From the NCBI RefSeq assembly GCF_004114935.1, contig NZ_CP022221.1, positions 1-64,000 of the forward strand: DNA of 64,000 nucleotides, read 5' to 3'. Positions 1 through 64,000 of this stretch are shown one piece after another. The notes beneath the pieces are model-generated. The model ran no database searches. It saw nothing but the letters and a program-made list of their open reading frames with translations, and was not told where the DNA came from. Origin of the DNA: Bradyrhizobium zhanjiangense (GTDB taxonomy: Bacteria; Pseudomonadota; Alphaproteobacteria; Rhizobiales; Xanthobacteraceae). Each line of letters opens with the position of its first letter. Positions within the stretch are counted from its first letter, which is position 1. The position numbers and the translations under genes were made by a program.

Positions 1-4
1 CAGT

Positions 5-48
5 ATTCCGAGATGATCTCGCCCACCTTTCCGATTTGATGTCGCCCG
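5..48. repeat. IS21 left-end terminal repeats (two copies visible)
   Basis: Two consecutive copies, about 5-25 and 26-48, match in inverted orientation the repeats at 6001-6100. The outermost left copy may lie outside the window. Bases 49-212 are the non-coding left end of the element; I see no other gene there. Confidence 0.7.
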
Positions 49-212
49 GGCGGGAGGCGTTCTGGCAGTCTGGTTTCTGGCATCGGCGGAGCCGCGTGGT
101 CAATCTTGAATCGCGGCTCGAAGGGGTTGTTTTCTGCTGCTCCTGCTGTGGGCATGTGGGCAACGCCCTTCGCGTTGTCCAAGTGCAGCGGCATGTCCAC
201 AGCGCCACGGGC

Positions 213-956
213 TCAGGCCTTCCGGCCGGGTTTGCGGGTTCGCCGCATGCTCTCGCCGTTGAGGTCGATCCGGTGGGCGTTATGGACCAGGCGATCGAGA
301 ACGGCGTCGGCGTAGGTGGGGTCGCCGATCAGCGCGTGCCATTGATCAACGGGGAGTTGGCTGGTGACGATGGTGGAGCGGCGGCCATAGCGGTCCTCGA
401 GGATCTCCAGGAGGTCGTGACGGGCCGTGGCATCGAGCGGCTCGAGGCCCCAGTCGTCGAGGATGAGAAGATCGACGCGGCCGAGGGCACGCAACAGACG
501 GGGGTGGCGGCCGTCTCCGCGCGCCAGAGCGAGATCGGTGAACAGCCGCGGGACGCGCTGATAGAGCACGGAACGGTTGTCGCGGCAGGCCTTGTTGCCG
601 AGCGCGGAGGCGAGCCAGCTCTTGCCGACGCCGGATGGCCCGCAGATCAAAAGGTTGGCGTGGTCATCGATCCATTGGCATTCGACCAGCATCGTCAGCA
701 GGCTGCGGTCGAGGCCACGCGGGGTGCGATAGTCGATGTCCTCGACGCAGGCCTGCTGGCGCAGCTTGGCGTATTGCAGCCGCTTCGAGAGCCGCTTGTC
801 GCGTCGCAGTGAGGCTTCGCGTTCGAGCAGGAGCGCGAGCCATTCGGCGTGGCCGAGGCTGGCAGCCTCGCCGCCGGCTTCGATGTCGGCGAAGGCCTTG
901 GCCATGCCGTGAAGGCCGAGTTGATGGAGTTGATCGAGGGTCGGATGCGTGAGCAA
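213..956 (-). CDS. istB: IstB-type transposition helper ATPase
   Basis: This 247-residue protein matches the usual IstB length. It has a Walker A loop GPSGVGKSW near the middle and a Walker B segment LLILDDWGLEP, with the DnaA/DnaC-like AAA+ layout. In the IS21 family IstB forms an ATP-dependent oligomer on target DNA and recruits and activates the IstA integrase. The gene starts 11 bases after the istA stop, the normal istAB order. The reading frame is intact, although its partner istA is broken in this copy. Confidence 0.93.
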   Translation of the reverse strand: MLTHPTLDQLHQLGLHGMAKAFADIEAGGEAASLGHAEWLALLLEREASLRRDKRLSKRLQYAKLRQQACVEDIDYRTPRGLDRSLLTMLVECQWIDDHANLLICGPSGVGKSWLASALGNKACRDNRSVLYQRVPRLFTDLALARGDGRHPRLLRALGRVDLLILDDWGLEPLDATARHDLLEILEDRYGRRSTIVTSQLPVDQWHALIGDPTYADAVLDRLVHNAHRIDLNGESMRRTRKPGRKA

Positions 957-967
957 GGCATGATCTC

Positions 968-2186
968 CTAGTTGTAGTAGCGCGGCCCGCGGATGTTGGG
1001 ATGGAGGATCGGCGCGTCGTCCGCGGGACGCTTGGGTGAAGGCCGCCGATCGAGATTGTTGGCGAGGATCGATTTGACCGAGCCGTAGGTGCGCGCGCCG
1101 ATGTCGATCGCCCGCATGGCGGCGGCATCGAGCCGCTCGTGCCCGTAGGATCGGGCGAGCCGGATGATGCCGAGACAGGCGCGAAAGCCCTGCTCGGGGT
1201 GCGTGCGTTCATCGAGGATCAGGTCGCACAGCGCCGCGGTGGCCGGTCCGATCGAGGCGGCGTCCTTGCGGATGCGCTCGATGGTCCAGCCGGCGTGGCG
1301 CCGATGACTGGACGCCATGTGCTCCGGCACGGTCGTGTGCTTGTGGTTGCCGCTCATGCGCTGATGCGCGGCGATCCGCTCACCCTTGTGGAATATCTCC
1401 ACGGTGCGGGCGGTGAAGCGGACCTCGACCTCGGCGCGGGCGAAGCGATGCGGGACGCTGTAGTAATGCGCCTCGACCTCGACGTGATAGTCGATGCTGA
1501 CCCGGCAGATCCGCCACTCGGCGAACACGTAAGGGCTCTCCGGCAAGGCCTTGAGCGCCGGCCGGTCGATCTCCTCCAATAGCTTGCGGCGGGTGACACC
1601 GAGCCGCCGGATCGGTCGCTCCTCGTTGAGCCGGATCATCAACTCGGCGATCGCCGCGTTGACGTCGGCGAGGCTGTGGAAGGTGCGGTGGCGCAGCCGC
1701 CCGAGCAGCCAGCGTTCGACCATCAGGACCGCCTGCTCGACTTTGGCCTTGTCCCGCGGCCGTCGCGGCCTGGCCGGCAGAATGGCGGTGCCGTAATGTG
1801 CCGCCATGTCGGCGTAGCTGCGATTGATCCTAGGATCGTAGAGGCAGGCCTTGATCACCGCGACTTTGGTGTTGTCCGGCACCAAGAGCGCCGGCACGCC
1901 GCCGATCGCCTCGAAGGCGCCGACGTGGCCGCTGATCCAGTCGGCGAGCCCCTGCGTCCAGGTCGCCTGCGCGTAGGTGAAGCTCGATGCGCCGAGCACC
2001 GCGACGAAGATCTGCGCGGCGCGCCGCTCGCCGGTGAACCGGTCGATCACCACCGGCACGCCGTCGCCGGCATAGTCGACGAACAGCTTGTCGCCGGCCG
2101 CATGCGACTGGCGCATCGTCACCGACAGGCGGCCTTCCCAGGCGCGGTAAAGCTCGCAGAAGCAAATATGTGATCGTGAACATATC
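968..2186 (-). pseudogene. istA: IstA transposase, 3' part (interrupted by RIT element)
   Basis: The open frame from 2122 encodes 384 residues of an IS21 transposase: the DDE integrase core and the C-terminal arm. The same frame continues upstream to about 2166 as [14 protein letters not shown], which joins the N-terminal piece at 5575-5934. Between them lies the RIT element. The rest of the frame looks undamaged, so the insertion may be fairly recent. The expression [12 protein letters not shown] near the start of the open frame is typical of the IstA catalytic core. Without its DNA-binding N-terminus the fragment should be inactive. Confidence 0.88.
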
Positions 2187-2274
2187 TCGCGTTATGTTGC
2201 CGCCAGATTTATGTTGTCGCTGCTGGAGCGAGCCAAGGATTGCGCCAATTTCCTCGGCTCGCTCCGCAACATAA
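2187..2274. repeat. RIT left end: terminal inverted repeat and recombinase-box motifs
   Basis: The 31-bp terminal repeat (2187-2217) contains two direct copies of a TTATGTTG-type box (2192-2200 and 2210-2217). A third copy lies inverted at 2266-2274 (GCAACATAA). Between them GGAGCGAGCC (2225-2234) pairs with GGCTCGCTCC (2256-2265) as a 10-bp stem. The same box arrangement occurs at the other end, which suggests binding sites for the recombinases. Confidence 0.65.
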
Positions 2275-2291
2275 GAGTGTGACCTTTCGAC

Positions 2292-3287
2292 CTACAGGGC
2301 CTTCAGGAATGCCATCAACGACGGGAGAGAGGGTTGCCGAGGCGGCGGCCTCAGACTGCTGATGTCGACCCTGGCTAACGCCTCTGCTTTCATTTCCAGG
2401 TCGACTTCAGCATAGATGTGCGTGGTGTCTAATGACACGTGGCCCAGCCAAGCACGGATCGTGTTGATGTCGACGCCGGCGCGCAGCAGGTGCACCGCCG
2501 TTGTGTGCCGAACCGTATGTGGGCTTACGCGCTTCGTCGCCAACGTCGGCACCGTTTCGCCCGCCATGGCGGCATATTGCGTCACGAGACGGTGTATTCC
2601 GAAGCGCGTCAAAGGCTGGTTCGTCCGCCCGAGAAAGACCGCTTCACTTTTGTTCCGGTCGGCCACAAGACGAGTCAACGAGGTTGCGGTCGTTGACCAC
2701 AATGGACAGATTCTAACCTTGTTGCCCTTACCGTGAAGTCGCACTGACGGAGACGCACCCAGTTGGAGATTGCCGACCGTCAATTTTGCTGCCTCATCGG
2801 CGCGAGCACCGCTGTTGTATAGGAAAAGCAGCAGAACATGGTCCCGCACCCCAAGACTCGTGCGTCTGTCAGGTTGATTTAGCAACGCGTCCATCTCGGC
2901 CTTTTCGAGGTATCCGATCGCGGTCTTGGCCGTCTTCTTGAACGGCACTGCCCGTATCTCGGAACACCAGGCCAGGTGGATCGGCGAACGCGTCCCGATA
3001 AAGCGCGCCAGTGAATGGATGGTCGCCAGCCGTTGGTTGCGGGTAACCTCGCTGCACCGGCGATCGCGCTCCAGGTGGTCCAGGAACTTGCGGACGACTT
3101 CCGGCGTCAGCTCTTCCACGGTCATGCGATCGATGGCGCAGCCTCCCTGCTTGCTGGCGAACGGCAGCAACAATGTCAGCGTGTCGCGGTAGCTGGCTTG
3201 GGTGTTGCGGGAAAGATTGCGCTCGGCGACCAGATGTTCCAGCAAGAACCGCCGGATCCACGGACCAAGCAGGCTCTTATCCTTCAT
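2292..3287 (-). CDS. ritC: Tyrosine recombinase, third of the RIT trio
   Basis: This is a 331-residue tyrosine recombinase. The N-terminal SAM-like core-binding domain covers about residues 10-100. The catalytic domain shows the first Arg in NSGARADEA, HTVRHTTAVH (HxxR), LGHVSLDTTHIY (second His and nucleophilic Tyr) and a Lys in the beta-hairpin (HGKGNKVR). I chose the ATG at 3287, preceded by GGAGG six bases upstream; a longer frame to 3314 lacks such a site. The gene overlaps the second trio gene by 11 bases, so translation is probably coupled. In RIT elements the three proteins are always kept together, which implies a joint recombination complex. Confidence 0.88.
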   Translation of the reverse strand: MKDKSLLGPWIRRFLLEHLVAERNLSRNTQASYRDTLTLLLPFASKQGGCAIDRMTVEELTPEVVRKFLDHLERDRRCSEVTRNQRLATIHSLARFIGTRSPIHLAWCSEIRAVPFKKTAKTAIGYLEKAEMDALLNQPDRRTSLGVRDHVLLLFLYNSGARADEAAKLTVGNLQLGASPSVRLHGKGNKVRICPLWSTTATSLTRLVADRNKSEAVFLGRTNQPLTRFGIHRLVTQYAAMAGETVPTLATKRVSPHTVRHTTAVHLLRAGVDINTIRAWLGHVSLDTTHIYAEVDLEMKAEALARVDISSLRPPPRQPSLPSLMAFLKAL

Positions 3288-4221
3288 GGTCGGCCTCCAT
3301 CGCGTACAGGGCAAAGCGCTCGCTGGCCGCCTGGAGGAGATCTGGCGTCATCTGCAAATAGCGCTGGGTTGAACGGATATCGATGTGGCCAAGGTAGGTG
3401 GCGAGTTGCGGAAGCAGTCGCTGCACCTCCTGGCCGGAGCGATACCATGCAATTACCCGGTGCACCGCGGCTGTGTGGCGAATATCGTGCAGCCGTGGAG
3501 GTCGAGGCTCGCCGACAGGGCAACTGATTCCGGCGGCCCGGCGGACATGCTGAAACCAGGAGATGACCCGCACATAGTGCCACGGTCGACTGCCGCGCGT
3601 AGTGAATAATGGAGATTCTTGCCCGCGCGGCAGAGGGAGCCGGCGACGGCGCTCGACGTACTCGACCAATTCCTGGTTGAGCTTTGGTCCGATAGGCACG
3701 AGGCGCGTTTTGAAGAACTTCGTGTCACGGACGGTGATGACCTGATCAGTCAGATCCACGTCTTGCAGGACCAAACGAAGCGCCTCGCCAATGCGCATGC
3801 CGCTTCCGTACAGCAATAAGAGGAGCGTACGGTACATAGCTGGCACATGAGGGCGATGCCCAACCTCCAGGATCGAGGTCGCGTCCAACAGGCGGCGCAG
3901 TTCTTCCGTGGAATAAACATAGGGCGTTTGTTGCGGCAGCAGCTTTGGAAACGATGTCGGCAGTGGGGAGGATGCTGCGTACCCGCGACTGATGGCGAAT
4001 CGATAAAGGCCGCTCAAAACCCTATATCGCAGCATCCAGGTGGCACTGAGCGATCCTTTGCCTTGGAGGAACTCGGCTACCGCCTCTGGGGTGACTTCGC
4101 CGATATCTCGATTGCCCATCGCTCGGCAGAACCTACGGAGCAGAACCTCAGCCGACTCGAAACGCGCCCCCAGTGAGCGCTGCTTGGCCAGATAGGCGTC
4201 GACAACATGGGTCAGCCTCAT
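3277..4221 (-). CDS. ritB: Tyrosine recombinase, second of the RIT trio
   Basis: This is a 314-residue tyrosine recombinase with all visible catalytic positions: Arg in GSGMRIGEA, HDIRHTAAVH (HxxR), LGHIDIRSTQRY (His and Tyr), and Lys in TKFFKTRLVP. The start codon ATG at 4221 overlaps the stop of the upstream gene as ATGA, and GGGAGG precedes it. The spacer between HxxR and the final LGH is longer than in its two neighbours because of a segment rich in Arg, Gln and Leu (residues about 255-275). The three trio proteins are clearly different subfamilies, not recent duplicates. Confidence 0.88.
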   Translation of the reverse strand: MRLTHVVDAYLAKQRSLGARFESAEVLLRRFCRAMGNRDIGEVTPEAVAEFLQGKGSLSATWMLRYRVLSGLYRFAISRGYAASSPLPTSFPKLLPQQTPYVYSTEELRRLLDATSILEVGHRPHVPAMYRTLLLLLYGSGMRIGEALRLVLQDVDLTDQVITVRDTKFFKTRLVPIGPKLNQELVEYVERRRRLPLPRGQESPLFTTRGSRPWHYVRVISWFQHVRRAAGISCPVGEPRPPRLHDIRHTAAVHRVIAWYRSGQEVQRLLPQLATYLGHIDIRSTQRYLQMTPDLLQAASERFALYAMEADHEG

Positions 4222-5441
4222 TGGAGGCCTCCCAGGTCGAACGCTCCGACCTCGCGAAGCGCCTGCATGTTCACCTTGGCGTAGATGCTGGTTGACGCCG
4301 CGCTGCGATGTCCCAAATGGTCCCCGATCTCCTTTATCGACAGACCTTCGGCGAGAAGCCGGGAGGCGCAGGCGTGGCGCAACGCATGGCCACCGCGGTG
4401 GGCAGCGTCGATTCCAAGTGCAACAAATCTGCGGTTGGCGACATCATAAATGCTCCCTGCCTTCAACGGTCGACGGGGCGCGTGCATGCAGAGGAACACT
4501 TCCGGGCACGATGATAGCGGCCGCACCGTGTCGATGTAGCGGGCGAGCGCCTCAGCCGCAGAGGGAACCAGGGGATAGATCTGCGGCTGCCGGCGCTTCA
4601 GGCGGAAAAGCCGTAGCGTCCTACCGGCCCAGTCAATCTGATCAAGGCGCAATGCCGCCGCTTCGCCGCTGCGCATCCCGTAGACCGCGAGCAACAGCAG
4701 GATCGCACGATCGCGGATGTCCCGGGGGTTGTCAGTCTCGGCGTCGGCCAACATGCGCTGCACGTCGAACCAATCTGGGGCATACGGCAGCGACTCCTGA
4801 CGATAAAGCCGAGGCCGGCAAATCGAGGCCGCTAAGCGGTCCGTACACATTCCCCGCTTTGCCGCGTAGCGCAGAAATCCCCGCAAGGCAGAGGCTGTGT
4901 TGGCCACCGAAACGCGGGACCATCGTCCCGTCGCCTGGGCGACAAAATAGGCGTCAACGTCTTCAGGCTGAAGGTCCCTGAGTTGCCGGTTGGTTTTGTC
5001 GCACCAGCGCAGGAACCTGCCGATTATCCGGCTCCATTGCTCCACCGTCGATGGCGAGAATCCGCGCTCATTGCGCATCCATGTCACATACTGGTCGAGT
5101 TGGCTCTGGTACTGAAACACGACGGTTGGTTCACGCCACCAACCGAGAAATCGAAGCCAAGGCCGTCCGATGTCGACCACTCTTCGTGCTGCGGTGGCAG
5201 CCCCCGTCAGGCGCAGACGCTCGGTCGCGATCCGTTGGAGTGCCTCGATATCGATGCCCTGCGAAGCATCTGGACCGAGACGTGCGGCAATCCGCAACAG
5301 CTCGTTGCGCTTGATCTTGAGAGAAGCTGCGGTCGCACCGGCTTCTGCACAGTGGCGAAGGTACCGGTACCGCTCGTCGGTGAATGGCGCGTCATCACGG
5401 TGGGGTACGGTCAAGGGAATGGAATATATCGTCTGATCCAT
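4218..5441 (-). CDS. ritA: Tyrosine recombinase, first of the RIT trio
   Basis: This 407-residue protein is the longest of the trio. An extra N-terminal region of about 110 residues precedes the core-binding domain. The catalytic domain shows MRSGEAAALR (Arg), RLKRRQP (Lys region), HALRHACASR (HxxR) and LGHRSAASTSIY (His and Tyr). I chose the ATG at 5441 because GGAGG stands six bases before it. The open frame runs back to 5567, but that stretch overlaps the element's terminal repeat and is unlikely to be coding. The promoter should lie between 5441 and the right terminal repeat. Confidence 0.87.
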   Translation of the reverse strand: MDQTIYSIPLTVPHRDDAPFTDERYRYLRHCAEAGATAASLKIKRNELLRIAARLGPDASQGIDIEALQRIATERLRLTGAATAARRVVDIGRPWLRFLGWWREPTVVFQYQSQLDQYVTWMRNERGFSPSTVEQWSRIIGRFLRWCDKTNRQLRDLQPEDVDAYFVAQATGRWSRVSVANTASALRGFLRYAAKRGMCTDRLAASICRPRLYRQESLPYAPDWFDVQRMLADAETDNPRDIRDRAILLLLAVYGMRSGEAAALRLDQIDWAGRTLRLFRLKRRQPQIYPLVPSAAEALARYIDTVRPLSSCPEVFLCMHAPRRPLKAGSIYDVANRRFVALGIDAAHRGGHALRHACASRLLAEGLSIKEIGDHLGHRSAASTSIYAKVNMQALREVGAFDLGGLQ

Positions 5442-5485
5442 AGCGAGCCTCCATTGGACAAAAGGTTCGCTACCCAGACGTCGAA

Positions 5486-5574
5486 TTATGTTGCGTGAAC
5501 AATGCCCGCAGAGCTCAGGCTCCCCGCAATTATCGCTCCTTGCACAACATAAATCTGGCCGCAACATAACGCGA
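5486..5574. repeat. RIT right end: terminal inverted repeat and recombinase-box motifs
   Basis: The terminal repeat (5544-5574) holds two GCAACATAA-type boxes (about 5546-5553 and 5561-5569). An inverted inner copy TTATGTTGC lies at 5486-5494. This mirrors the left end (2192-2274): two outer boxes in one direction and one inner box reversed. The stretch 5442-5543 has no gene and must contain the trio's promoter. Confidence 0.65.
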
Positions 5575-5934
5575 ATAGCGATACCCGCCGGGTTCGCCCG
5601 CGATGTACTCCTCCCACAGGATCGCCAGCGTCACGTGCTTGCGCCGGAGTTCGCGGTGCACCGCCGCCCAATCCGGCTCCGCCTGCCGGCGATGGCCCCG
5701 CCGCGTGCCGGGCCCGGCTCCCGCGCTGGCGAACAGCCGGGCCTCCAGCTCCGTGTCGGTGATGTCGTCGGTCAACGGCCAGCTCAGCCCCGCCGCCTCG
5801 AACCGGCGGATCGTCAACCGCACCGTCGATGGGGCCGTCCCCACCCGCCGCGCAATCTCACGGGTCGACATTCCCGCCGACTTCAATCTGATCACATCGC
5901 GCACGTGGCGCATCGCAAGCCTCTCCGTCGGCAT
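5575..5934 (-). pseudogene. istA: IstA transposase, 5' part (interrupted by RIT element)
   Basis: This is the N-terminal ~120 residues of the IS21 transposase. The start is ATG at 5934 (MPTERLAMRHVRDVIRLK), preceded by GGGGGA. It carries the helix-turn-helix MSTREIARRVGTAPSTV that binds the terminal repeats. The frame runs to GGYRYSR at 5575 and then enters the RIT terminal repeat. The remainder of the gene resumes at about 2166. Confidence 0.87.
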
Positions 5935-6000
5935 CCAGGTCCCCCTTCGCAAAGCCGAAAGGCGGGACCGTATCGGAGCCAGAAGAGGCCTCGTCACCCC

Positions 6001-6100
6001 GGGCGACATCATCCCGGAATGGTGGGCGAGATCATCTCGGAATGGCGGGCGAGATCAAATCGGAACGGTGGGCGAGATCATTCCGGAATGGTGGGCGACA
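6001..6100. repeat. IS21 right-end terminal repeats (about five copies)
   Basis: Five copies of a ~22-bp unit (core TGGGCGAGATCATNCCGGAAT) follow each other, starting near 6001, 6023, 6046, 6069 and 6092. The last is partial. In the IS21 family such multiple terminal repeats are IstA binding sites. Confidence 0.75.
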
Positions 6101-6308
6101 TCGAGCGGAATCAGCAACACTATCTGCTTTGCAGAATTTGGAGAGGGATCAATCGCAGTCACCACGAAACTGCGCGACCCACCCAAACTCTCCAGCAGGT
6201 ACTGTAAGTTTTTACCATCTCCAACACCAACTTCTAGCCAACTCAGCGTAACACCACGAGCTAGGCGCTCATCAAGACCACCAAGTATCTCATCGCGCTC
6301 GGATCCAC
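6101..6308 (-). pseudogene. SAM-dependent methyltransferase remnant, second part
   Basis: The minus strand has an open frame from 6300 reading ERDEILGGLDERLARG, then SWLEVGVGDGKN. The latter is a class I methyltransferase motif I (E-V-G-x-G-x-G-like glycine loop), followed about 20 residues later by VVTAIDPS, the usual acidic motif II. The frame runs into the IS21 end at 6100. Its first 18 codons lie beyond the IS66 element at 8925-8978, and the two parts join in frame when the IS66 element and one 8-bp duplicate are removed. The gene is therefore hit twice: interrupted near codon 18 by IS66 and truncated near codon 85 by IS21. Confidence 0.7.
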
Positions 6309-6330
6309 GTACGCATACGACGAAGGCCGC
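6301..6330. repeat. IS66 left target duplication and terminal repeat
   Basis: GGATCCAC at 6301-6308 is the duplicated target. GTACGCATACGACGAAGG from 6309 is the inner terminal repeat and matches the right end, with several mismatches. Confidence 0.75.
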
Positions 6331-6385
6331 CTGATTGACGCATGCGCGCGAGCACGGCGAGTTCTACGATGGCGTTGCGTGAAGG

Positions 6386-8046
6386 TCAGGCGGCTTGCTG
6401 ATCGGCGGACTTGCCGGCTTGGTGCAGGAGCTTCCATTCCCAGGGCAGCAGTTCGCGCAGACGCGAGGTGGGAAGATCAGCGATCCGGGCGAGGACGTCG
6501 GCGAGCCAAGCCTTGGGATCGACGTCGTTGAGGCGACAGGTCGTGATCATCGTCAGCATGATAGCTGCACGATCGGCGCCACGCTGGCTGCCAGCGAAGG
6601 TCCAGTTGCGCCTTCCCAGGGCAATGCCTCTCAATGCACGCTCAGCGCAATTGTTGGTCAAGCAGATCCTGCCATCGTCGAGGAAGCGGACGAAGTCGTC
6701 CCAGCGCTTAAGCATGTAGTTCATGGGCTTCAGGACCTCGGCGGAGCGCGAGAGGCTTTCTCGCTCGCGGAGCAGCCAGTCGTACATGTCGTCGAGCAGC
6801 GGCTTGCTCCGCTCCTGGCGCACAGCACACCGCTCGTCGGCACTACGGCCGTTGATGGCGCGCTCGATCTCGAACAACGCATCCAGACGCCTGACCGCCT
6901 CCAGCGCGATCGGGGAGACCGGTTTGCCCTTGCCCTCCCGGGCGGCTTTCTCGACGTCAGCCAGCTCGAAGAATCCCCGCCGCGCATGGGCCAGGCAAAA
7001 TGCCGGCGTGATCGGCATTGCTTTCCTTTTTGGGTCGAACAACGGCTCGAAGCCGCCATAGCAATCCGCCTGCAGAATGCCGACGAAGGCGGCCAGATGC
7101 CTCTGGGGATGTTCGCCCCGTCGATTGCCCGAGGCATAATAGACCGCCGCCGGCGGCGCAGGCCCGGCGAACGGCCGGTCATCCCGCACATACGTCCAGA
7201 TCCGGCCGGTCGTGCATTTGCCCTTCGCCAGGATGCGGATGGTGGTGTCGTCGCCATGAAGGCGCTCGGCCGCGAGCACATGACGCTCGATCAGCTGGAA
7301 CAGCGGCATGACGGCGAAGGTTCCGTGGCCGACCTGGTCGGCCAGCGTCGACAGCGGCAGATCGATCCTCTCGGCCTTGAAGCGCACGCTCTGGCGGTTG
7401 AGCGGGATATGCATGCCGAACTTGTCGAACAAAATCGTCGCCAGCAATTGTGGGCCGATGAAGCCGCGGGGCGTCGCATGGAACGGTGCCGGCGGCTGGC
7501 TGATCTTCTCGCAATCGCGGCAGGTGAACTTCTCGCGTACCGTCTCGATGACCTTAAAGCGACGCGGAATCTCCTCCAGCGTCTTGGTCACATCCTCGCC
7601 GACCTTCGCCAGCCGCGATCCACCGCAGCAGGCGCAGGTCGTTGGAGCCTCGATGACGACGCGCTCACGTTCGATGTCGTCCGGCCACGGTTTGCGCACC
7701 GGCCGCTTGCGCGTGAAGGCGCTCACGCTCTGGGTTTTTGCCGCGGCAGCCTGCGCAGCCAGCTCATTCTCGGTCGCCGTGGTGGCGAGTTCTTCGAGCT
7801 CCAATTCCAACTGCTCGAGTAGCCGCGCCGTGCGCTCGGAGCGCTGCCCGTGCAGTTCGCGTTTGAGCTTCTCGATCCGTAGCTCAAGATGAGCGATCAG
7901 CACCTCGCTGTCCGACAGCTCCGCCGCGCGTTGGCGGCATCCGCCACTGCCACATCGCGTTCAGCCTGCAACGCCTCGTGCTCGACCAGCAGCGCAAGGT
8001 AGGCGCTCGCGAGATCCGACGGAAGATCGTTCGGCTTCGATGTCAT
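6386..8046 (-). pseudogene. tnpC: IS66 transposase TnpC, frameshifted near its N-terminus
   Basis: The main frame (from 7903) encodes 505 residues: a leucine-zipper-like N-terminus, a zinc-binding segment with CACCGG and CRDC, and the IS66 DDE domain, with NNCAERALRG near the end. The natural start is the ATG at 8046 (MTSKPNDLPSDLASAY). That frame stops after about 50 codons. The two frames connect if one G is restored around 7921-7926, so a single-base deletion has broken the gene after ~40 codons. Internal start codons could still give a truncated protein. Known IS66 transposition requires all three products. Confidence 0.82.
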
Positions 8047-8091
8047 GAAGCCATTGAATCAGATCGAGCATCAGATTCAAACCCAAAACGA

Positions 8092-8439
8092 TTATCCGAC
8101 CCGCGTCGGACGCTGGGTTTCTTGCGGATTGCGCCAATCGATCCCGGACAGCAGGTAGCTCAACTGCGCCAGCGAGATCGTTACCGCTTCACCGGCAACC
8201 GATGGCCAGATAAACTTTCCTCTCTCGAGTTTTTTTGTGAACAAGCAGGCTCCCTGACCATCGTGCCAGATCACCTTCACAAGATCGCTGCGGCGACCGC
8301 GGAAGACAAACAAATGACCGCTAAGCGGTTCTTTGTGCAGCACCTCCTGCACTTGGAGGGCCAGCGATGGAAAGCCTCTGCGCATATCCGTGTAGCCTGT
8401 AGCCAGCCACACTCGCACATTCCCTGGTACAGAAATCAT
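8092..8439 (-). CDS. tnpB: IS66 accessory protein TnpB (Orf2-like)
   Basis: This 115-residue protein has the highly conserved IS66 Orf2 signature (YTDMRRGFPSLALQVQE, then GHLFVFRGRRSDLVKVIWHD). I place the start at the ATG at 8439, where it overlaps the tnpA stop as ATGA. A longer frame upstream overlaps tnpA and is unlikely. Function in transposition is established genetically for the family, but the biochemical role is unknown. Confidence 0.92.
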   Translation of the reverse strand: MISVPGNVRVWLATGYTDMRRGFPSLALQVQEVLHKEPLSGHLFVFRGRRSDLVKVIWHDGQGACLFTKKLERGKFIWPSVAGEAVTISLAQLSYLLSGIDWRNPQETQRPTRVG

Positions 8440-8837
8440 CGGCGTCCAAGCACATCGAGGACCCGCGCCAACGCCTCCGGATCGACGTGCGCATCCACCC
8501 GGATGCACCGTCGGTTGCCGAGATCGATCTCTATCAATCCAGTACGCGCGGCTGCCGCCGACCGAACTCGGCCATCAACCGTAGGCAAAAGCTTCGGAGT
8601 TTCTTCAGCCGGGGCCGCTACGGCGGCGATCTGCACCGGCGTAAAAGATAGCCCAACTTGTTCCGATGTCCGTGCTTGTCGACGCCAGGTAAACACCAGG
8701 CTGGCCGCTACTCCGTTGCGCCGCGCAACCTCAGTTACCTTCGCGCCCGGCGCCAGCGTCTCCTCGACAATCCGTGCCTTGTCGTCCTGCGACCAACGCC
8801 GCCGCCGCTCGAGCCCGCCCAAAACCTCGACCCGCAT
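8436..8837 (-). CDS. tnpA: IS66 accessory protein TnpA (Orf1-like, helix-turn-helix)
   Basis: This 133-residue protein contains an IS3/IS66-type helix-turn-helix (RRRWSQDDKARIVEETL, then VTEVARRNGVAASLVFTW). Its C-terminal half is variable in the family. It is the first gene of the IS66 operon and overlaps tnpB by four bases. The frame is intact. Confidence 0.9.
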   Translation of the reverse strand: MRVEVLGGLERRRRWSQDDKARIVEETLAPGAKVTEVARRNGVAASLVFTWRRQARTSEQVGLSFTPVQIAAVAAPAEETPKLLPTVDGRVRSAAAARTGLIEIDLGNRRCIRVDAHVDPEALARVLDVLGRR

Positions 8838-8902
8838 CGCCTGATGACCTTAAAGCTAGACTTAAGGTCACACGCTTCGCGAATTACCACCCGTCACGCA
8901 AG

Positions 8903-8932
8903 ACGGTCCTCGTCGGAGGCGTACGGATCCAC
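8903..8932. repeat. IS66 right terminal repeat and target duplication
   Basis: The right end finishes CGTCGGAGGCGTAC at 8924. The second copy of GGATCCAC lies at 8925-8932. Confidence 0.75.
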
Positions 8933-8978
8933 TTCCAAATACTGACTTACATTTCGTCAATGCACCTAATGTGTCCAC
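8925..8978 (-). pseudogene. SAM-dependent methyltransferase remnant, first 18 codons
   Basis: After the TAG stop of the kinase-like gene (8985-8987) the same frame contains a GTG at 8978 and a TTG a few codons on. It reads VDTLGALTKCKSVFGSGS up to the IS66 target duplication. Removing the IS66 element joins this in frame with the methyltransferase fragment at 6101-6300. The gene was therefore the third member of an operon with the kinase-like and HAD genes. The exact start codon is unsure because no strong ribosome binding site is visible. Confidence 0.55.
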
Positions 8979-8984
8979 CGCTGT

Positions 8985-9548
8985 CTACCGAACCTGATCC
9001 ACGATCAGTTTGGCTATCCGCGCGACTGCTGCCGCATCGGCCGCATCTACGAAGCAGGCTGGAAGGTCAAACTCCTTGATAACGGCTGATACCTGTTGAT
9101 CAATCCGGGTCCGAAACTCAGGATCTTCATGTGCCGCACACTTCTCAGCGAAGGTTTCGGAAAGCTCAAGCCGCACAATCGCGTTCCAGCGTTTCGACAT
9201 TGTTCGCGTCACCTCCTCATACAATGCCTTTTCGATTATCGTATTTGCATTGAGCACGCGCACGTAGGCGAGAGCGTCGATCGCGCAACGATCCAATATC
9301 GCTATGTCGACCTCGATTTCCCTCTCTCGGCGCAAATGCTCGCGAAAGATCGCAGCAACTCCCCCAGCGTCGGCACCGCTTCCGACCGCATATCCTGAGG
9401 CTCTTATCTTGTCGCCAAGTCCGTCAATCAGCGCAACCCGACGATCACCGTACCTGCCACGAAGCACCTCATACAGCGATCTACAGAAGGTCGACTTACC
9501 GACTCCCTGCGCGCCAGTAATCACAATAACAAATGGAGAAATCATCAT
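8985..9548 (-). CDS. P-loop kinase-like ATPase (AAA_28/nucleoside-kinase-like)
   Basis: This 187-residue protein has a Walker A motif GAQGVGKST at residues about 12-20. An ILDRCAIDALAYVRVL segment follows, resembling the DR motif of deoxynucleoside and NadR-type kinases. The size and lack of extra domains suggest a small-molecule or nucleotide kinase. I cannot name the substrate. The gene starts with a tandem ATGATG and lies 58 bases after the HAD gene in the same direction. A methyltransferase remnant follows at once in the same reading frame after the TAG stop. Codon use includes many A/T-ending codons, unlike the core genes to the right, which suggests horizontal acquisition. Confidence 0.75.
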   Translation of the reverse strand: MMISPFVIVITGAQGVGKSTFCRSLYEVLRGRYGDRRVALIDGLGDKIRASGYAVGSGADAGGVAAIFREHLRREREIEVDIAILDRCAIDALAYVRVLNANTIIEKALYEEVTRTMSKRWNAIVRLELSETFAEKCAAHEDPEFRTRIDQQVSAVIKEFDLPACFVDAADAAAVARIAKLIVDQVR

Positions 9549-9606
9549 GCAGATACACCAACATTACGCGCCACACTGTGAAACCAGCCTGATCGCACTC
9601 CCGCCT

Positions 9607-10485
9607 TCAGTTGCTGGGAGCAGCCAGTTCTGCGTTCGTAAAGCGCTCGAAGGTCAAATAATCAAAAATCTCAGAAAAGCTGTGCTCGAGGACAGTCACC
9701 GCTTCGAGCTTGCTTAGATCATCACCAAGGAGCTCAAGCTCTCTCGATACGTCTTCGCTCGTCCAGTGAGAAACTCGTGCTAAAAGCTCGAACTCGATTC
9801 GATCGCGGGTCTCGCCATATCTCGCGTGAAGGGCGAGAATGCCGGCATTACGAGCCATTAGAACATCCCGCGTAAGGCTATCGCCTACGTAGGCGGTTCT
9901 TTGCTTGTCAGAACCCACCACTGAGACGAGGTCGTATAAGATACGAGGGTCGGGCTTCGACAAGCCTGGCCGCAGGTGATGCATACGAACTTGTGCGGGC
10001 AGGAACTCCCTATAGTTAGCATTCGAGTCTCGGTAAGCCGGAACAGAGTGGCCTTCACGGCAAAACAGCTCATCAATAAAATTCAACAATCCAAGCTCGC
10101 ACAGACGATTTACCGCATGCTGCTCCATCGATTCTGTACACACAACGATCCTCGCGCCGATTGACTTAACGGCGGCGAGGGCCTGTGTAACACCACGATA
10201 TGGCGTTACGCGCCGCTTTATGGAGCTCGTTCGCTGCTCTACGCGGCGACGAATATCACTAATCTGGGGTGCCTCCGCTCCTAGCAACTCCTCAAGAAGA
10301 TACTCATAATCCGAGGTGCCTTGTCGTCGATGGATTCGACGTATTTCAGCTTCAGCCCTCTCTCCCCCAAGAATGGTAGAGATCTCGTCATAAGTGATTG
10401 AAAATGGCGCGTGCCACCAGCTCAGCCAGTCAAACAGCGTGTTATCCAGGTCAACGATCAGAGTATCTACTATTGTCCGCGTCAT
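9607..10485 (-). CDS. HAD-superfamily hydrolase (phosphatase-like)
   Basis: This 292-residue protein shows all four HAD motifs: DLDNTLFD (motif I, nucleophile and acid Asp), VCTES (motif II), the Lys of SKPDP (motif III) and GDSLTRDV (motif IV). A helical cap of about 100 residues sits between motifs I and II, as in C1-cap phosphatases. The last ~60 residues form an extra acidic tail. It is the first gene of the HAD/kinase/methyltransferase set. The substrate is unknown; the pairing with a kinase suggests phosphoryl transfer on a nucleotide-like or sugar-like compound, which is inference only. Base composition is AT-richer than the flanks. Confidence 0.8.
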   Translation of the reverse strand: MTRTIVDTLIVDLDNTLFDWLSWWHAPFSITYDEISTILGGERAEAEIRRIHRRQGTSDYEYLLEELLGAEAPQISDIRRRVEQRTSSIKRRVTPYRGVTQALAAVKSIGARIVVCTESMEQHAVNRLCELGLLNFIDELFCREGHSVPAYRDSNANYREFLPAQVRMHHLRPGLSKPDPRILYDLVSVVGSDKQRTAYVGDSLTRDVLMARNAGILALHARYGETRDRIEFELLARVSHWTSEDVSRELELLGDDLSKLEAVTVLEHSFSEIFDYLTFERFTNAELAAPSN

Positions 10486-10694
10486 GGCCCCAGCTCGCGA
10501 GCACTGCGGCCTCGCGAATCGAACACTACCGTTGCGCGAACTTTATTCCGACACTGCCTTTTCGTGCCAGCGAAATCTCTTCACTCAGAGGTCCAAGAGG
10601 TGCCCGCTAAATCGACATTTCGTTTTTTCTAGAGTTTGCAAAGGGTTACAGAATTTCACTTTTGTCAAGCCGCTGCCTCGTCTAAGTGAGAGAC
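10486..10694. other. Gene-free stretch upstream of the HAD gene
   Basis: About 210 AT-rich bases in which I see no convincing gene. It should contain the promoter of the minus-strand HAD operon. It also marks the right border of the AT-rich patch, because high-GC sequence resumes near 10690. Confidence 0.4.
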
Positions 10695-10936
10695 GCTCCA
10701 TTTTTCCGCTGTACTCGCCCCCGGCAGCATCACCCGGAGGCGCATCCCATTGAGCGCGCGCGCACAACCGCACCCCAACCCCTCCCCAAAAATCTCGTCA
10801 TCTGCCGTGACGGCACCGGCAACGAGATCGCGGAGAACATCTCCAACCTCCTGAAGCTCTAGCGCTGCCTGCGCAAGACCGCCAGGACGCAGCCCCGGCA
10901 GATGGTGTCTTGCGACCCCGGATCGGCACGATGACA
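10695..10936 (+). pseudogene. Truncated duplicate of the 5' end of the DUF2235 gene
   Basis: About 240 bases closely match 13972-14205, the promoter and first ~60 codons of the intact DUF2235 gene. The start is lost (ATTG instead of ATGG), a TAG replaces a Tyr codon after GAAGCTC, and small indels break the frame. The match covers upstream sequence as well as coding sequence, so this is a DNA duplication, not just a distant paralogue. Homology stops near 10936, just before a CtrA-type box. Confidence 0.8.
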
Positions 10937-10963
10937 ACACTCGTAAACAGCGCCCCTCCCGCG

Positions 10964-10979
10964 TTAACCGTCCATTAAC
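10964..10979. promoter_or_regulatory. Candidate CtrA binding site upstream of the HTH/ftsZ2 pair
   Basis: TTAACCGTCCATTAAC fits the full CtrA consensus TTAA-N7-TTAAC exactly. It lies 80 bases before the start of the next gene (11060), within promoter range. CtrA is the cell-cycle response regulator of alphaproteobacteria, including rhizobia. Binding here is inferred from the motif only. Confidence 0.55.
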
Positions 10980-11059
10980 CAACGCAGCCTAGCCTGCTGC
11001 AATCGTCCAGCCATCACTAGCTCGAAATGCCTTCCCGGTTCGCTCCAGGAGAAGCGCCG

Positions 11060-11572
11060 ATGTGCGTTGAGTTGTTGACGTATGCCGATCTCAGTGCCCG
11101 CCTCGGTATCTCCCGGGAGGCCGCGCGTTCGCTGGCGAGGCGCCGCCGGTTGGCGCGCTCGCGGTCGGAGGACGGCAAGGCGCTGGTGAGGGTTGATTTC
11201 TCCGAGCTCCGCTACACGCCCCGCCCACGACGCGGCCGCCGGGCAGATCCGATCGATGCCTCGCTGGCCAAGATCGAGGCCTTCAAGATCGAGGCATTCA
11301 AGGCGGAGGTCGCGCGGCTCGAAATGGTGGCAGCCAACACCCGGGCCGATTTCGAGCGCGAGCGCGAGCGTGCCGATCGGCTCAAAGTCGAGCTGATGCA
11401 GGCGGCCGCCGAGACGGCGGCAGCCAATGCGTGGGCGGCACGGCTGGAAGACGAAGTGGCGGTTCTGCGGAGCGGTCGCCGCGCGGGCGGCGCGATCGCA
11501 GGATACGCCGCGCGTCGATTGGGACATCTGGCCGCTGCGATCGTGCAAGCAGACCGCGCGGCTTGCAGGTAG
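11060..11572 (+). CDS. Helix-turn-helix protein with long coiled coil
   Basis: This protein has 170 residues if it starts at the ATG at 11060, which follows AGGAGA; an upstream frame to 11027 exists. Residues about 5-50 resemble a winged or MerR-like helix-turn-helix ([19 protein letters not shown]). Residues about 75-150 are rich in Ala, Glu, Arg and Lys with heptad spacing, consistent with a coiled coil. This layout recalls plasmid KfrA-type DNA-binding proteins. The gene ends 52 bases before ftsZ2 in the same direction, so the two may be co-transcribed from the CtrA-box promoter. Function unknown. Confidence 0.65.
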
Positions 11573-11624
11573 CACTCGAAAACTTTCTCCATCCCCGGCA
11601 TGCCGGAGCAATCACGAGGGAAGC

Positions 11625-12884
11625 ATGACTGGCATCACCGATATCCACGAAATGAAGGCCCGCATCGTCGTGTTCGGGGTCGGCGGCGCCGGCGGCAATG
11701 CGGTCAACAACATGATCACGGCCGGGCTGCAAGGGGTCGAGTTCGTGGTCGCCAATACCGACGCGCAGGCGCTGGCCATGTCGAAGGCGAGGCACCTGAT
11801 CCAGCTCGGCACAAAGGTGACCGCAGGCCTCGGCGCCGGCTCGCAGCCGGAATTGGGACGCGCCGCAGCCGAAGAGGCGATCGATACGATCCGCGATCAA
11901 TTGACCGGTGCGCACATGGTGTTCGTGACGGCCGGCATGGGCGGCGGCACCGGCACCGGGGCCGCCCCCATCGTCGCCAGGGCCGCGCGCGAGCTCGGCA
12001 TCCTCACGATCGGCGTCGTCACCAAGCCGTTCTACTTCGAGGGCCAGCGCCGCATGCGCTTTGCCGAAGCCGGCATCGAGGAGTTGCTGAAGACGGTCGA
12101 CACCCTCTTGATCATCCCGAACCAGAACCTGTTCCGGGTGGCCAGCGACAAGACCACATTCGCCGACGCCTTCGCCCTTGCCGACCAGGTGCTTTATTCG
12201 GGCGTGGCCTGCATCAGCGACCTCATCGTCAAGGAAGGCCTGATCAATCTCGATTTTGCCGACGTCCTCTCGGTCATGAAGGAGAAGGGCAAGGCCATGA
12301 TGGGACGGGGCGAGGCTTCCGGCGAGAAGCGCGTGCTTGCCGCCGCCGTGGCCGCGATCTCCAATCCTTTGATCGAGAATCCCTCGATCAAGCGCGCCAG
12401 TGGCCTCATCATCTCCATCACCGGCGGCAAGGATCTGATGCTGTATGAGGTCGACGAAGCCGCGACCCGCATTCGCGACGAGGCCGACCCGGACGCCAAC
12501 ATCATCGTCGGCGCGTCGTTTGACGACAGCCTCGAAGGCATCGTCCGCGTCTCGGTGGTGGCGACCGGTATAGATAATCTCGACCCGGCACCGCAGGCGC
12601 AACCGGTGGAAACCGCCCTGACGCAGCTCGCCGGCAGGCTGCGCAACGACGGCCGCCGCATCGCCGATCGCATCGAGCGCAGTGCACCCCTTGCGCAAGT
12701 GGAAAGCCCGCCGCTGCGTCCGCAGCCGCACCACCCCGTGGGGCCACCGGCAAGGCCTAGCCTGGAACATGCACGCCACGCGGCCGACCGGCCGCTCGAT
12801 CCCTACGGCCGCACCGCTGCGCGCAATGCGCCCGACGAGGCCGTTCTCGATATCCCGGCCTTCCTGCGCCGCGCCGCCAACTGA
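11625..12884 (+). CDS. ftsZ2: FtsZ paralogue (second FtsZ, short linker)
   Basis: This 419-residue tubulin-family GTPase has the glycine-rich loop [12 protein letters not shown] (residues about 104-115) and the T7 synergy loop NLDFAD (208-213). Both halves of the GTPase site are therefore present. Residues about 320-405 are a Pro-rich linker. The C-terminus ends [11 protein letters not shown], close to the conserved peptide that binds FtsA and ZipA-type partners. Alphaproteobacterial main FtsZ proteins have a much longer linker and sit in the dcw cluster; here there are no dcw neighbours, so I call it a second copy. The start is ATG at 11625 after GAGGGA. The upstream HTH/coiled-coil gene and a CtrA-type box suggest cell-cycle control. 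Confidence 0.9.
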
Positions 12885-12990
12885 GTGGTCGCGGGAGTCG
12901 GGGCTCGTCTCCAACCGGACATGGACCGCTGCTACGCGGCTCCCCCGCTTGCGGGAGAGGGTAACCGCATATGAGCATCAACAAGAGGTC

Positions 12991-13074
12991 GTCATGCCCG
13001 GACTTGTCCCGGGCATCCACGTTCTTTGTGCTGCGGGGTAAGGCGTGGATGGCCGGGACAAGCCCGGCCATGAC
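12991..13074. repeat. Intergenic palindromic repeat (GTCATGCCCGG family)
   Basis: Two 31-bp arms, 12991-13021 and 13044-13074, are inverted copies with about three mismatches and could form a long hairpin after ftsZ2. The arms start GTCATGCCCGGACTTG. The region 12885-13177 holds no gene that I can support. Confidence 0.75.
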
Positions 13075-13177
13075 GATGTGGAAACTTCAGCACCCCAAGC
13101 GCTCGCGTCATATGCGATTGCCCTGCGCTTGCGGAATCTGCAGACGAGCTTCTTAAGCTGCGCGGCGCGCCGATCGC

Positions 13178-13858
13178 TCACGCGGCCGTGCTGCGCGGGC
13201 TCTCCGCTGATTCCTTCTTGTCCGTCTCCTTGTCGCGAGACAGCCATGCTGGAAAACGAAGCAGGCGTTCGTTGCTGTCTTTCGGCAGCTCGATGGGCGG
13301 CGCTTCATTGGCCGAACTCGGCAGGTCCAGCGCGACGTGACCTGTTCGCACCGCATCCGCGCGCTGATCCAGTTCGCGCAACAGGGGATCGAGCACGCTG
13401 TCGATTTCGGTCGCCACCGACACCAGGAAGCTATTGAGCTCGCGCGCCTCGGGCACGACGACCGCAGCCGACTCGATCGCCTTGGAGAGACCATCGACGA
13501 CGGGTGCAAACGCGCCGGCGGCTTGCTTGACTCGGGTTTTGATCGCTTCGATCTCGCACAAGACGCGCTCACGCTCCCGCCTTTTCTTCTCCTCCGAAAG
13601 GCGGGCTTCAATTTCGGCGATCTGGGCCGTCAGGGTCGTGGCTTCGGATGCGAGTGCATCGCGTCTTCCGCGCGCGCGATCGAGATCGCGGCTGAGATTG
13701 TCCACTAAGTCGTCCTTTCCAAACATGGCTTTGCTCCGTACGACAGCCGTTTTGGTCTGTAGGACGGCCTTGGCGCGAACCGCCAGCCTGGCAAGCGAAC
13801 GAAAGGCTGGATCGGCCGAAACAGGCATCAATTTCGGTCGCGTCACATGGGCCGACAT
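13178..13858 (-). CDS. Coiled-coil protein of unknown function
   Basis: This 226-residue protein starts at the ATG at 13858, preceded by GGGGGA; a longer frame to 13936 is possible. Residues about 55-120 form a charged heptad-rich region (DRARGRRDALASEATTL, then EARLSEEKKRRERER) typical of a coiled coil. No signal peptide or membrane segment is visible. The C-terminal 40 residues are polar and look disordered. A CtrA-type box lies 39 bases upstream. It lies next to ftsZ2 in convergent orientation. I do not recognise the family. Confidence 0.65.
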   Translation of the reverse strand: MSAHVTRPKLMPVSADPAFRSLARLAVRAKAVLQTKTAVVRSKAMFGKDDLVDNLSRDLDRARGRRDALASEATTLTAQIAEIEARLSEEKKRRERERVLCEIEAIKTRVKQAAGAFAPVVDGLSKAIESAAVVVPEARELNSFLVSVATEIDSVLDPLLRELDQRADAVRTGHVALDLPSSANEAPPIELPKDSNERLLRFPAWLSRDKETDKKESAESPRSTAA

Positions 13859-13896
13859 GGTGATCCCCCACTCGTCCACATTAGGCGACGGCATGG

Positions 13897-13911
13897 TTAA
13901 CAAGTTGTTAA
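13897..13911. promoter_or_regulatory. Candidate CtrA binding site between coiled-coil gene and DUF2235 gene
   Basis: TTAACAAGTTGTTAA fits TTAA-N7-TTAA and is also an inverted repeat (TTAAC-N5-GTTAA). It is 39 bases upstream of the minus-strand gene start and 111 bases upstream of the plus-strand DUF2235 gene. Either could be the target. Confidence 0.45.
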
Positions 13912-14021
13912 TGTCAACAGGTGAGAGATGGGGCAAAATGCCGGCGACGCCGCCTTCGGCTCCTAGCTGCCCTCCATTTCCGCTATACTCGCCCCGGTAG
14001 CATCACCCCGAGGCGCATCCC

Positions 14022-15347
14022 ATGGAACCCGCCCACACCACCAAGCCAGAGCCGAAGAACATCGTCATCTGCTGTGACGGCACCGGCAACGAGATCTCGG
14101 AGAACATCTCCAACCTCCTGAAGCTCTACCGCTGCCTGCGCAAGACCGACAAGACGCAGCCGCGGCAGATGGTGTTTTACGATCCCGGGGTCGGCACGGT
14201 GACGGAGCCGACGACGTGGAATCGCTGGAAGGCCAATATCAACCTGGTGCTGGGGCTCGCCACCGGCTACGGGCTCGATGACAACGTGCTGTCAGCCTAT
14301 TGCTTCCTGGTCCAGCATTATACGCCCGGCGACAAGATCTATTTGTTCGGCTTCTCGCGCGGGGCCTATACGGTGCGGGTGCTGGCGGGGCTGATCCACA
14401 AGGTGGGGCTGATCTCGCCGGAGCAGGTGAACCTCGCGGGAAGCGGCCTCATCGCCTACAAGCAATATTCCGGCACCGGGCGCGGCAACGACGTCGAAGA
14501 CCTCGCGGACGTCGCTGTCGACGAGCAGGGGCCGCTGCCGAAGGACCAATTCGATCTCGCCGCGCAGTTCGCGCGCATCACCTCGACGCGCTGGCCGACC
14601 ATCCACTTCATCGGCGTGTGGGACACGGTGGCGAGCGTGATCGTGCCGCGCGCCGACCGGCTGTATTGGCCGAGCTTCGAGGAGCTCGCCTTCACGCTGC
14701 GCAATCCGAGCGTCAAGATCTTCCGGCAGGCGATCGCGATCGACGAGCGACGCTGCATGTTCCGCCTGAAGCAATACAGGGAGCCGCAAGAGTTCTGGAG
14801 CAATCGCTATGTGCCGGACGAGAAGAAGGTGCCGCAGGACATTCTGCAGGTGTGGTTCGCCGGCGTGCATAGCGACGTCGGCGGCGGCTATCCGGAAGCC
14901 GAGAGCGGGGAGTCGAAATATCCGCTGATCTGGATGATCGAGGAGGCCGCGAAGGCGGGGCTGAACTTCAATCCGCGCACGGTGAACCAGCTCGCCTTCG
15001 GCATCCAGCGCAAGAACTCGCCGTTCAGCTATGTCGCGCCCGCCTTCACCGGCAAGACCGGCGTGCTGCACAACTCCATGACGGCGGGCTGGCGCGTGCT
15101 GGAGTATTTGCCGAAGAGCGCGACGTACAAGGAGTGGCCGGAGCGGAAGGTGGCGCTCGGCTTCTACATTCCCGACAGCGAGCCGCGCGTCATCCCCGAA
15201 GGCGCGCATGTGCATGAGAGCGTGTTGAAGCGGATGGCGGTGGAACCGGACTATCGGCCGGTGAATCTGCCGAAGGATTACGTGACGGTGCCGATGCCGG
15301 TGGGGCCGCAGCATGCGGAGGTGACGGGGGAGATGGAGGGGGTGTGA
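14022..15347 (+). CDS. DUF2235 alpha/beta hydrolase (T6SS phospholipase-like family)
   Basis: This 441-residue protein carries the DUF2235 hallmarks: NIVICCDGTGNE near the N-terminus, the nucleophile elbow GFSRGAYTVR (G-x-S-x-G) near residue 110 and HSDVGGGYPE near residue 287 for the acid and base residues. Some family members are type VI secretion phospholipase effectors (Tle1 type), but no secretion genes lie nearby, so that role is not supported here. No signal peptide is visible. A partial dead copy of its 5' end lies at 10695-10936. Confidence 0.88.
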   Translation: MEPAHTTKPEPKNIVICCDGTGNEISENISNLLKLYRCLRKTDKTQPRQMVFYDPGVGTVTEPTTWNRWKANINLVLGLATGYGLDDNVLSAYCFLVQHYTPGDKIYLFGFSRGAYTVRVLAGLIHKVGLISPEQVNLAGSGLIAYKQYSGTGRGNDVEDLADVAVDEQGPLPKDQFDLAAQFARITSTRWPTIHFIGVWDTVASVIVPRADRLYWPSFEELAFTLRNPSVKIFRQAIAIDERRCMFRLKQYREPQEFWSNRYVPDEKKVPQDILQVWFAGVHSDVGGGYPEAESGESKYPLIWMIEEAAKAGLNFNPRTVNQLAFGIQRKNSPFSYVAPAFTGKTGVLHNSMTAGWRVLEYLPKSATYKEWPERKVALGFYIPDSEPRVIPEGAHVHESVLKRMAVEPDYRPVNLPKDYVTVPMPVGPQHAEVTGEMEGV

Positions 15348-15366
15348 GGGGGTGGCTTTCACCGCT

Positions 15367-15453
15367 CGTCATTGCGAGCGCAGCGAAGCAATCCAGACTG
15401 CCGCTGCGGAAGCAGTCTGGATTGCTTCGTCGCAAGAGCTCCTCGCAATGACG
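15367..15453. repeat. REP/BIME-like repeat (CGTCATTGCGAGCG family)
   Basis: The arms CGTCATTGCGAGCGCAGCGA and its imperfect complement face each other around a short centre. The same family occurs at 20794-20873. The surrounding stretch 15348-15610 has no gene. Confidence 0.8.
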
Positions 15454-15610
15454 GTGGAAGAGGCAGGCGCGCCGCCCCACCCCGCTACCGCCGCTTTCTG
15501 CAGTCACGGCAGCTTTTCATTAAAATTCTTCGGCCCGGCTTAGCGGGATCGCATCAACTCTGTTCCATCATCGCCTCCGATCCCCGCGAGACAGCGGAGC
15601 TGGAGGAGAC

Positions 15611-15862
15611 GTGCCGCACTATCCGCGCAAATATGCCCGCGTGAAGCCTTCGGGGCTGGTCTCGCGCCAGGCCAAGATCATCACCGACCCGCGCGCGCCC
15701 GTGATTCCCTGCACGCTGATCGACTATTCGCCCGGCGGGGCCTGCGTCGATCTCGGCGGACAGGTGAGCATCCCCGATCGGTTCGAGCTGCTGCACGTCA
15801 ACACCAAGAAGCGCTGCCGCATCGCCTGGAAGCGCGGGACGCGGGTGGGCGTGGTGTTTTAG
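15611..15862 (+). CDS. Single-domain PilZ protein
   Basis: This 83-residue protein starts with GTG at 15611 after GGAGGA. It shows the two c-di-GMP binding signatures of PilZ domains: RKYAR (RxxxR) near residue 6 and DYSPGG (DxSxxG) near residue 39. It is little more than the PilZ domain, so it probably acts as a c-di-GMP-responsive adaptor. No partner gene is adjacent. Confidence 0.75.
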   Translation: MPHYPRKYARVKPSGLVSRQAKIITDPRAPVIPCTLIDYSPGGACVDLGGQVSIPDRFELLHVNTKKRCRIAWKRGTRVGVVF

Positions 15863-15874
15863 AGGCTGCGTGCT

Positions 15875-16036
15875 GACCCTCCCCTGGAGGGGGAGGGTCG
15901 ATCGCGCGAAGCGCGAGCGGGGTGGGGTGATCTCTCCACTCGGGCACCGTACGTCGCGGAGGGACCGTCACCCCACCCCGTCTCATATTTCGCTGCGCTC
16001 AATATGAGCCGACCCTCCCCCTCCAGGGGAGGGTAA
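15875..16036. repeat. Long intergenic inverted repeat (GACCCTCCCC family)
   Basis: GACCCTCCCCTGGAGGGGGA at the left is mirrored at 16009-16036. Inner arms (GGGGTGGGGTGA and TCACCCCACCCC) also pair. It lies between convergent genes and could terminate both. Confidence 0.7.
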
Positions 16037-16042
16037 GCAGGC

Positions 16043-16450
16043 CTACTTCCGCATCCTGGCCTTCGCGCCCGCGACGATCTGCATGGCGACGCCGGCGGAC
16101 CAGCCGAGCAGAGCAAGCCAGGCGAAGTTGATATGCGGATCGAGCCGGAGCACGATGACGGCGACGGAGGCGAGCGCGGTGAGCGTGGCGCAGAGCGTGC
16201 CGGCCGAGCTCAGAAATTCCGCGGCGTCGATGGCGTTGTGCGCATCGTCGAAGGGCATTTGCGGCGTATCGATGCCGAGATAGAAGCCGATGAAGCCGAG
16301 CACCATCATCACCAGCAGGAAGCCCTGCGTGGTGAGCGAGGAGATCGCAGATCCCACATAGGCGCCGACGAACAATCCGCACGCCGCCCCCGCCATCGCA
16401 AGACCCACGCGCTCGAACACATGGGCAGTTTTGCGAACACCAAAACGCAT
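16043..16450 (-). CDS. Small multi-pass membrane protein of unknown function
   Basis: This 135-residue protein has four hydrophobic segments, at about residues 15-37, 42-60, 82-102 and 108-127, and a basic C-terminus (AKARMRK). I recognise no family. It stands alone, convergent with the PilZ gene. Confidence 0.65.
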   Translation of the reverse strand: MRFGVRKTAHVFERVGLAMAGAACGLFVGAYVGSAISSLTTQGFLLVMMVLGFIGFYLGIDTPQMPFDDAHNAIDAAEFLSSAGTLCATLTALASVAVIVLRLDPHINFAWLALLGWSAGVAMQIVAGAKARMRK

Positions 16451-16540
16451 GGCCGGCCTCCGTGAGGCGTTGAGGAGACAGGTTAGGCCAGTTTTGGGGT
16501 GCGTGGAAGGCGAGGAGTTTTACGGATGCGTGAGTTTACT

Positions 16541-16568
16541 CCCTCTCCCCGTTCTTACGGGGAGAGGG
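16541..16568. terminator. 12-bp perfect hairpin
   Basis: CCCTCTCCCCGT and ACGGGGAGAGGG form a perfect stem around TCTT. No T-run follows, so it may be a repeat rather than an intrinsic terminator. Confidence 0.4.
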
Positions 16569-16679
16569 TTGGGGTGAGGGGCCTCTCTCCCCACACGAGC
16601 GTTAGCGCCGCACCTGTACCTGAACCTCCTCCGAATGAGTGGACACCTGTAGTAGGCTCATTGAGCCCGGAGGTGTCGA

Positions 16680-16957
16680 ATGGAACGTCAACGTCGGTCA
16701 TTTACCGAAGAGTACAAGCGCCAGGCCGTTGAGCTGGTGGTGTCGAGCGGTCGCTCGATCACGTCGGTAGGCAAGGAACTCGGGCTGCGCGACTCGGTGC
16801 TGCGGCGCTGGGTGGATAAGGCCGGGCAGCAGCCGGCATCGGCGGCGTGGCGCCCCACCACGCAGGCGACGCCGATGTCGGCGGACCAGGCTTCGGAGAT
16901 CGCCCGGTTGCGCCAGGAGAACGAACGGCTGCGCATGGAGCGCGACATTTTAAAAAA
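16680..16957 (+). pseudogene. IS3 OrfA, cut by IS110 insertion
   Basis: The frame encodes a helix-turn-helix (RRSFTEEYKRQAVELV, then ITSVGKELGLRDSVLRRW) followed by a leucine zipper (ARLRQENERLRMERDILK). This is the standard OrfA layout. The coding sequence breaks in the A-run at 16952-16957. The missing C-terminal residues (KSIAIFAG) resume at 18558-18593, after the IS110 element. Confidence 0.85.
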
Positions 16958-17189
16958 CGGTCCAGCACCGTGGCGCGCCTGTGCGGCGTAGAAACAGCCT
17001 TGTGCTATCCTCGGCGCTGGGAGGGTAGCGGCCGCTCGATTATTGGAGGCACAATCCCCGTTAAAAAACATGGTCCATGGGTGCATGCGAACTTGAGAGT
17101 GGTGACGTCGCCTGGCGACGATCCCGATTAGGAAGATGACGATTGGCATAGCCCAGACCCTCCTGCTCATCATTGAACGGAGGATTGCC
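16958..17189 (+). ncRNA. Candidate bridge RNA region of the IS110 element
   Basis: IS110-type recombinases are known to be guided by a structured bridge RNA encoded in a non-coding end of the element. Here the only non-coding space is this left end. It contains a clear small hairpin (CGTCGC-CTG-GCGACG, about 17106-17120). I cannot fold the region or match guide loops to the target by eye, so the exact RNA limits are unknown. Confidence 0.35.
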
Positions 17190-18556
17190 ATGCTCAAGAG
17201 GACGGCCGGCGACCGCCCGGAACTGAAGCTGGTCAATGTCGGGGCCGCCGCCATCGACATTGGATCAAAGATGCACATGGCCGCGGTGGACCCCGCTTGC
17301 ACCGACGTGCCGGTGCGCTCTTTCGGCACATTCACGCGAGACCTGCATGAGCTGGCGGACTGGTTCAGAGCGTGCGGCGTGACGAGTGTCGCGATGGAAT
17401 CCACTGGGGTCTATTGGATCCCGGTTTACGAGATCCTGGAGCAGCGCGGGTTTGAGGTGATCTTGGTCAATGCGCGGTACGCCAAGAACGTGCCCGGGCG
17501 CAAGACCGATGTCAGCGATGCCGCGTGGTTGCGCCAGCTTCATTCCTATGGCCTGTTACGCGGCAGCTTCCGACCTGATGCCGAGATTGCAACCCTGCGC
17601 GCGTATCTGCGCCAACGGGAGCGGCTGGTGGAATATGCCGCCGTCCATATCCAGCATATGCAGAAGGCCCTGATGGAGATGAATCTGCAGCTCCATCATG
17701 TGGTCTCGGATATCACCGGCGCGACCGGCATGCGGATTATCCGAGCCATTGTTGCAGGCGAGCGGAATCCTGACGTCTTGGCAACCTATCGGGACGTGCG
17801 ATGCCATTCATCCATCGCGACGATCCGTGCGGCACTGGTGGGCAACGACCGGCACGAACATGTTTTCGCGCTGACCCAGTCGCTGGAACTCTACGACGTC
17901 TACCAGGCCAAGATGCTGGACTGCGACCGCAAGCTCGAGGTCCTGATCGCGGCACTGAACAATAAAGGCGCAAAGCCGGTCGGAAAGCTATCCAAGCCAC
18001 GCATCAAGACCAAACAGGTCAACGCGCCCACCTTCGATGTCAGGACCGCGCTGTACGGCGTGCTCGGCGTCGATCTGACTGAGATCCACGGGTTGGGTCC
18101 ATCACTGGCATTGAAGCTTATCGGGAGTGTGGCACCGATCTGAGGGCTTGGCCGAGCGCCAAGCACTTCACCTCCTGGCTGTGCCTTGCGCCAGGCAACA
18201 AAATCTCTGGTGGCAAGGTGCTTTCTTCACGTACCCGAAGGTCTTCGAGTCGGGCAGCCGCACTGTTGCGGTTGGCAGCCACAACCGTTGGCAGAAGCGA
18301 TACAGCGCTCGGCGCATTCTATCGTCGGCTAGCCTCCCGAGCGGGCAAGTCGAAAGCCGTGACGGCGACCGCCCGCAAGATTGCGGTTTTGTTCTACAAC
18401 ACACTCCGGCATGGCATGAGCTACAAAGATCCGGGTGCCGCCCATTATGAGCAACAATATCGCAGCCGCGTCCTCGCCAACCTACAACGCAGAGCCAAAT
18501 CGCTGGGCTTCGTCTTACAGGCCATTCCGGAGGACGCCAATCCGGCTGTTTCTTAG
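17190..18556 (+). pseudogene. IS110-family DEDD transposase, frameshifted
   Basis: The N-terminal RuvC-like domain starts at ATG 17190 after GGAGG. It shows IDIGSKMH (Asp), MESTGVYW (Glu) and KTDVSDA (Asp residues). The first frame stops at 18143. The C-terminal transposase domain continues in another frame as LSSRTRRSSSRAAALLRLA to 18556. Restoring one G near 18121-18126 rejoins the frames across the helix-hairpin-helix GLGPSLALKLIG. A single-base deletion therefore inactivates this copy. Confidence 0.82.
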
Positions 18557-18589
18557 GAAGTCGATCGCGATCTTTGCCGGAACCCGGAC

Positions 18590-19449
18590 ATGAGCTTCCG
18601 CTTCATCGAGGACCATCGCGACGCCTATCCGGTACGATTGATGTGCGCCGTGCTCGAGGTCTCGCCGGCCGGCTATTACGCCTGGCGCGATCGCCCGGCG
18701 GGTCAGCGGACCAAATCCAATGCCACGCTGCTGGCTGCGATCCGGCAGGCCCATCACGACAGCAGCGGACGCTACGGCAGTCCCGCGTCCATGCCGTGCT
18801 GCGGACGCAGGGCCGTGGCGCCAGCCGCGGCCGGATCGAGCGGATGATGCGCCGGCACGGTATCCGCGCCATCACGGCGCCGCCGCGCCGGGTGCGCACC
18901 ACCGACAGCCGTCACGACCTGCCGATCGCCCCGAACCTGATCGCGCGCGACTTCACAGCGGAAGCCCCGAACCGCGTTTGGCTCGCCGATATCACCTACA
19001 TCCCGACCGCGGAGGGCTGGCTGTATCTGGCGGCCGTCATGGATCTCTTCAGTCGAAAGATCGTCGGCTGGGCCATGCGGGATCACATGCAAGTCGAACT
19101 CGCATCCGCGGCGTTGACGATGGCCATCCAGCAGCAACGGCCGCAGGCCGGATTGATCCACCACTCCGATCGCGGCGTGCAGTATGCCTCACACGCCTAT
19201 CGCGACGCTCTCACGGGCGCCGGCATCGCCGCATCGATGAGCCGCAAGGCCGATTGCTACGACAATGCCCCGATGGAGAGCTTCTTCCATACCCTGAAGA
19301 CCGAGCTCGTTCACCATCGCGACTACCAGACCCGCGCCGAGGCCCAGCGCGATATCTTCGCCTTCATCGAGGGCTTCTACAACCGCACCCGGCTCCATTC
19401 CGCGATCGGATATATCGCCCCGATCGAGATGGAGCTAAAAGCCGCTTAA
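18590..19449 (+). pseudogene. IS3 OrfB integrase, frameshifted
   Basis: The N-terminal ~65 residues (MSFRFIEDHRDAYPVRLMCA) are in one frame. The DDE domain is in another, with WLADITYIP (D), HHSDRGVQYAS (D) and APMESFFHTLKTE (E). One C appears to be missing near 18780-18785 (AGTCCCGCG where AGTCCCCGCG would restore the frame). The orfB start overlaps the orfA stop as ATGA. Confidence 0.83.
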
Positions 19450-19546
19450 ACCCGTCCACTTTTTCGGGGGAAGATCAACCCCCTCACCCGGATCGCATCT
19501 GCGATGCGATCCGACCTCTTCCCGCAAGCGGGGAGAGGTGAAGAAC

Positions 19547-20659
19547 TCACCGCGCCCCGAACGTGGTCCTGCCGAACAGCGCCTTTTGCGTCGAGGGCTG
19601 CGAGCGCCAATATTGCGGCGGGGCTTCGACCTCGCCGCCGACGTCCGCGGCGGCGTGCCAGGCCCACCGCGGGTCGTAGAGCATGCCGCGGGCGAGCGCG
19701 ACCATGTCGGCCTTGCCGCTGGCGACGATCTCTTCCGCATGCCTGGCTTCGCTGATCAGGCCGACGGCGATGGTGGGCAATCCGGTCTCGCGCTTGATGG
19801 CTTCTGCAAATTGCACCTGATAGCCGGGGCCGAGCGGAATCTTCTGCAGCGGCGAGACGCCGCCCGAGGAGGCATCGATCCAGTCGATGCCGCGTGCCTT
19901 CAGCGCTTTGGCAAAGGCGATGGTCTGCGCCAGATCCCAACCGCCCTCGACCCAGTCGGTCGACGACACCCGCATGCCGACCGGCTTGTCGGCGGGGAAT
20001 GCGGCGCGCACCGCGTCGAACACCTCCAGCGGAAAGCGCATGCGGTTTTCGAGCGAGCCGCCATATTCGTCGGTACGCCTGTTCGAGATCGGCGACAGGA
20101 ACTGATGCAGGAGATAGCCGTGCGCGCCATGGACCTCGATGGCATCGATGCCGAGCCGCGCGGCGCGCTTGGTGCAATCGACGAAGGCCTCGCGGATGCG
20201 CTTGAGACCGGCGGCATCGAGCGCGAGCGGGGCGGCCTCGCCCTCCTTGTGCGGCACCGCCGACGGCGCAACCGCCCGCCAGCCGCCCTGCTCGATCGGA
20301 ATCAGCTGGCCGCCCTCCCAGGGCCGCGCGCTGGAGGCTTTGCGGCCGGCATGGGCAAGCTGCATCCCGATCGCGGTGGAGGAATGCTTGCGCACCGAAT
20401 GGAGGATCGGCTTCAAGGCGGCTTCGCAGGCATCGCTGTAGAGCCCGAGGCAGCCCGCCGTGATGCGGCCGATCGCCTCGACATGCGTCGCCTCGATGCA
20501 GAACATCGCCGCGCCCGACAGGCTGAGATTGTTGATGTGGGTGAAGTGCCAATCAGTGGCGACGCCGTCATCGGCCGAATATTGGCACATCGGCGACACC
20601 ACGACGCGGTTCTTCAACGTCAGTCCGCGCAGCTTGATCGGGGAAAATAGGGCGCTCAT
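19547..20659 (-). CDS. Old-yellow-enzyme family NADH:flavin oxidoreductase
   Basis: This 370-residue FMN-dependent TIM-barrel reductase is of the YqjM type. It shows SPMCQYSA (Cys about residue 25, a YqjM-type marker), EVHGAHGYLLHQFLSP (substrate-binding His pair) and the C-terminal phosphate-binding region IAVGLI, then ALARGMLYDPRW. Such enzymes reduce activated C=C bonds of unsaturated carbonyl compounds. The start is ATG at 20659; the upstream frame to 20818 runs through a repeat and is not credible. The gene stands alone next to the IS3 element, which did not damage it. Confidence 0.9.
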   Translation of the reverse strand: MSALFSPIKLRGLTLKNRVVVSPMCQYSADDGVATDWHFTHINNLSLSGAAMFCIEATHVEAIGRITAGCLGLYSDACEAALKPILHSVRKHSSTAIGMQLAHAGRKASSARPWEGGQLIPIEQGGWRAVAPSAVPHKEGEAAPLALDAAGLKRIREAFVDCTKRAARLGIDAIEVHGAHGYLLHQFLSPISNRRTDEYGGSLENRMRFPLEVFDAVRAAFPADKPVGMRVSSTDWVEGGWDLAQTIAFAKALKARGIDWIDASSGGVSPLQKIPLGPGYQVQFAEAIKRETGLPTIAVGLISEARHAEEIVASGKADMVALARGMLYDPRWAWHAAADVGGEVEAPPQYWRSQPSTQKALFGRTTFGAR

Positions 20660-20793
20660 GCGGGAGTTCCGGGGGATGGAGGATGCTGCAGGGAGTGTAG
20701 TGAGCGGGCGGCGGATTGCTAGGCGCGTGGCGGGAATGGCGGCCCGTAGGGCCATGCATTGCGGTGCTGGCTTGGTGCGAGCCTGCCTCCCAG

Positions 20794-20873
20794 CGTCATT
20801 GCGAGCGCAGCGAAGCAATCCAGAATCTCTCCGCGGATGCAGACTGGATTGCTTCGCTGCGCTCGCAATGACG
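20794..20873. repeat. REP/BIME-like repeat (CGTCATTGCGAGCG family)
   Basis: Inverted arms begin CGTCATTGCGAGCGCAGCGA and end with the complement. They closely match the repeat at 15367-15453. Confidence 0.8.
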
Positions 20874-20888
20874 GGGGGAGAGACCGCC

Positions 20889-21980
20889 CTACTCCACCAG
20901 CGTGAATTGCAGCAACAATGTCCGCTGCAGCATCGAGAAATTGTCGTCGGAGATCAGGGTCAGCACGGTGTCGCCCTCGGCCGTGACGTGGGCGTCGATG
21001 CCTTCCATGTTGTCGATCTCGTGGCCGAGATCGGCGGAAAACAGCGTGAGGCCGTCGACCAGCGCACCCGGCGCGATTCCCTTCAAGGGGATCGCGCGGA
21101 TGCGGATGTTGACGCCGGTGAACCAGGAGAATTTGCGCTCGAGGATGAGGAGATCGCCCGAGGCCAGCAGCACCGCGTCGCTGATGTCGAAGTTCTCGGA
21201 GCGCCGCACGCTGAACTGGCCCGGCGTCGGACCGCCGATCAGGAAGGCGACCAAATTGCCGTCGGCGTCGAGCCCGCGCTCGGAGAACGCGATCAGCGTG
21301 CCCGCGAGCACCTGGTTCTGGTTCTTGGGCACGACGACGAGCGCTTCGAGCCCCTTGTTGTAGGGCAACTTGCGGACCGCAGGCGGCACCGCGATCACCT
21401 CGCCGCGGGCGCGGGTGCCGCCCTTGGCGAAATCGTAACGCAGGATCTGGTTGACGCGCTCGAGCCCGACATAGACGAGGTTGCCGTCGCGCGCGAGCGA
21501 CTCGCTGTCATACCAGAGGCGCTTATCCGTGATCGGCCGCCCGTCAGCGCCGAGCAGCGGCGCGGCCTCGACATCCGCGAGCCCAACCATCTCGCGGCCG
21601 GAATAGCGGATGGTGCCGGTGAACCAGCCGCCCTGATCGGAGATCGCGAGGAAGCGTTCACCTTTGTTGTCGAGAAAGCGGAGGCCGGACAGGCCGCCAA
21701 AACCGCGATAGGGCGAGGTCAGCACCAGGCCGCTGCGAAAATCCAGCGAGCCGAAGCGCGTGCGCGCGCGGTCGCGCGGCTCGAAATTGGGAATGCTGCG
21801 CGCGTTGACCTCGACGCTGACGGGCGCAGCGACGGCGTGCTCGAGCTGGAGGGCGCGCGACGGCGGCTCGGTCGCGGGCTGCAACTGCGCCTGCGCCCGC
21901 GCCAATCGCGGCATCGTCAGAATGGAAAATCCCGCCGCCGCGTGGCCGAGAAAGCTGCGGCGGGATTGATGGTTGCTCAC
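20889..21980 (-). CDS. Exported esterase-like phytase-domain protein
   Basis: This 363-residue protein has a Tat-type signal ([16 protein letters not shown]) ending in an ARAQA cleavage region near residue 32. The mature part looks like the beta-propeller domain called esterase-like activity of phytase ([13 protein letters not shown], then DNMEGIDAH). Its ATG overlaps the cobT stop as ATGA, so it is translated with the cobS-GNAT-cobT operon. A periplasmic phosphoesterase role is inferred from the family only, and its link to cobalamin is unclear. Confidence 0.75.
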
Positions 21981-23884
21981 GAATGCAATTTGCGGCGCGG
22001 CCGGCCGGGCGCTTGCGTCGGCGCGGTGTTGGTCTCGCTGAAGAGCTCGGCGAGCTTCTCGGTGATGGCGCCGCCGAGCTCCTCGGCATCCACGATCGTC
22101 ACCGCGCGGCGATAATAGCGCGTCACGTCATGGCCGATGCCGATCGCGATCAGCTCGACCGGCGAGCGGGTCTCGATCTCCTCGATGATGTGGCGCAGGT
22201 GCCGCTCGAGATAATTGCCGGGATTGACCGACAGCGTGGAATCGTCGACCGGCGCGCCGTCCGAGATCATCATCAGGATCTTGCGCTGCTCGGGCCGGCC
22301 GAGCAGGCGCTTGTGCGCCCAGTCCAGCGCCTCGCCGTCGATGTTCTCCTTCAGGAGACCCTCGCGCATCATCAGCCCGAGATTCTTTCGCGCACGACGC
22401 CACGGCGCATCCGCCGACTTGTAGATGATGTGGCGGAGATCGTTGAGACGGCCGGGATTGGCCGGCTTGCCGGCGGCAAGCCAGGCCTCGCGCGATTGCC
22501 CGCCCTTCCAGGCGCGCGTGGTGAAGCCCAGAATCTCGACCTTGACGCCGCAACGCTCCAGCGTACGCGCCAGGATGTCGGCGCAGGTCGCGGCGACCGT
22601 GATCGGGCGTCCGCGCATCGAGCCGGAATTGTCGAGCAGCAGTGTCACCACGGTGTCGCGGAACGTCGCCTCCTTCTCGTGCATGAAGGACAGCGGGTGA
22701 TAGGGATCGGTGACGACGCGCGACAGGCGCGCGGGATCGAGGATGCCCTCTTCGAGATCGAACTCCCAGGCGCGGTTCTGCTGCGCCATCAGCCGGCGCT
22801 GCAGCCGGTTGGCGAGGCGGGCGACGATGCCTTGCAGGTGCGCGAGCTGCTTGTCGAGATAGGCGCGCAGCCGCTCCAGCTCGTCATGGTCGCAGAGGTC
22901 TTCGGCGGCGATGACCTCGTCGAATTTCGGCGCGAAGGCATGGTATTCCGGCCCGCGCGGCTCGTTGGCCCCGCGCGAATTCGGCCGCGTCGCCTCGCCT
23001 GGCGTCTCGTCGTCGCCGAGCTCGCCGTCGTCGAAGGTATCCGAGGTCGAGGCCTGCGCGCTTTCCATCGCGCTCTCGCTCATCTCCTCCGATGTCGCCT
23101 GCGCCTGGTCGGCACTCATCTCCTGCGCGGCATCGGAATCGGGCGAGCCCTCCGCGCCGGACTGGTCGTTGTCGCCGTCCTGGTTCTCGTCGTTCTCGTC
23201 ATTGTCCTCGGTGTCGGCGTTGCGCTCGTCGCCAAGCTCGAGCGCCGAGAGCAGATCGTGCACGGCATCGCCGAACCGGGTCTGGTCCTCGAGGACACCG
23301 TCGAGCCGGTCGAGCCGCCTGCCGATCTTGTCTTCGAGGATGGGCCGCCAGAGGTCGACCATCTTCTTGGCGGCCGCCGGCGGCGCCATCCCGGTCAGGC
23401 GCTCGCGCACCAGCATCGCCAGCGCGTCGGCCAACGGCGCATCGGCGCGGTCGGTGATCTCGTCGAACTTGCCGCGATGGAAGTGATCGTCGAGCATCGC
23501 GGTGAGGTTTTTCGCAACGCCGGCCATGCGGCGCGCGCCGATCGCCTCCACCCGCGCCTGCTCCACCGCCTCGAACACCCCCCGCGCCTGCGGATTGCCC
23601 GGCATCAGCTTGCGGTGAACTTTCGGATCGTGACAGGCGAGCTTGAGCGCGATGGAATCGGCGTGGCCGCGCACGATCGCCGCATCACGCCTGGTCATCT
23701 TGCGCGCAGGCTCGGGCAGCCGCGCCTTGCCGGGCGCAAGGCCCGGGCGCTCGGCCGCAAATGAGATGTCGAGCTCGGGCGATTTCGCGATCGCCTTGAG
23801 GCAGGAGGCGACCGAGCGCTTGAACGGCTCGGTCGGCGCTTCCTTGTTGCTGCGGAATTTGGAGTTGGATGATGATGTGCTCAT
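21977..23884 (-). CDS. cobT: Cobaltochelatase subunit CobT
   Basis: This 635-residue protein matches CobT, the VWA-domain subunit of aerobic ATP-dependent cobaltochelatase that inserts Co into hydrogenobyrinate a,c-diamide. An N-terminal domain is followed by a very acidic Asp/Glu/Ser-rich stretch (about residues 220-310) and a C-terminal VWA domain with the MIDAS motif DNSGSMRG near residue 418. It follows cobS, its AAA+ partner, with a GNAT gene between. cobN is not in the window. Confidence 0.93.
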
Positions 23885-24291
23885 AGCGACTTCGTAAACG
23901 AATGGCGCGTCACGCCGCCGGGATAGCCGTCAATGGCGCCGAATTCGTCGTATCCGCAGGAACGATAGAAGCCCGGCGCCTGGAAACTCATCGTGTCCAC
24001 ATGGGATCGGATTGCGCCGAGCCGTCTTGCCTCGTCCTCGATCGCCGCGATCAACTTCGTTCCATGACCTTGGCCGCGATGTTTCTGCTCGATCCAGAAG
24101 AACTGAATGAACAGAACCGTTGTCCAGATCTGACCGACGACCCCACCGACGATTTTGCCACGGTCCTTTAGCGAGACAGCAAGGCCCTTCAGTCTCTGCG
24201 TCCCCATGTGCTCGTGGTTGTAGCCAGCGAGCCCGGCGAGCACAGCCTTCTTGGTGGTCCCAATGGTGCGCTCGACGGAGATGGTTGGCAT
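23881..24291 (-). CDS. GNAT-family N-acetyltransferase between cobS and cobT
   Basis: This 136-residue protein has the GNAT acetyl-CoA loop [13 protein letters not shown] (Q/RxxGxG/A). A following [11 protein letters not shown] matches motif B (YxxxGF-like). The start lies 3 bases after the cobS stop and its own stop overlaps the cobT start as ATGA. It is therefore embedded in the chelatase operon. The substrate is unknown. Confidence 0.85.
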
Positions 24292-24294
24292 GGT

Positions 24295-25293
24295 CTAGCT
24301 CAGCGCCACGTTCACCGCCGATTCCGGCAGCTCCGCGTTGAAGCAGCGCTGGTAGAACTCGGCGACCAGCGGACGCTCGAGCTCGTCGCATTTGTTGAGG
24401 AAGGTGACGCGGAAGGCGAAGCCGATATCGCCGAAGATGTCGGAGTTCTCCGCCCAGGTGATCACCGTGCGCGGGCTCATCACCGTCGACAGATCGCCGT
24501 TGGCGAAGGCGTTGCGGGTGAGGTCAGCGAGGCGCACCATCTTGTTGACGATGTCGCGGCCCTCCTGAGTGCGATAGTGCTTGGCCTTGGCCAGCACGAT
24601 CTCCACTTCCTCGTCATGGCTGAGATAGTTCAGCGTGGTGACGATCGACCAGCGGTCCATCTGGCCCTGGTTGATCTGCTGGGTGCCGTGATAGAGGCCC
24701 GAGGTGTCGCCGAGGCCGACGGTATTCGCCGTGGCGAACAGGCGGAACGCCGGATGCGGCTTGATCACCTTGTTCTGGTCCAAGAGCGTCAGGCGGCCGG
24801 AGACCTCCAGCACGCGCTGGATCACGAACATCACGTCGGGGCGGCCGGCGTCGTATTCGTCGAACACCAGCGCGACGTTGTTCTGCAGCGCCCAGGGCAA
24901 AATGCCGTCGCGGAATTCGGTGACCTGCTTGCCGTCCTTGACCACGATCGAGTCCTTGCCGACGAGGTCGATACGGCTGATATGGCTGTCTAGGTTGACG
25001 CGCACGCAGGGCCAGTTCAGGCGCGCGGCGACCTGCTCGATATGGGTGGATTTGCCGGTGCCGTGATAGCCGGTCACCATCACGCGGCGGTTCTTGGCGA
25101 AGCCGGCGAGAATGGCGAGCGTGGTGGCGCGGTCGAAGCGGTAGTCGGAATCCACTTCGGGCACATGAGGATCGACTTCGGAATAGGCCGGGACTTCGAG
25201 ATCGCTGTCGATCCCGAACACCTGGCGCACCGACACTTTCATGTCGGGCTGACCGGAAACTTCCTCAACTTTGGACAGGGCGGCGGTCGTCAT
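24295..25293 (-). CDS. cobS: Cobaltochelatase subunit CobS
   Basis: This 332-residue AAA+ MoxR-type ATPase has Walker [10 protein letters not shown] at residues 75-83 and Walker [11 protein letters not shown]. The length and the N-terminal region [18 protein letters not shown] match CobS. With CobT it forms the chaperone-like complex that drives cobalt insertion by CobN. I chose the ATG at 25293 because GGAGG precedes it. The 25294-25590 gap contains no gene, and I see no cobalamin riboswitch. Confidence 0.93.
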
Positions 25294-25590
25294 CAATCCT
25301 CCGAGGTCCCGGGCGGTCCCGAAACCGGTTATTCGCACGTTGGCTGCGGCTGGGTGCTGAAACTCAACCTATCAGAGACAAGTGGCCGGCAGAAGCCCGC
25401 CCACCAATCAAAGTTCCTTTGTCTTTTCATTTAGATAGGCAAGGAACGCAGTTTTTGGAGGGCTGCCTTGCGAATCACGCTCGAATCTCAGGCGGTTGAC
25501 GCCTTCTGCCTGCGCGGATGGCACTGTTGCCGCATGTGCTTACCTATGTAGGGTCTGAATTCCAGTACTCCAGCCCGCTACAGAGACGAC

Positions 25591-26250
25591 GTGACATCCT
25601 TCCTCGATCCCCTCATCGCCTTCGTCTCGGCCCATGCGTGGCTGGCCTATCTGACCCTGTTCCTGGCGGCGCTGCTCGAAGCGGTGCCGGTCGTCGGGTC
25701 GGTGATCCCCGGCTCGACCATCATCCTGGCGCTGAGCGCGCTGGTTCCGGGCGGCGAGCTGAAGCTGCCATGGGTGCTGCTGGCGGCCGCACTCGGCGCG
25801 GTGCTCGGGGACGGATCGGCCTATTGGATCGGGCACCGGCAGCAACGGGAGATCCTCAACACCTGGCCGCTGATGAACTATCCGCGGCTGGTCGCGCAGA
25901 GCGAGAGCTTCTTCCATCGCTTCGGCACCTGGGCGGTGTTCTTCGCCCGCTTCGTACCCCCGATCCGCGCCTTCGTGCCTGTTACCGCCGGCGCGCTCGG
26001 CATGGCGCCGGCGAAATTCTACGCGGTGAACATCCCGGCGATCCTGGCCTGGGCGCCGGCGCATGTGCTGCCGGGCGTGCTCGCGGTCTCAGCGCTGCAT
26101 GAATATGCCGGGCTGCATCATCATGGGCATGTCGGCAAGCACATCTGGATTTTGACCGTGGTGGGCGTGGCGATCGTGGTGGGCGTTGGGCTCTGGTTCA
26201 TCCGCCGAAGGCACGGCAGCGGTGTCGCGGAAGCGAAGCCGCGGGGTTGA
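25591..26250 (+). CDS. DedA-family membrane protein
   Basis: This 219-residue protein has the SNARE-associated/DedA fold. It shows hydrophobic segments, a re-entrant region PVVGSVIPGST, GDGSAYWIGHRQ, and FARFVPPIRAFVP with the conserved Arg residues. Family members act in undecaprenyl-phosphate or phospholipid flipping and membrane homeostasis. The start is GTG at 25591. The C-terminus is basic (RRRHGSG). Confidence 0.88.
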   Translation: MTSFLDPLIAFVSAHAWLAYLTLFLAALLEAVPVVGSVIPGSTIILALSALVPGGELKLPWVLLAAALGAVLGDGSAYWIGHRQQREILNTWPLMNYPRLVAQSESFFHRFGTWAVFFARFVPPIRAFVPVTAGALGMAPAKFYAVNIPAILAWAPAHVLPGVLAVSALHEYAGLHHHGHVGKHIWILTVVGVAIVVGVGLWFIRRRHGSGVAEAKPRG

Positions 26251-26264
26251 GGACTTTCCCTCGA

Positions 26265-26390
26265 GTCGTCCTGGCGAAAGCCAGGACCCATTACCCCAAT
26301 GCGTTGTTTGGCGAAGATTGGGCGCTCGGTACTCCAAGCGTCCGCATCGGTAGATTCCGCGGTATGGGTCCTGGCCTTCGCCAGGACGAC
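26265..26390. repeat. Palindromic repeat (GTCGTCCTGGCGAAAGCCAGGACC family)
   Basis: The left arm GTCGTCCTGGCGAAAGCCAG (26265-26284) and its complement at 26366-26390 bracket about 80 bases. Other members lie at 37027-37152 and 47573-47875. Confidence 0.75.
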
Positions 26391-26418
26391 GGCGGAGAGG
26401 GCCGCTCTCGCAACGTCC

Positions 26419-27639
26419 CTAACCAACACCCCCCCCCCTCCGTCCCGGCGCCGGCCCGACATACCTTGCCCGCGGCCTGATCAGCTTGCCGAACTGCAAT
26501 TGCTCGCTGGCATGGGCGATCCAGCCGACGCTGCGGGCCATGGCGAACAAAGCGAGCTCGCTGCCGACGGGCAGGCGCAGGGCGTGCACGAGCACGGCGA
26601 GTGCGTAGTCGATGTTGACGAACTCGCCGGTCGCCTCCGCGATCCGCTCCGGCACCTCGCGGGTGAACTTTCGCGGTGCGCCGGCGCGCGACAAGGCATT
26701 CAGCAGCGATTGCGCGCGGGGATCGCCGCGCTTGTAGACGCCATGGCCGAAGCCGGCAAAACGCTCGCCGAGCGCGACGCGTTCGCGCACCATCGGCTCG
26801 ACGTCACGATCGATCAGCGTCTTCACGAGCTGCGAGGCCAGCACGCCGGCGCCGCCATGCTTGGGACCTTTCAGCGCGGCGAGGCCGGCGATCACCGAGT
26901 CATAGAGATTGAGACCGGTCGAGGCGGCACAGCGCGCGGTGAAGGTCGAGGCGTTCAATTCATGGTCGGCGAGCAGCACCAGCGCGCGGCGGATCAGATC
27001 GGGAGCATGCTTGTTGTCGGCCGCCCACGCCTTCGCAACCTGCTGATGCAGCGGCTCGGCCGATGGCTCGGCATTGAGCATGGTCGCGACCAGCAGGCGG
27101 ACGATGCGCGCGCCGACCATGGCGCGGCCATCCGGCGCGCGGGTGAAGGCGCGAGGATCGGCGCTCGCAGCCAGCGCGAGCACGGCGATAGCGCGGTCGA
27201 TCGGCGCCGCCCGCCGCGCGGCCTGCCCGATCGTCCGCATCTCCTCGGAGAGAAAGGGCTGATTGTCCTGATCGAACGGATCGACGCCGGAGACGTCCCA
27301 CAGCAGCGTCGCCGTGTGCTCCAGCGTGTCGCTCTCGGCGAGATCGACGCAGTTGACCCCGCGGTAGATCGCGCCCTCCTCGGTGATGGTCGAGATCTCC
27401 GTGTCCATCACCGGCAGGTCGGCGTCGAAGCTGCGCAGGCCCCTTGGCTCCGGCGACGGCACCCGGCGCTCCTTGAGCGCGCGGACGTCCTCGGCGCGGT
27501 AGCGGTTCCTGCGGGAATCCGTTGTCGGCTCGGAGCGGATCAGGCCGCGGCTGACATAGGCGTAGAGCGTGGCCGGCGAGATCGCGAGCTCGGCGGCGGC
27601 TTCCCGGGCGGAGAGGTAGAGCCCATCGGAATTTTTCAT
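26419..27639 (-). CDS. Citrate synthase-family protein with N-terminal DNA-binding domain
   Basis: In this 406-residue protein, residues about 8-60 resemble an excisionase/MerR-type helix-turn-helix (LSAREAAAELAISPATLYAYVSRG, R-rich wing). The rest is a citrate synthase fold with HELNASTF, GPKHGGAG, GFGHGVYKRGDPRA and an Asp in NIDYALAV at the catalytic acid position. It could be an enzyme, a metabolite-sensing regulator or both. It is divergent from a second citrate synthase gene, and a palindromic sequence lies between them. Confidence 0.85.
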   Translation of the reverse strand: MKNSDGLYLSAREAAAELAISPATLYAYVSRGLIRSEPTTDSRRNRYRAEDVRALKERRVPSPEPRGLRSFDADLPVMDTEISTITEEGAIYRGVNCVDLAESDTLEHTATLLWDVSGVDPFDQDNQPFLSEEMRTIGQAARRAAPIDRAIAVLALAASADPRAFTRAPDGRAMVGARIVRLLVATMLNAEPSAEPLHQQVAKAWAADNKHAPDLIRRALVLLADHELNASTFTARCAASTGLNLYDSVIAGLAALKGPKHGGAGVLASQLVKTLIDRDVEPMVRERVALGERFAGFGHGVYKRGDPRAQSLLNALSRAGAPRKFTREVPERIAEATGEFVNIDYALAVLVHALRLPVGSELALFAMARSVGWIAHASEQLQFGKLIRPRARYVGPAPGRRGGGVG

Positions 27640-27640
27640 A

Positions 27641-27668
27641 TTGATTTATGTAATCAAGATTGATCAAT
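27641..27668. promoter_or_regulatory. Candidate operator between the two citrate synthase genes
   Basis: A perfect inverted repeat TTGATT-N5-AATCAA (27641-27657) is followed by the palindrome ATTGATCAAT (27659-27668) in an AT-rich 77-base divergent gap. It sits next to the start of the HTH-citrate synthase gene, so autoregulation is plausible. Confidence 0.45.
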
Positions 27669-27716
27669 CTGTCGAGAGGCCCGACCTTTCCCATGCGTCA
27701 AACAGGAGATTGGGCC

Positions 27717-28811
27717 ATGAACATCCACCTCACCAAAAGCCAGATCGGGCTGGACGGCGTTCCCGCGGCGGAGACCGTGCTGAGCCATGTCGATGGCGAG
27801 CGCGGCGAGCTGATCATCGCCGGCGAGCATGTCGGCAGCCTCGCCGCCAAATCGAGCTTCGAGGGCGTCACCGCCCGGCTCTGGAACGGCGCCAGCAAGA
27901 CCAGCTTAAGCGAAGGCAATGTGCGGGCGAGCCTGGGTGCCGCGCGTGAGCGCGCCTTCGCGCGATTGCCGGATCTGTTGCCGGCGACACAAGGCATGGG
28001 CATCGTCGACGGGTTTCGCGCGGCGGTCGCGGGACTTCGCGCCGAACATGGACTGGAGCACGAGGCCACCATCGTCGGCGCGTTTCCAGTGATCGCCGGC
28101 GCGCTGGTCCGCCGCGCAAAAGGACTCGAGCCGGTCGCGCCCGATCCCAGCGTGAGCCACGCCGCCGACACGCTGCGCATGCTGCACGGGCGGGCGCCTG
28201 CAACGCGCGAGGTCACCGCGCTCGATGCCTATCTCGTCACCGTCTGCGACCATGGCATGAATGCCTCGACCTTCACGACGCGCGTGGTGGCCTCGACGCA
28301 AGCCGATCTGTTCGCCGCCGTGACCGCGGGCTATTGCGCGCTCACCGGCCCCTTGCATGGCGGCGCGCCGGAGCCGGTGCTTGAGATGCTCGATGCGATC
28401 GGCTCGCGCGAATGCATCCAGAGCTGGGTCGATGCGGCGCTGGCACGCGGCGAGCGGATGATGGGTTTTGGTCACCGCGTCTATCGCGTGCGCGACCCGC
28501 GTGCCGACGTGCTGAAGACCGCGATCGAGGCACTGGCTTCCAACGGCGCCGACCTGCCCTTTGCCGGCGAGGTCGAAGCCTATATCCGCAGCGCGCTGCG
28601 CAAGAAGAATCCGGATCGGCCGCTGGAGACCAATGTCGAGTTCTTCACCGCCATCCTGCTCGATGCACTCGCAATTCCGAGGCAGGCCTTCACGCCGATC
28701 TTCGCGGTGGCGCGTGTGGCAGGATGGACCGCGCATGCGCGCGAGCAGCAGCGCACGGGACGGCTGATCCGGCCGAGTTCGTGTTATGTGGGGGTCATGC
28801 CGAAGGAATGA
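27717..28811 (+). CDS. Citrate/methylcitrate synthase-like protein
   Basis: This 364-residue citrate synthase fold starts at the ATG at 27717, preceded by GGAG. It shows DHGMNASTF (His), GPLHGGAPE (His) and GFGHRVYRVRDPRAD. Where citrate synthases have the catalytic Asp in an NVDF motif, this protein reads NVEFFTA, so Glu replaces Asp. Activity may be low or altered. It is divergent from the HTH-fused homologue, and the two are not close copies of each other. Confidence 0.85.
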   Translation: MNIHLTKSQIGLDGVPAAETVLSHVDGERGELIIAGEHVGSLAAKSSFEGVTARLWNGASKTSLSEGNVRASLGAARERAFARLPDLLPATQGMGIVDGFRAAVAGLRAEHGLEHEATIVGAFPVIAGALVRRAKGLEPVAPDPSVSHAADTLRMLHGRAPATREVTALDAYLVTVCDHGMNASTFTTRVVASTQADLFAAVTAGYCALTGPLHGGAPEPVLEMLDAIGSRECIQSWVDAALARGERMMGFGHRVYRVRDPRADVLKTAIEALASNGADLPFAGEVEAYIRSALRKKNPDRPLETNVEFFTAILLDALAIPRQAFTPIFAVARVAGWTAHAREQQRTGRLIRPSSCYVGVMPKE

Positions 28812-28816
28812 TGAAG

Positions 28817-28902
28817 TAGCCTGGATGGAGCGAAGCGAAATCCAGGAAAGTCGCTTGTGTGAGAAAGACCCGGATTACGCTGACGCTCCATCCAGGCTAC
28901 GC
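28817..28902. repeat. Palindromic repeat (TAGCCTGGATGGAGCG family)
   Basis: TAGCCTGGATGGAGCGAAGC and its imperfect complement near 28885-28902 form a long hairpin after the citrate synthase gene. The rest of 28903-29067 has no gene. Confidence 0.75.
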
Positions 28903-29067
28903 GGCTGAGGACTAAGAGAAAGGCGACAGCGGAGCTCCCACTCCGCCGTCGTGCAGGCAAAGTCTTGATCTACGACAGGTTGAGAGGGGTCTATACGTCT
29001 CCGACGAGCACTGTGGAACGAATGCGCGGCCGGCGAATTGCCTGAGCTGGCCCCGCAGAGGAACGCG

Positions 29068-30105
29068 ATGCTGGACTTGCTTGGACATTCGGACGAGGCC
29101 AGGATCGGCGAGATCGCGAGGCAAGCAGCGAGCAGGAGCGCTGGCGGCGCGGATTCCGAGAGGCGATTCCGGGACTTGCTCCAGGCGCTGCCCGCCGCGA
29201 TCTATACGACCGACGCAGAAGGCCGCATTACCTTCTTCAATCAAGCCTGCATCGATTTTGCCGGACGGACGCCAGAGGCCGGCGCGATGTGGTGCGTGAC
29301 ATGGAAGCTCTATCTGCCCGACGGCACGCCGCTTCCTCACGATGAGTGCCCCATGGCAATCGCGCTCAAGCAGAACCGGCCGGTGCGCGACGTCGAGGCC
29401 GTGGCCGAACGGCCGGACGGCTCGCGGATTTGCTTCATGCCCTATCCGACGCCCCTGCGCGACGAACGCGGCCGACTGGTCGGCGCAGTGAACATGCTGG
29501 TCGACATCACGGCTCGCAAGCAGGCCGAGCAGCGGATGATGCTCCTCGCCTACGAGGTCGATCATCGTTCGAACAATCTGCTCGCGGTGACGCAGGCGAT
29601 GCTGCGGCTGACGAAGGCCGAGACCGCTGCAGAATTCCAGGCCGCGTTTCAAGGCCGACTTAGTGCGCTTGCCAACGTGCAGAGGCTGTTCTCGGCGTCG
29701 CGCTGGACCGGTGCGAGTCTGAAGACCATCGTCGAAGACGAACTCCGGCCGTACGCAGGCGGAGACGGCGAACGTATCAGTATCACTGGAGACGACATCC
29801 GCCTGCCGGCGACGCTCGCCCAATCGATCGCGGTCGCCGTGCACGAGCTTGCGACCAACGCCGCCAAATACGGGTCGCTATCGACGCCTTCGGGCCGGCT
29901 GGAGATCCGCTGGGAGGCCAATGGTGCAGAACCTCTCGTGCTGCACTGGTCGGAGCGCGGCGGTCCCAGGGTCGACGAGCCGCCGACGCGCAAGGGCTTT
30001 GGCATCGGCGCGGTCGATGGCATCATCCGGACCTTGCGCGGACGGGTGACCCGGTGGTGGAAGCCGGAAGGACTGGTTTGCGAACTGTCCTTCCCGGAGG
30101 CGTAG
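29068..30105 (+). CDS. PAS-domain HWE-type sensor histidine kinase
   Basis: This 345-residue protein has a PAS domain (about residues 30-150; AAIYTTDAEGRITFFNQAC) and then an HWE/HisKA_2-type kinase. The phospho-acceptor box is EVDHRSNNLLAV (His about 166) and the N-box is HELATNAAKYG (about 259). HWE kinases of rhizobia often signal light, oxygen or general stress. No membrane segment or response-regulator gene is adjacent. I chose the ATG at 29068, with GAGG upstream, over a TTG at 29038. Confidence 0.87.
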   Translation: MLDLLGHSDEARIGEIARQAASRSAGGADSERRFRDLLQALPAAIYTTDAEGRITFFNQACIDFAGRTPEAGAMWCVTWKLYLPDGTPLPHDECPMAIALKQNRPVRDVEAVAERPDGSRICFMPYPTPLRDERGRLVGAVNMLVDITARKQAEQRMMLLAYEVDHRSNNLLAVTQAMLRLTKAETAAEFQAAFQGRLSALANVQRLFSASRWTGASLKTIVEDELRPYAGGDGERISITGDDIRLPATLAQSIAVAVHELATNAAKYGSLSTPSGRLEIRWEANGAEPLVLHWSERGGPRVDEPPTRKGFGIGAVDGIIRTLRGRVTRWWKPEGLVCELSFPEA

Positions 30106-30107
30106 CC

Positions 30108-30740
30108 TTACGCCTCCCGCACCACCGTCTTCAGATAATTATACGCCTTGATGATCTCGATCAGGCGGTCTTCGGTCGAGCGGTCGCCGCCATTGGCATC
30201 GGGGTGGTGCTGCTTCACCAGGGCCTTGTACTTGGTCTTGACGTCGGCGAGCGTGGCGTCGGGGCCGAGGCCCATGACCTGCAGCGCCTTGCGCTCGGCG
30301 TTCATTACCTTGCGCGTCTCGGCCTTGGGCTGAGCCTCGGGACCGCGGCGCCAGCTGGCGCGGCCGTTGATCTCACTGAACATGCTGAACGGATCGAACG
30401 CGCCATCGATCTCGGCTTCCGAAGCTTTCTTGCCGCCGTTGGCCCCCATCTTCCAGGTCGGGCGGTGGCCGGTCAGCGCATCCTTCTGGTAGCGCGCGAC
30501 CGCATCGGCATTCATGCCCGAGAAGAAATTGTAGTTCTGGTTGTACTCGCGGACGTGCTCCAGGCAGAAGTGCCAGTACTCGCGCGAATTCTCGCGCCCC
30601 TTCGGCGCGCGGTGGCTGCCCTTGTTCTGGCAGCCGGTCCATTCGCAGGCGACCACGGTCTCGCGCGGCTTCGCTTCCGGCTGCTTGCCGCGCGGCTTGA
30701 CGCGGATGGAGTCGAAGAACTTTGATGAATCGATCGGCAT
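30108..30740 (-). CDS. J-domain protein
   Basis: This 210-residue protein has a DnaJ domain at its C-terminus with the essential HPD tripeptide (HHPDANGG, about residues 178-185). A Cys-containing segment (CEWTGCQNKG, FCLEH) at about residues 32-60 may bind zinc. The order is the reverse of classical DnaJ. It is expected to stimulate an Hsp70 on unknown clients. Convergent with the kinase gene. Confidence 0.85.
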   Translation of the reverse strand: MPIDSSKFFDSIRVKPRGKQPEAKPRETVVACEWTGCQNKGSHRAPKGRENSREYWHFCLEHVREYNQNYNFFSGMNADAVARYQKDALTGHRPTWKMGANGGKKASEAEIDGAFDPFSMFSEINGRASWRRGPEAQPKAETRKVMNAERKALQVMGLGPDATLADVKTKYKALVKQHHPDANGGDRSTEDRLIEIIKAYNYLKTVVREA

Positions 30741-30869
30741 GGCTGACTTTGACTACGCAATGCAAAAACCTTCAAGTCTTGACATTGCAATTAGCTAGAA
30801 ACCCGGTCGCAGTTACCTGGGACTCCCGGGTATTGACGGGGTGCGACCGCGCACCTTAATGGCACACAC

Positions 30870-31139
30870 ATGGCTATCAGAGACACTATCAGCAACAGGT
30901 TGCAAGAAGCTTTCAAGCCGGAAAGCCTGCAGGTCGTCGACGAGTCACATTTGCATGAGGGTCACGCCGGCCATCGGCCGAGCGGCGAGACGCACTTCCG
31001 TGTTTATATCGTGTCTGAGGCCTTCAAAGGGAAGAGCCGGGTCGATCGCCACCGCATGATAAATTCGGCGCTGGCTGCGGAACTCGCCGGCGGCGTCCAC
31101 GCGCTAGCGATCCACGCGAAGGCGCCGGGGGAAAGGTGA
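30870..31139 (+). CDS. bolA: BolA-family protein
   Basis: This 89-residue BolA protein has the central HFRVYIVSEAFKGKSRVDRH helix-turn segment and the conserved His residues (HLHEGHAGH) used with monothiol glutaredoxins for 2Fe-2S binding. It is divergent from the J-domain gene, the common order in alphaproteobacteria. Likely roles are iron-sulfur trafficking and stress response. Confidence 0.9.
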   Translation: MAIRDTISNRLQEAFKPESLQVVDESHLHEGHAGHRPSGETHFRVYIVSEAFKGKSRVDRHRMINSALAAELAGGVHALAIHAKAPGER

Positions 31140-31145
31140 TCTCCT

Positions 31146-31185
31146 CTTACCCTCCCCTGATGAGGCCCCTCCAGGGGAGGGTAAG
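31146..31185. terminator. Bidirectional hairpin between bolA and the CBS-domain gene
   Basis: CTTACCCTCCCCTG (31146-31159) pairs perfectly with CAGGGGAGGGTAAG (31172-31185). The hairpin lies between two convergent genes. Confidence 0.6.
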
Positions 31186-31190
31186 CGACA

Positions 31191-32495
31191 TCAAAACGAC
31201 GTCCCGGCCCGCCTCGGTTTTGCTTCCTCCAGCTCCGCCTCGCGCGGCACCGGTGAGATGCGGAGCGCGGTGATGCGGTTGCGTTCGCGGCGGAGGACGC
31301 GGAAACGGAAGCCGTGGAAGGTGAAGCTCTGGCCGCGGTCGGGGATCGAGCGGGCCTCGTGAATGACGAGGCCGGCCACCGTGGTCGCCTCCTCGTCGGG
31401 CAGGTGCCAGTCCATGGCGCGGTTGAGATCGCGGATCGGCACCGAGCCGTCGACCACGACCGAGCCGTCCGGCTGGGCGCGCACGCCGGCGACCACGACG
31501 TCGTGCTCGTCGGAGATGTCGCCGACGATCTCCTCCAAAATGTCTTCCAGCGTCACGAGCCCTTCAACCTCGCCGTACTCGTCGACGACGAGCGCGAAAT
31601 GGGTCTTGCGGCGGCGGAACGCCTTGAGCTGCTCAGAGACCGGGCGCATCTCCGGCACGAACCAGGGCGGCAGCGCGATGGTGGAGACATCGATCCGCGA
31701 GGTGTCGCCGTCGGAGGCGCGGATCGCGCGCAGGAGATCCTTGGCGTGGAGCACGCCGATGATGTTCTCGGGCTTCTCGCGCCACAGCGGGATGCGGGTG
31801 TATTCGGTCGCCAGCACCTCGCGCACCAGCTCTTCCGGCGGCAAATCGGCATTGATCATCATCATCTCGGTGCGATGGATCATGACGTCGGAGACCTGGA
31901 GCTCGCGCAGATCGAGCAGGCCACCAAGCATGTCGCGGTCATGCTTCTCGAACTTGCCTTCGTGGTGCAACAGGTCGACCGCGCCGCGCAGGCGCTCGGT
32001 CGGCGACAGGATCGCCTGATGCTCGCCGGCGAGGCCAAACAGGCGCAGCAACAGGCGCACAATGACTTCCACGATGCGCAGCAGCGGCCCCAGCACGTAC
32101 ATGGTCAGCCGCATCGGGCGTGCGACCGCAAGCGCCACGCGGTCCGGCGCGTTGATGGCGATGGTCTTCGGCAGAACCTCCGCGAAGATCACGACCAGCG
32201 CCGTCATCACCCCGGTCGCATAGAGCACGCCGACATCACCGAACCAGGCCGTGAATATCGCGGTGGCGATCGCGGAGGAGCCGATATTGGCGATGTTGTT
32301 GCCGAGCAGCAGCGCGCCGATCAGGCGCTCGCGCATGTCGAGCAGCTGCGAGACGACGTCGGCGTCGTGATTGCCCTGCTTGGAGAGCCTGAGCATGCTG
32401 GAGCGCGAGGCGCCGGTCAGCGCGGTCTCGCTCGCGGCGAAGAACGCCGAGACCAGGAGGCAGAGGACAACGATGGTGAATCCGAGCCAGTCCAT
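31191..32495 (-). CDS. CNNM/HlyC-CorC family membrane protein with CBS domains
   Basis: In this 434-residue protein, residues 1-190 form the DUF21 transmembrane domain with about four hydrophobic segments (SAFFAASETALTGASRS). A CBS pair follows (VSDVMIHRTEMMMI, EYGEVEGLVTLEDILEEIVGD) and then the CorC/HlyC C-terminal domain. Family members are linked to Mg2+ or Co2+ efflux. The old haemolysin name is not informative here. Confidence 0.88.
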   Translation of the reverse strand: MDWLGFTIVVLCLLVSAFFAASETALTGASRSSMLRLSKQGNHDADVVSQLLDMRERLIGALLLGNNIANIGSSAIATAIFTAWFGDVGVLYATGVMTALVVIFAEVLPKTIAINAPDRVALAVARPMRLTMYVLGPLLRIVEVIVRLLLRLFGLAGEHQAILSPTERLRGAVDLLHHEGKFEKHDRDMLGGLLDLRELQVSDVMIHRTEMMMINADLPPEELVREVLATEYTRIPLWREKPENIIGVLHAKDLLRAIRASDGDTSRIDVSTIALPPWFVPEMRPVSEQLKAFRRRKTHFALVVDEYGEVEGLVTLEDILEEIVGDISDEHDVVVAGVRAQPDGSVVVDGSVPIRDLNRAMDWHLPDEEATTVAGLVIHEARSIPDRGQSFTFHGFRFRVLRRERNRITALRISPVPREAELEEAKPRRAGTSF

Positions 32496-32510
32496 GCACC
32501 ACTCTAGCTT

Positions 32511-32574
32511 CTTGTTTGGACGCGTTGTCTTGACGCGAACCGGTATCCACTTCGCGCGAAAACGCTTTGGCGCC
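32511..32574. repeat. Dispersed repeat (TTGACGCGAACCGGTATCCA family)
   Basis: About 64 bases closely match 43950-44012. Both copies lie directly upstream of one gene and downstream of another on the minus strand. Confidence 0.75.
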
Positions 32575-32587
32575 GTTCAGCCGCGCA

Positions 32588-33736
32588 TCACGCCTTCTGC
32601 GCAAGCTTCTCTTGCAGGAAATCGCGCACCGGGGCGGGCTCGACATCCTTGGCGATCACCGCGCGCCCGACGGCCTCCAGCAGGATGAAGGTGAGCTTGC
32701 CGCGCTTGACCTTCTTGTCCTGCGCCATCAGCGCCATCAGCGCGTCGGCATCGGCAAGCCCTTCCTGGGCAAAACCCGCGATGTCCTGCAAACGCGTCGG
32801 CAGGCCAGCCTCGACCAGATGCCGCTCGACGCGCGTCGCGTCCTGCTCGCCGATCATGCCGAGCTTGGCCGAGAACTGCACCGCCAGTGTCATGCCGATC
32901 GCGACGCCCTCGCCGTGGAACAGGCGGTCGGAGAAGCCGGTCGCCGCTTCCAGTGCGTGACCAAAGGTATGGCCGAGATTGAGCAGCGCGCGCTCGCCGG
33001 TTTCGCGCTCATCGCGCGAGACGACGCCGGCCTTGGCGCGGCACGACGTCGCGATGGCATGCTCGCGCGCCGAGCCACCCCTGAAGATGTCGGCATGGTT
33101 CTTCTCCAGCCAGCTGAAGAAGGCTTCGTCGCCGAGCACGCCATATTTGGCGACCTCGGCATAGCCGGCGCGGAATTGCCGCGGCGACAGCGTATCGAGC
33201 ACGGCGGTGTCGGCGATGACCAGCACCGGCTGGTGGAAGGCGCCGAGCAGGTTCTTGCCCTGCGGCGAGTTGATGCCGGTCTTGCCGCCGACGGATGAAT
33301 CGACCTGCGCCAGCAGCGAGGTCGGCACCTGCACGAAATCGACGCCGCGGCGCAGGATCGCCGCGGCAAAGCCGGCGAGATCGCCGACCACGCCGCCGCC
33401 GAGCGCGATGACGAGATCGTTGCGCTCGATTTTTGCGGCGATCAGGGCCTCGCTGACCTTTTCCAGGCCCGCATAGGTTTTGGAGATCTCGCCTTCCTCG
33501 ACCACGATGCGCGACGTCGGAATGCCGGCGGCAGCAAGCGAAGCTTCGGTGGGTTCCAGCCAGTGCTTTGCAACGGTGCGATCGGTCACTACAGCGGTGC
33601 GCACGCCGGGGCGCAAGCGCGCGACGCGCTCGCCGAGCGAGGCCAGCACGCCGCGGCCGATGACGATGTCATAGGCGCGCTCGCCCAGCGCGACATCGAC
33701 ATTGACAGGATCGGAATGTTTCAAGGGCGCAGTCAT
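32588..33736 (-). CDS. aroB: 3-dehydroquinate synthase
   Basis: This 382-residue enzyme performs the second step of the shikimate pathway, cyclising DAHP to 3-dehydroquinate with NAD+ and a divalent metal. It shows ALGGGVVGDLAGFAA (NAD/phosphate loop), QVPTSLLAQVDSSVGGKTGIN and the metal-binding His residues in LNLGHTFGHALE. The start overlaps the aroK stop as ATGA, so the two genes are translationally coupled. Confidence 0.95.
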   Translation of the reverse strand: MTAPLKHSDPVNVDVALGERAYDIVIGRGVLASLGERVARLRPGVRTAVVTDRTVAKHWLEPTEASLAAAGIPTSRIVVEEGEISKTYAGLEKVSEALIAAKIERNDLVIALGGGVVGDLAGFAAAILRRGVDFVQVPTSLLAQVDSSVGGKTGINSPQGKNLLGAFHQPVLVIADTAVLDTLSPRQFRAGYAEVAKYGVLGDEAFFSWLEKNHADIFRGGSAREHAIATSCRAKAGVVSRDERETGERALLNLGHTFGHALEAATGFSDRLFHGEGVAIGMTLAVQFSAKLGMIGEQDATRVERHLVEAGLPTRLQDIAGFAQEGLADADALMALMAQDKKVKRGKLTFILLEAVGRAVIAKDVEPAPVRDFLQEKLAQKA

Positions 33737-34344
33737 CGTACGGCACTCGCAAGGTCAGCAGGCGGCACGCCGCAGAGATGGGCGTGCAGCGTCTCGATGC
33801 ATTCCTCGACGATCTTGTCGTGCGGCACGTCGCGCGAGGCGATGGTGAGGTCGGCATGGCGATAGACCGGCTCGCGCTCGGTGAGCAGGCGCGTCACGGT
33901 TCCTTCGGGATCGGCGGTCTGGAGCAGCGGGCGATCGGCACGGCGCCGCACCCGACGCATGATGACGTCGTGGTCGGCCTTGAGCCAGATCGAGACCGCT
34001 TTCGCGGCGATGCGCGCGCGCGTCTCCTCGCGCATGAAGGCGCCGCCGCCGGTCGCGAGTACGATCGGCCCACCGTCCAGCAGCCGCGCGATCACGCGGG
34101 CCTCGCCGTCGCGGAAATGCGGCTCGCCATGGCGCTCGAAAATTTCCGGTATGGTCATGCCGGCCGCCGCCTCGATCTCGGTGTCGGCGTCGACGAAAGG
34201 CAGCTTGAGCCGCGCCGCCATGCGGCGGCCGATGGTGGATTTGCCCACCCCCATCATGCCGACCAGCACGATCGAGCGCGCCCCGAGCGCCGACAGGATG
34301 TCGGCCTCAGGCGAACCGGATAGCGGTAACGCGGCGTCGGACAT
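33733..34344 (-). CDS. aroK: Shikimate kinase
   Basis: This 203-residue kinase phosphorylates shikimate. It shows Walker A GMMGVGKST, the substrate region DADTEIEAAAGMTIPEIFE, and ATGGGAFM, with the lid R in DRPLLQ. I chose the ATG at 34344 (MSDAALPL). The open frame continues to 34431, but the extra residues are not typical. It forms an operon with aroB. Confidence 0.93.
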   Translation of the reverse strand: MSDAALPLSGSPEADILSALGARSIVLVGMMGVGKSTIGRRMAARLKLPFVDADTEIEAAAGMTIPEIFERHGEPHFRDGEARVIARLLDGGPIVLATGGGAFMREETRARIAAKAVSIWLKADHDVIMRRVRRRADRPLLQTADPEGTVTRLLTEREPVYRHADLTIASRDVPHDKIVEECIETLHAHLCGVPPADLASAVR

Positions 34345-34490
34345 GGATCTCGCTCGATCTGCCGCCAAAGGCGGCATGCTTTCGCCACCTATACGACCCC
34401 GCAGGGGGCCTCGCCAGAGGACTCTTGCCACGAAACGGCGAACATGTTGGATGATTTCATTGGTTAATTTGGCCTCCGGACCCCAGCACG

Positions 34491-34637
34491 ATGCCCAGCC
34501 TGTTCCGCTTCCTGACGGTCGTCGCCGTGATCGCCGGCATCGTCTATGGCGTGGTCTTCGCGCTGGCGAATTTCGTCAGTCCAAAGCCGCGGGAAATGAC
34601 GGTGACGATCCCGCCTGACAAGTTTCTCAAGAAATAG
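34491..34637 (+). CDS. Small single-pass membrane protein upstream of xerD
   Basis: A 48-residue frame (MPSLFRFLTVVAVIAGIVYG, then VVFALANFVSPKPRE) has one hydrophobic segment at residues about 5-29 and ends PPDKFLKK. It stops 17 bases before xerD and so may be co-transcribed with it. Coding is supported by its clean start, membrane-protein character and position. No function is known to me. Confidence 0.6.
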   Translation: MPSLFRFLTVVAVIAGIVYGVVFALANFVSPKPREMTVTIPPDKFLKK

Positions 34638-34654
34638 CAGCTAGGCTCCAGGGC

Positions 34655-35611
34655 ATGCGCACCAAGCCCTCCGATAGCAAGCTCACCGGCCTGTTCCTCG
34701 ATATGCTCGCGGCGGAACAGGGTGCCGGGCCCAATACGCTCGATGCCTACCGCCGCGACCTCACCGATTTCTCGGAATTTTTGGGCCGCGCCGGCCACAG
34801 TTTTGTGGATGCGGAGACGCAAGTCCTGCGCGACTATCTCGCCGATCTCGATGCGCGCGGCTTCAAATCCACCAGCGTGGCGCGGCGGCTGTCGGCGGTG
34901 CGGTATCTGTTCCGCTTCCTCCTCAACGAGCGCATCCGTAGCGAGGATCCCGCAGCGATCCTGTCGGGACCCAAGCGCGGCCGCGGCCTGCCAAAAGTGC
35001 TGTCGATTGCCGATGTCGACCGCATGCTCCGCCGCGCCAAGGAATTGAGCGAGGCGGCGGATGCCTCGCCGTCGAAACGGCTGCGCGCTCTGAGGCTCTA
35101 TTGCCTGCTCGAGGTGCTCTACGCCACCGGCTTGCGCGTCTCCGAGCTGGTGGCACTGCCGCGCTCGGCCGCCAAGCGCGATGCGCGCATGATCGTGGTG
35201 CGCGGCAAGGGCAACAAGGAACGCCTGGTACCGCTCAACGACGCCGCGCGGCAGGCGATGGCGGATTATCTCGCGGCGACGGAAGCTGCAAAGGCTGACA
35301 AGAAGAACAGCGTGGCCGCCTCGAAATGGCTGTTTCCCTCCTTCGGCGAGAGCGGACATCTGACGCGCCAGCATTTTGCCCGCGATCTGAAGGAGCTCGC
35401 GGTCGCCTCCGGGCTTCAGGCCCGGCTGGTCTCCCCGCACGTGCTGCGCCACGCCTTTGCCAGCCACCTGCTGCATAACGGTGCCGATTTGCGCATCGTG
35501 CAGACCCTGCTCGGCCACACCGACATCTCCACGACCCAGATCTACACCCATGTGGTCGAGGAGCGGCTGAAGAGTCTGGTGCGCGACCTCCACCCGCTGG
35601 CGGAGAAGTAA
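34655..35611 (+). CDS. xerD: Tyrosine recombinase XerD
   Basis: This 318-residue XerC/D-type recombinase has an N-terminal core-binding domain (about residues 10-95) and a catalytic domain. The catalytic residues are in ATGLRVSELV (Arg), RGKGNKERLVP (Lys), HVLRHAFASHLL (HxxR) and LGHTDISTTQIYTHV (His, Tyr). It resolves chromosome dimers at dif with XerC. It is divergent from aroK, a frequent alphaproteobacterial arrangement. It is unrelated to the RIT recombinases by sequence style and context. Confidence 0.93.
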   Translation: MRTKPSDSKLTGLFLDMLAAEQGAGPNTLDAYRRDLTDFSEFLGRAGHSFVDAETQVLRDYLADLDARGFKSTSVARRLSAVRYLFRFLLNERIRSEDPAAILSGPKRGRGLPKVLSIADVDRMLRRAKELSEAADASPSKRLRALRLYCLLEVLYATGLRVSELVALPRSAAKRDARMIVVRGKGNKERLVPLNDAARQAMADYLAATEAAKADKKNSVAASKWLFPSFGESGHLTRQHFARDLKELAVASGLQARLVSPHVLRHAFASHLLHNGADLRIVQTLLGHTDISTTQIYTHVVEERLKSLVRDLHPLAEK

Positions 35612-35627
35612 TTTTTGCGGGAGGTGC

Positions 35628-35752
35628 ACTCCCTCTCCCGCTTGCGGGATTGGGGAGAGGGTGTCTCCGCAAAGGGACAATCCCCAAGAGGAGAAAGCCC
35701 TCACCCGCGCCTTCGGCGCGACCTCTCCCGCAAGCGCGAGAGGCGACGATCC
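35628..35752. repeat. Inverted GC-rich intergenic repeats after xerD
   Basis: CTCCCTCTCCCGCTTGCGGG and related arms (CCTCTCCCGCAAGCGCGAGAGG) form hairpins between xerD and accA, similar in type to 16541-16568. Confidence 0.55.
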
Positions 35753-35913
35753 GCCTTGACTTCGGCCACATCTCCGCGGAAAGAGCCGTGGCCTCACGAT
35801 TGATTTGGCTGGCGTCTCACGAGCACACAAGCCAAACCATTGAAGAAGCTACACTTCTTTCCACAACCCCAACCTCGTTTCGCTCTCTCGCCCCGTCCCC
35901 TTATATTGAGTTG

Positions 35914-36876
35914 ATGCCAGACCACATGCGCAGCTATCTCGACTTCGAAAAGCCCGTCGCCGAGCTCGACTCCAAGGTCGACGAGCTCAGGATGTTGGCG
36001 GCCTCCGGCACCGACATCGCCGAGGAGATCGGGCGGATCGAGGACAAGGCGGCGCAGGCGCTGGCCGACCTCTATCTGAACCTGACACCGTGGCAGAAGA
36101 TGCTGGTGGCGCGGCACCCGCAGCGGCCGCATTTCAACGACTTCATCAAGGGCCTGATCACCGAATTCACGCCGCTGGCCGGCGACCGCAAATTCGGCGA
36201 GGACGAGGCGCTGGTCGCCGGCTTCGGCCGCTTCCGCGGCGAGCCGATCTGCGTGATGGGCCAGGAAAAGGGCGATTCCACCGAGAGCCGCATCCGGCAC
36301 AATTTCGGCATGGCGCGGCCCGAAGGCTATCGCAAATGCGTGCGGCTGATGGAGATGGCCGAGCGGTTCGGCCTGCCGGTGCTGTCGCTCGCCGATTCCG
36401 CCGGCGCCTATCCCGGCATCGGCGCCGAGGAGCGGGGACAGGCCGAGGCGATCGCGCGCTCGACGGATGCCTGCCTGGCGCTGACGGTGCCGAACGTCGC
36501 CATCATCACCGGCGAGGGCATGTCGGGCGGCGCCATCGCCATCACCACCGCCAACAGAGTGTTGATGCTGGAGCACGCGATCTACAGCGTGATCTCACCG
36601 GAGGCCGCCTCCTCTATCCTCTGGCGCGACGGCACCAAGGCGCAGGAAGCCGCCAACAACATGAAGATCACCGCCCAGGACATGCTCCGCTTCGGCGTGA
36701 TCGACAGCATTTTGAAGGAGCCGGTCGGCGGCGCCCACCGCGACCCCGCCGCCATGATCGCCACCACCGGCGACGCCATCGCCAAGGCCTTCGACGAGCT
36801 CCGGGGCCTCGACGGCGACGCCATCCGCAAGCAGCGGCGGCAGAAATTCCTCGATATCGGCCGGAAACTGGGCTGA
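35914..36876 (+). CDS. accA: Acetyl-CoA carboxylase carboxyltransferase subunit alpha
   Basis: This 320-residue protein is the alpha subunit of the carboxyltransferase that makes malonyl-CoA. It shows the conserved N-terminus YLDFEKPVAELDSKVDELR, SLADSAGAYPGIGAEERGQ and GEGMSGGAIA (oxyanion and CoA-binding loops). I chose the ATG at 35914 (MPDHMRSY); an ATG four codons later is also possible. Upstream extension of the frame is through repeats. accD is not in the window. Confidence 0.94.
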   Translation: MPDHMRSYLDFEKPVAELDSKVDELRMLAASGTDIAEEIGRIEDKAAQALADLYLNLTPWQKMLVARHPQRPHFNDFIKGLITEFTPLAGDRKFGEDEALVAGFGRFRGEPICVMGQEKGDSTESRIRHNFGMARPEGYRKCVRLMEMAERFGLPVLSLADSAGAYPGIGAEERGQAEAIARSTDACLALTVPNVAIITGEGMSGGAIAITTANRVLMLEHAIYSVISPEAASSILWRDGTKAQEAANNMKITAQDMLRFGVIDSILKEPVGGAHRDPAAMIATTGDAIAKAFDELRGLDGDAIRKQRRQKFLDIGRKLG

Positions 36877-37471
36877 TTCGTCCCGATTTCGGCCCTGTAG
36901 GGTGGGCAAAGCGACTTGTCCGCCGTAGCTCGAAGAGCGAAGGCGGAAACGTGCCCACCATTCCCAGCCGCGCGACCGTCTGGGCTGATTCGGCCGGGTT
37001 CGACGACAAATACGGCTCTCTCAGCTCGTCGTCCTGGCGAAAGCCAGGACCCATACCGCGGAATCTCGCGATTGGGGACGCTGGGAGTACGAACCACGAG
37101 TCTTCGCCAAACCACTCCCTGTGGTTATGGTCCTGGCTTTCGCCAGGACGACACCGAGTTTGACGCTGGGGCAACCCCACCTTCCCGGTAACCCCGCATT
37201 AACCCTTTTTTTGCCCAAATCAGCGATCTCTGTTCCAATCCGGCCGAAAGGCCCAAGTTACGTCCCAAGTTACGTCCAAAGTCGCGTCCATTCAGTCTTC
37301 GTTGACCATGCCACTGGGCCAACGGGCTCGTGATCTCCGCTCGGGTTGCGACCACATGACCCAGAGGTTAGAATTTTAATCAATGGCTTCAGGGCATAAG
37401 CGCTGGGGCGTGGTCTGAAAAAGCCCGTCACGACGGGTCCGGATTTCCGGTCAGGCCGTGCTCCAGAAGAA
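36877..37471. other. 595-bp gene-free stretch with two repeat types
   Basis: No credible gene is visible. It contains a dispersed repeat at 36895-36960 (GTAGGGTGGGCAAAGCG to CGTGCCCACC). A palindromic pair at 37027-37152 belongs to the GTCGTCCTGGCGAAAGCCAG family seen also at 26265 and 47573. The last ~250 bases should hold the promoter of the L,D-transpeptidase gene. Confidence 0.7.
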
Positions 37472-39076
37472 TTGGGGTTCGCGCTCGCTGCCCGGCACGG
37501 TGTGGGGTCCATCTTGATTTCTCGTTCGCTTGCTCGCGCGCTTTTGGCTTCGGCTGCGCTTGCCGCCAGCGTCGTGCTGGCCGGCTGCGACACCGACCAG
37601 GTTTCGCTCGCGACCAACGCCAAGGCCAACCAGCCGGTGCCGCCAAAGCTTCTCGCCGCGATGGTCGAGAAGAACATGGACCTGCAATCGCCGATCCTGG
37701 TCCGCCTGTTCAAGCAGGAGGCCGAGCTCGAGGTCTGGAAGCAGACCCGCTCAGGCCAGTTCGCGCTGCTCAAGACCTATCCGATCTGCCGCTGGTCGGG
37801 CGATCTCGGCCCCAAGGTCCGCGAAGGCGATCGCCAGGCGCCGGAAGGATTCTACTCGATCAATCCGAGCCAGATGAATCCGCAGTCGGCTTATTACCTG
37901 TCGTTCAACACGGGATATCCGAACGCGTTCGACAAGGCGCTCGGCCGCACCGGCTCGCAGCTGATGGTGCATGGCGATTGTTCGTCGCGCGGCTGTTACG
38001 CGATGACCGACGAGCAGATCGCCGAGATCTATTCGCTCGGCCGCGAATCCTTCTTCGGCGGCCAGAAGGCGTTCCAGCTCCAAGCCTATCCGTTCAAGAT
38101 GACGCCGGTGAATATGGCCAAGCACCGGAACAATCCGAACATGGCCTTCTGGAAGATGATCAAGGAAGGCTATGATCATTTCGAGGTGACGCGGCAGGAG
38201 CCGAAAGTCGATTTCTGCGAGAAGAAATACGTGTTCGATGCCGCGAAGCCGGCGGACGCCAAGCGCGACCCGGTGTTCGATGCCTCGGCGAAGTGCCCGG
38301 CCTATGTGATCCCCGAGGACATCGCCAGCGCCGTGCGCGAAAAGCAGGCCAAGGACGAAGCCGAATACGCCAAGCTCGTCGCCAAGGGCACGCCGGTGGC
38401 GCGCATGAACACCGGCATCGACGGCGGCATGAACAAGATCTTCGCTGCCAAGATTCCGGAAGGCTCGACCGGCCTGTCGGAGGGCGCCGAGGGCACCACG
38501 CTGCAGATGCTGGCGATGGCGAAGGCGCCCGGCACGATTCCCGGCCACGTCAATCCGCCCAAGCCGAACCTCGATGCGGCAGCAAGCACGCCACAGGAAG
38601 AGCCGGTCACAGCTAGCAGCGCGCCCGCGACCAACACGCGCGTCGCCACGGCTGCGCCGGCCGAGAAATCGCAAGACAAATCTCAAGGCGGCGGCTTCTT
38701 CGCCAACCTCGGCCGCAAGATGGGCCTCGGCACGGCCGACACCACGGCGGCCACGCCTCCGCCGCAGGCCACGGCGTCCGTCGCGCCGGCCACCACGCCC
38801 ACGACGCCGCCCACGGCAGCGTCGAGGCTGAAGGCCGCAGTGACCCGCTTCGTGCCGGGGCATGACAAATCCAAGGATGCGGCCAAGGACGCGCCGAAGC
38901 CGGCCGTAGCCGCCAAGCCAGCCGAGCCGGCCAAGCCCGACACCCGCCTCGCCGCAACGCGCCCGGCGCTGAAGCCCTCGGTATCGGATGCCGCCGGTGA
39001 CAGCGGGCAGCTGGCCGGCGCCGCGCCGGTGGTGCAGTCGAACTCGTTCGACAGCCGGTTTGGGGCGGTGAAGTAA
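37472..39076 (+). CDS. L,D-transpeptidase lipoprotein (YkuD domain)
   Basis: This protein has up to 534 residues. A signal sequence with lipobox VLAGC near residue 39 predicts a lipoprotein. The L,D-transpeptidase domain (about residues 55-215) ends with the catalytic signature HGDCSSRGCYAMTD (His and Cys). The family makes 3-3 peptidoglycan cross-links or attaches outer-membrane proteins. The last ~200 residues are rich in Ala, Pro, Thr and Lys and probably disordered. The start is uncertain: TTG at 37472, GTG at 37502 and TTG at 37514 are all in frame before the signal. Confidence 0.85.
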   Translation: MGFALAARHGVGSILISRSLARALLASAALAASVVLAGCDTDQVSLATNAKANQPVPPKLLAAMVEKNMDLQSPILVRLFKQEAELEVWKQTRSGQFALLKTYPICRWSGDLGPKVREGDRQAPEGFYSINPSQMNPQSAYYLSFNTGYPNAFDKALGRTGSQLMVHGDCSSRGCYAMTDEQIAEIYSLGRESFFGGQKAFQLQAYPFKMTPVNMAKHRNNPNMAFWKMIKEGYDHFEVTRQEPKVDFCEKKYVFDAAKPADAKRDPVFDASAKCPAYVIPEDIASAVREKQAKDEAEYAKLVAKGTPVARMNTGIDGGMNKIFAAKIPEGSTGLSEGAEGTTLQMLAMAKAPGTIPGHVNPPKPNLDAAASTPQEEPVTASSAPATNTRVATAAPAEKSQDKSQGGGFFANLGRKMGLGTADTTAATPPPQATASVAPATTPTTPPTAASRLKAAVTRFVPGHDKSKDAAKDAPKPAVAAKPAEPAKPDTRLAATRPALKPSVSDAAGDSGQLAGAAPVVQSNSFDSRFGAVK

Positions 39077-39124
39077 CCCACCGCGACTTTCGGTCCAGTC
39101 TCCTTCGATCGACAGCGTCTCGCC

Positions 39125-39254
39125 GTCACCCTGAGGTGGCCGCTTCTTCAGCGGCCCTCGAAGGGCGACGGCCCGACTACCAGCTCGGCCGCGCATCCTT
39201 CGAGGCTCGCGGTGCGGTGCGCTTGCACCGCGCGGCTCGCGCCTCAGGATGACG
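39125..39254. repeat. Palindromic repeat (GTCACCCTGAGGTGGCCGC family)
   Basis: It starts GTCACCCTGAGG and ends CCTCAGGATGACGG, with several nested inverted arms. It lies between convergent genes. Confidence 0.7.
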
Positions 39255-39307
39255 GAACTGGCAGGGTGCAGGTTAACAAGGATTTGGAAGCCATTGCGTG
39301 CCGTCGT

Positions 39308-40003
39308 CTATGGCGCCAGATACCGCATCAGCTCCGGATTGCCCCTCACCTCACCCGCCTCGCCTTGCAGCGCGACCCTGCCGCGGTCGAGCACGTAGGC
39401 GTAGTCGGCGACGCGCAGCGCCAAGTCGAGGTGCTGCTCGACGATGATCACGGCGATGGTCTTTGCGAGTTCGATCAGGCGCTCGGTGATCTCCTCGATC
39501 ACGCCGATCCAGACGCCTTCGGTCGGCTCGTCGAGCAGCAGCAGTTTTGGATCGCCCAGCATGGCGCGGCCGATGGCGAGCATCTTGCGCTCGCCGCCGG
39601 AGAGCGTGCCGGCGGGCTGGTCGAGGCGCTGGCCGAGTTTTGGGAAGATGGTCAGGACCCGGTCGACCGCAGAGCTATCCTTCCTCGCGAGCGAGCCGAC
39701 CGCGAGATTGTCGCGCACCGACAGGCGCGCGAACACCGAATGCTCCTGCGGCACGTAGCCGATGCCGGCGCGCACGCGCTCCTGGGTGGCGCGGCGGCTG
39801 ATGTCGCGGCCGTCGAAGGCGACCTCGCCCTTCCAGGCCGGCAGCTCGCCGACGATGGTCTTCATCAGCGTGGTCTTGCCAGCACCGTTGCGGCCGAGCA
39901 CGGCGACGCCGCCGCGCCAGGGAATGCCGAGGCTGACGTCGAACAGCACCTGGCTGCGGCCATAGCCAGCGTCGAGATGCTTGATGTCCAAAAATTCAGG
40001 CAC
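39308..40003 (-). CDS. ABC transporter ATP-binding protein (LivF/UrtE type)
   Basis: This 231-residue ATPase has Walker A GRNGAGKTT, signature LSGGERKMLAIGRA, Walker B LLLLDEPTEG and the H-loop EQHLD. It is the shorter LivF/UrtE-type subunit. Its start overlaps the preceding ATPase gene by 8 bases. It is the last gene of the amide-uptake operon. Confidence 0.9.
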   Translation of the reverse strand: MPEFLDIKHLDAGYGRSQVLFDVSLGIPWRGGVAVLGRNGAGKTTLMKTIVGELPAWKGEVAFDGRDISRRATQERVRAGIGYVPQEHSVFARLSVRDNLAVGSLARKDSSAVDRVLTIFPKLGQRLDQPAGTLSGGERKMLAIGRAMLGDPKLLLLDEPTEGVWIGVIEEITERLIELAKTIAVIIVEQHLDLALRVADYAYVLDRGRVALQGEAGEVRGNPELMRYLAP

Positions 40004-40730
40004 GGCGCAGATAAATCTCCTGGACGGATGTGTTGGCCTGGATTTCGGACACCGTGCCCGACGCCAACACCTTGCCCTGGTCGAGCACGGTGAGGCGATC
40101 GCAGATGTCGCGGATGAAATCGAGATCGTGCTCGACGATGACGAGCGAGCAATGCTGCTTGATCGGCTGGAGCAGTTCGCCGGTGACGCGGCGCTCCTCC
40201 AGGCTCATGCCGCCCGTGGGCTCGTCGAGCAGCAACAGCTTCGGCTTGCCCGCCAGCGCCATCGCGATCTCCAGCCATTGCTGCTGGCCGTGCGACAGCG
40301 CGGCGGCCGCATCGAAGGCGCGGTCGGCGAGGCGAAATTGCCTCAGCATGGTCATGACCTGGTCGTGCAGCCGCGTGCGCGTGCGCGAGAGCACGAGATC
40401 GAACAGCGAGCACTGTGCCTGCAGCGCGAGCAGGATGTTGTCGTACAGCGTCAGCGACGGCAACACGGACGTGATCTGGAACTTCAGGCTCATGCCGGCG
40501 CGGGCGCGCTCGGTTGGGGTGAACGCGGTGATGTCGGTGTTGACGAATGACACCCTGCCCTGCGTCGGCACTTCGGCGCCGGCGATGCACTTCATCAGCG
40601 TGCTCTTGCCGGAGCCGTTCGGACCGATCAGTCCGTGAAACTCGTTTTCGCCGACGGTGAGCGCCGCGCCATCGAGCGCGGTGAGCTTGCCGAAGACCTT
40701 TTTGATGCCGGCGGCCTCAAGAAGCGGCAT
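39996..40730 (-). CDS. ABC transporter ATP-binding protein (LivG/UrtD type)
   Basis: This 244-residue ATPase has Walker A GPNGSGKST, signature LSHGQQQWLEIAMA, Walker B LLLLDEPTGGMS and H-loop VEHD. The LivG/UrtD type carries the longer helical insert. I chose the ATG at 40730 because GGAGAAG precedes it. The start lies inside the end of the permease gene, a 14-base overlap. Confidence 0.9.
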   Translation of the reverse strand: MPLLEAAGIKKVFGKLTALDGAALTVGENEFHGLIGPNGSGKSTLMKCIAGAEVPTQGRVSFVNTDITAFTPTERARAGMSLKFQITSVLPSLTLYDNILLALQAQCSLFDLVLSRTRTRLHDQVMTMLRQFRLADRAFDAAAALSHGQQQWLEIAMALAGKPKLLLLDEPTGGMSLEERRVTGELLQPIKQHCSLVIVEHDLDFIRDICDRLTVLDQGKVLASGTVSEIQANTSVQEIYLRRA

Positions 40731-41814
40731 TGCGCTTCTCCTTTGGCTTTTCACCAAAGCTGCCGACCCGCTCGCGCTCGCCGAGCACGAAACTGATCAA
40801 CCCGAGCGGCCGGAATAGGATCACGAGCAGCAGCAGCAAGCCCAGGATGATCGGCCAGACGTCGCGGTAATTGTCCGACAGCCAGAAGCTGACGCCCTCG
40901 ACGATGACGGTGCCGATGATGGCGCCGATCAGCGTGCCGGAGCCGCCGAACAGCACGTAGAGCACCACCTGGGTCGAGACCACGACGCCGACCATATTGG
41001 GCCAGACGAAACCTTCGTGGAAGGCATAGAGGCTGCCGGCAAGTCCTGCGATGGCGCCGCCGATGGTGAAGATGATGGCTTTGAGATGCTGGGCCTTGTA
41101 GCCGAAGAAAGCGATGCGCTGCTCGTTCTCGCGCAGGCCTGCGAGCGCCAGGCCGAATTGCGAGCGCACCAGGAAGCGGCACAGCAGGTAGACCACGACG
41201 AGGATGCCGAGCACGAGATAGTAGAACGCCGGCCCTTCCGAGAATTCGTATGAACCAAGCGACATCGGCGCGATCGAGGGGATGCCATTCTGGCCGCCGA
41301 GATAATACCAGCCGCGCGCCAGGCGATCGGCGGCGTAGGAGCCGGTCAACGTGCCCAGCGAGACGAAGATCACGCTGGAGGGGTGCCGTCCCAGCAGCAG
41401 GAAGCCGCCGAGCAGCAGCGCGAAGGTGAGACCGATCAACGTGCCCGCCGGCAGCACCAGAAAGATGTTGGTGATGTCGAGGTCGCGCGCGAGCAGCGCG
41501 ACGCCGTAGCCGGCCGAGCCGAAGAACAGGGCCTGGCCGAAGCTCATGATCCCGGCGTAGCCCCAGACGAGGTCGAACGACAGTGCGAACAGCGCGAGAA
41601 TGATCACGCGCGTTGCGAATACCGTGAGATAGTCCTGCAGCACCAGCGGCGCGAGCAGTGCGGCGACGAGCACGCCCCCTTCGACGATCGGCAGGACCTT
41701 TGGTCCTGCCTTGACTTGTTCCTTGGCCCGTCCCGCTGCCACGCGTTCAGCCATCGCGTCGTCCGCTTCGTCGCCGGCGATGGCCTCTCTTACCACACTC
41801 ATCGGCTTCAGCAT
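40717..41814 (-). CDS. ABC transporter permease (LivM/UrtC type)
   Basis: This 365-residue protein has about nine or ten hydrophobic segments after a polar N-terminus of ~40 residues. It contains the conserved GYAGIMSFGQALFFGSAGYG and the coupling region LALAGLRENEQRIAFFGY. It is the LivM-type subunit of a branched-chain amino acid/urea/amide ABC transporter. It follows the binding-protein gene by 6 bases. Confidence 0.9.
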   Translation of the reverse strand: MLKPMSVVREAIAGDEADDAMAERVAAGRAKEQVKAGPKVLPIVEGGVLVAALLAPLVLQDYLTVFATRVIILALFALSFDLVWGYAGIMSFGQALFFGSAGYGVALLARDLDITNIFLVLPAGTLIGLTFALLLGGFLLLGRHPSSVIFVSLGTLTGSYAADRLARGWYYLGGQNGIPSIAPMSLGSYEFSEGPAFYYLVLGILVVVYLLCRFLVRSQFGLALAGLRENEQRIAFFGYKAQHLKAIIFTIGGAIAGLAGSLYAFHEGFVWPNMVGVVVSTQVVLYVLFGGSGTLIGAIIGTVIVEGVSFWLSDNYRDVWPIILGLLLLLVILFRPLGLISFVLGERERVGSFGEKPKEKRNAAS

Positions 41815-41820
41815 TCCGCC

Positions 41821-43038
41821 TCAGCATTCCTTGGGATCGACGAGCCCGCTGCTGCGGGCGACGATCTCGTAGTTTCCGCCCTTGGCGACCGCGGTGTACA
41901 TCTTCATCTTGCAGTGCCGCTTGCCTGGCATCATCTCGGCAGGTCCGCCGGGACCTTCGGCGATCTTGGCGTGGTCGAGCGCGGCGGCTACCGACTCGCG
42001 GTCGATCTTGCCGGCCTCCTTGACCGCGGCTTCCCACAGCTTGAGGCCGCGATAGGTGCCGGTGGCGGCGCTGCCGGCGGCGAACAGGAAGTTGCCCGGG
42101 AAATCCTTCTCGTAGGCCGCCTGGATCTTTGCGTCGAACGGGTTCTCCTTGGTCAGCACCTTGAAATAGTCGAGGCAGCTGGCGAGGCCCTCGATCTCGG
42201 CGGCCTGGTTGATGTTGAGCGTGTTCTCGTCATAGTAGACGCAGGCGAGCCGTCCGCCGTTCTTGAGAAAGCCGGCTTCATAGAGCTGCTTGAAGAACGG
42301 TCCGACGCCCGGCGGAATGACGGTGTTGAAGACGACATCGACCTTGTTGGAGATGATGCGGTTGACGGTCGCGGAGAAGTCGATCTGGTCGAGCGGGTAA
42401 TATTCCTCGAACACGACCTCGCCGCCATTCGCCTCGATCACCTTGCGGGCATAGATGTTGAGCGTGTGCGGCCAGACATAGTTGGCGCTCGGCAGCGCGA
42501 ATTTCTTGCCGCCGTTCTTGATCAGCCAGGGGATGAACTCGTCGCATTGCTGCGCCGGCGTCGGGCCGGTGCAGAACAGGTAGGGCGTGCACTCCTTGCC
42601 CTCGTAAAGCTGCGGATAGATGTAGAGCGTCTTGCCTCGCGCCACGATCGGATCCTTGATCGCGTTGCGCATCGAGGAGGTGATACCGCCGAGCACCACG
42701 TCGACCTTGTCGCGCTGGATCAGTTTTCGCACGTTGCCGACCGCGACGGATTCGTTCGAGGCGGTATCCTCGATATAGAGCTCGAGCGGGCGGCCGAGCA
42801 GGCCGCCGGCGGCGTTGATCTCTTTGATCACCATCTTGGCGACGTTGGCATCGGCATTGCCGGCATAGGCGATCGGGCCGGTGAGGTCGGTGGCGATGCC
42901 GACCTTGATCGGGGCTTCGGCCGCATTGGCCCAGGGCGCCGGGATCACCCAGCTGCCGACGCCGGTTGCGACCGCACCGGACGCAAAGGCGAAGTTGGAG
43001 AGGAAGCGGCGCCGTGAGAGCTGAGTGCGATCGAACAT
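41821..43038 (-). CDS. ABC transporter substrate-binding protein (amide/urea type)
   Basis: This 405-residue protein starts at the ATG at 43038. It has a Tat-like signal (LSRRRFLSNFAFASGAVATG) ending at ANAAEA near residue 40. The type I periplasmic-binding fold resembles UrtA and AmiC (KVGIATDLTGPIAYAG, then GGLLGRPLELYIED). Position between two permease genes and the neighbouring amidase suggests uptake of short amides or urea-like compounds. Confidence 0.88.
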   Translation of the reverse strand: MFDRTQLSRRRFLSNFAFASGAVATGVGSWVIPAPWANAAEAPIKVGIATDLTGPIAYAGNADANVAKMVIKEINAAGGLLGRPLELYIEDTASNESVAVGNVRKLIQRDKVDVVLGGITSSMRNAIKDPIVARGKTLYIYPQLYEGKECTPYLFCTGPTPAQQCDEFIPWLIKNGGKKFALPSANYVWPHTLNIYARKVIEANGGEVVFEEYYPLDQIDFSATVNRIISNKVDVVFNTVIPPGVGPFFKQLYEAGFLKNGGRLACVYYDENTLNINQAAEIEGLASCLDYFKVLTKENPFDAKIQAAYEKDFPGNFLFAAGSAATGTYRGLKLWEAAVKEAGKIDRESVAAALDHAKIAEGPGGPAEMMPGKRHCKMKMYTAVAKGGNYEIVARSSGLVDPKEC

Positions 43039-43042
43039 GTGA

Positions 43043-43900
43043 CTAAACCCCTTTTCCAGCGATGAGGCCCTGCGGGCGGAATTTGATGAAGACAATGGCG
43101 AGCACGAAGACGAGCACGTCGGCGACGACGGGCGCCATCACCCAGGGCAGCGCGGCGCTGAGCGTGCCGATGACGCCCGCGCCGGCGACCGGACCGATGA
43201 AGGAGCCGACGCCGCCGACCATGACCGCGACAAAACCCTGGATCAGGAAGCGCAGGCCGAGATCGGCAAACAGGCTGAACACCGGTACGATCAGCGCACC
43301 GGCAAGGCCGGCCAGCGCTGCGCCAAACGCAAAGGTGGCGCCGTAGATCAGCGGCGTGGAGATGCCCGACGCACGCGCCAGCGACGGATTCTCCAGCGTC
43401 GCCCTCACGCGCAGGCCAAAACTCGTGCGCGACAGCAGCAGATAGCAGCCGCCCATCACCAAGAGCGTGATGACGATGATGGTAAAACGCCAGGCCGAGA
43501 TGTGCATGGCGCCGATGTCGAGCGAGCCGCCGATTGGTTCGGGCACGGTGAGATAGAAGCCGCCGATCAGGCCGCGCACGGATTCGCGGATGATGAGGCC
43601 GAGCGCATAGGTGCCGAGCATGGCGACGATGGGCGCGGCGTAGAAGCGGCGGATGATCAACGCCTCCAGCACGAAGCCGAGCGCGCCGACCACAAAGGGC
43701 GCCGCAACCATGCCGGCCCAGATCGGCAGTCCCTTGGCATAGGCGAGATAGGTGATGTAGGCCCCGAGCAGGACGAACTCGCCCTGCGCGAAGTTGAAAA
43801 TGCCCATCATGCTGGCGATGATCCCGAGCCCCAGCACGATCAGGACGATGATCGCGCCGAAGCTCAGGATCTCGAACGCCGCGACGAACGCGTTAGCCAT
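43043..43900 (-). CDS. ABC transporter permease (LivH/UrtB type)
   Basis: This 285-residue protein has about eight hydrophobic segments and the LivH-type motifs GIIASMMGIFNFAQGEFVLLG and RATLENPSLARASGI. It is the first transporter gene after the amidase on the minus strand. It ends four bases before the binding-protein start. Confidence 0.9.
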   Translation of the reverse strand: MANAFVAAFEILSFGAIIVLIVLGLGIIASMMGIFNFAQGEFVLLGAYITYLAYAKGLPIWAGMVAAPFVVGALGFVLEALIIRRFYAAPIVAMLGTYALGLIIRESVRGLIGGFYLTVPEPIGGSLDIGAMHISAWRFTIIVITLLVMGGCYLLLSRTSFGLRVRATLENPSLARASGISTPLIYGATFAFGAALAGLAGALIVPVFSLFADLGLRFLIQGFVAVMVGGVGSFIGPVAGAGVIGTLSAALPWVMAPVVADVLVFVLAIVFIKFRPQGLIAGKGV

Positions 43901-43949
43901 GCGCCAGAGCCTTTCCCGTTCCGATGGAATCGGAACTGGGCTCTGGATT

Positions 43950-44012
43950 CTTGTTTTGACGCGTTTTCTTGACGCGAACCGGTATCCACTTCGCTCGAAA
44001 ACGCTCTGGCGC
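43950..44012. repeat. Dispersed repeat (TTGACGCGAACCGGTATCCA family)
   Basis: It closely matches 32511-32574 and sits in the gap between amidase stop and permease start. It may affect operon read-through. Confidence 0.75.
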
Positions 44013-44038
44013 TCCGTTCGCCTGCATCGAAGCCTCGC

Positions 44039-45553
44039 TCATATCTTCTTCCAGTCGCCGATCTGCTCGAAGGCATGAGCGGCGCGATAGATCGTGGCTT
44101 CCTCGAACATGCGGCCGACCAGCATCAGGCCGACGGGCAGGCCATCGACCATGCCGCAGGGCAGCGACATCGCGGGATGATGGGTGATGTCGAACGGCGC
44201 AGTGTTGGAGATCATCTCGAGCGCGCGGGCAACGTAATCCTCGCGGCTGGAATTGGGGGCCGGCAGTGGCGTCGCCTTCATCGGCGTGGTCGGCATCAGC
44301 AGCAGATCGTAATCCCCGAACGCCTTGTCATAGGCCGCGGTCAGCCGTCGCGAGATGTTGAGCGCCTTGCCGTAGAAGCGTGGGCCGAAATTGTTGTTGA
44401 TGTAGGTGCCGAGCATCATGAACAATTTCGTGGTCTCGGACAGCGAATCGGCCTGCCGGCGCCAGCCGCGATGAAAGTCCATCAGCGAGGTCGAATAGAG
44501 ATCGCCGCGGCTGAGGCCGTAGCCGTCGCCGAACATCATGGTCTGGGTCAGGCCTTCGGTGCCGATCGGGGTCCAGATCGCGCCGCCCAGGAGGTGCATC
44601 GGGATCGACACCGTCTCGATGCTGGCTCCGAGATCCCTGAAGCGTTTCGCCGCCTCGCGCACGCTCTCATTTACCGCGGCCTCTGCACCCGGCTGCTCAA
44701 AGCCTTCCTTGACGATGCCGATCTTCATGCCCTTGACGCCCTGGCCGAGCGCCTTGGTGTATTCCTCGACCTTCGGCGCCTTGATGCGCGGATCGTAGCC
44801 GTCGTCGCCGGCGAGCACTTCGAGCAGCAGCGCATTGTCGGCCACCGTCGCAGTCATCGGGCCGGTATGATCGACGTAGATCTCGATCGGCATGATCCCG
44901 GTATAGGGCACGAGGCCCCAGGTCGGCTTCATTCCGTAGATGCCGCAGAACGATGACGGCATGCGGATCGAGCCGCCCTGATCGCCGCCGATCGCCATGT
45001 CGACCTCGCCGAGCGCAACCACGACGCCCGAGCCTGACGACGAGCCGCCGGCCGAGTAACCCATCTTGTGCGGATTGTGCACCGGCCCGTAGGAGCCGGT
45101 GTGGCTGCCGCCGGACAGGCAGAAATGCTCGCAATGGGTTTTACCGACGATCTCGGCACCGGCATCGAGCATGCGCGTGACGATGGTGGCGTCGAAATCG
45201 GGCACATAGCCTTCCAGCGTCGACGAGCCGTTGGTCATGGGCACGCCGGCCAGCATGATGTTGTCTTTCAGCGCGACGGTCTTGCCCTTGAGCTTGCCGC
45301 TGGCGGCGCCCTTCACGGTCGATTTGCGATACCAGGCATTGCGCGGGTTCTCTTCGGCCGAGGGCCGGTAGCCCGGCGTGCGGGGATATTTCACTGCCGG
45401 CACCTCGTCCGGCATCGTGGCCACGAGATTGTAGGCCTCGATCGAGCCCTGCATCAGGCCGCGGAACGAGGCGACGTCGTCGTCGGTCAGCGAAAGGCCG
45501 CACTGCTCGGCGACGCTGCGAAGTTGGGCTGGCGTGGGAAGGACAACTGTCAC
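44039..45553 (-). CDS. Amidase-signature family amidase
   Basis: This 504-residue protein starts at a GTG at 45553, preceded by GAGGAG; the frame also runs back to 45643. It has the amidase-signature triad: Lys about 96 (VALKDNIM), cis-Ser about 171 (AGGSSSGSG) and the nucleophile Ser about 195 (DQGGSIR), with the expected spacing. It hydrolyses an amide to acid and ammonia; the substrate is unknown. Its place between an AmiC-like sensor and an amide/urea-type ABC transporter suggests use of an imported amide as nitrogen or carbon source. Confidence 0.88.
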   Translation of the reverse strand: MTVVLPTPAQLRSVAEQCGLSLTDDDVASFRGLMQGSIEAYNLVATMPDEVPAVKYPRTPGYRPSAEENPRNAWYRKSTVKGAASGKLKGKTVALKDNIMLAGVPMTNGSSTLEGYVPDFDATIVTRMLDAGAEIVGKTHCEHFCLSGGSHTGSYGPVHNPHKMGYSAGGSSSGSGVVVALGEVDMAIGGDQGGSIRMPSSFCGIYGMKPTWGLVPYTGIMPIEIYVDHTGPMTATVADNALLLEVLAGDDGYDPRIKAPKVEEYTKALGQGVKGMKIGIVKEGFEQPGAEAAVNESVREAAKRFRDLGASIETVSIPMHLLGGAIWTPIGTEGLTQTMMFGDGYGLSRGDLYSTSLMDFHRGWRRQADSLSETTKLFMMLGTYINNNFGPRFYGKALNISRRLTAAYDKAFGDYDLLLMPTTPMKATPLPAPNSSREDYVARALEMISNTAPFDITHHPAMSLPCGMVDGLPVGLMLVGRMFEEATIYRAAHAFEQIGDWKKI

Positions 45554-45720
45554 GGCGCTCTCCTCAAAGGCTTCTTGATCCCTGGCGTGGACGGAAGCCG
45601 CATGGGCACCGCGCCTGCACAGCGCGGAACCAACCGGCCTCACCTCGATATTACAGACGGAAATATTTTCCTTTTCAAGTATTATTTCGAAGATCCGCGT
45701 CGGCCAATGGACAATCTCGC

Positions 45721-46983
45721 TCAGACCGGCTTGATCAGCTTGAAGTCGAGACCGTCAGCCTCGGCGAGATACATCTGCATGCGGGCGTGACCGTTGCGAA
45801 CGGTGACCGGGCCACGCGCGCCGCCATAAACGACGTTGCGCCCCGCCGCGAGCATGGGAGCCATGGACAGCGAACCTGCCTTGTTCGCGACGGCTTCGAG
45901 GAAACGCAGGCCTTCGTAAGTGGACTGGCCGAGCGAGCCAATCGGCGGAGCGTTCGGTCCGAACATCGTGCGATAGCGGCTCTGGAAGTCGTCGTTGGCC
46001 CGCGAGCCGATGCCGGGGAAATAGCCGGAGGCGCAGAACATGTTCTCGCTGTTGTCGGCGCCGATGCCGAGCAGCACCGTCTCGTCCATCGCGCCCGCAA
46101 GCCGCAGCGTCGTCGCGGCAAGCCCGCATTCGCCGAAGGCACGGTTAAAGGTGATGCTGTCGGTGCCGATCAGCGAGATCAGCACGACATCGGGCCTCGT
46201 GGCGCGGATGCGGGCCAGATGCGGCTCGTGATTATCCTCGCCGAGGGGGACGAACTCCTCGCCGACGACCTGCCCGCCGGTCTCCTTGATGTAGTTCTTC
46301 ACGGCGCGATGCGACTGCCAGGGCCAGACATAGTCGCTGCCGATCAGGTACCAGCGCGACGCCTTCTTGACGTCAGCAAGCCAGTGGATCGAGGGCCGGC
46401 TCTGCCAGCGCGGCGTCTCGCCGATCGCCATCACGCCCGGCGTGCGCTCGCCACCCTCGTAGACCGGCGTGTAGATGTAGGGGATGCGATGACGCGTGGT
46501 GACGTCGCGCAAGCCGACACGGATCGCACTGGTGTGCAGCCCGACGATGAGATCGACCTCGTCGAATGCGATCGCATGCTCGGCGCGGTCCAACACCTCG
46601 TCAAGCGGACCGCCGGCGTCGTACATGGAAAGCTCGATTTCGCGCCCGAGGACGCCGCCCCGCTTGTTGATCTCGGCGACGGCGAGCTTGGCACTGTTGG
46701 TCGCACAGGGGCCCCAGACCCCGGGCGAGCCGGTGCAGCAGATGAAGCCGCCGACCCGCAGCTTGTTCGCGCCGCGCCGCCGGAAGAAGGCGTGATCCCT
46801 GGGCGACAAGACACCATCAGCCGCCGATGACGACGACAGATTCCTGAACAGCAAGGACGGCGGCAACGCCGGGCCGCCGTGAGCCGGGAAGTTTACCGTC
46901 GCGCGCACGCCAACTCCTGTCTGGGACCAGACCTGAAAGCACATTGAGCAGGCGGCCGCGGCTTCCGCCCTTTTGTTGGGCAA
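45721..46983 (-). CDS. AmiC-like amide-sensing binding protein
   Basis: This 420-residue open frame has a type I periplasmic-binding fold starting about residue 76 (LRVGGFICCTGSPGVWGPC), with IGSDYVWPWQSHRAVKNY. No convincing signal peptide is present, so it resembles the cytoplasmic amide sensor AmiC more than an exported receptor. No amiR-type partner is adjacent; the divergent gene is a MarR regulator instead. The first ~60 residues look unlike the family and the true start may be downstream. Confidence 0.78.
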   Translation of the reverse strand: MPNKRAEAAAACSMCFQVWSQTGVGVRATVNFPAHGGPALPPSLLFRNLSSSSAADGVLSPRDHAFFRRRGANKLRVGGFICCTGSPGVWGPCATNSAKLAVAEINKRGGVLGREIELSMYDAGGPLDEVLDRAEHAIAFDEVDLIVGLHTSAIRVGLRDVTTRHRIPYIYTPVYEGGERTPGVMAIGETPRWQSRPSIHWLADVKKASRWYLIGSDYVWPWQSHRAVKNYIKETGGQVVGEEFVPLGEDNHEPHLARIRATRPDVVLISLIGTDSITFNRAFGECGLAATTLRLAGAMDETVLLGIGADNSENMFCASGYFPGIGSRANDDFQSRYRTMFGPNAPPIGSLGQSTYEGLRFLEAVANKAGSLSMAPMLAAGRNVVYGGARGPVTVRNGHARMQMYLAEADGLDFKLIKPV

Positions 46984-47002
46984 TGATCCTATTTTGAAAA
47001 TA

Positions 47003-47014
47003 TTGAATATTCAA
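47003..47014. promoter_or_regulatory. Candidate MarR operator
   Basis: TTGAATATTCAA is a perfect 12-bp palindrome in an AT-rich divergent gap between the AmiC-like and MarR genes. This is a typical position and form for MarR-family operators. Confidence 0.5.
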
Positions 47015-47087
47015 CAATTGAAGTGCATATAGATGCAGCATTGATTGCAAGACATTCACTCATTTGGGTCAAGACGAAGTCTTAGCC

Positions 47088-47531
47088 GTGGCAAAACCGT
47101 CGAAAGAAAACTCCCCGATCACCGAACACCTCGCCTACCTGCTCGCGCAAGCCAACCGCGAAATCAACCGGCAGCTCGAACTGCGGTTGAGCAAGGAGGG
47201 CGTGCCGGTCGAGCAATGGCGCATCTTGAAAGTGCTGTCGGATGGCAACGGCCATTCGATGGGCGAGCTTGCCGATGCCGTGCTGCTCAACCATCCGACG
47301 CTGACCAAGATGATCGACCGCATGGTCTCCGACACGTTGGTCTACCGCGTGCAGGACCCCAACGACCGCCGCAAGGTGCTGATGTTCATCTCCGACCGCG
47401 GCAAGGTGCTGAGCAAGAAGCTCAACTCACTCGCGGTGGACCAGGAGGAGCACATCCTGGAGAGCTACGGCGACAAGTCGACCAGCGAATTGAAGCGGCT
47501 CTTGGAGAGCTTGATCGACAGCTCGAATTGA
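47088..47531 (+). CDS. MarR-family transcriptional regulator
   Basis: This 147-residue protein has a winged helix-turn-helix (MGELADAVLLNHPTLTKMID recognition region, then DRRKVLMFISDRG wing). The start is probably GTG at 47088; a TTG at 47064 is in frame. It is divergent from the amide locus and probably controls it, with the palindrome at 47003 as its likely site. Confidence 0.87.
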   Translation: MAKPSKENSPITEHLAYLLAQANREINRQLELRLSKEGVPVEQWRILKVLSDGNGHSMGELADAVLLNHPTLTKMIDRMVSDTLVYRVQDPNDRRKVLMFISDRGKVLSKKLNSLAVDQEEHILESYGDKSTSELKRLLESLIDSSN

Positions 47532-48051
47532 GCTGTCGTATCAGACGCGATCTCCCAACTCACGTCGTCCTGGACAAGCGAAGCGCAGATCCAGGACCCA
47601 TTACCGACAGGGCGCAGTTTGGCGAAGACCGTGGTGACGAGCTTCGCGTAACAACTTCTCCCTGGGGCAATGGGTCCTGGCTTTCGCCAGGACGACGATG
47701 GAGTGAGTTGCGACACGACCGGCCAAACAAAAGCTGTCGTCCCGGCGAGGGCCGGGACCCATAACCACAGGATTTAGTTTGGCGGACGGTGTTGGTTTCG
47801 ATGCTTCGCTCGGTACGCCGACTGCGCATCATCGATGAATCACGCGGTATGGGTCCCGGCGTTCGCCGGGACGACGATGTGGAGAAGCCGCGCGTCACAA
47901 CGTAGCGTCAGCGCCCGCAGGACGATCCAGTATTCCAGAGAAAGCTGTGATTGAGCCGAGGGGCTGCGGCGGACTCGGTCGCCCGGTCAAGCCGGGCGAC
48001 GACAGCGGGGAATGAGGCGTTGACGTCGCGCCTCACAAATACAGTCAAGCC
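47532..48051. repeat. 520-bp gene-free stretch with two palindromic repeat units
   Basis: Unit one spans 47573-47696 and unit two 47736-47875. Each has outward arms of the GTCGTCC-(T/C)GG family around about 80 bases. Unit two has GTCGTCCCGGCGAGGGCCGG at the left. No gene is seen. The stretch lies between convergent marR and secA. Confidence 0.75.
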
Positions 48052-50892
<2,841 letters not shown>

Positions 50893-51245
50893 GCCTAGTT
50901 CCTGTGTTCGCGATTTAACCGCGTTGCAGCCAAGAAGTTGTCACCCGCCTGCCTATTCAACTCACCGTGACGCCGATGGCGCCTTCAGCCCGGACTGCGG
51001 GGGTCGTCCGCCATATGGGTGGGAATTGAGCAAGTCTGGGTTCAACGGCCAAAAACGCAGCAAAATAAACGCCATCGCCATGGACGCGACCGGCCAGAGA
51101 TATGGCCGGCCCCTAGCCTTGTCAACGGCGGCCGCATTGCGGCTAATTCATCATTTTGACAGACTTTTCGCGTTGCCAAGCCCCCCTGATTGGGCGAGTG
51201 TCCGCCCCGCTCGAGCAGCCCCCTGCTTCAACATAAGGATTTTCC

Positions 51246-52142
51246 ATGACCACCTCGTTCCCGGTAACCACCGGCCAGCGTTTCCGCCATGCGTCCGCTC
51301 TGGCCGGCTGCCTCGCTCTGGCGCTGTCCCTGGCGTTCGCCGGGCCGCTCCGCGCCGCCGACGATCCGGTGCTGGCGAAGGTCAATGGCGCGGAAATCAA
51401 GAAGAGCGACGTCGCCATGGCCGAGGAAGAACTCGGACCGAGCCTCGCCCAGATGGATCCGGCGACCAAGGACGAGAACGTCCTGTCGTTCCTGATCGAC
51501 ATGAAGATCGTCAGCAAGGCTGCCGAGGACAAGAAGGTCGCCGACAGCGAGGAGTTCAAGAAGCGTCTGGCATTCGCCCGCAACCGCCTTCTGATGGACA
51601 GCCTGCTCGCGGGCGAGGGCAAGGCCGCCACCCCCCCCGACGCCATGAAGAAGGTCTATGAGGAGGCCTCCAAGCAGATCACCGGCGAGCAGGAGGTGCG
51701 CGCCCGCCACATCCTGGTCGAGACCGAGGACGAGGCCAAGGCCGTGAAGGCCGAGCTCGACAAGGGCGCCGATTTCGCCGATCTCGCCAAGAAGAAATCC
51801 AAGGATCCGGGCTCCGCCGACGGCGGCGACCTCGGCTTCTTCACCAAGGAGCAGATGGTGCCGGAATTCTCAGCCGTCGCCTTCGCGCTCGAGCCGGGCA
51901 AGATCTCCGACCCCGTGAAGTCGCAGTTCGGCTGGCACGTCATCAAGGTCGAGGAAAAGCGCAACCGCAAGGCGCCGGACTTCGAGCAGGTCAAGGCCCA
52001 GATCGAGAACTACGTCACCCGCAAGGCCCAGGCCGAGTACGTCGCCAAGCTGCGCGCCGAGGCCAAGGTCGAGCGGCTGGACCAGCCGGCCGATGCGGCC
52101 AAGCCGTCCGACAGCAAGATGGCGCCGCCTGCCAAGAAGTAA
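51246..52142 (+). CDS. Exported parvulin-type peptidyl-prolyl isomerase
   Basis: This 298-residue protein has a Sec signal peptide (LALALSLAFAGPLRAADD, cleavage near residue 38), a SurA/PrsA-like N-terminal region and a parvulin domain (about residues 148-245: RARHILVETEDEAK, GGDLGFFTKEQMVPEF, FGWHVIKVEE). It probably assists folding of exported proteins. It is divergent from secA, which fits a role in secretion. The C-terminus is Lys/Pro-rich. Confidence 0.9.
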   Translation: MTTSFPVTTGQRFRHASALAGCLALALSLAFAGPLRAADDPVLAKVNGAEIKKSDVAMAEEELGPSLAQMDPATKDENVLSFLIDMKIVSKAAEDKKVADSEEFKKRLAFARNRLLMDSLLAGEGKAATPPDAMKKVYEEASKQITGEQEVRARHILVETEDEAKAVKAELDKGADFADLAKKKSKDPGSADGGDLGFFTKEQMVPEFSAVAFALEPGKISDPVKSQFGWHVIKVEEKRNRKAPDFEQVKAQIENYVTRKAQAEYVAKLRAEAKVERLDQPADAAKPSDSKMAPPAKK

Positions 52143-52243
52143 GAATTCGCTGTCACTTCGCGGGCGCCAATAGTATCTAACGTCGCAATGGCCGGGCACA
52201 TGCCCGGCCATCTGCATATCCAGACCCACCAAGGCGCCCCGCG

Positions 52244-53485
52244 ATGTCCTTCTCCGTCTCTCCCCTCGCCCCGAAACACGTTCCCGACATGCCCGTGATC
52301 GCGGGCGTCCGTCTTGCGACCGCCGAGGCCGGCATCCGCTACAAGAACCGCACCGACGTGCTGCTGGCGGTGATGGACCAGGGCACGGCCGTGGCCGGCG
52401 TCTTCACCAAGTCGAAATGCCCCTCCGCGCCGGTCGAATGGTGCCGCGCCAAACTGAAGAGCGGCAAGGCCCGTGCCCTCGTCGTCAATTCCGGCAACGC
52501 CAATGCCTTCACCGGCAAGACCGGCCGCGCATCGACGGCACTGACCGCGAAGATCGCCGCCAAGGCCGTCGGGTGCAGCGAGAGCGAGATCTTCCTCGCC
52601 TCGACCGGCGTGATCGGCGAGCCGCTGGACGCGACCAAATTCGATGGCGTGCTGGGCCGCCTCGCCGAGACCGCCGAGCCCGGCGATTATCTCGCCGCGG
52701 CCAAGGCAATCATGACCACCGACACCTTCCCGAAGGTCGCGACCGCGACCGTCAAGCTTGGCAAGGCCAAGGTCACTATCAACGGCATGGCCAAGGGCGC
52801 CGGCATGATCGCGCCCGACATGGCGACCATGCTGTCCTTCATCTTCACCGACGCGCCGATCGCGCCCGCCGCGCTGCAAGCCCTGCTCAAGAGCGGCGTC
52901 GAGGACACCTTTAACGCGGTGACGATCGACGGCGACACCTCGACCTCTGACACGCTGCTCGCCTTCGCAACGGGCGCCGCCGTCGCGCATGGTGCGCCAA
53001 AGATCAGCCGCGCCAGCGACCCGCGCCTGAAGGCCTTCGTCAAGGCATTCAACCAGGTGCTCGCCAATTTGTCCGAGCAGGTGGCCCGCGACGGCGAAGG
53101 CGCGCGCAAGCTGGTCGAGATCACCGTCGAGGGCGCTAAGACCAAGGCCTCGGCGCGCAAGATCGCGATGTCGATCGCCAACTCGCCGCTGGTCAAGACC
53201 GCGATCGCCGGCGAGGACGCCAATTGGGGCCGCGTCGTGATGGCGGTCGGCAAGGCAGGCGAGCCGGCCGATCGCGACAAGCTCTCGATCTCCTTCAACG
53301 GTATCCGCGTCGCCAAGAGCGGCGCGCGCGATCCGTCCTATGACGAAGCGCAGGTCTCGGAGGCGATGAAGGCGCCGGAGATCGCGATCAAGGTCTCGCT
53401 GGGCCTCGGCAAGGGCCGCGACCGCGTCATGACCTGCGACCTCACCAAGGAATATGTCGCGATCAACGGGGATTACAGGTCGTAA
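52244..53485 (+). CDS. argJ: Bifunctional glutamate N-acetyltransferase/amino-acid acetyltransferase ArgJ
   Basis: This 413-residue enzyme transfers acetyl from N-acetylornithine to glutamate in arginine synthesis. It is self-cleaved before the nucleophile Thr at about residue 195 in [16 protein letters not shown] precedes the cleavage site, and the N- and C-terminal halves are the future alpha and beta chains. It is followed six bases later by mutT. Confidence 0.95.
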
Positions 53486-53491
53486 GGCAGC

Positions 53492-53902
53492 ATGGCCGAT
53501 CTCAAGCTCACATTGGTGGTGGCCTGCGCGCTGGTCGACGCCGACAAGCGTGTCCTGATCGCGCAACGCCCCGAGGGCAAGGCGCTGGCCGGCCTCTGGG
53601 AATTCCCGGGCGGCAAGCTCGAGCTGGGCGAGCGGCCCGAGCAGAGTCTGATCCGCGAGCTCCACGAGGAGCTCGGCATCACGGTCGCCGAGCCGTGCCT
53701 GGCCCCGCTGACCTTTGCGAGCTACGGTTACGAGACCTTTCACCTGTTGATGCCGCTCTACATCTGCCGGCGCTGGGAGGGGCAGGTCACGGCGCGCGAA
53801 GGCCAAAACCTTGCCTGGGTCCGCGCCAACAAGCTGCGCGATTACCCGATGCCGCCCGCGGACATCCCGCTGATCCCGCATTTGATTGATTTGTTGATGT
53901 GA
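53492..53902 (+). CDS. mutT: MutT-type Nudix hydrolase
   Basis: This 136-residue protein has the complete Nudix box at residues 41-63 (G-x5-E-x7-REUxEExGU). The overall match, IAQRPEGKALAGLWEFPGG, is to 8-oxo-dGTP diphosphatases that prevent A:T to C:G mutation. It lies 6 bases after argJ, an order common in alphaproteobacteria. Confidence 0.92.
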   Translation: MADLKLTLVVACALVDADKRVLIAQRPEGKALAGLWEFPGGKLELGERPEQSLIRELHEELGITVAEPCLAPLTFASYGYETFHLLMPLYICRRWEGQVTAREGQNLAWVRANKLRDYPMPPADIPLIPHLIDLLM

Positions 53903-53907
53903 CAATG

Positions 53908-54033
53908 CCGTGCCCCGGACGCAGCGCAGCGCTTCTTCGGCGGTGCCGCTGCAGAGCCGGGGCCCATGCTTGCCGCGGAGCTGGGTCCCGGCTCTGCAGC
54001 GCATCACCTGGGTGCTGCTGTGTCCGGGACACG
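53908..54033. repeat. Palindromic repeat (TGCCCCGGACGCAGCGCAGCG family)
   Basis: Inverted arms span the gap between mutT and the IS630 element. A related copy in reverse orientation lies at 55974-56032, beyond the methyltransferase gene. Confidence 0.7.
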
Positions 54034-54036
54034 CTA

Positions 54037-55081
54037 GAGCATCCGCCGAGCTGAATGAATCGAAAGGGATTCCCAAATCAGCTGTGAGGTGATTCAAACT
54101 GCCTGCCGGGGCTGGAGGCCGGCGGGCATGTCGAAGGCTCTTTCGCTGGATCTTCGAGTTAGGGTTCTGGCCGCGGTGAAGGCGGGGGCATCGCACCGCG
54201 AGGCAGGTGAACGGTTTGGGGTGAGCGCGGCAAGCGTGAGCCGGTGGGGAATGCGCGAGCGCCAGCAGGGTGATGCACGCCCGAAGGCGCTCGGTGGAGA
54301 CCGCAGGTCCGGCCGCATCGAGGCGCACAAGGAGACGATCCTTGCGATGCTGAAGGCGACGCCGGATGTCTCGATCGAGGAGCTGCGCCGGAGCCTGGCC
54401 CAAAAGGGGCTGGTGTTCGGCGAAGGCACACTCCGTCGCTTCCTGATGCGGCACGGCATCACGCGCAAAAAAAGACCGCACACGCCAGCGAGCAGGACCG
54501 GCCGGACGTCGTAAAGCGGCGCCAGGATTGGCTCGAGGGCCAGCCTGCGCTTGATCCCAAGCGCCTCGTCTTCATCGATGAGACCTGGGCTTCGACCAAT
54601 ATGGCCCGCCGCTACGGCCGCTGTCCGCGTGGAGAGCGGCTGAAGGTCGGGATCCCCCACGGCCATTGGAAGACCACGACCTTCGTGGCCGGAATCACCT
54701 CCAGCGGCATCATCGCCCCCTGGGTCCTCGACGGACCGATCAATCGCGACGCCTTCGAAGTCTATGTCGAGAAGGTTCTCATCCCCGACCTTCCGCCAGG
54801 CGCCATCGTCGTCATGGACAACCTGTCCAGCCACAAGGGACCAAGGATCCGCCAGATGATCGAAGCTGCGGGTGCAAGCCTGCTCTACCTGCCTCCCTAC
54901 AGCCCCGACTTCAATCCGATCGAGAATGCCTTCGCCAAGCTCAAGGCACTCTTGCGTCAGGCCGCAGAACGAACCGTCGACGGCCTCTGGAGCGCGATTG
55001 GTCGCATCATTGATCGCTTCATGGAATGCCGCAACTACTTCATCGCCGCAGGATACGCTGCAACATGATCGGCGGATGCTC
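54037..55081 (+). mobile_element. IS630-family element with TA target duplication
   Basis: The 1045-bp element has perfect terminal inverted repeats (GAGCATCCGCCGA and TCGGCGGATGCTC) flanked by TA on both sides (54035-54036 and 55082-55083), as IS630 elements insert at TA. The transposase is in two frames joined by a run of seven A bases. The insertion lies within the stop codon of the next gene. Confidence 0.92.
54128..55068 (+). CDS. IS630 transposase in two frames (probable programmed frameshift)
   Basis: The first frame (54128-54514) encodes a paired-type helix-turn-helix region (ASHREAGERFGVSAASVSRW). The DDE domain continues in the -1 frame to 55068: FIDETWAST (D), VVMDNLSSHKG (D), NPIENAFAKLK (E). 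The overlap contains seven A bases at 54467-54473 followed by G, where P-site slippage would join KK to KTAHASEQD. Many IS630 transposases are made this way, so the gene may be functional. A chance deletion cannot be excluded. Confidence 0.82.
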
Positions 55082-55929
55082 TAGTCTCGCCGAGCCTTCT
55101 TCACCGCCTCGGCCAGACTCGCCTTGGCTGAGCCGGGCTTGAGCGGCTGCTGCTGGCTCGCATGCGGGGCCCAGCCGGAGAGCCAGATGATATCGAACGT
55201 CGCACGGATGCGGCCGTCGGCATCGGCGAAGCGTTCGGCATAGATCTCGGCCATCCGCAGCAGCGTCGCGCGACGGCTCGGCACGCGCCGCCGTTCGATC
55301 AGCACATTGGCAGCACCCATGCGGCGGAGATCCTGCATCAGCGCAAACGCATTGGCATAGCGCACCACGACACGGTCGACGTCGGTGACCGGCAGCGCAA
55401 AGCCCGCCCGCTGCAACAGCGCGCCGATATCGCGCAAGTCCGCGAACGGCGCGACCCGCGGCGACACGCCGCCTTCACATTCGGCTTCGGCGGCCGCAAA
55501 CGCCTGACGCAGCTCGGTCAGGCTGTCGCCGCCGATCATGGCGGCGAGCAGCAACCCGTCCGGCTTCAAGGCGCGGCGCACCTGCGCGAGCACACCCGGC
55601 AAGTCGTTGACGAATTGCAGCGCCAGCGCGGAGACGATCAGGTCGAGGCTTTCGGGTGCAAAGGGAAGCTTCTCCGAACCCGCGGCATCGAGCGCGATGT
55701 GCTCGATGGCAGGTAGCCTCGTGCGCAGTCCCACGAGCCCTTCGCCGGGCGTCCAAAGATCGGCCGGTGCCTGGAATTCCCGCATCACCGCGGCCAGCCG
55801 GTCGGACATGTCCTCGGCGACACGATCGAGCAGGAAGGCGACCGGACCTTGCGCCCGCGCGCGACCCTGCCGCGCGTGCAACAAAGCGCGATCGAACAAA
55901 GCGGGAGGGGATTGCGGAGCTTGAGCCAT
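55081..55929 (-). CDS. Class I SAM-dependent methyltransferase-like protein
   Basis: This 282-residue protein starts at the ATG at 55929 (MAQAPQSPPALFDRALL). The fold is suggested by ESLDLIVSALALQFVNDLPG and LKPDGLLLAAMIGG, late motifs of BioC/NDUFAF5-like methyltransferases. The usual glycine-rich motif I is not recognisable; that region reads ADLWTPGEGLVGL. SAM binding may therefore be altered. The stop codon TAG uses the TA target duplicate plus the first base of the IS630 element. Divergent from comF. Confidence 0.75.
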   Translation of the reverse strand: MAQAPQSPPALFDRALLHARQGRARAQGPVAFLLDRVAEDMSDRLAAVMREFQAPADLWTPGEGLVGLRTRLPAIEHIALDAAGSEKLPFAPESLDLIVSALALQFVNDLPGVLAQVRRALKPDGLLLAAMIGGDSLTELRQAFAAAEAECEGGVSPRVAPFADLRDIGALLQRAGFALPVTDVDRVVVRYANAFALMQDLRRMGAANVLIERRRVPSRRATLLRMAEIYAERFADADGRIRATFDIIWLSGWAPHASQQQPLKPGSAKASLAEAVKKARRD

Positions 55930-55973
55930 GCCGCTGGTTACGCCGATCACGACCGCTATTGCAATGTCCTCTC

Positions 55974-56032
55974 TCGGGTCCCGGCTCTGCAGCGCACCGC
56001 CGAAGAGGCGCCGCGCTGCGTCCGGGGCACGA
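55974..56032. repeat. Palindromic repeat between methyltransferase and comF genes
   Basis: It matches, in reverse orientation, the repeat at 53908-54033 (core GTCCCGGCTCTGCAGCGCA). Confidence 0.65.
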
Positions 56033-56077
56033 GAGCGTGGCTTGAGCGGATAAGCACGGAACGCTAGCCTTCCCAGC

Positions 56078-56875
56078 ATGGAAGTCGAAGCCGCCCCCGC
56101 CCGATCCTTCGCCGCCCCTCTGCGTGCTGCGTGGACGGCTGGCCGCCAAGTGCTGTCGCGGGCGGCACGGCTTGCCCTCGATATCGCACTGCCGACGCAG
56201 TGTGTGTCCTGCCATGAGCCGGTTGACGGCGAGGGCGTTTGCGCTTCCTGCTGGGCGCGGCTGTCGTTCATTGAACGACCTTATTGCCCGCGGCTCGGCA
56301 TTCCCTTCGTGTATGACCCCGGTCCCGACATGCTGTCGATGGAGGCGATCGCGAGCCCGCCGGCCTACCAGCGCGCGCGAGCCGCGGTGCGTTATGACGA
56401 CGTCGCGCGCACGCTGGTGCATGCGCTGAAATACCAGGACCGCACCGACTTGGCGCCCGCCATGGGCCGCTGGATGGCGCGCGCCGGCGGCGAGCTGCTC
56501 TCTGGCGCAGACATGCTGATCCCCGTTCCCCTGCATTGGCGGCGGGCCTGGCGGCGCCGCTACAACCAGTCCGGGGCGCTGGCGCGGATCATCGCGCGGC
56601 AGAGCGGCGTCGAGGTCCGGGGCGAGGTGTTGCGGCGGGTGCGTGCCACCGAGCAACAGATCGGCCTGTCGCGGGCCCAGCGCGCCACCAATGTACAGGG
56701 CGCGTTCCAGGTATCCCCCGACCGTCAGGCCGAGATTCAGGGCCGCCACATCGTCCTGGTCGACGATGTCTTGACATCGGGCGCCACGTTGGACGCCTGC
56801 GCGCGGGCCCTGCTGCGCGCCAAGGCCGCCCAGGTCGACGTGCTGGTCTTTGCCCGGGTTGTGGAGACCCGGTAA
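56078..56875 (+). CDS. comF: ComF-family phosphoribosyltransferase-like protein
   Basis: This 265-residue protein has an N-terminal Cys cluster (CVSCHEPVDGEGVCASCW) likely to bind zinc. A PRTase domain follows with VVLVDDVLTSGATLDAC-like PRPP loop LVDDVLTSGAT. In other bacteria ComF acts in DNA uptake; in rhizobia the role is unknown. It heads a run of four close genes (comF, grxC, nitrilase, DUF1178). Confidence 0.9.
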   Translation: MEVEAAPARSFAAPLRAAWTAGRQVLSRAARLALDIALPTQCVSCHEPVDGEGVCASCWARLSFIERPYCPRLGIPFVYDPGPDMLSMEAIASPPAYQRARAAVRYDDVARTLVHALKYQDRTDLAPAMGRWMARAGGELLSGADMLIPVPLHWRRAWRRRYNQSGALARIIARQSGVEVRGEVLRRVRATEQQIGLSRAQRATNVQGAFQVSPDRQAEIQGRHIVLVDDVLTSGATLDACARALLRAKAAQVDVLVFARVVETR

Positions 56876-56922
56876 AGTCCCATATAATTCAACGAATTCA
56901 TGACATGAGAGCGCCAAACGAG

Positions 56923-57198
56923 ATGACTGCTGCCATCGAGATCTACACGAGGCCGGGCTGCGGCTATTGTTCCGCCGCCAAGTCGCTGTTGAGCCGCAAG
57001 AAGGCGACCTTCACCGAGTTCGACATTGCCAAGAACCCGTCCTGGCGCCAGGACATGTACGGCCGCGCCGGCGAAGGCTCGACGTTTCCGCAGATCTGGA
57101 TCGGTGGAACCCATGTCGGAGGCTGCGACGAACTCTACGCGCTCGACCGCGAAGGCAAGCTCGACGGCATGCTCGACAGTATCAAGGCCGTCTCATGA
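56923..57198 (+). CDS. grxC: Glutaredoxin 3
   Basis: This 91-residue dithiol glutaredoxin has active site CGYC (residues 13-16), FPQIWIGG (cis-Pro) and GGCDELY glutathione-binding residues. I place the start at ATG 56923; an in-frame ATG at 56905 adds six residues. The stop overlaps the nitrilase start as ATGA. Confidence 0.93.
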   Translation: MTAAIEIYTRPGCGYCSAAKSLLSRKKATFTEFDIAKNPSWRQDMYGRAGEGSTFPQIWIGGTHVGGCDELYALDREGKLDGMLDSIKAVS

Positions 57199-58073
57199 GC
57201 GAGGATCGGACCTTCACCGCCGCCATGGTGCAGATGCGCACCGGCCTAATGCCCGGCCCGAGCCTTGAGCAGGCTACCAAGCTGATCCGGCAGGCGGCGG
57301 CGGACGGCGCCGACTACGTGCAGACGCCCGAAGTCAGCAACATGATGCAGCTGAACCGCAAGGCGTTGTTCGAGCATCTTCAGAGCGAAGAGGACGACAC
57401 CTCTCTGAAGGCATATCGGGCCCTCGCAGCGGAACTCGGAATCCACATCCATGTCGGCTCGCTCGCGCTCCGATTCTCGCCTGAGAAGGCGGTCAACCGC
57501 TCCTTCCTGATCGGGCCCGAGGGCAACGTGCTCGCGAGCTACGACAAGATCCACATGTTCGACATCGAGCTGCCGGACGGCGAGAGCTATCGCGAATCCG
57601 CCAATTACCAGCCGGGCGAGACCGCCGTGATCTCCGACCTGCCCTGGGGCCGCGTCGGTCTGACGATTTGCTATGACGTCCGTTTCCCCGCGCTCTACCG
57701 CGCGCTGGCCGAGAGCGGCGCGTCCTTCATCACCGTACCCTCGGCCTTCACCCGCAAGACCGGGGAAGCGCATTGGCACGTGCTGCTGCGTTCGCGCGCG
57801 ATCGAGACCGGCTGCTTCATCTTCGCCGCGGCGCAGGCTGGCCTGCACGAGAACAAGCGCGAGACCTACGGCCACTCCCTGATCATCGACCCCTGGGGCG
57901 AGATCCTCGCCGAGGGCGGCGTCGAGCCCGGCGTCATCATGGCCAAGGTCGACCCAGCCAAGGTCGAGACGGCTCGCCGGGCGATTCCCTCGCTCCAGCA
58001 CGGCCGCCGCTTCGGTGTCGCCGACGCCAAGGCCGGGCCGGACCATCTGCATCTCGTACGGGGATCGGCATGA
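57195..58073 (+). CDS. Carbon-nitrogen hydrolase (Nit1-type deaminated glutathione amidase-like)
   Basis: This 292-residue nitrilase-superfamily enzyme has the Glu-Lys-Cys triad: Glu in TPEVSNM (about 46), Lys in YDKIHMFDIELPDG (about 118) and Cys in TICYDVRFP (about 158). The style and neighbour grxC match Nit1/YbeM-type repair amidases that hydrolyse deaminated glutathione, which is inference. The ATGA overlap with grxC suggests coupled translation. Confidence 0.88.
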   Translation: MSEDRTFTAAMVQMRTGLMPGPSLEQATKLIRQAAADGADYVQTPEVSNMMQLNRKALFEHLQSEEDDTSLKAYRALAAELGIHIHVGSLALRFSPEKAVNRSFLIGPEGNVLASYDKIHMFDIELPDGESYRESANYQPGETAVISDLPWGRVGLTICYDVRFPALYRALAESGASFITVPSAFTRKTGEAHWHVLLRSRAIETGCFIFAAAQAGLHENKRETYGHSLIIDPWGEILAEGGVEPGVIMAKVDPAKVETARRAIPSLQHGRRFGVADAKAGPDHLHLVRGSA

Positions 58074-58558
58074 TCCGCTACGCACTGCACTGCGACCGGA
58101 ACCACGCTTTCGAAAGCTGGTTTCAGAGTTCGTCCGCGTACGATTCACAGGTGAAGCGCAAGCTCGTGACCTGCCCGATCTGCGGCTCGGCCAAGGTCGA
58201 CAAGGCGATCATGGCCCCGCGCATCGTCGGCAAGAAGGGGCGCGGCCGCGCTACGCCGCCAGCGGAGGCCACGGCGAGCGCCACGCCTGCGCCCGAGGCT
58301 GCGCCGTCAGGACCAACCTCGCTGCTGATGGCGCAGGAGAAAGAGCTGCGCACGAAGCTGAAGGAGCTGCGCGATCACATCGTCAAGAACGCCGACAATG
58401 TCGGCGAGCGCTTTGCCAACGAAGCCCGCGCCATGCACTACGGCGACAAGGAGCACCGTCCGATCTATGGCGAGGCCTCGCCTGACGAAGCCAAGTCGCT
58501 GATCGACGAAGGCATCGAGGTGTCACCGTTGCCGGTGCTGCCGGAAGACCGGAACTAA
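58070..58558 (+). CDS. DUF1178 protein
   Basis: This 162-residue protein has an N-terminal IRYALHCDRNHAFESWFQSS and a CPICGS Cys pair with the earlier Cys, typical of DUF1178, probably a zinc ribbon. The middle (about residues 60-85) is Ala/Pro-rich. The start overlaps the nitrilase stop as ATGA. The stop overlaps that of the convergent EamA gene by four bases. Function unknown. Confidence 0.87.
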   Translation: MIRYALHCDRNHAFESWFQSSSAYDSQVKRKLVTCPICGSAKVDKAIMAPRIVGKKGRGRATPPAEATASATPAPEAAPSGPTSLLMAQEKELRTKLKELRDHIVKNADNVGERFANEARAMHYGDKEHRPIYGEASPDEAKSLIDEGIEVSPLPVLPEDRN

Positions 58559-59454
58559 ACCCTTACCAGCACAGCCACGCCAACCACGATCAACGCGATG
58601 CCTGCAAGCTCGCGCGGCGCGATCGGCTGCTTGAACGAGAAATAAGCCACGGCTTGCGCGAACAGCACCTCGATCAAAGCGAGCGTGCGGACATTGGCGG
58701 CCGCCGTGAGCGCGAACGCCAGGAACCAGAACTGCGAGGCGAAGGCGCCCGTGAAGCCCGCGAGCATCGACGGCCGCCACATTCCAAGGATGCCCCGCAA
58801 CACGTCTGGCGCGCGCCAGAGCAGATAGATCGTCAGCACCAGCGTCTGCACGAACAGGCCGAGCACCAGTGTGAACGACGAGGCCGTCACGAACGACACG
58901 CCCGGCACCGTGATGATGGCGCCGCGAAAGCCGACCGCGGAGAGCGCGAAGGCCGCCGCGGCGACGAGCCCCGTGATGGTCGGCTTCAATTCCGCAAAGC
59001 TTTTCTCGCCGCCGGGCCGGAGCGCCGTGATGACGACGCCGACGGTCGCGATCACGATCGCCAGCACCTTCAGCCAGGTCAGGTGATCGCCGAGAAAGAC
59101 GAAGCCGAAGATCGCGGTCTGGATCGCTTCGGTCTTGAGGTAGGCCGTCGTCACCACGAAGGAGCGGTCGTTCATGGCGAGCAGCATCAGCCCGGTGGCA
59201 ACGATCTGGCTGAGTGCGCCGAGTAAGAGCCACGGCCAGAACACGATCGGCGGCATGCCGACATGATCGCCGGTGGCGACCAGCACCACCGCGAGAAACA
59301 GCAGCGAGAACGGGAAGCCGAACAGGAAGCGGATGTTGGTCGCGCCCCACGTCCCCAGCGGCTTCGTCAGCGACCGCTGCATCGCATTGCGCGCGACTTG
59401 CCCGAGCGCGGCAATGATGGTGAAGGGAATCCAGAGGCTGGCGATGGTGAACAT
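58555..59454 (-). CDS. EamA/DMT-family transporter
   Basis: This 299-residue membrane protein has about ten hydrophobic segments in two EamA repeats. It starts MFTIASLWIPFTIIAALGQV. The substrate is unknown; the family includes metabolite and amino acid exporters. Its stop overlaps the DUF1178 stop from the other strand. Confidence 0.85.
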   Translation of the reverse strand: MFTIASLWIPFTIIAALGQVARNAMQRSLTKPLGTWGATNIRFLFGFPFSLLFLAVVLVATGDHVGMPPIVFWPWLLLGALSQIVATGLMLLAMNDRSFVVTTAYLKTEAIQTAIFGFVFLGDHLTWLKVLAIVIATVGVVITALRPGGEKSFAELKPTITGLVAAAAFALSAVGFRGAIITVPGVSFVTASSFTLVLGLFVQTLVLTIYLLWRAPDVLRGILGMWRPSMLAGFTGAFASQFWFLAFALTAAANVRTLALIEVLFAQAVAYFSFKQPIAPRELAGIALIVVGVAVLVRV

Positions 59455-59561
59455 GGGGGTGGGATGGGGAGCAGGGAAGATTGCGGCAACGTGCCGCTAG
59501 CGGCGAAGCAGGTCAATCACGCGCAAGTCATGGGAGCGATGCTTTCGCCACACGCTCCGCC

Positions 59562-59605
59562 GTCGTCCCGGCCTAGTGCGCAATTGCGCACTAGGCCGGG
59601 ACGAC
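59562..59605. repeat. Perfect 44-bp palindrome
   Basis: Each 22-base half is the exact reverse complement of the other with no central spacer (centre between 59583 and 59584, CAATTG). The halves start GTCGTCCCGGCC, relating it to the other intergenic repeats. It lies just downstream of ubiG and could act as terminator. The rest of 59455-59642 has no gene. Confidence 0.85.
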
Positions 59606-59642
59606 ACCGTTTTTGTGTTCGCAGCGCACCCTACTCAACCCC

Positions 59643-60416
59643 TCACACCATCCCTTCCGCCACGACCATATAGTTCACGTCCATGTCGGAGGAGAGGGTC
59701 CATTTGTCAGCGAATGGGCTGTAGACGACGCCGGTCTGCTCGGTGATGACGAGGCGGTTGTCGAGCAGGTATTTTGTGAGCTCATCGGGAGTGACGAACT
59801 TGTTCCACTCGTGGGTGCCGCGCGGCAGCCAGCGCAGGACGTATTCGGCGCCGACGATGGCGAGTGCGAAGCTCTTCCAATTCCGATTCAGTGTCGAGAC
59901 CACCATCAGACCGTTCGGCTTCAGCATCGCCGCACAGCGCTTCAGGAAGACGCCGACGTCGGTGACGTGCTCAATCACTTCCATCGCCAGCACGATGTCG
60001 AAGCGCTCGCGCGGATCGATCTCTTCCACGATGGTGCAGCGGTAGTCGATCGCGAGATGGCTCTTGTCGGCATGCAGTTTCGCGGCGGCGATGTTGCTGG
60101 CCGAAGGATCGATGCCGATGACCTGCGCCCCCAAGCGCGACAGCGGCTCGCAGAGCAGGCCGGCGCCGCAGCCGATGTCGAGCACGCGCAGGCCGCCGAG
60201 GCAGCTGAGGCTGCGCACATTGCGTTCGAACTTGCGGCAGGCGGCGTCACGGATATAGCCAAGCCGCAGCGGATTGATCCGGTGCAGCGGCGCCATCTTG
60301 CCCCTGGGGTCCCACCACTCCGCCGAGAGTTTTGAGAATTTCGCGATCTCCGCGGCGTCGACGGTCGAACCCGGCTGGGCGGTGGCGGTTGCGGAAGTAT
60401 TTTGCTGCATGCTCAT
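59643..60416 (-). CDS. ubiG: Ubiquinone biosynthesis O-methyltransferase
   Basis: This 257-residue class I methyltransferase carries out both O-methylations of ubiquinone synthesis. It shows EIAKFSKLSAEWWDPRGKMAPLHRINPLR, the typical UbiG start (only key parts: AEWWDP and PLHRINP), motif I VLDIGCGAGLL and MEVIEHV. It is divergent from lysC with the PH-domain gene between them. Confidence 0.95.
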   Translation of the reverse strand: MSMQQNTSATATAQPGSTVDAAEIAKFSKLSAEWWDPRGKMAPLHRINPLRLGYIRDAACRKFERNVRSLSCLGGLRVLDIGCGAGLLCEPLSRLGAQVIGIDPSASNIAAAKLHADKSHLAIDYRCTIVEEIDPRERFDIVLAMEVIEHVTDVGVFLKRCAAMLKPNGLMVVSTLNRNWKSFALAIVGAEYVLRWLPRGTHEWNKFVTPDELTKYLLDNRLVITEQTGVVYSPFADKWTLSSDMDVNYMVVAEGMV

Positions 60417-60430
60417 GGTTACGCGCGGTC

Positions 60431-60898
60431 CTACCGCGTGGTGATCGAACTACGGAAGGCGAGCGGCGAGGCGATGGTCTTGATCGTCTCGATTCCCTCG
60501 CCAACGCCGCGAATCGTCACATCACCATAATTGAGAATCCGTCCAAGAATGGTCTGGTCGACGTCGACGCTCTCGACCTTGTCCAGCGCCATCTCGAAGG
60601 TGCGGCGCTTGATGAACCCGGTCTTGTGCACGACCCGGAGGTTGGTGACGTCGGTTTCGGTGGTGAAGCGATGGAACCAGCCCTTGATGGTCCAGTACAG
60701 GGCCGCCAGAGCCACGAGACCCGCGGCTGTAAGGCAAAGCAAAACGAGCCCGTCGGCCGTGACCTGCCGCGACAGGATCAGCAGGGCTAACGTTACGATC
60801 CAGGCCACGATGGCCGGAAAATAAAAGATCCAGTGCGCATTGGTCGAATACAGCACCCGCTCGCCCGGTTGCAGGATCTCGTCGATATAACGCGCCAT
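60431..60898 (-). CDS. Membrane protein with bacterial PH domain
   Basis: This 155-residue protein has two hydrophobic segments (about residues 24-43 and 51-70), followed by a bacterial PH domain (TNLRVVHKTGFIKRRTFE, VESVDVDQTILGRI). This YdbS-like layout is common and functionally unassigned. It is 14 bases upstream of ubiG on the same strand. Confidence 0.85.
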   Translation of the reverse strand: MARYIDEILQPGERVLYSTNAHWIFYFPAIVAWIVTLALLILSRQVTADGLVLLCLTAAGLVALAALYWTIKGWFHRFTTETDVTNLRVVHKTGFIKRRTFEMALDKVESVDVDQTILGRILNYGDVTIRGVGEGIETIKTIASPLAFRSSITTR

Positions 60899-61051
60899 GG
60901 CCTCGGTTAACCCACTACCTCCGCACCCTGCCCCCGCAGGAACCCGCTTGCCCCCGGCCCCGCCGCTCTGTATACGCGCGGTCGGTATCCGCGAGGCACC
61001 CGTCCGGTGCGGTCACCATACTGATCCTTATGAGGGAATGCACGCGTCGTC

Positions 61052-62308
61052 ATGAGCCGCCTCGTGATGAAATTCGGCGGCACGTCCGTCGCCAACATCG
61101 AACGTATCCGCAACGTCGCGCGCCATGTGAAGCGTGAGGTCGACGCCGGCCATGAAGTGGCCGTGGTCGTCTCGGCGATGTCCGGCAAGACCAACGAGCT
61201 GGTGGCCTGGTGCACCGAGGCCTCGCCCATGCATGATGCGCGCGAGTACGACGCCGTCGTCGCCTCCGGCGAACAGGTGACGTCCGGCCTGCTTGCCATC
61301 GTGCTGCAGGGCATGGGCATCCAGGCCCGCTCCTGGCAGGGCTGGCAGATCCCGATCAAGACCAGCGACGCTCATGCCTCGGCCCGGATCGAGGACATCG
61401 ACGGCAGCGAGATCATCAAGCGCTTTAGGGAACGCAAGGAGGTCGCGGTCATCGCCGGCTTCCAGGGTATCAACCCAGATACGGATCGCATCACCACGCT
61501 CGGCCGTGGCGGCTCCGACACCTCGGCCGTGGCGATCGCCGCCGCCGTCAAGGCGGACCGCTGCGATATCTACACCGATGTCGACGGGGTCTACACCACC
61601 GATCCGCGAATCGTGCCGAAGGCCAAGAGGCTTGATAAGATCGCGTTCGAAGACATGCTGGAACTGGCCTCCCAGGGCGCCAAAGTGCTCCAGGTCCGCT
61701 CGGTGGAACTCGGCATGGTCCACAACATGCCGATCTTCGTCCGCTCGAGCTTCGACAAGCCCGAGGATATCGACCCGCATGCCAACCAGCCGCCCGGCAC
61801 GCTGATCTGCAGCGAGGAGGAGATCATGGAAAGCCACGTCGTCACCGGTATCGCCTTCTCCAAGGACGAGGCCCAGATTTCGGTGCGCCAGGTCGAGGAC
61901 AAGCCGGGCGTGGCGGCCTCGATCTTCGGCCCGCTGGCGGATGCCAACATCAACGTCGACATGATCGTGCAGAACGTCTCGGAGGACGGCAAGACCACCG
62001 ACCTCACTTTCACGGTGCCGGCCGCCGACTACACCCGCGCCAAGGACACGATTACCGCCGCCAAGGCCAAGATCGGCTATGCCCGGCTCGATACCGCCAC
62101 CGACGTCGCCAAGATTTCGGTGATCGGCAGTGGCATGCGCAGCCATGCCGGCGTCGCCGCCCAGGCGTTCTCGGCCCTCGCCGGACGGAATATCAACATC
62201 CGGGCCATTACAACCTCCGAGATCAAATTCTCGGTTTTGATCGACACCGCCTATACCGAGCTTGCAGTGCGCACCCTGCACACGCTCTACGGCCTCGATC
62301 AGACTTAG
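61052..62308 (+). CDS. lysC: Aspartate kinase
   Basis: This 418-residue enzyme phosphorylates aspartate, the first step to lysine, threonine and methionine. It shows VMKFGGTSV near the start, LGRGGSDTSAVA and YTDVDGVYTTDPR. Two C-terminal ACT domains (ITGIAFSKDEAQIS, then ISVIGSGMRSHAG) provide feedback control by lysine or threonine. I see no lysine riboswitch upstream. Confidence 0.95.
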   Translation: MSRLVMKFGGTSVANIERIRNVARHVKREVDAGHEVAVVVSAMSGKTNELVAWCTEASPMHDAREYDAVVASGEQVTSGLLAIVLQGMGIQARSWQGWQIPIKTSDAHASARIEDIDGSEIIKRFRERKEVAVIAGFQGINPDTDRITTLGRGGSDTSAVAIAAAVKADRCDIYTDVDGVYTTDPRIVPKAKRLDKIAFEDMLELASQGAKVLQVRSVELGMVHNMPIFVRSSFDKPEDIDPHANQPPGTLICSEEEIMESHVVTGIAFSKDEAQISVRQVEDKPGVAASIFGPLADANINVDMIVQNVSEDGKTTDLTFTVPAADYTRAKDTITAAKAKIGYARLDTATDVAKISVIGSGMRSHAGVAAQAFSALAGRNINIRAITTSEIKFSVLIDTAYTELAVRTLHTLYGLDQT

Positions 62309-62333
62309 GCGAATTTTCTGTTAGCGGTCGCAG

Positions 62334-62388
62334 CAAACGCGAAGGTGTCCACACATTCGCGTTTGGCAGGCGTTTTGCTTGGCAAAAC
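62334..62388. terminator. Two hairpins after lysC
   Basis: CAAACGCGAA and TTCGCGTTTG (62334-62365) form a 10-bp stem, followed by GTTTTGC-TTG-GCAAAAC (62372-62388). They may terminate lysC or affect ptsP. The gap 62309-62576 contains no gene. Confidence 0.45.
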
Positions 62389-62576
62389 AAGCCCCAATTC
62401 GCTATAGGCGGACAGGGTGGGCTGCCAGATACTGTGCCCCAGTTGAGGCGATGCCGATTCGGCTCTGGCAACCACCAGGGCCGGCGCCGGACGAACAAGC
62501 TTGTTGTTTTTCTGGATTTCCGGGCGAGCCGCCGACGGCCCTTCGGGGCCCGGCAGACGGAGGAGATTGACGGTAC

Positions 62577-64000
62577 ATGCGGAGCGCGTCGGGAGGTCCC
62601 CGCGTCTTGTTGAGACGGCTCCGCGAAACCATGGCGGAGCAGGTCTCAGCCCAGGAGCGGCTGGACAAGATCGTGGTGCTGATTGCCGCCAACATGGTGG
62701 CCGAGGTGTGCTCGGTCTATGTGCTGCGCATCGACAATACGCTGGAGCTCTACGCCACCGAGGGTCTCAACCGCGAGGCGGTGCACCACACCGTGCTTAG
62801 CGCCCATGAGGGCCTGGTCGGCCTCGTCGCCAGCGAGGCGACGCCGCTCAACTTAAGCGATGCGCAGAACCACCCGGCCTTCTCGTTCCGCCCCGAGACC
62901 GGCGAAGAAATCTACCACTCCTTCCTCGGCGTGCCGATCCTGCGGGCCGGCAACACGCTCGGCGTGCTGGTGGTGCAGAACCGCGCCAAGCGCAACTATG
63001 TCGAGGAGGAGCTCGAGGCGCTCCAGACCACCGCCATGGTGCTGGCAGAGCTGATTGCCTCCGGCGAACTGTCCGCGCTCGCCCAGCCGGGCCAGGAGCC
63101 TGCCGCGCGCCATTCTGCGCAGAAGGTCGGCGCCATCCTGTCGGAAGGCATCGCGCTCGGCCATGTCGTGCTGCACGAGCCGCGCGTGGTGATCAAGGAC
63201 TACATCGCCGAGGATCTGCCGAAGGAAATCAAGCGGCTCGACACCGCGCTCGCCAAGCTGCGCGCCGATCTCGACCGCATGCTGGAGCGCGGCGACGTCG
63301 CCGACGGCGGCGAGCACCGCGACGTGCTGGAAGCCTACCGCATGTTCGCCAACGACCAGGGCTGGTCGCACAAGCTGCACGAGGCGGTCGCCACCGGCCT
63401 CACCGCGGAAGCCGCCGTCGAGCGCGTGCAGTCCGACACCCGCGCGCGCATGCTGCGCTCGACCGATCCGTATCTGCGCGACCGCCTGCACGACCTGGAG
63501 GATCTCGGCTACCGCCTGATGCGACAGCTGGTCGGCCAGGACCACGCGCCTTCACGCGAGCAATTGCCCGACAACGCCATCGTCATCGCCCGTGCGATGG
63601 GCCCGGCGGCGCTGCTCGACTACGACCGCAAGCGCCTGCGCGGCATCGTGCTGGAGGAAGGCACCGCCAATTCCCACGTCTCGATCGTGGCGCGGGCGCT
63701 CGGAATCCCTGCGGTCGGCGAGGTTCCGAACGCCCCTGGCATCGCCGATCCCGGCGACGCCATCATCGTCGACGGCACGTCGGGCTCGATCTATGTGCGC
63801 CCCTCGCAGGAGATCGAGGCCGCCTTCGCCGAGCGCGTGCGCTTCCGCGCCCGCCGCCAGGCGCAGTATCTGGCGCTGCGCGATCGGCCTTGCGTTACCA
63901 AGGACGGCCAGAAGGTCGAACTGATGATCAACGCTGGGTTGGCCATCGACCTGCCGCATATCGACGACACCGGCAGTGCCGGCATCGGCCTGTTCCGCAC
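62577..64000 (+). CDS. ptsP: Phosphoenolpyruvate-protein phosphotransferase PtsP (EI-Ntr), partial
   Basis: The frame starts at ATG 62577 after GGAGGAG and stays open to the window end (over 470 residues). An N-terminal GAF domain (about residues 20-165) is followed by PTS enzyme I: a helical HPr-interacting domain and the phosphohistidine domain with GTANSHVSIVARALGIPAVGE. It is the first protein of the nitrogen-PTS phosphorelay (PtsP-NPr-EIIA-Ntr). The lysC-ptsP order is usual in rhizobia. The C-terminal PEP-binding barrel is outside the window. Confidence 0.94.
   Translation, partial: MRSASGGPRVLLRRLRETMAEQVSAQERLDKIVVLIAANMVAEVCSVYVLRIDNTLELYATEGLNREAVHHTVLSAHEGLVGLVASEATPLNLSDAQNHPAFSFRPETGEEIYHSFLGVPILRAGNTLGVLVVQNRAKRNYVEEELEALQTTAMVLAELIASGELSALAQPGQEPAARHSAQKVGAILSEGIALGHVVLHEPRVVIKDYIAEDLPKEIKRLDTALAKLRADLDRMLERGDVADGGEHRDVLEAYRMFANDQGWSHKLHEAVATGLTAEAAVERVQSDTRARMLRSTDPYLRDRLHDLEDLGYRLMRQLVGQDHAPSREQLPDNAIVIARAMGPAALLDYDRKRLRGIVLEEGTANSHVSIVARALGIPAVGEVPNAPGIADPGDAIIVDGTSGSIYVRPSQEIEAAFAERVRFRARRQAQYLALRDRPCVTKDGQKVELMINAGLAIDLPHIDDTGSAGIGLFR

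Follow-up and report, generated by a model that had tools for sequence, protein, structure and literature searches.

Remains of a possible six-gene, nucleotide-centred anti-phage system split by two insertion elements in Bradyrhizobium zhanjiangense

On the circular chromosome of Bradyrhizobium zhanjiangense, intact genes for a HAD phosphatase and a P-loop kinase stand beside a gene broken by insertion sequences, which raises the question of what unit these genes belonged to and what it did. An earlier note on the window (the whole stretch of 64,000 nucleotides that was analysed) had taken them, with a methyltransferase as the third gene, for one acquired module, possibly a nucleotide- or metabolite-modifying or defence system. 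Judging from sequence comparison, we tentatively favour the reading that the locus holds the remains of one horizontally acquired, nucleotide-centred anti-phage system of six genes, the features of which are collected in Table 1.

Table 1. Features of the block and of the elements inserted in it (plain positions are those of the window)
Feature	Position	Strand	Basis or remark
Left border of block	about G000:C1:9338526		comparison with relatives
MazG-like gene, off-window	G000:C1:9338570-9338935	-	other side of circular contig
HARE-HTH protein gene, off-window	G000:C1:9339016-9339957	+	other side of circular contig
HEAT protein gene, off-window	G000:C1:9339954-9341462	+	other side of circular contig
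Methyltransferase, C-terminal part, off-window	G000:C1:9341462-9341986	-	other side of circular contig
IS21-like element splitting the methyltransferase	1..6114	-	other end off-window, about 36 bp past base 1
IS21-like parts	IstB-like 213-956; IstA-like 968-2122 and 5530-6012; 23-bp repeats 6000-6114		
Three consecutive tyrosine recombinases	2292..5567	-	between the two IstA-like parts
Methyltransferase, middle piece, 63 codons, SAM motif I LEVGVGDGKN	6118..6306	-	match to P0093
IS66 target duplication copy 1, 8 bp GGATCCAC	6300..6307	.	read from letters
IS66-family element	6308..8925	-	inverted ends, three IS66-type proteins by Pfam
IS66 proteins	DDE transposase 6386-7903; TnpB-like 8092-8508; HTH protein 8436-8837		
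IS66 target duplication copy 2, 8 bp GGATCCAC	8926..8933	.	read from letters
Methyltransferase, first 16 codons, GTG start	8931..8978	-	left of IS66; match to P0093
P-loop nucleotide kinase, 187 aa, intact	8985..9548	-	dTMP-kinase / deoxynucleoside-kinase / NadR-kinase fold
HAD phosphatase, 292 aa, intact	9607..10485	-	ORF, domain match; defence-type family (PADLOC 'Hydrolase')
Right border of block	10486..10706	.	comparison with relatives

The methyltransferase gene is cut into three pieces by two insertions. Its GTG start at 8978 lies 6 bases past the kinase stop and in the same frame, as the earlier note had read it, and the first 16 and the next 63 codons join across the IS66 element to give residues 1-79 of P0093, an intact 248-aa methyltransferase of the protein database, with the start residue (GTG as V versus M) as the sole mismatch. 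P0093 scored above the cut-offs of PF13489, PF08242, PF08241, and PF13649 and is hence a class I SAM methyltransferase, whereas the fragment alone remained under the Pfam cut-offs (best E, 9.5e-4); since the intact protein passes all four models, the identification is not due to chance, and the third gene is the methyltransferase that had been proposed. The insertion of an IS66 element with an 8-bp duplicate was borne out by the agreement of its inverted ends (6308-6332 and 8901-8925, 80% complementary), the duplication, and the three Pfam-supported proteins. The second insertion, which also lies inside the methyltransferase, is IS21-like, the names IS21, IstA, and IstB having been given by eye from protein letters and end repeats with no family match; the three recombinases within it presumably represent a RIT-like element. 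Beyond this insertion lies the rest of the gene, whose end is 36 bp from window base 1 on the off-window side. With the methyltransferase in three pieces, the whole system has probably lost or changed its function in this genome. Relatives of the methyltransferase in the protein database amounted to 1 match among 12 candidates, and none was found in plasmids or viral contigs; a PDB sequence search gave no significant match, and a weak match of P0093 to PADLOC mad2 (E, 9.8e-4) was not built on.

The extent of the acquired DNA was determined by comparison with seven usable same-genus relatives. The block straddles window base 1, with the MazG-like gene pointing away from the HARE-HTH and HEAT genes, which run toward the oppositely oriented methyltransferase, kinase, and HAD genes, the HAD gene being the outermost. 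On the left side, homology ends at the same base in all seven; on the right side, it restarts at 10703-10706 in three, at 10924 in one, and at about 13977 in the other three, in which 10702-10935 also aligns to the border stretch. Other clear defence cargo occupies the same site in five of the seven. The patch is AT-richer than its flanks, as noted earlier: GC content is 50-52% in the methyltransferase pieces and 53% in the kinase and HAD genes, compared with 65% in the surrounding DNA and 63% within both insertions; across all six block genes it is 50-54%. The common borders in relatives, the common low GC content, and the tight operons together support well that the six genes, including the HEAT-repeat, HARE-HTH, and MazG-like ones, are one unit. 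A single acquired unit, as suggested before, therefore stands, but its size does not: the HAD-kinase-methyltransferase triplet alone is ruled out by the ends of homology in the relatives, which define a larger block.

The HAD protein (Pfam HAD_2; E, 1.2e-14) matched the PADLOC 'Hydrolase' model with an E of 3.8e-39 over residues 8-283 of 292 and thus belongs to a defence family. The nucleotide or defence area supposed at first is supported. We take the PADLOC Hydrolase and Hydrolase-TM models to correspond to the Rst_Hydrolase-3Tm system. Residues D12, D14, T117, K177, D202, and D207, which are presumably catalytic, were invariant in 17 of 17 aligned rows, and the structure was predicted with a pLDDT of 88. 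No hydrophobic segment was found in the HAD, kinase, P0093, or HEAT proteins. Among 30 loci of the HAD family, a membrane protein adjoins or is fused in 16 and a metallophosphoesterase adjoins in 13, many of these near-identical; the window HAD has the kinase on one side and no gene on the other. A HAD with a transmembrane protein inhibited T7 (PMC9122126), and the metallophosphatase–HAD pair DS-9 is protective according to a source that gives the role of HAD phosphatases in defence as unknown (PMC13092281).

The kinase (Pfam AAA_28; E, 5.4e-8) carries a P-loop, a DR motif, and an NMP-kinase fold of the dTMP kinase/deoxynucleoside kinase type, the P-loop lysine and DR motif being invariant in all 38 aligned rows, and it did not pass the model of dTMP kinase proper, TIGR00041 (E, 0.12; 12 bits versus a cut-off of 83.25). 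At family strength, it was found only in its own genome among 397 genomes of the order; weaker matches in 38 of these (E, 3.3e-5 to 9.7e-4) and matches in two of 385 genomes of the class (E, 1.5e-12 and 6.7e-14) were not counted as family, the first of the latter two being 32% identical and beside no HEAT, HARE-HTH, or HAD gene. Loci of Nomurabacteria and Zixiibacteriota show a kinase likeness of 24-30%. That the kinase belongs to phages or plasmids was rejected, as a tblastn search of 50,697 phage and 72,556 plasmid records gave no match; likewise, none was confirmed in viral contigs or by a single-sequence scan of genome contigs. A weak match of its P-loop part to PADLOC mad8 (E, 4.4e-6) was not built on.

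Homologues of the HAD and the kinase seem to occur together, as had been expected. For the four closest HADs (P0075-P0078; 47-49% identity), the longest contigs match in size those of four among the six nearest kinases (P0003, P0004, P0006, and P0007), so that co-location in metagenomes is read from contig size and not from neighbouring genes; the other two kinases (P0002 and P0005, on short contigs) have no equal-sized HAD contig. The HADs linked to a kinase in this way form one clade (support 98/97), nested in a group (100/100) in which all other members that could be identified are fused to a membrane protein; three sister HADs (P0079, P0085, and P0086) are unfused. Thus, a supported HAD subclade appears to have a kinase instead of the usual membrane or metallophosphoesterase partner. 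Neither P0086 nor P0077 was found in viral contigs.

Four genes of the block are met again in Methylobacterium hispanicum, in which the MazG-like, HARE-HTH, HEAT, and kinase genes (56, 48, 41, and 41% identical, respectively) keep the same order and orientation. These four are hence kept together in another genus although the kinase and HEAT families are rare, the HEAT protein being found at family strength only in its own genome among 385 genomes of the class. The HAD and methyltransferase were not found in M. hispanicum by a search run without a positive control, and they may therefore be late or optional parts. The MazG-like homologue of M. hispanicum had no PADLOC match, and a weak match of the HEAT tail to PADLOC PDC-M14B (E, 5.4e-5) was not built on.

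The lack of a HAD and methyltransferase match in M. hispanicum would also suit two independent defence cassettes, MazG-like/HARE-HTH/HEAT and HAD-kinase-methyltransferase, lying side by side in a hotspot without cooperating. Unrelated defence genes do gather at this rpmB site, and HARE-HTH/HEAT pairs exist without a kinase, three of them with a CHAT C-terminus. However, the M. hispanicum kinase adjoins the HEAT gene at the same place and in the same orientation, a HEAT gene in another genome (G455) is lined up with genes for a P-loop kinase-like and a methyltransferase-like protein (by weak scores), and five loci combine a HARE-HTH/nucleotide-kinase fusion with a neighbouring methyltransferase, so that we regard separate cassettes as unlikely. 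An open reading frame at L076:5474-6784, taken by eye for a nucleoside deoxyribosyltransferase, was rejected because it had no Pfam support at an E of 10 and none in a PDB search.

In the six-gene system that we tentatively favour, the HARE-HTH and HEAT proteins would sense infection or regulate the gene set, the methyltransferase would methylate a (deoxy)nucleoside or its monophosphate, and the dTMP-kinase-like enzyme would phosphorylate the product, yielding a modified nucleotide that could either serve as an alarm or poison the phage polymerase. This nucleotide may be sensed or cleared by the MazG-like protein, which matches dCTP pyrophosphatase 1 (E, 1.9e-14), and the HAD may remove the signal in resting cells or answer it as an effector. 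The chemistry of the proposed nucleotide-based defence is perhaps, we infer, that a methylated nucleotide is made and sensed. A nucleotide kinase and a methyltransferase seem to have replaced the membrane partner in the HAD clade, and this points to a nucleotide as the HAD substrate, which makes the idea testable.

The same enzymes could instead deplete nucleotides, with the MazG-like protein converting dNTPs to dNMPs and the HAD converting dNMPs to nucleosides to starve the phage, and the kinase and methyltransferase serving immunity or regulation. The dCTP pyrophosphatase match, the kept HAD motif residues, and a weak likeness of the HAD to the model of the noncanonical pyrimidine nucleotidase YjjG (E, 4.8e-7, far under the cut-off) are consistent with this; a salvage-type kinase would, however, counteract depletion, and the membrane proteins in 16 of 30 HAD loci suggest signalling rather than bulk depletion, which makes this reading improbable. 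Similarly improbable is a kinase that senses phage-modified nucleotides instead of making a signal, with the HAD or HEAT protein as effector. Such a role has been proposed for the P-loop kinase of DndF (PMC12839542; PMC10853773), and HARE-HTH is said to recognise DNA with modified bases (PMC10853773), but the invariant P-loop lysine and DR motif suggest catalysis, and the methyltransferase in the same operon suggests synthesis. An ordinary metabolic operon that modifies nucleosides or small molecules and has nothing to do with phages is very improbable, given the mosaic defence hotspot, the rare and patchy distribution, and the defence-type HAD family, even though metabolic relatives exist for most of the enzymes. 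CBASS and plain restriction-modification were rejected, as no such model was among the PADLOC matches of the HAD, kinase, P0093, HARE-HTH, and HEAT proteins.

No description of this gene set was found in open-licence literature, which does not establish its absence from print, and it was compared with known systems. Prokaryotic viperins occur with nucleotide kinases; a SAM-dependent enzyme beside a nucleotide kinase is the shared trait, whereas the window enzyme is a class I methyltransferase and not a radical SAM enzyme. The HARE-HTH and HEAT-CHAT pairs at three loci (L072, L073, and L077) resemble the block in HARE-HTH (33-35% identity) and in the HEAT part (25-28%), but the window HEAT protein lacks the CHAT end and is adjoined by a nucleotide kinase operon. 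In P4-like satellites (Rousset 2022), a system made of a HAD and a membrane protein has a HAD of the same family (the 3.8e-39 match), and the clade of the window HAD falls together with HADs that are fused to a membrane protein; the window HAD, in contrast, has a kinase and methyltransferase instead of a fused or adjoining membrane partner. An E. coli plasmid pair, which we equate with DS-9 from its description only, has a HAD with 31% identity, but no metallophosphatase was among the listed matches of the six genes of the block.

A further comparison is with Kongming. Five same-genus loci (L130, L142, L143, L145, and L146) encode a HARE-HTH domain fused to an adenylate-kinase-like domain, a methyltransferase, and homologues of KomB (profile of the five; E, 5.7e-33) and of the SIR2 protein KomC (E, 1.5e-42 for L130; the other four by blastp likeness to L130). 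The window methyltransferase has no significant likeness to that of these loci (E, 0.078), and the kinases belong to different subfamilies (AAA_28 versus AAA_17/AdkA-like). KomA of Kongming is a deaminase, whereas the window block has a methyltransferase, a kinase of its own, and, in place of the HAM1-like KomB, a MazG-like gene; no deaminase was among the listed matches of its six genes and no KomC or SIR2 NADase among their listed matches, and the block holds no SIR2, HAM1, or membrane effector. Kongming passes a dITP signal through KomB/KomC (PMC12948488), and the likeness lies in a proposed modified nucleotide that a modifying enzyme and a kinase would make and a pyrophosphatase-like protein would read, and in the KomB and KomC homologues of the related HARE-kinase loci, which are not those of the window block. 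It is doubtful, though worth serious consideration, that these loci and the block represent a new class of immune signalling, in which a methylated (deoxy)nucleotide, made by a dedicated methyltransferase and a nucleotide kinase, would raise the alarm, a pyrophosphatase-like protein of the MazG or KomB type would sense it, effectors would be swappable (HEAT/HAD here, SIR2 in the KomB/KomC loci, and perhaps CHAT elsewhere), and HARE-HTH would be the common trigger, as a methyl-nucleotide counterpart of the dITP of Kongming. The HARE-kinase loci with a methyltransferase, KomB, and KomC suggest that one branch of modified-nucleotide immunity may rely on methylation, and this branch would use its own kinase and not one borrowed from the phage.

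The MTase gene was whole before two insertions entered it, as the uncut 248-aa database version P0093, encoded on a 65,017-base contig, equals the joined pieces: its residues 1–79 and its last 168 residues are the MTase pieces of this genome, start residue excepted. The in-frame reconstruction of the MTase across the IS66 element proposed in the earlier note was thus right. The remainder, found by a search of the own genome, matches P0093 residues 74–248 (98%). The genome, whose gene content suggests Bradyrhizobium, is a single contig of 9,342,022 bases with the window at its start, and it was treated as circular because the MTase continues across the contig ends. The tyrosine-recombinase trio, which we take to be RIT-like, forms part of a set of mobile elements nested within one another inside the MTase gene. 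The block as a whole is probably inactive here through the split MTase; the reading frames of HAD, kinase, HEAT, HARE-HTH, and MazG-like are open and could retain partial function.

Features of the six-gene block and its insertions (window coordinates except the MTase remainder, which is on the contig)
Feature	Coordinates	Strand	Remarks
HAD	9607–10485	-	intact gene
P-loop kinase	8985–9548	-	intact; 58 bp after HAD
MTase start		-	6 bp past kinase stop; first gene piece of 16 codons
IS66 element	6308–8925		complete; 8-bp target duplication; interrupts MTase after codon 16
MTase middle piece		-	next 63 codons, beyond IS66
IS21-like element (named by eye)	6000–6114 (23-bp repeats)		after the 63-codon MTase piece; window starts inside it
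Three tyrosine-recombinase genes	2292–5567		consecutive; split the transposase gene of the IS21-like element
MTase remainder	9341462–9341986		its end lies 36 bases short of window base 1 when the contig is closed into a circle
HEAT-repeat protein			502 aa; faces MTase, gene ends overlap by 4 bp
HARE-HTH protein			313 aa; overlaps HEAT gene by 4 bp
MazG-like protein			121 aa; divergent from HARE-HTH

The borders of the block were determined by flank comparison seeded with the neighbour of rpmB (the latter named by eye), a gene with a match in every one of 26 genomes, among them the own genome. Flanks were taken from 8 of the 25 other same-genus genomes, and 7 were used, one locus (L126) being too short. 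At one border, homology to the relatives stops at the identical base just past rpmB (L068:12527) in all seven. At the other, the point of resumption is window 10703–10706 in L124, L125, and L130, and 10924 in L123; in L127, L128, and L129 it lies at about 13977, and their border sequence has a second alignment, to about 10702–10935, because 10702–10935 and 13977–14205 resemble each other. These shared borders indicate that one site carries mazG, HARE-HTH, HEAT, MTase, kinase, and HAD as its entire cargo, amounting to about 14.2 kb, insertions included. The genes are poorer in GC (54% from MazG to HEAT, 50–52% in the MTase pieces, and 53% across kinase plus HAD) than the insertions (63%) and the flanks (65%). 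The HEAT match of the 502-aa protein was under the cut-off (E 0.0047). An FtsZ-like gene (by eye) at 10936–13977 adjoins the insertion site; three of the seven relatives lack the sequence as far as about 13977, so the site may have two adjacent variable segments.

The same site holds clearly defence-like cargo in five of the seven relatives and is therefore a defence hotspot: a retron-type reverse transcriptase with DUF3800 (L124:10027–12590; best PADLOC model RT-Toprim I-C), LmuB-like genes (L125), LmuB-like genes with a DUF4917 defence candidate (L127), a PDC-M55A/NsnB/OLD-type ATPase (L129), and HARE-kinase, SIR2, and MTase genes (L130). The other two are L123, where the match is RmuC-like and weak (E 7e-9), and L128, which has a gene at this site.

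The kinase-family profile detected eight loci in the genome collection, the one good locus being that of Methylobacterium hispanicum (L002), in which kinase (41% identity), HEAT (41%), HARE-HTH (48%), and MazG-like (56%) keep the order and orientation of the window block. Searches of that genome, run without a positive control, returned neither HAD nor MTase, an empty result that by itself does not show absence. At family strength, the kinase was present in the own genome only among 397 order genomes, and among 385 class genomes in the own genome, plus two weak matches; HEAT was confined to the own genome among the 385 and found in three, own included, among 120 nearer relatives. Given the rarity of both families, their adjacency is unlikely to have arisen twice by chance, and the block is probably one system. 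HARE-HTH/HEAT pairs without the window-type kinase occur at L072, L073, L077, and L078; L072:1–14918, on an Agrobacterium plasmid, has a HARE-HTH and HEAT-CHAT pair amid dense CHAT, caspase, TIR, and S8 peptidase genes. One of the nearer relatives with HEAT, G455 (L076:5474–8846), has in one row HEAT, an adenylate-kinase-like P-loop gene that carries a frameshift in its draft sequence, and a 436-aa protein showing a motif like that of MTases; the Pfam scores here are only E 0.03–0.2. Besides its MTase-like half, the 436-aa protein has a first half resembling nucleoside deoxyribosyltransferases (by eye only).

The window HAD matched PADLOC 'Hydrolase', a defence-type HAD phosphatase family, along its length (E 3.8e-39), with all motif residues kept. 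The family was surveyed at 30 distinct loci (18 viral contigs, 6 of 20 plasmid matches, and 6 genome loci, excluding the duplicate L042 and the fragments L053–L055). Of these, 16 had a membrane protein as partner (fused in 4), 13 had a metallophosphoesterase (many of these loci being near-identical), and 1 had neither; a kinase of the window's family was the partner in none of the 30. In the exception (L094:8001–8846), a 259-aa protein with two hydrophobic segments lies upstream in place of a recognised partner. On plasmids, genes of Hachiman, of an ABC three-component system, of restriction, and of AIPR are among the neighbours; in one case, the E. coli IncHI1B plasmid of L046:1–11798, metallophosphoesterase and HAD adjoin HamA of Hachiman and a restriction endonuclease gene, and this annotation pair also lies under matches on nine Klebsiella and one Enterobacter plasmid records. 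Inhibition of T7 by a HAD-like hydrolase acting together with a transmembrane protein is described in the cited passage (PMC9122126), and DS-9, a metallophosphatase and HAD pair, is described as protective, the target of its HAD being stated there as unknown (PMC13092281).

The four HADs nearest the window's have longest contigs (6227, 6388, 14911, and 5720) of the same lengths as the longest contigs of four among the six closest kinases, and from these equal lengths the two are read as lying on the same contigs. In the midpoint-rooted tree, the window HAD and these four form one clade (support 98/97), which three unfused HADs with neighbours not known join (100/100); in the larger group (100/100), which has seven further members, all six of those with a known context are membrane-fused. 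The simplest reading of this tree would be a partner swap in the window HAD clade, with the membrane module lost and the kinase gained.

The HARE-kinase fusion of L130 matched 9 of 126 same-genus genomes, own included. The full fusion was accompanied by MTase, SIR2, and HAM1-like genes in all five genomes that have it (G413, G493, G461, G194, and G482), the HAM1-like gene being shortened in G194. The others were a decayed fusion locus (G466), HARE-HTH with a 587-aa protein and MTase (G445), HARE-HTH with a 690-aa HEAT (G477), and the window genome as the ninth; rpmB adjoins four of these loci (G413, G461, G493, and G445). The HAM1-like profile matched KomB (8zsg; E 5.7e-33), and the L130 SIR2 matched KomC (8zsf; E 1.5e-42). 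A HARE-HTH/adenylate-kinase-like fusion, MTase, KomB-like, and KomC-like genes make L130:2322–6153, L142, L143, L145, and L146 Kongming-like. The window MTase had no relation to the L130 MTase detectable by BLASTP.

In Kongming, as described in the cited passages, dITP is produced by KomA together with a phage kinase and the NDK of the host, and this dITP switches on KomB/KomC (PMC12948488, PMC12774641). On inspection of the gene content of the HARE-kinase loci, no KomA-like gene was noticed, but they carry an MTase and their own kinase; the natural guess is therefore a nucleotide methylated on its base or sugar. The window block has the same four roles, though through different proteins (HARE-HTH, nucleotide kinase, MTase, and nucleotide pyrophosphatase), and a methylated nucleotide is therefore favoured, tentatively, as its chemistry; this nucleotide might be a signal or a poison, and HAD and MazG might act as sensor, cleaner, or effector. 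Beyond the observed gene content, borders, conservation, families, and motif residues, a defence role of the block is quite likely. The L130-type loci, which have KomB- and KomC-like genes in common with Kongming, might be the better system with which to begin.
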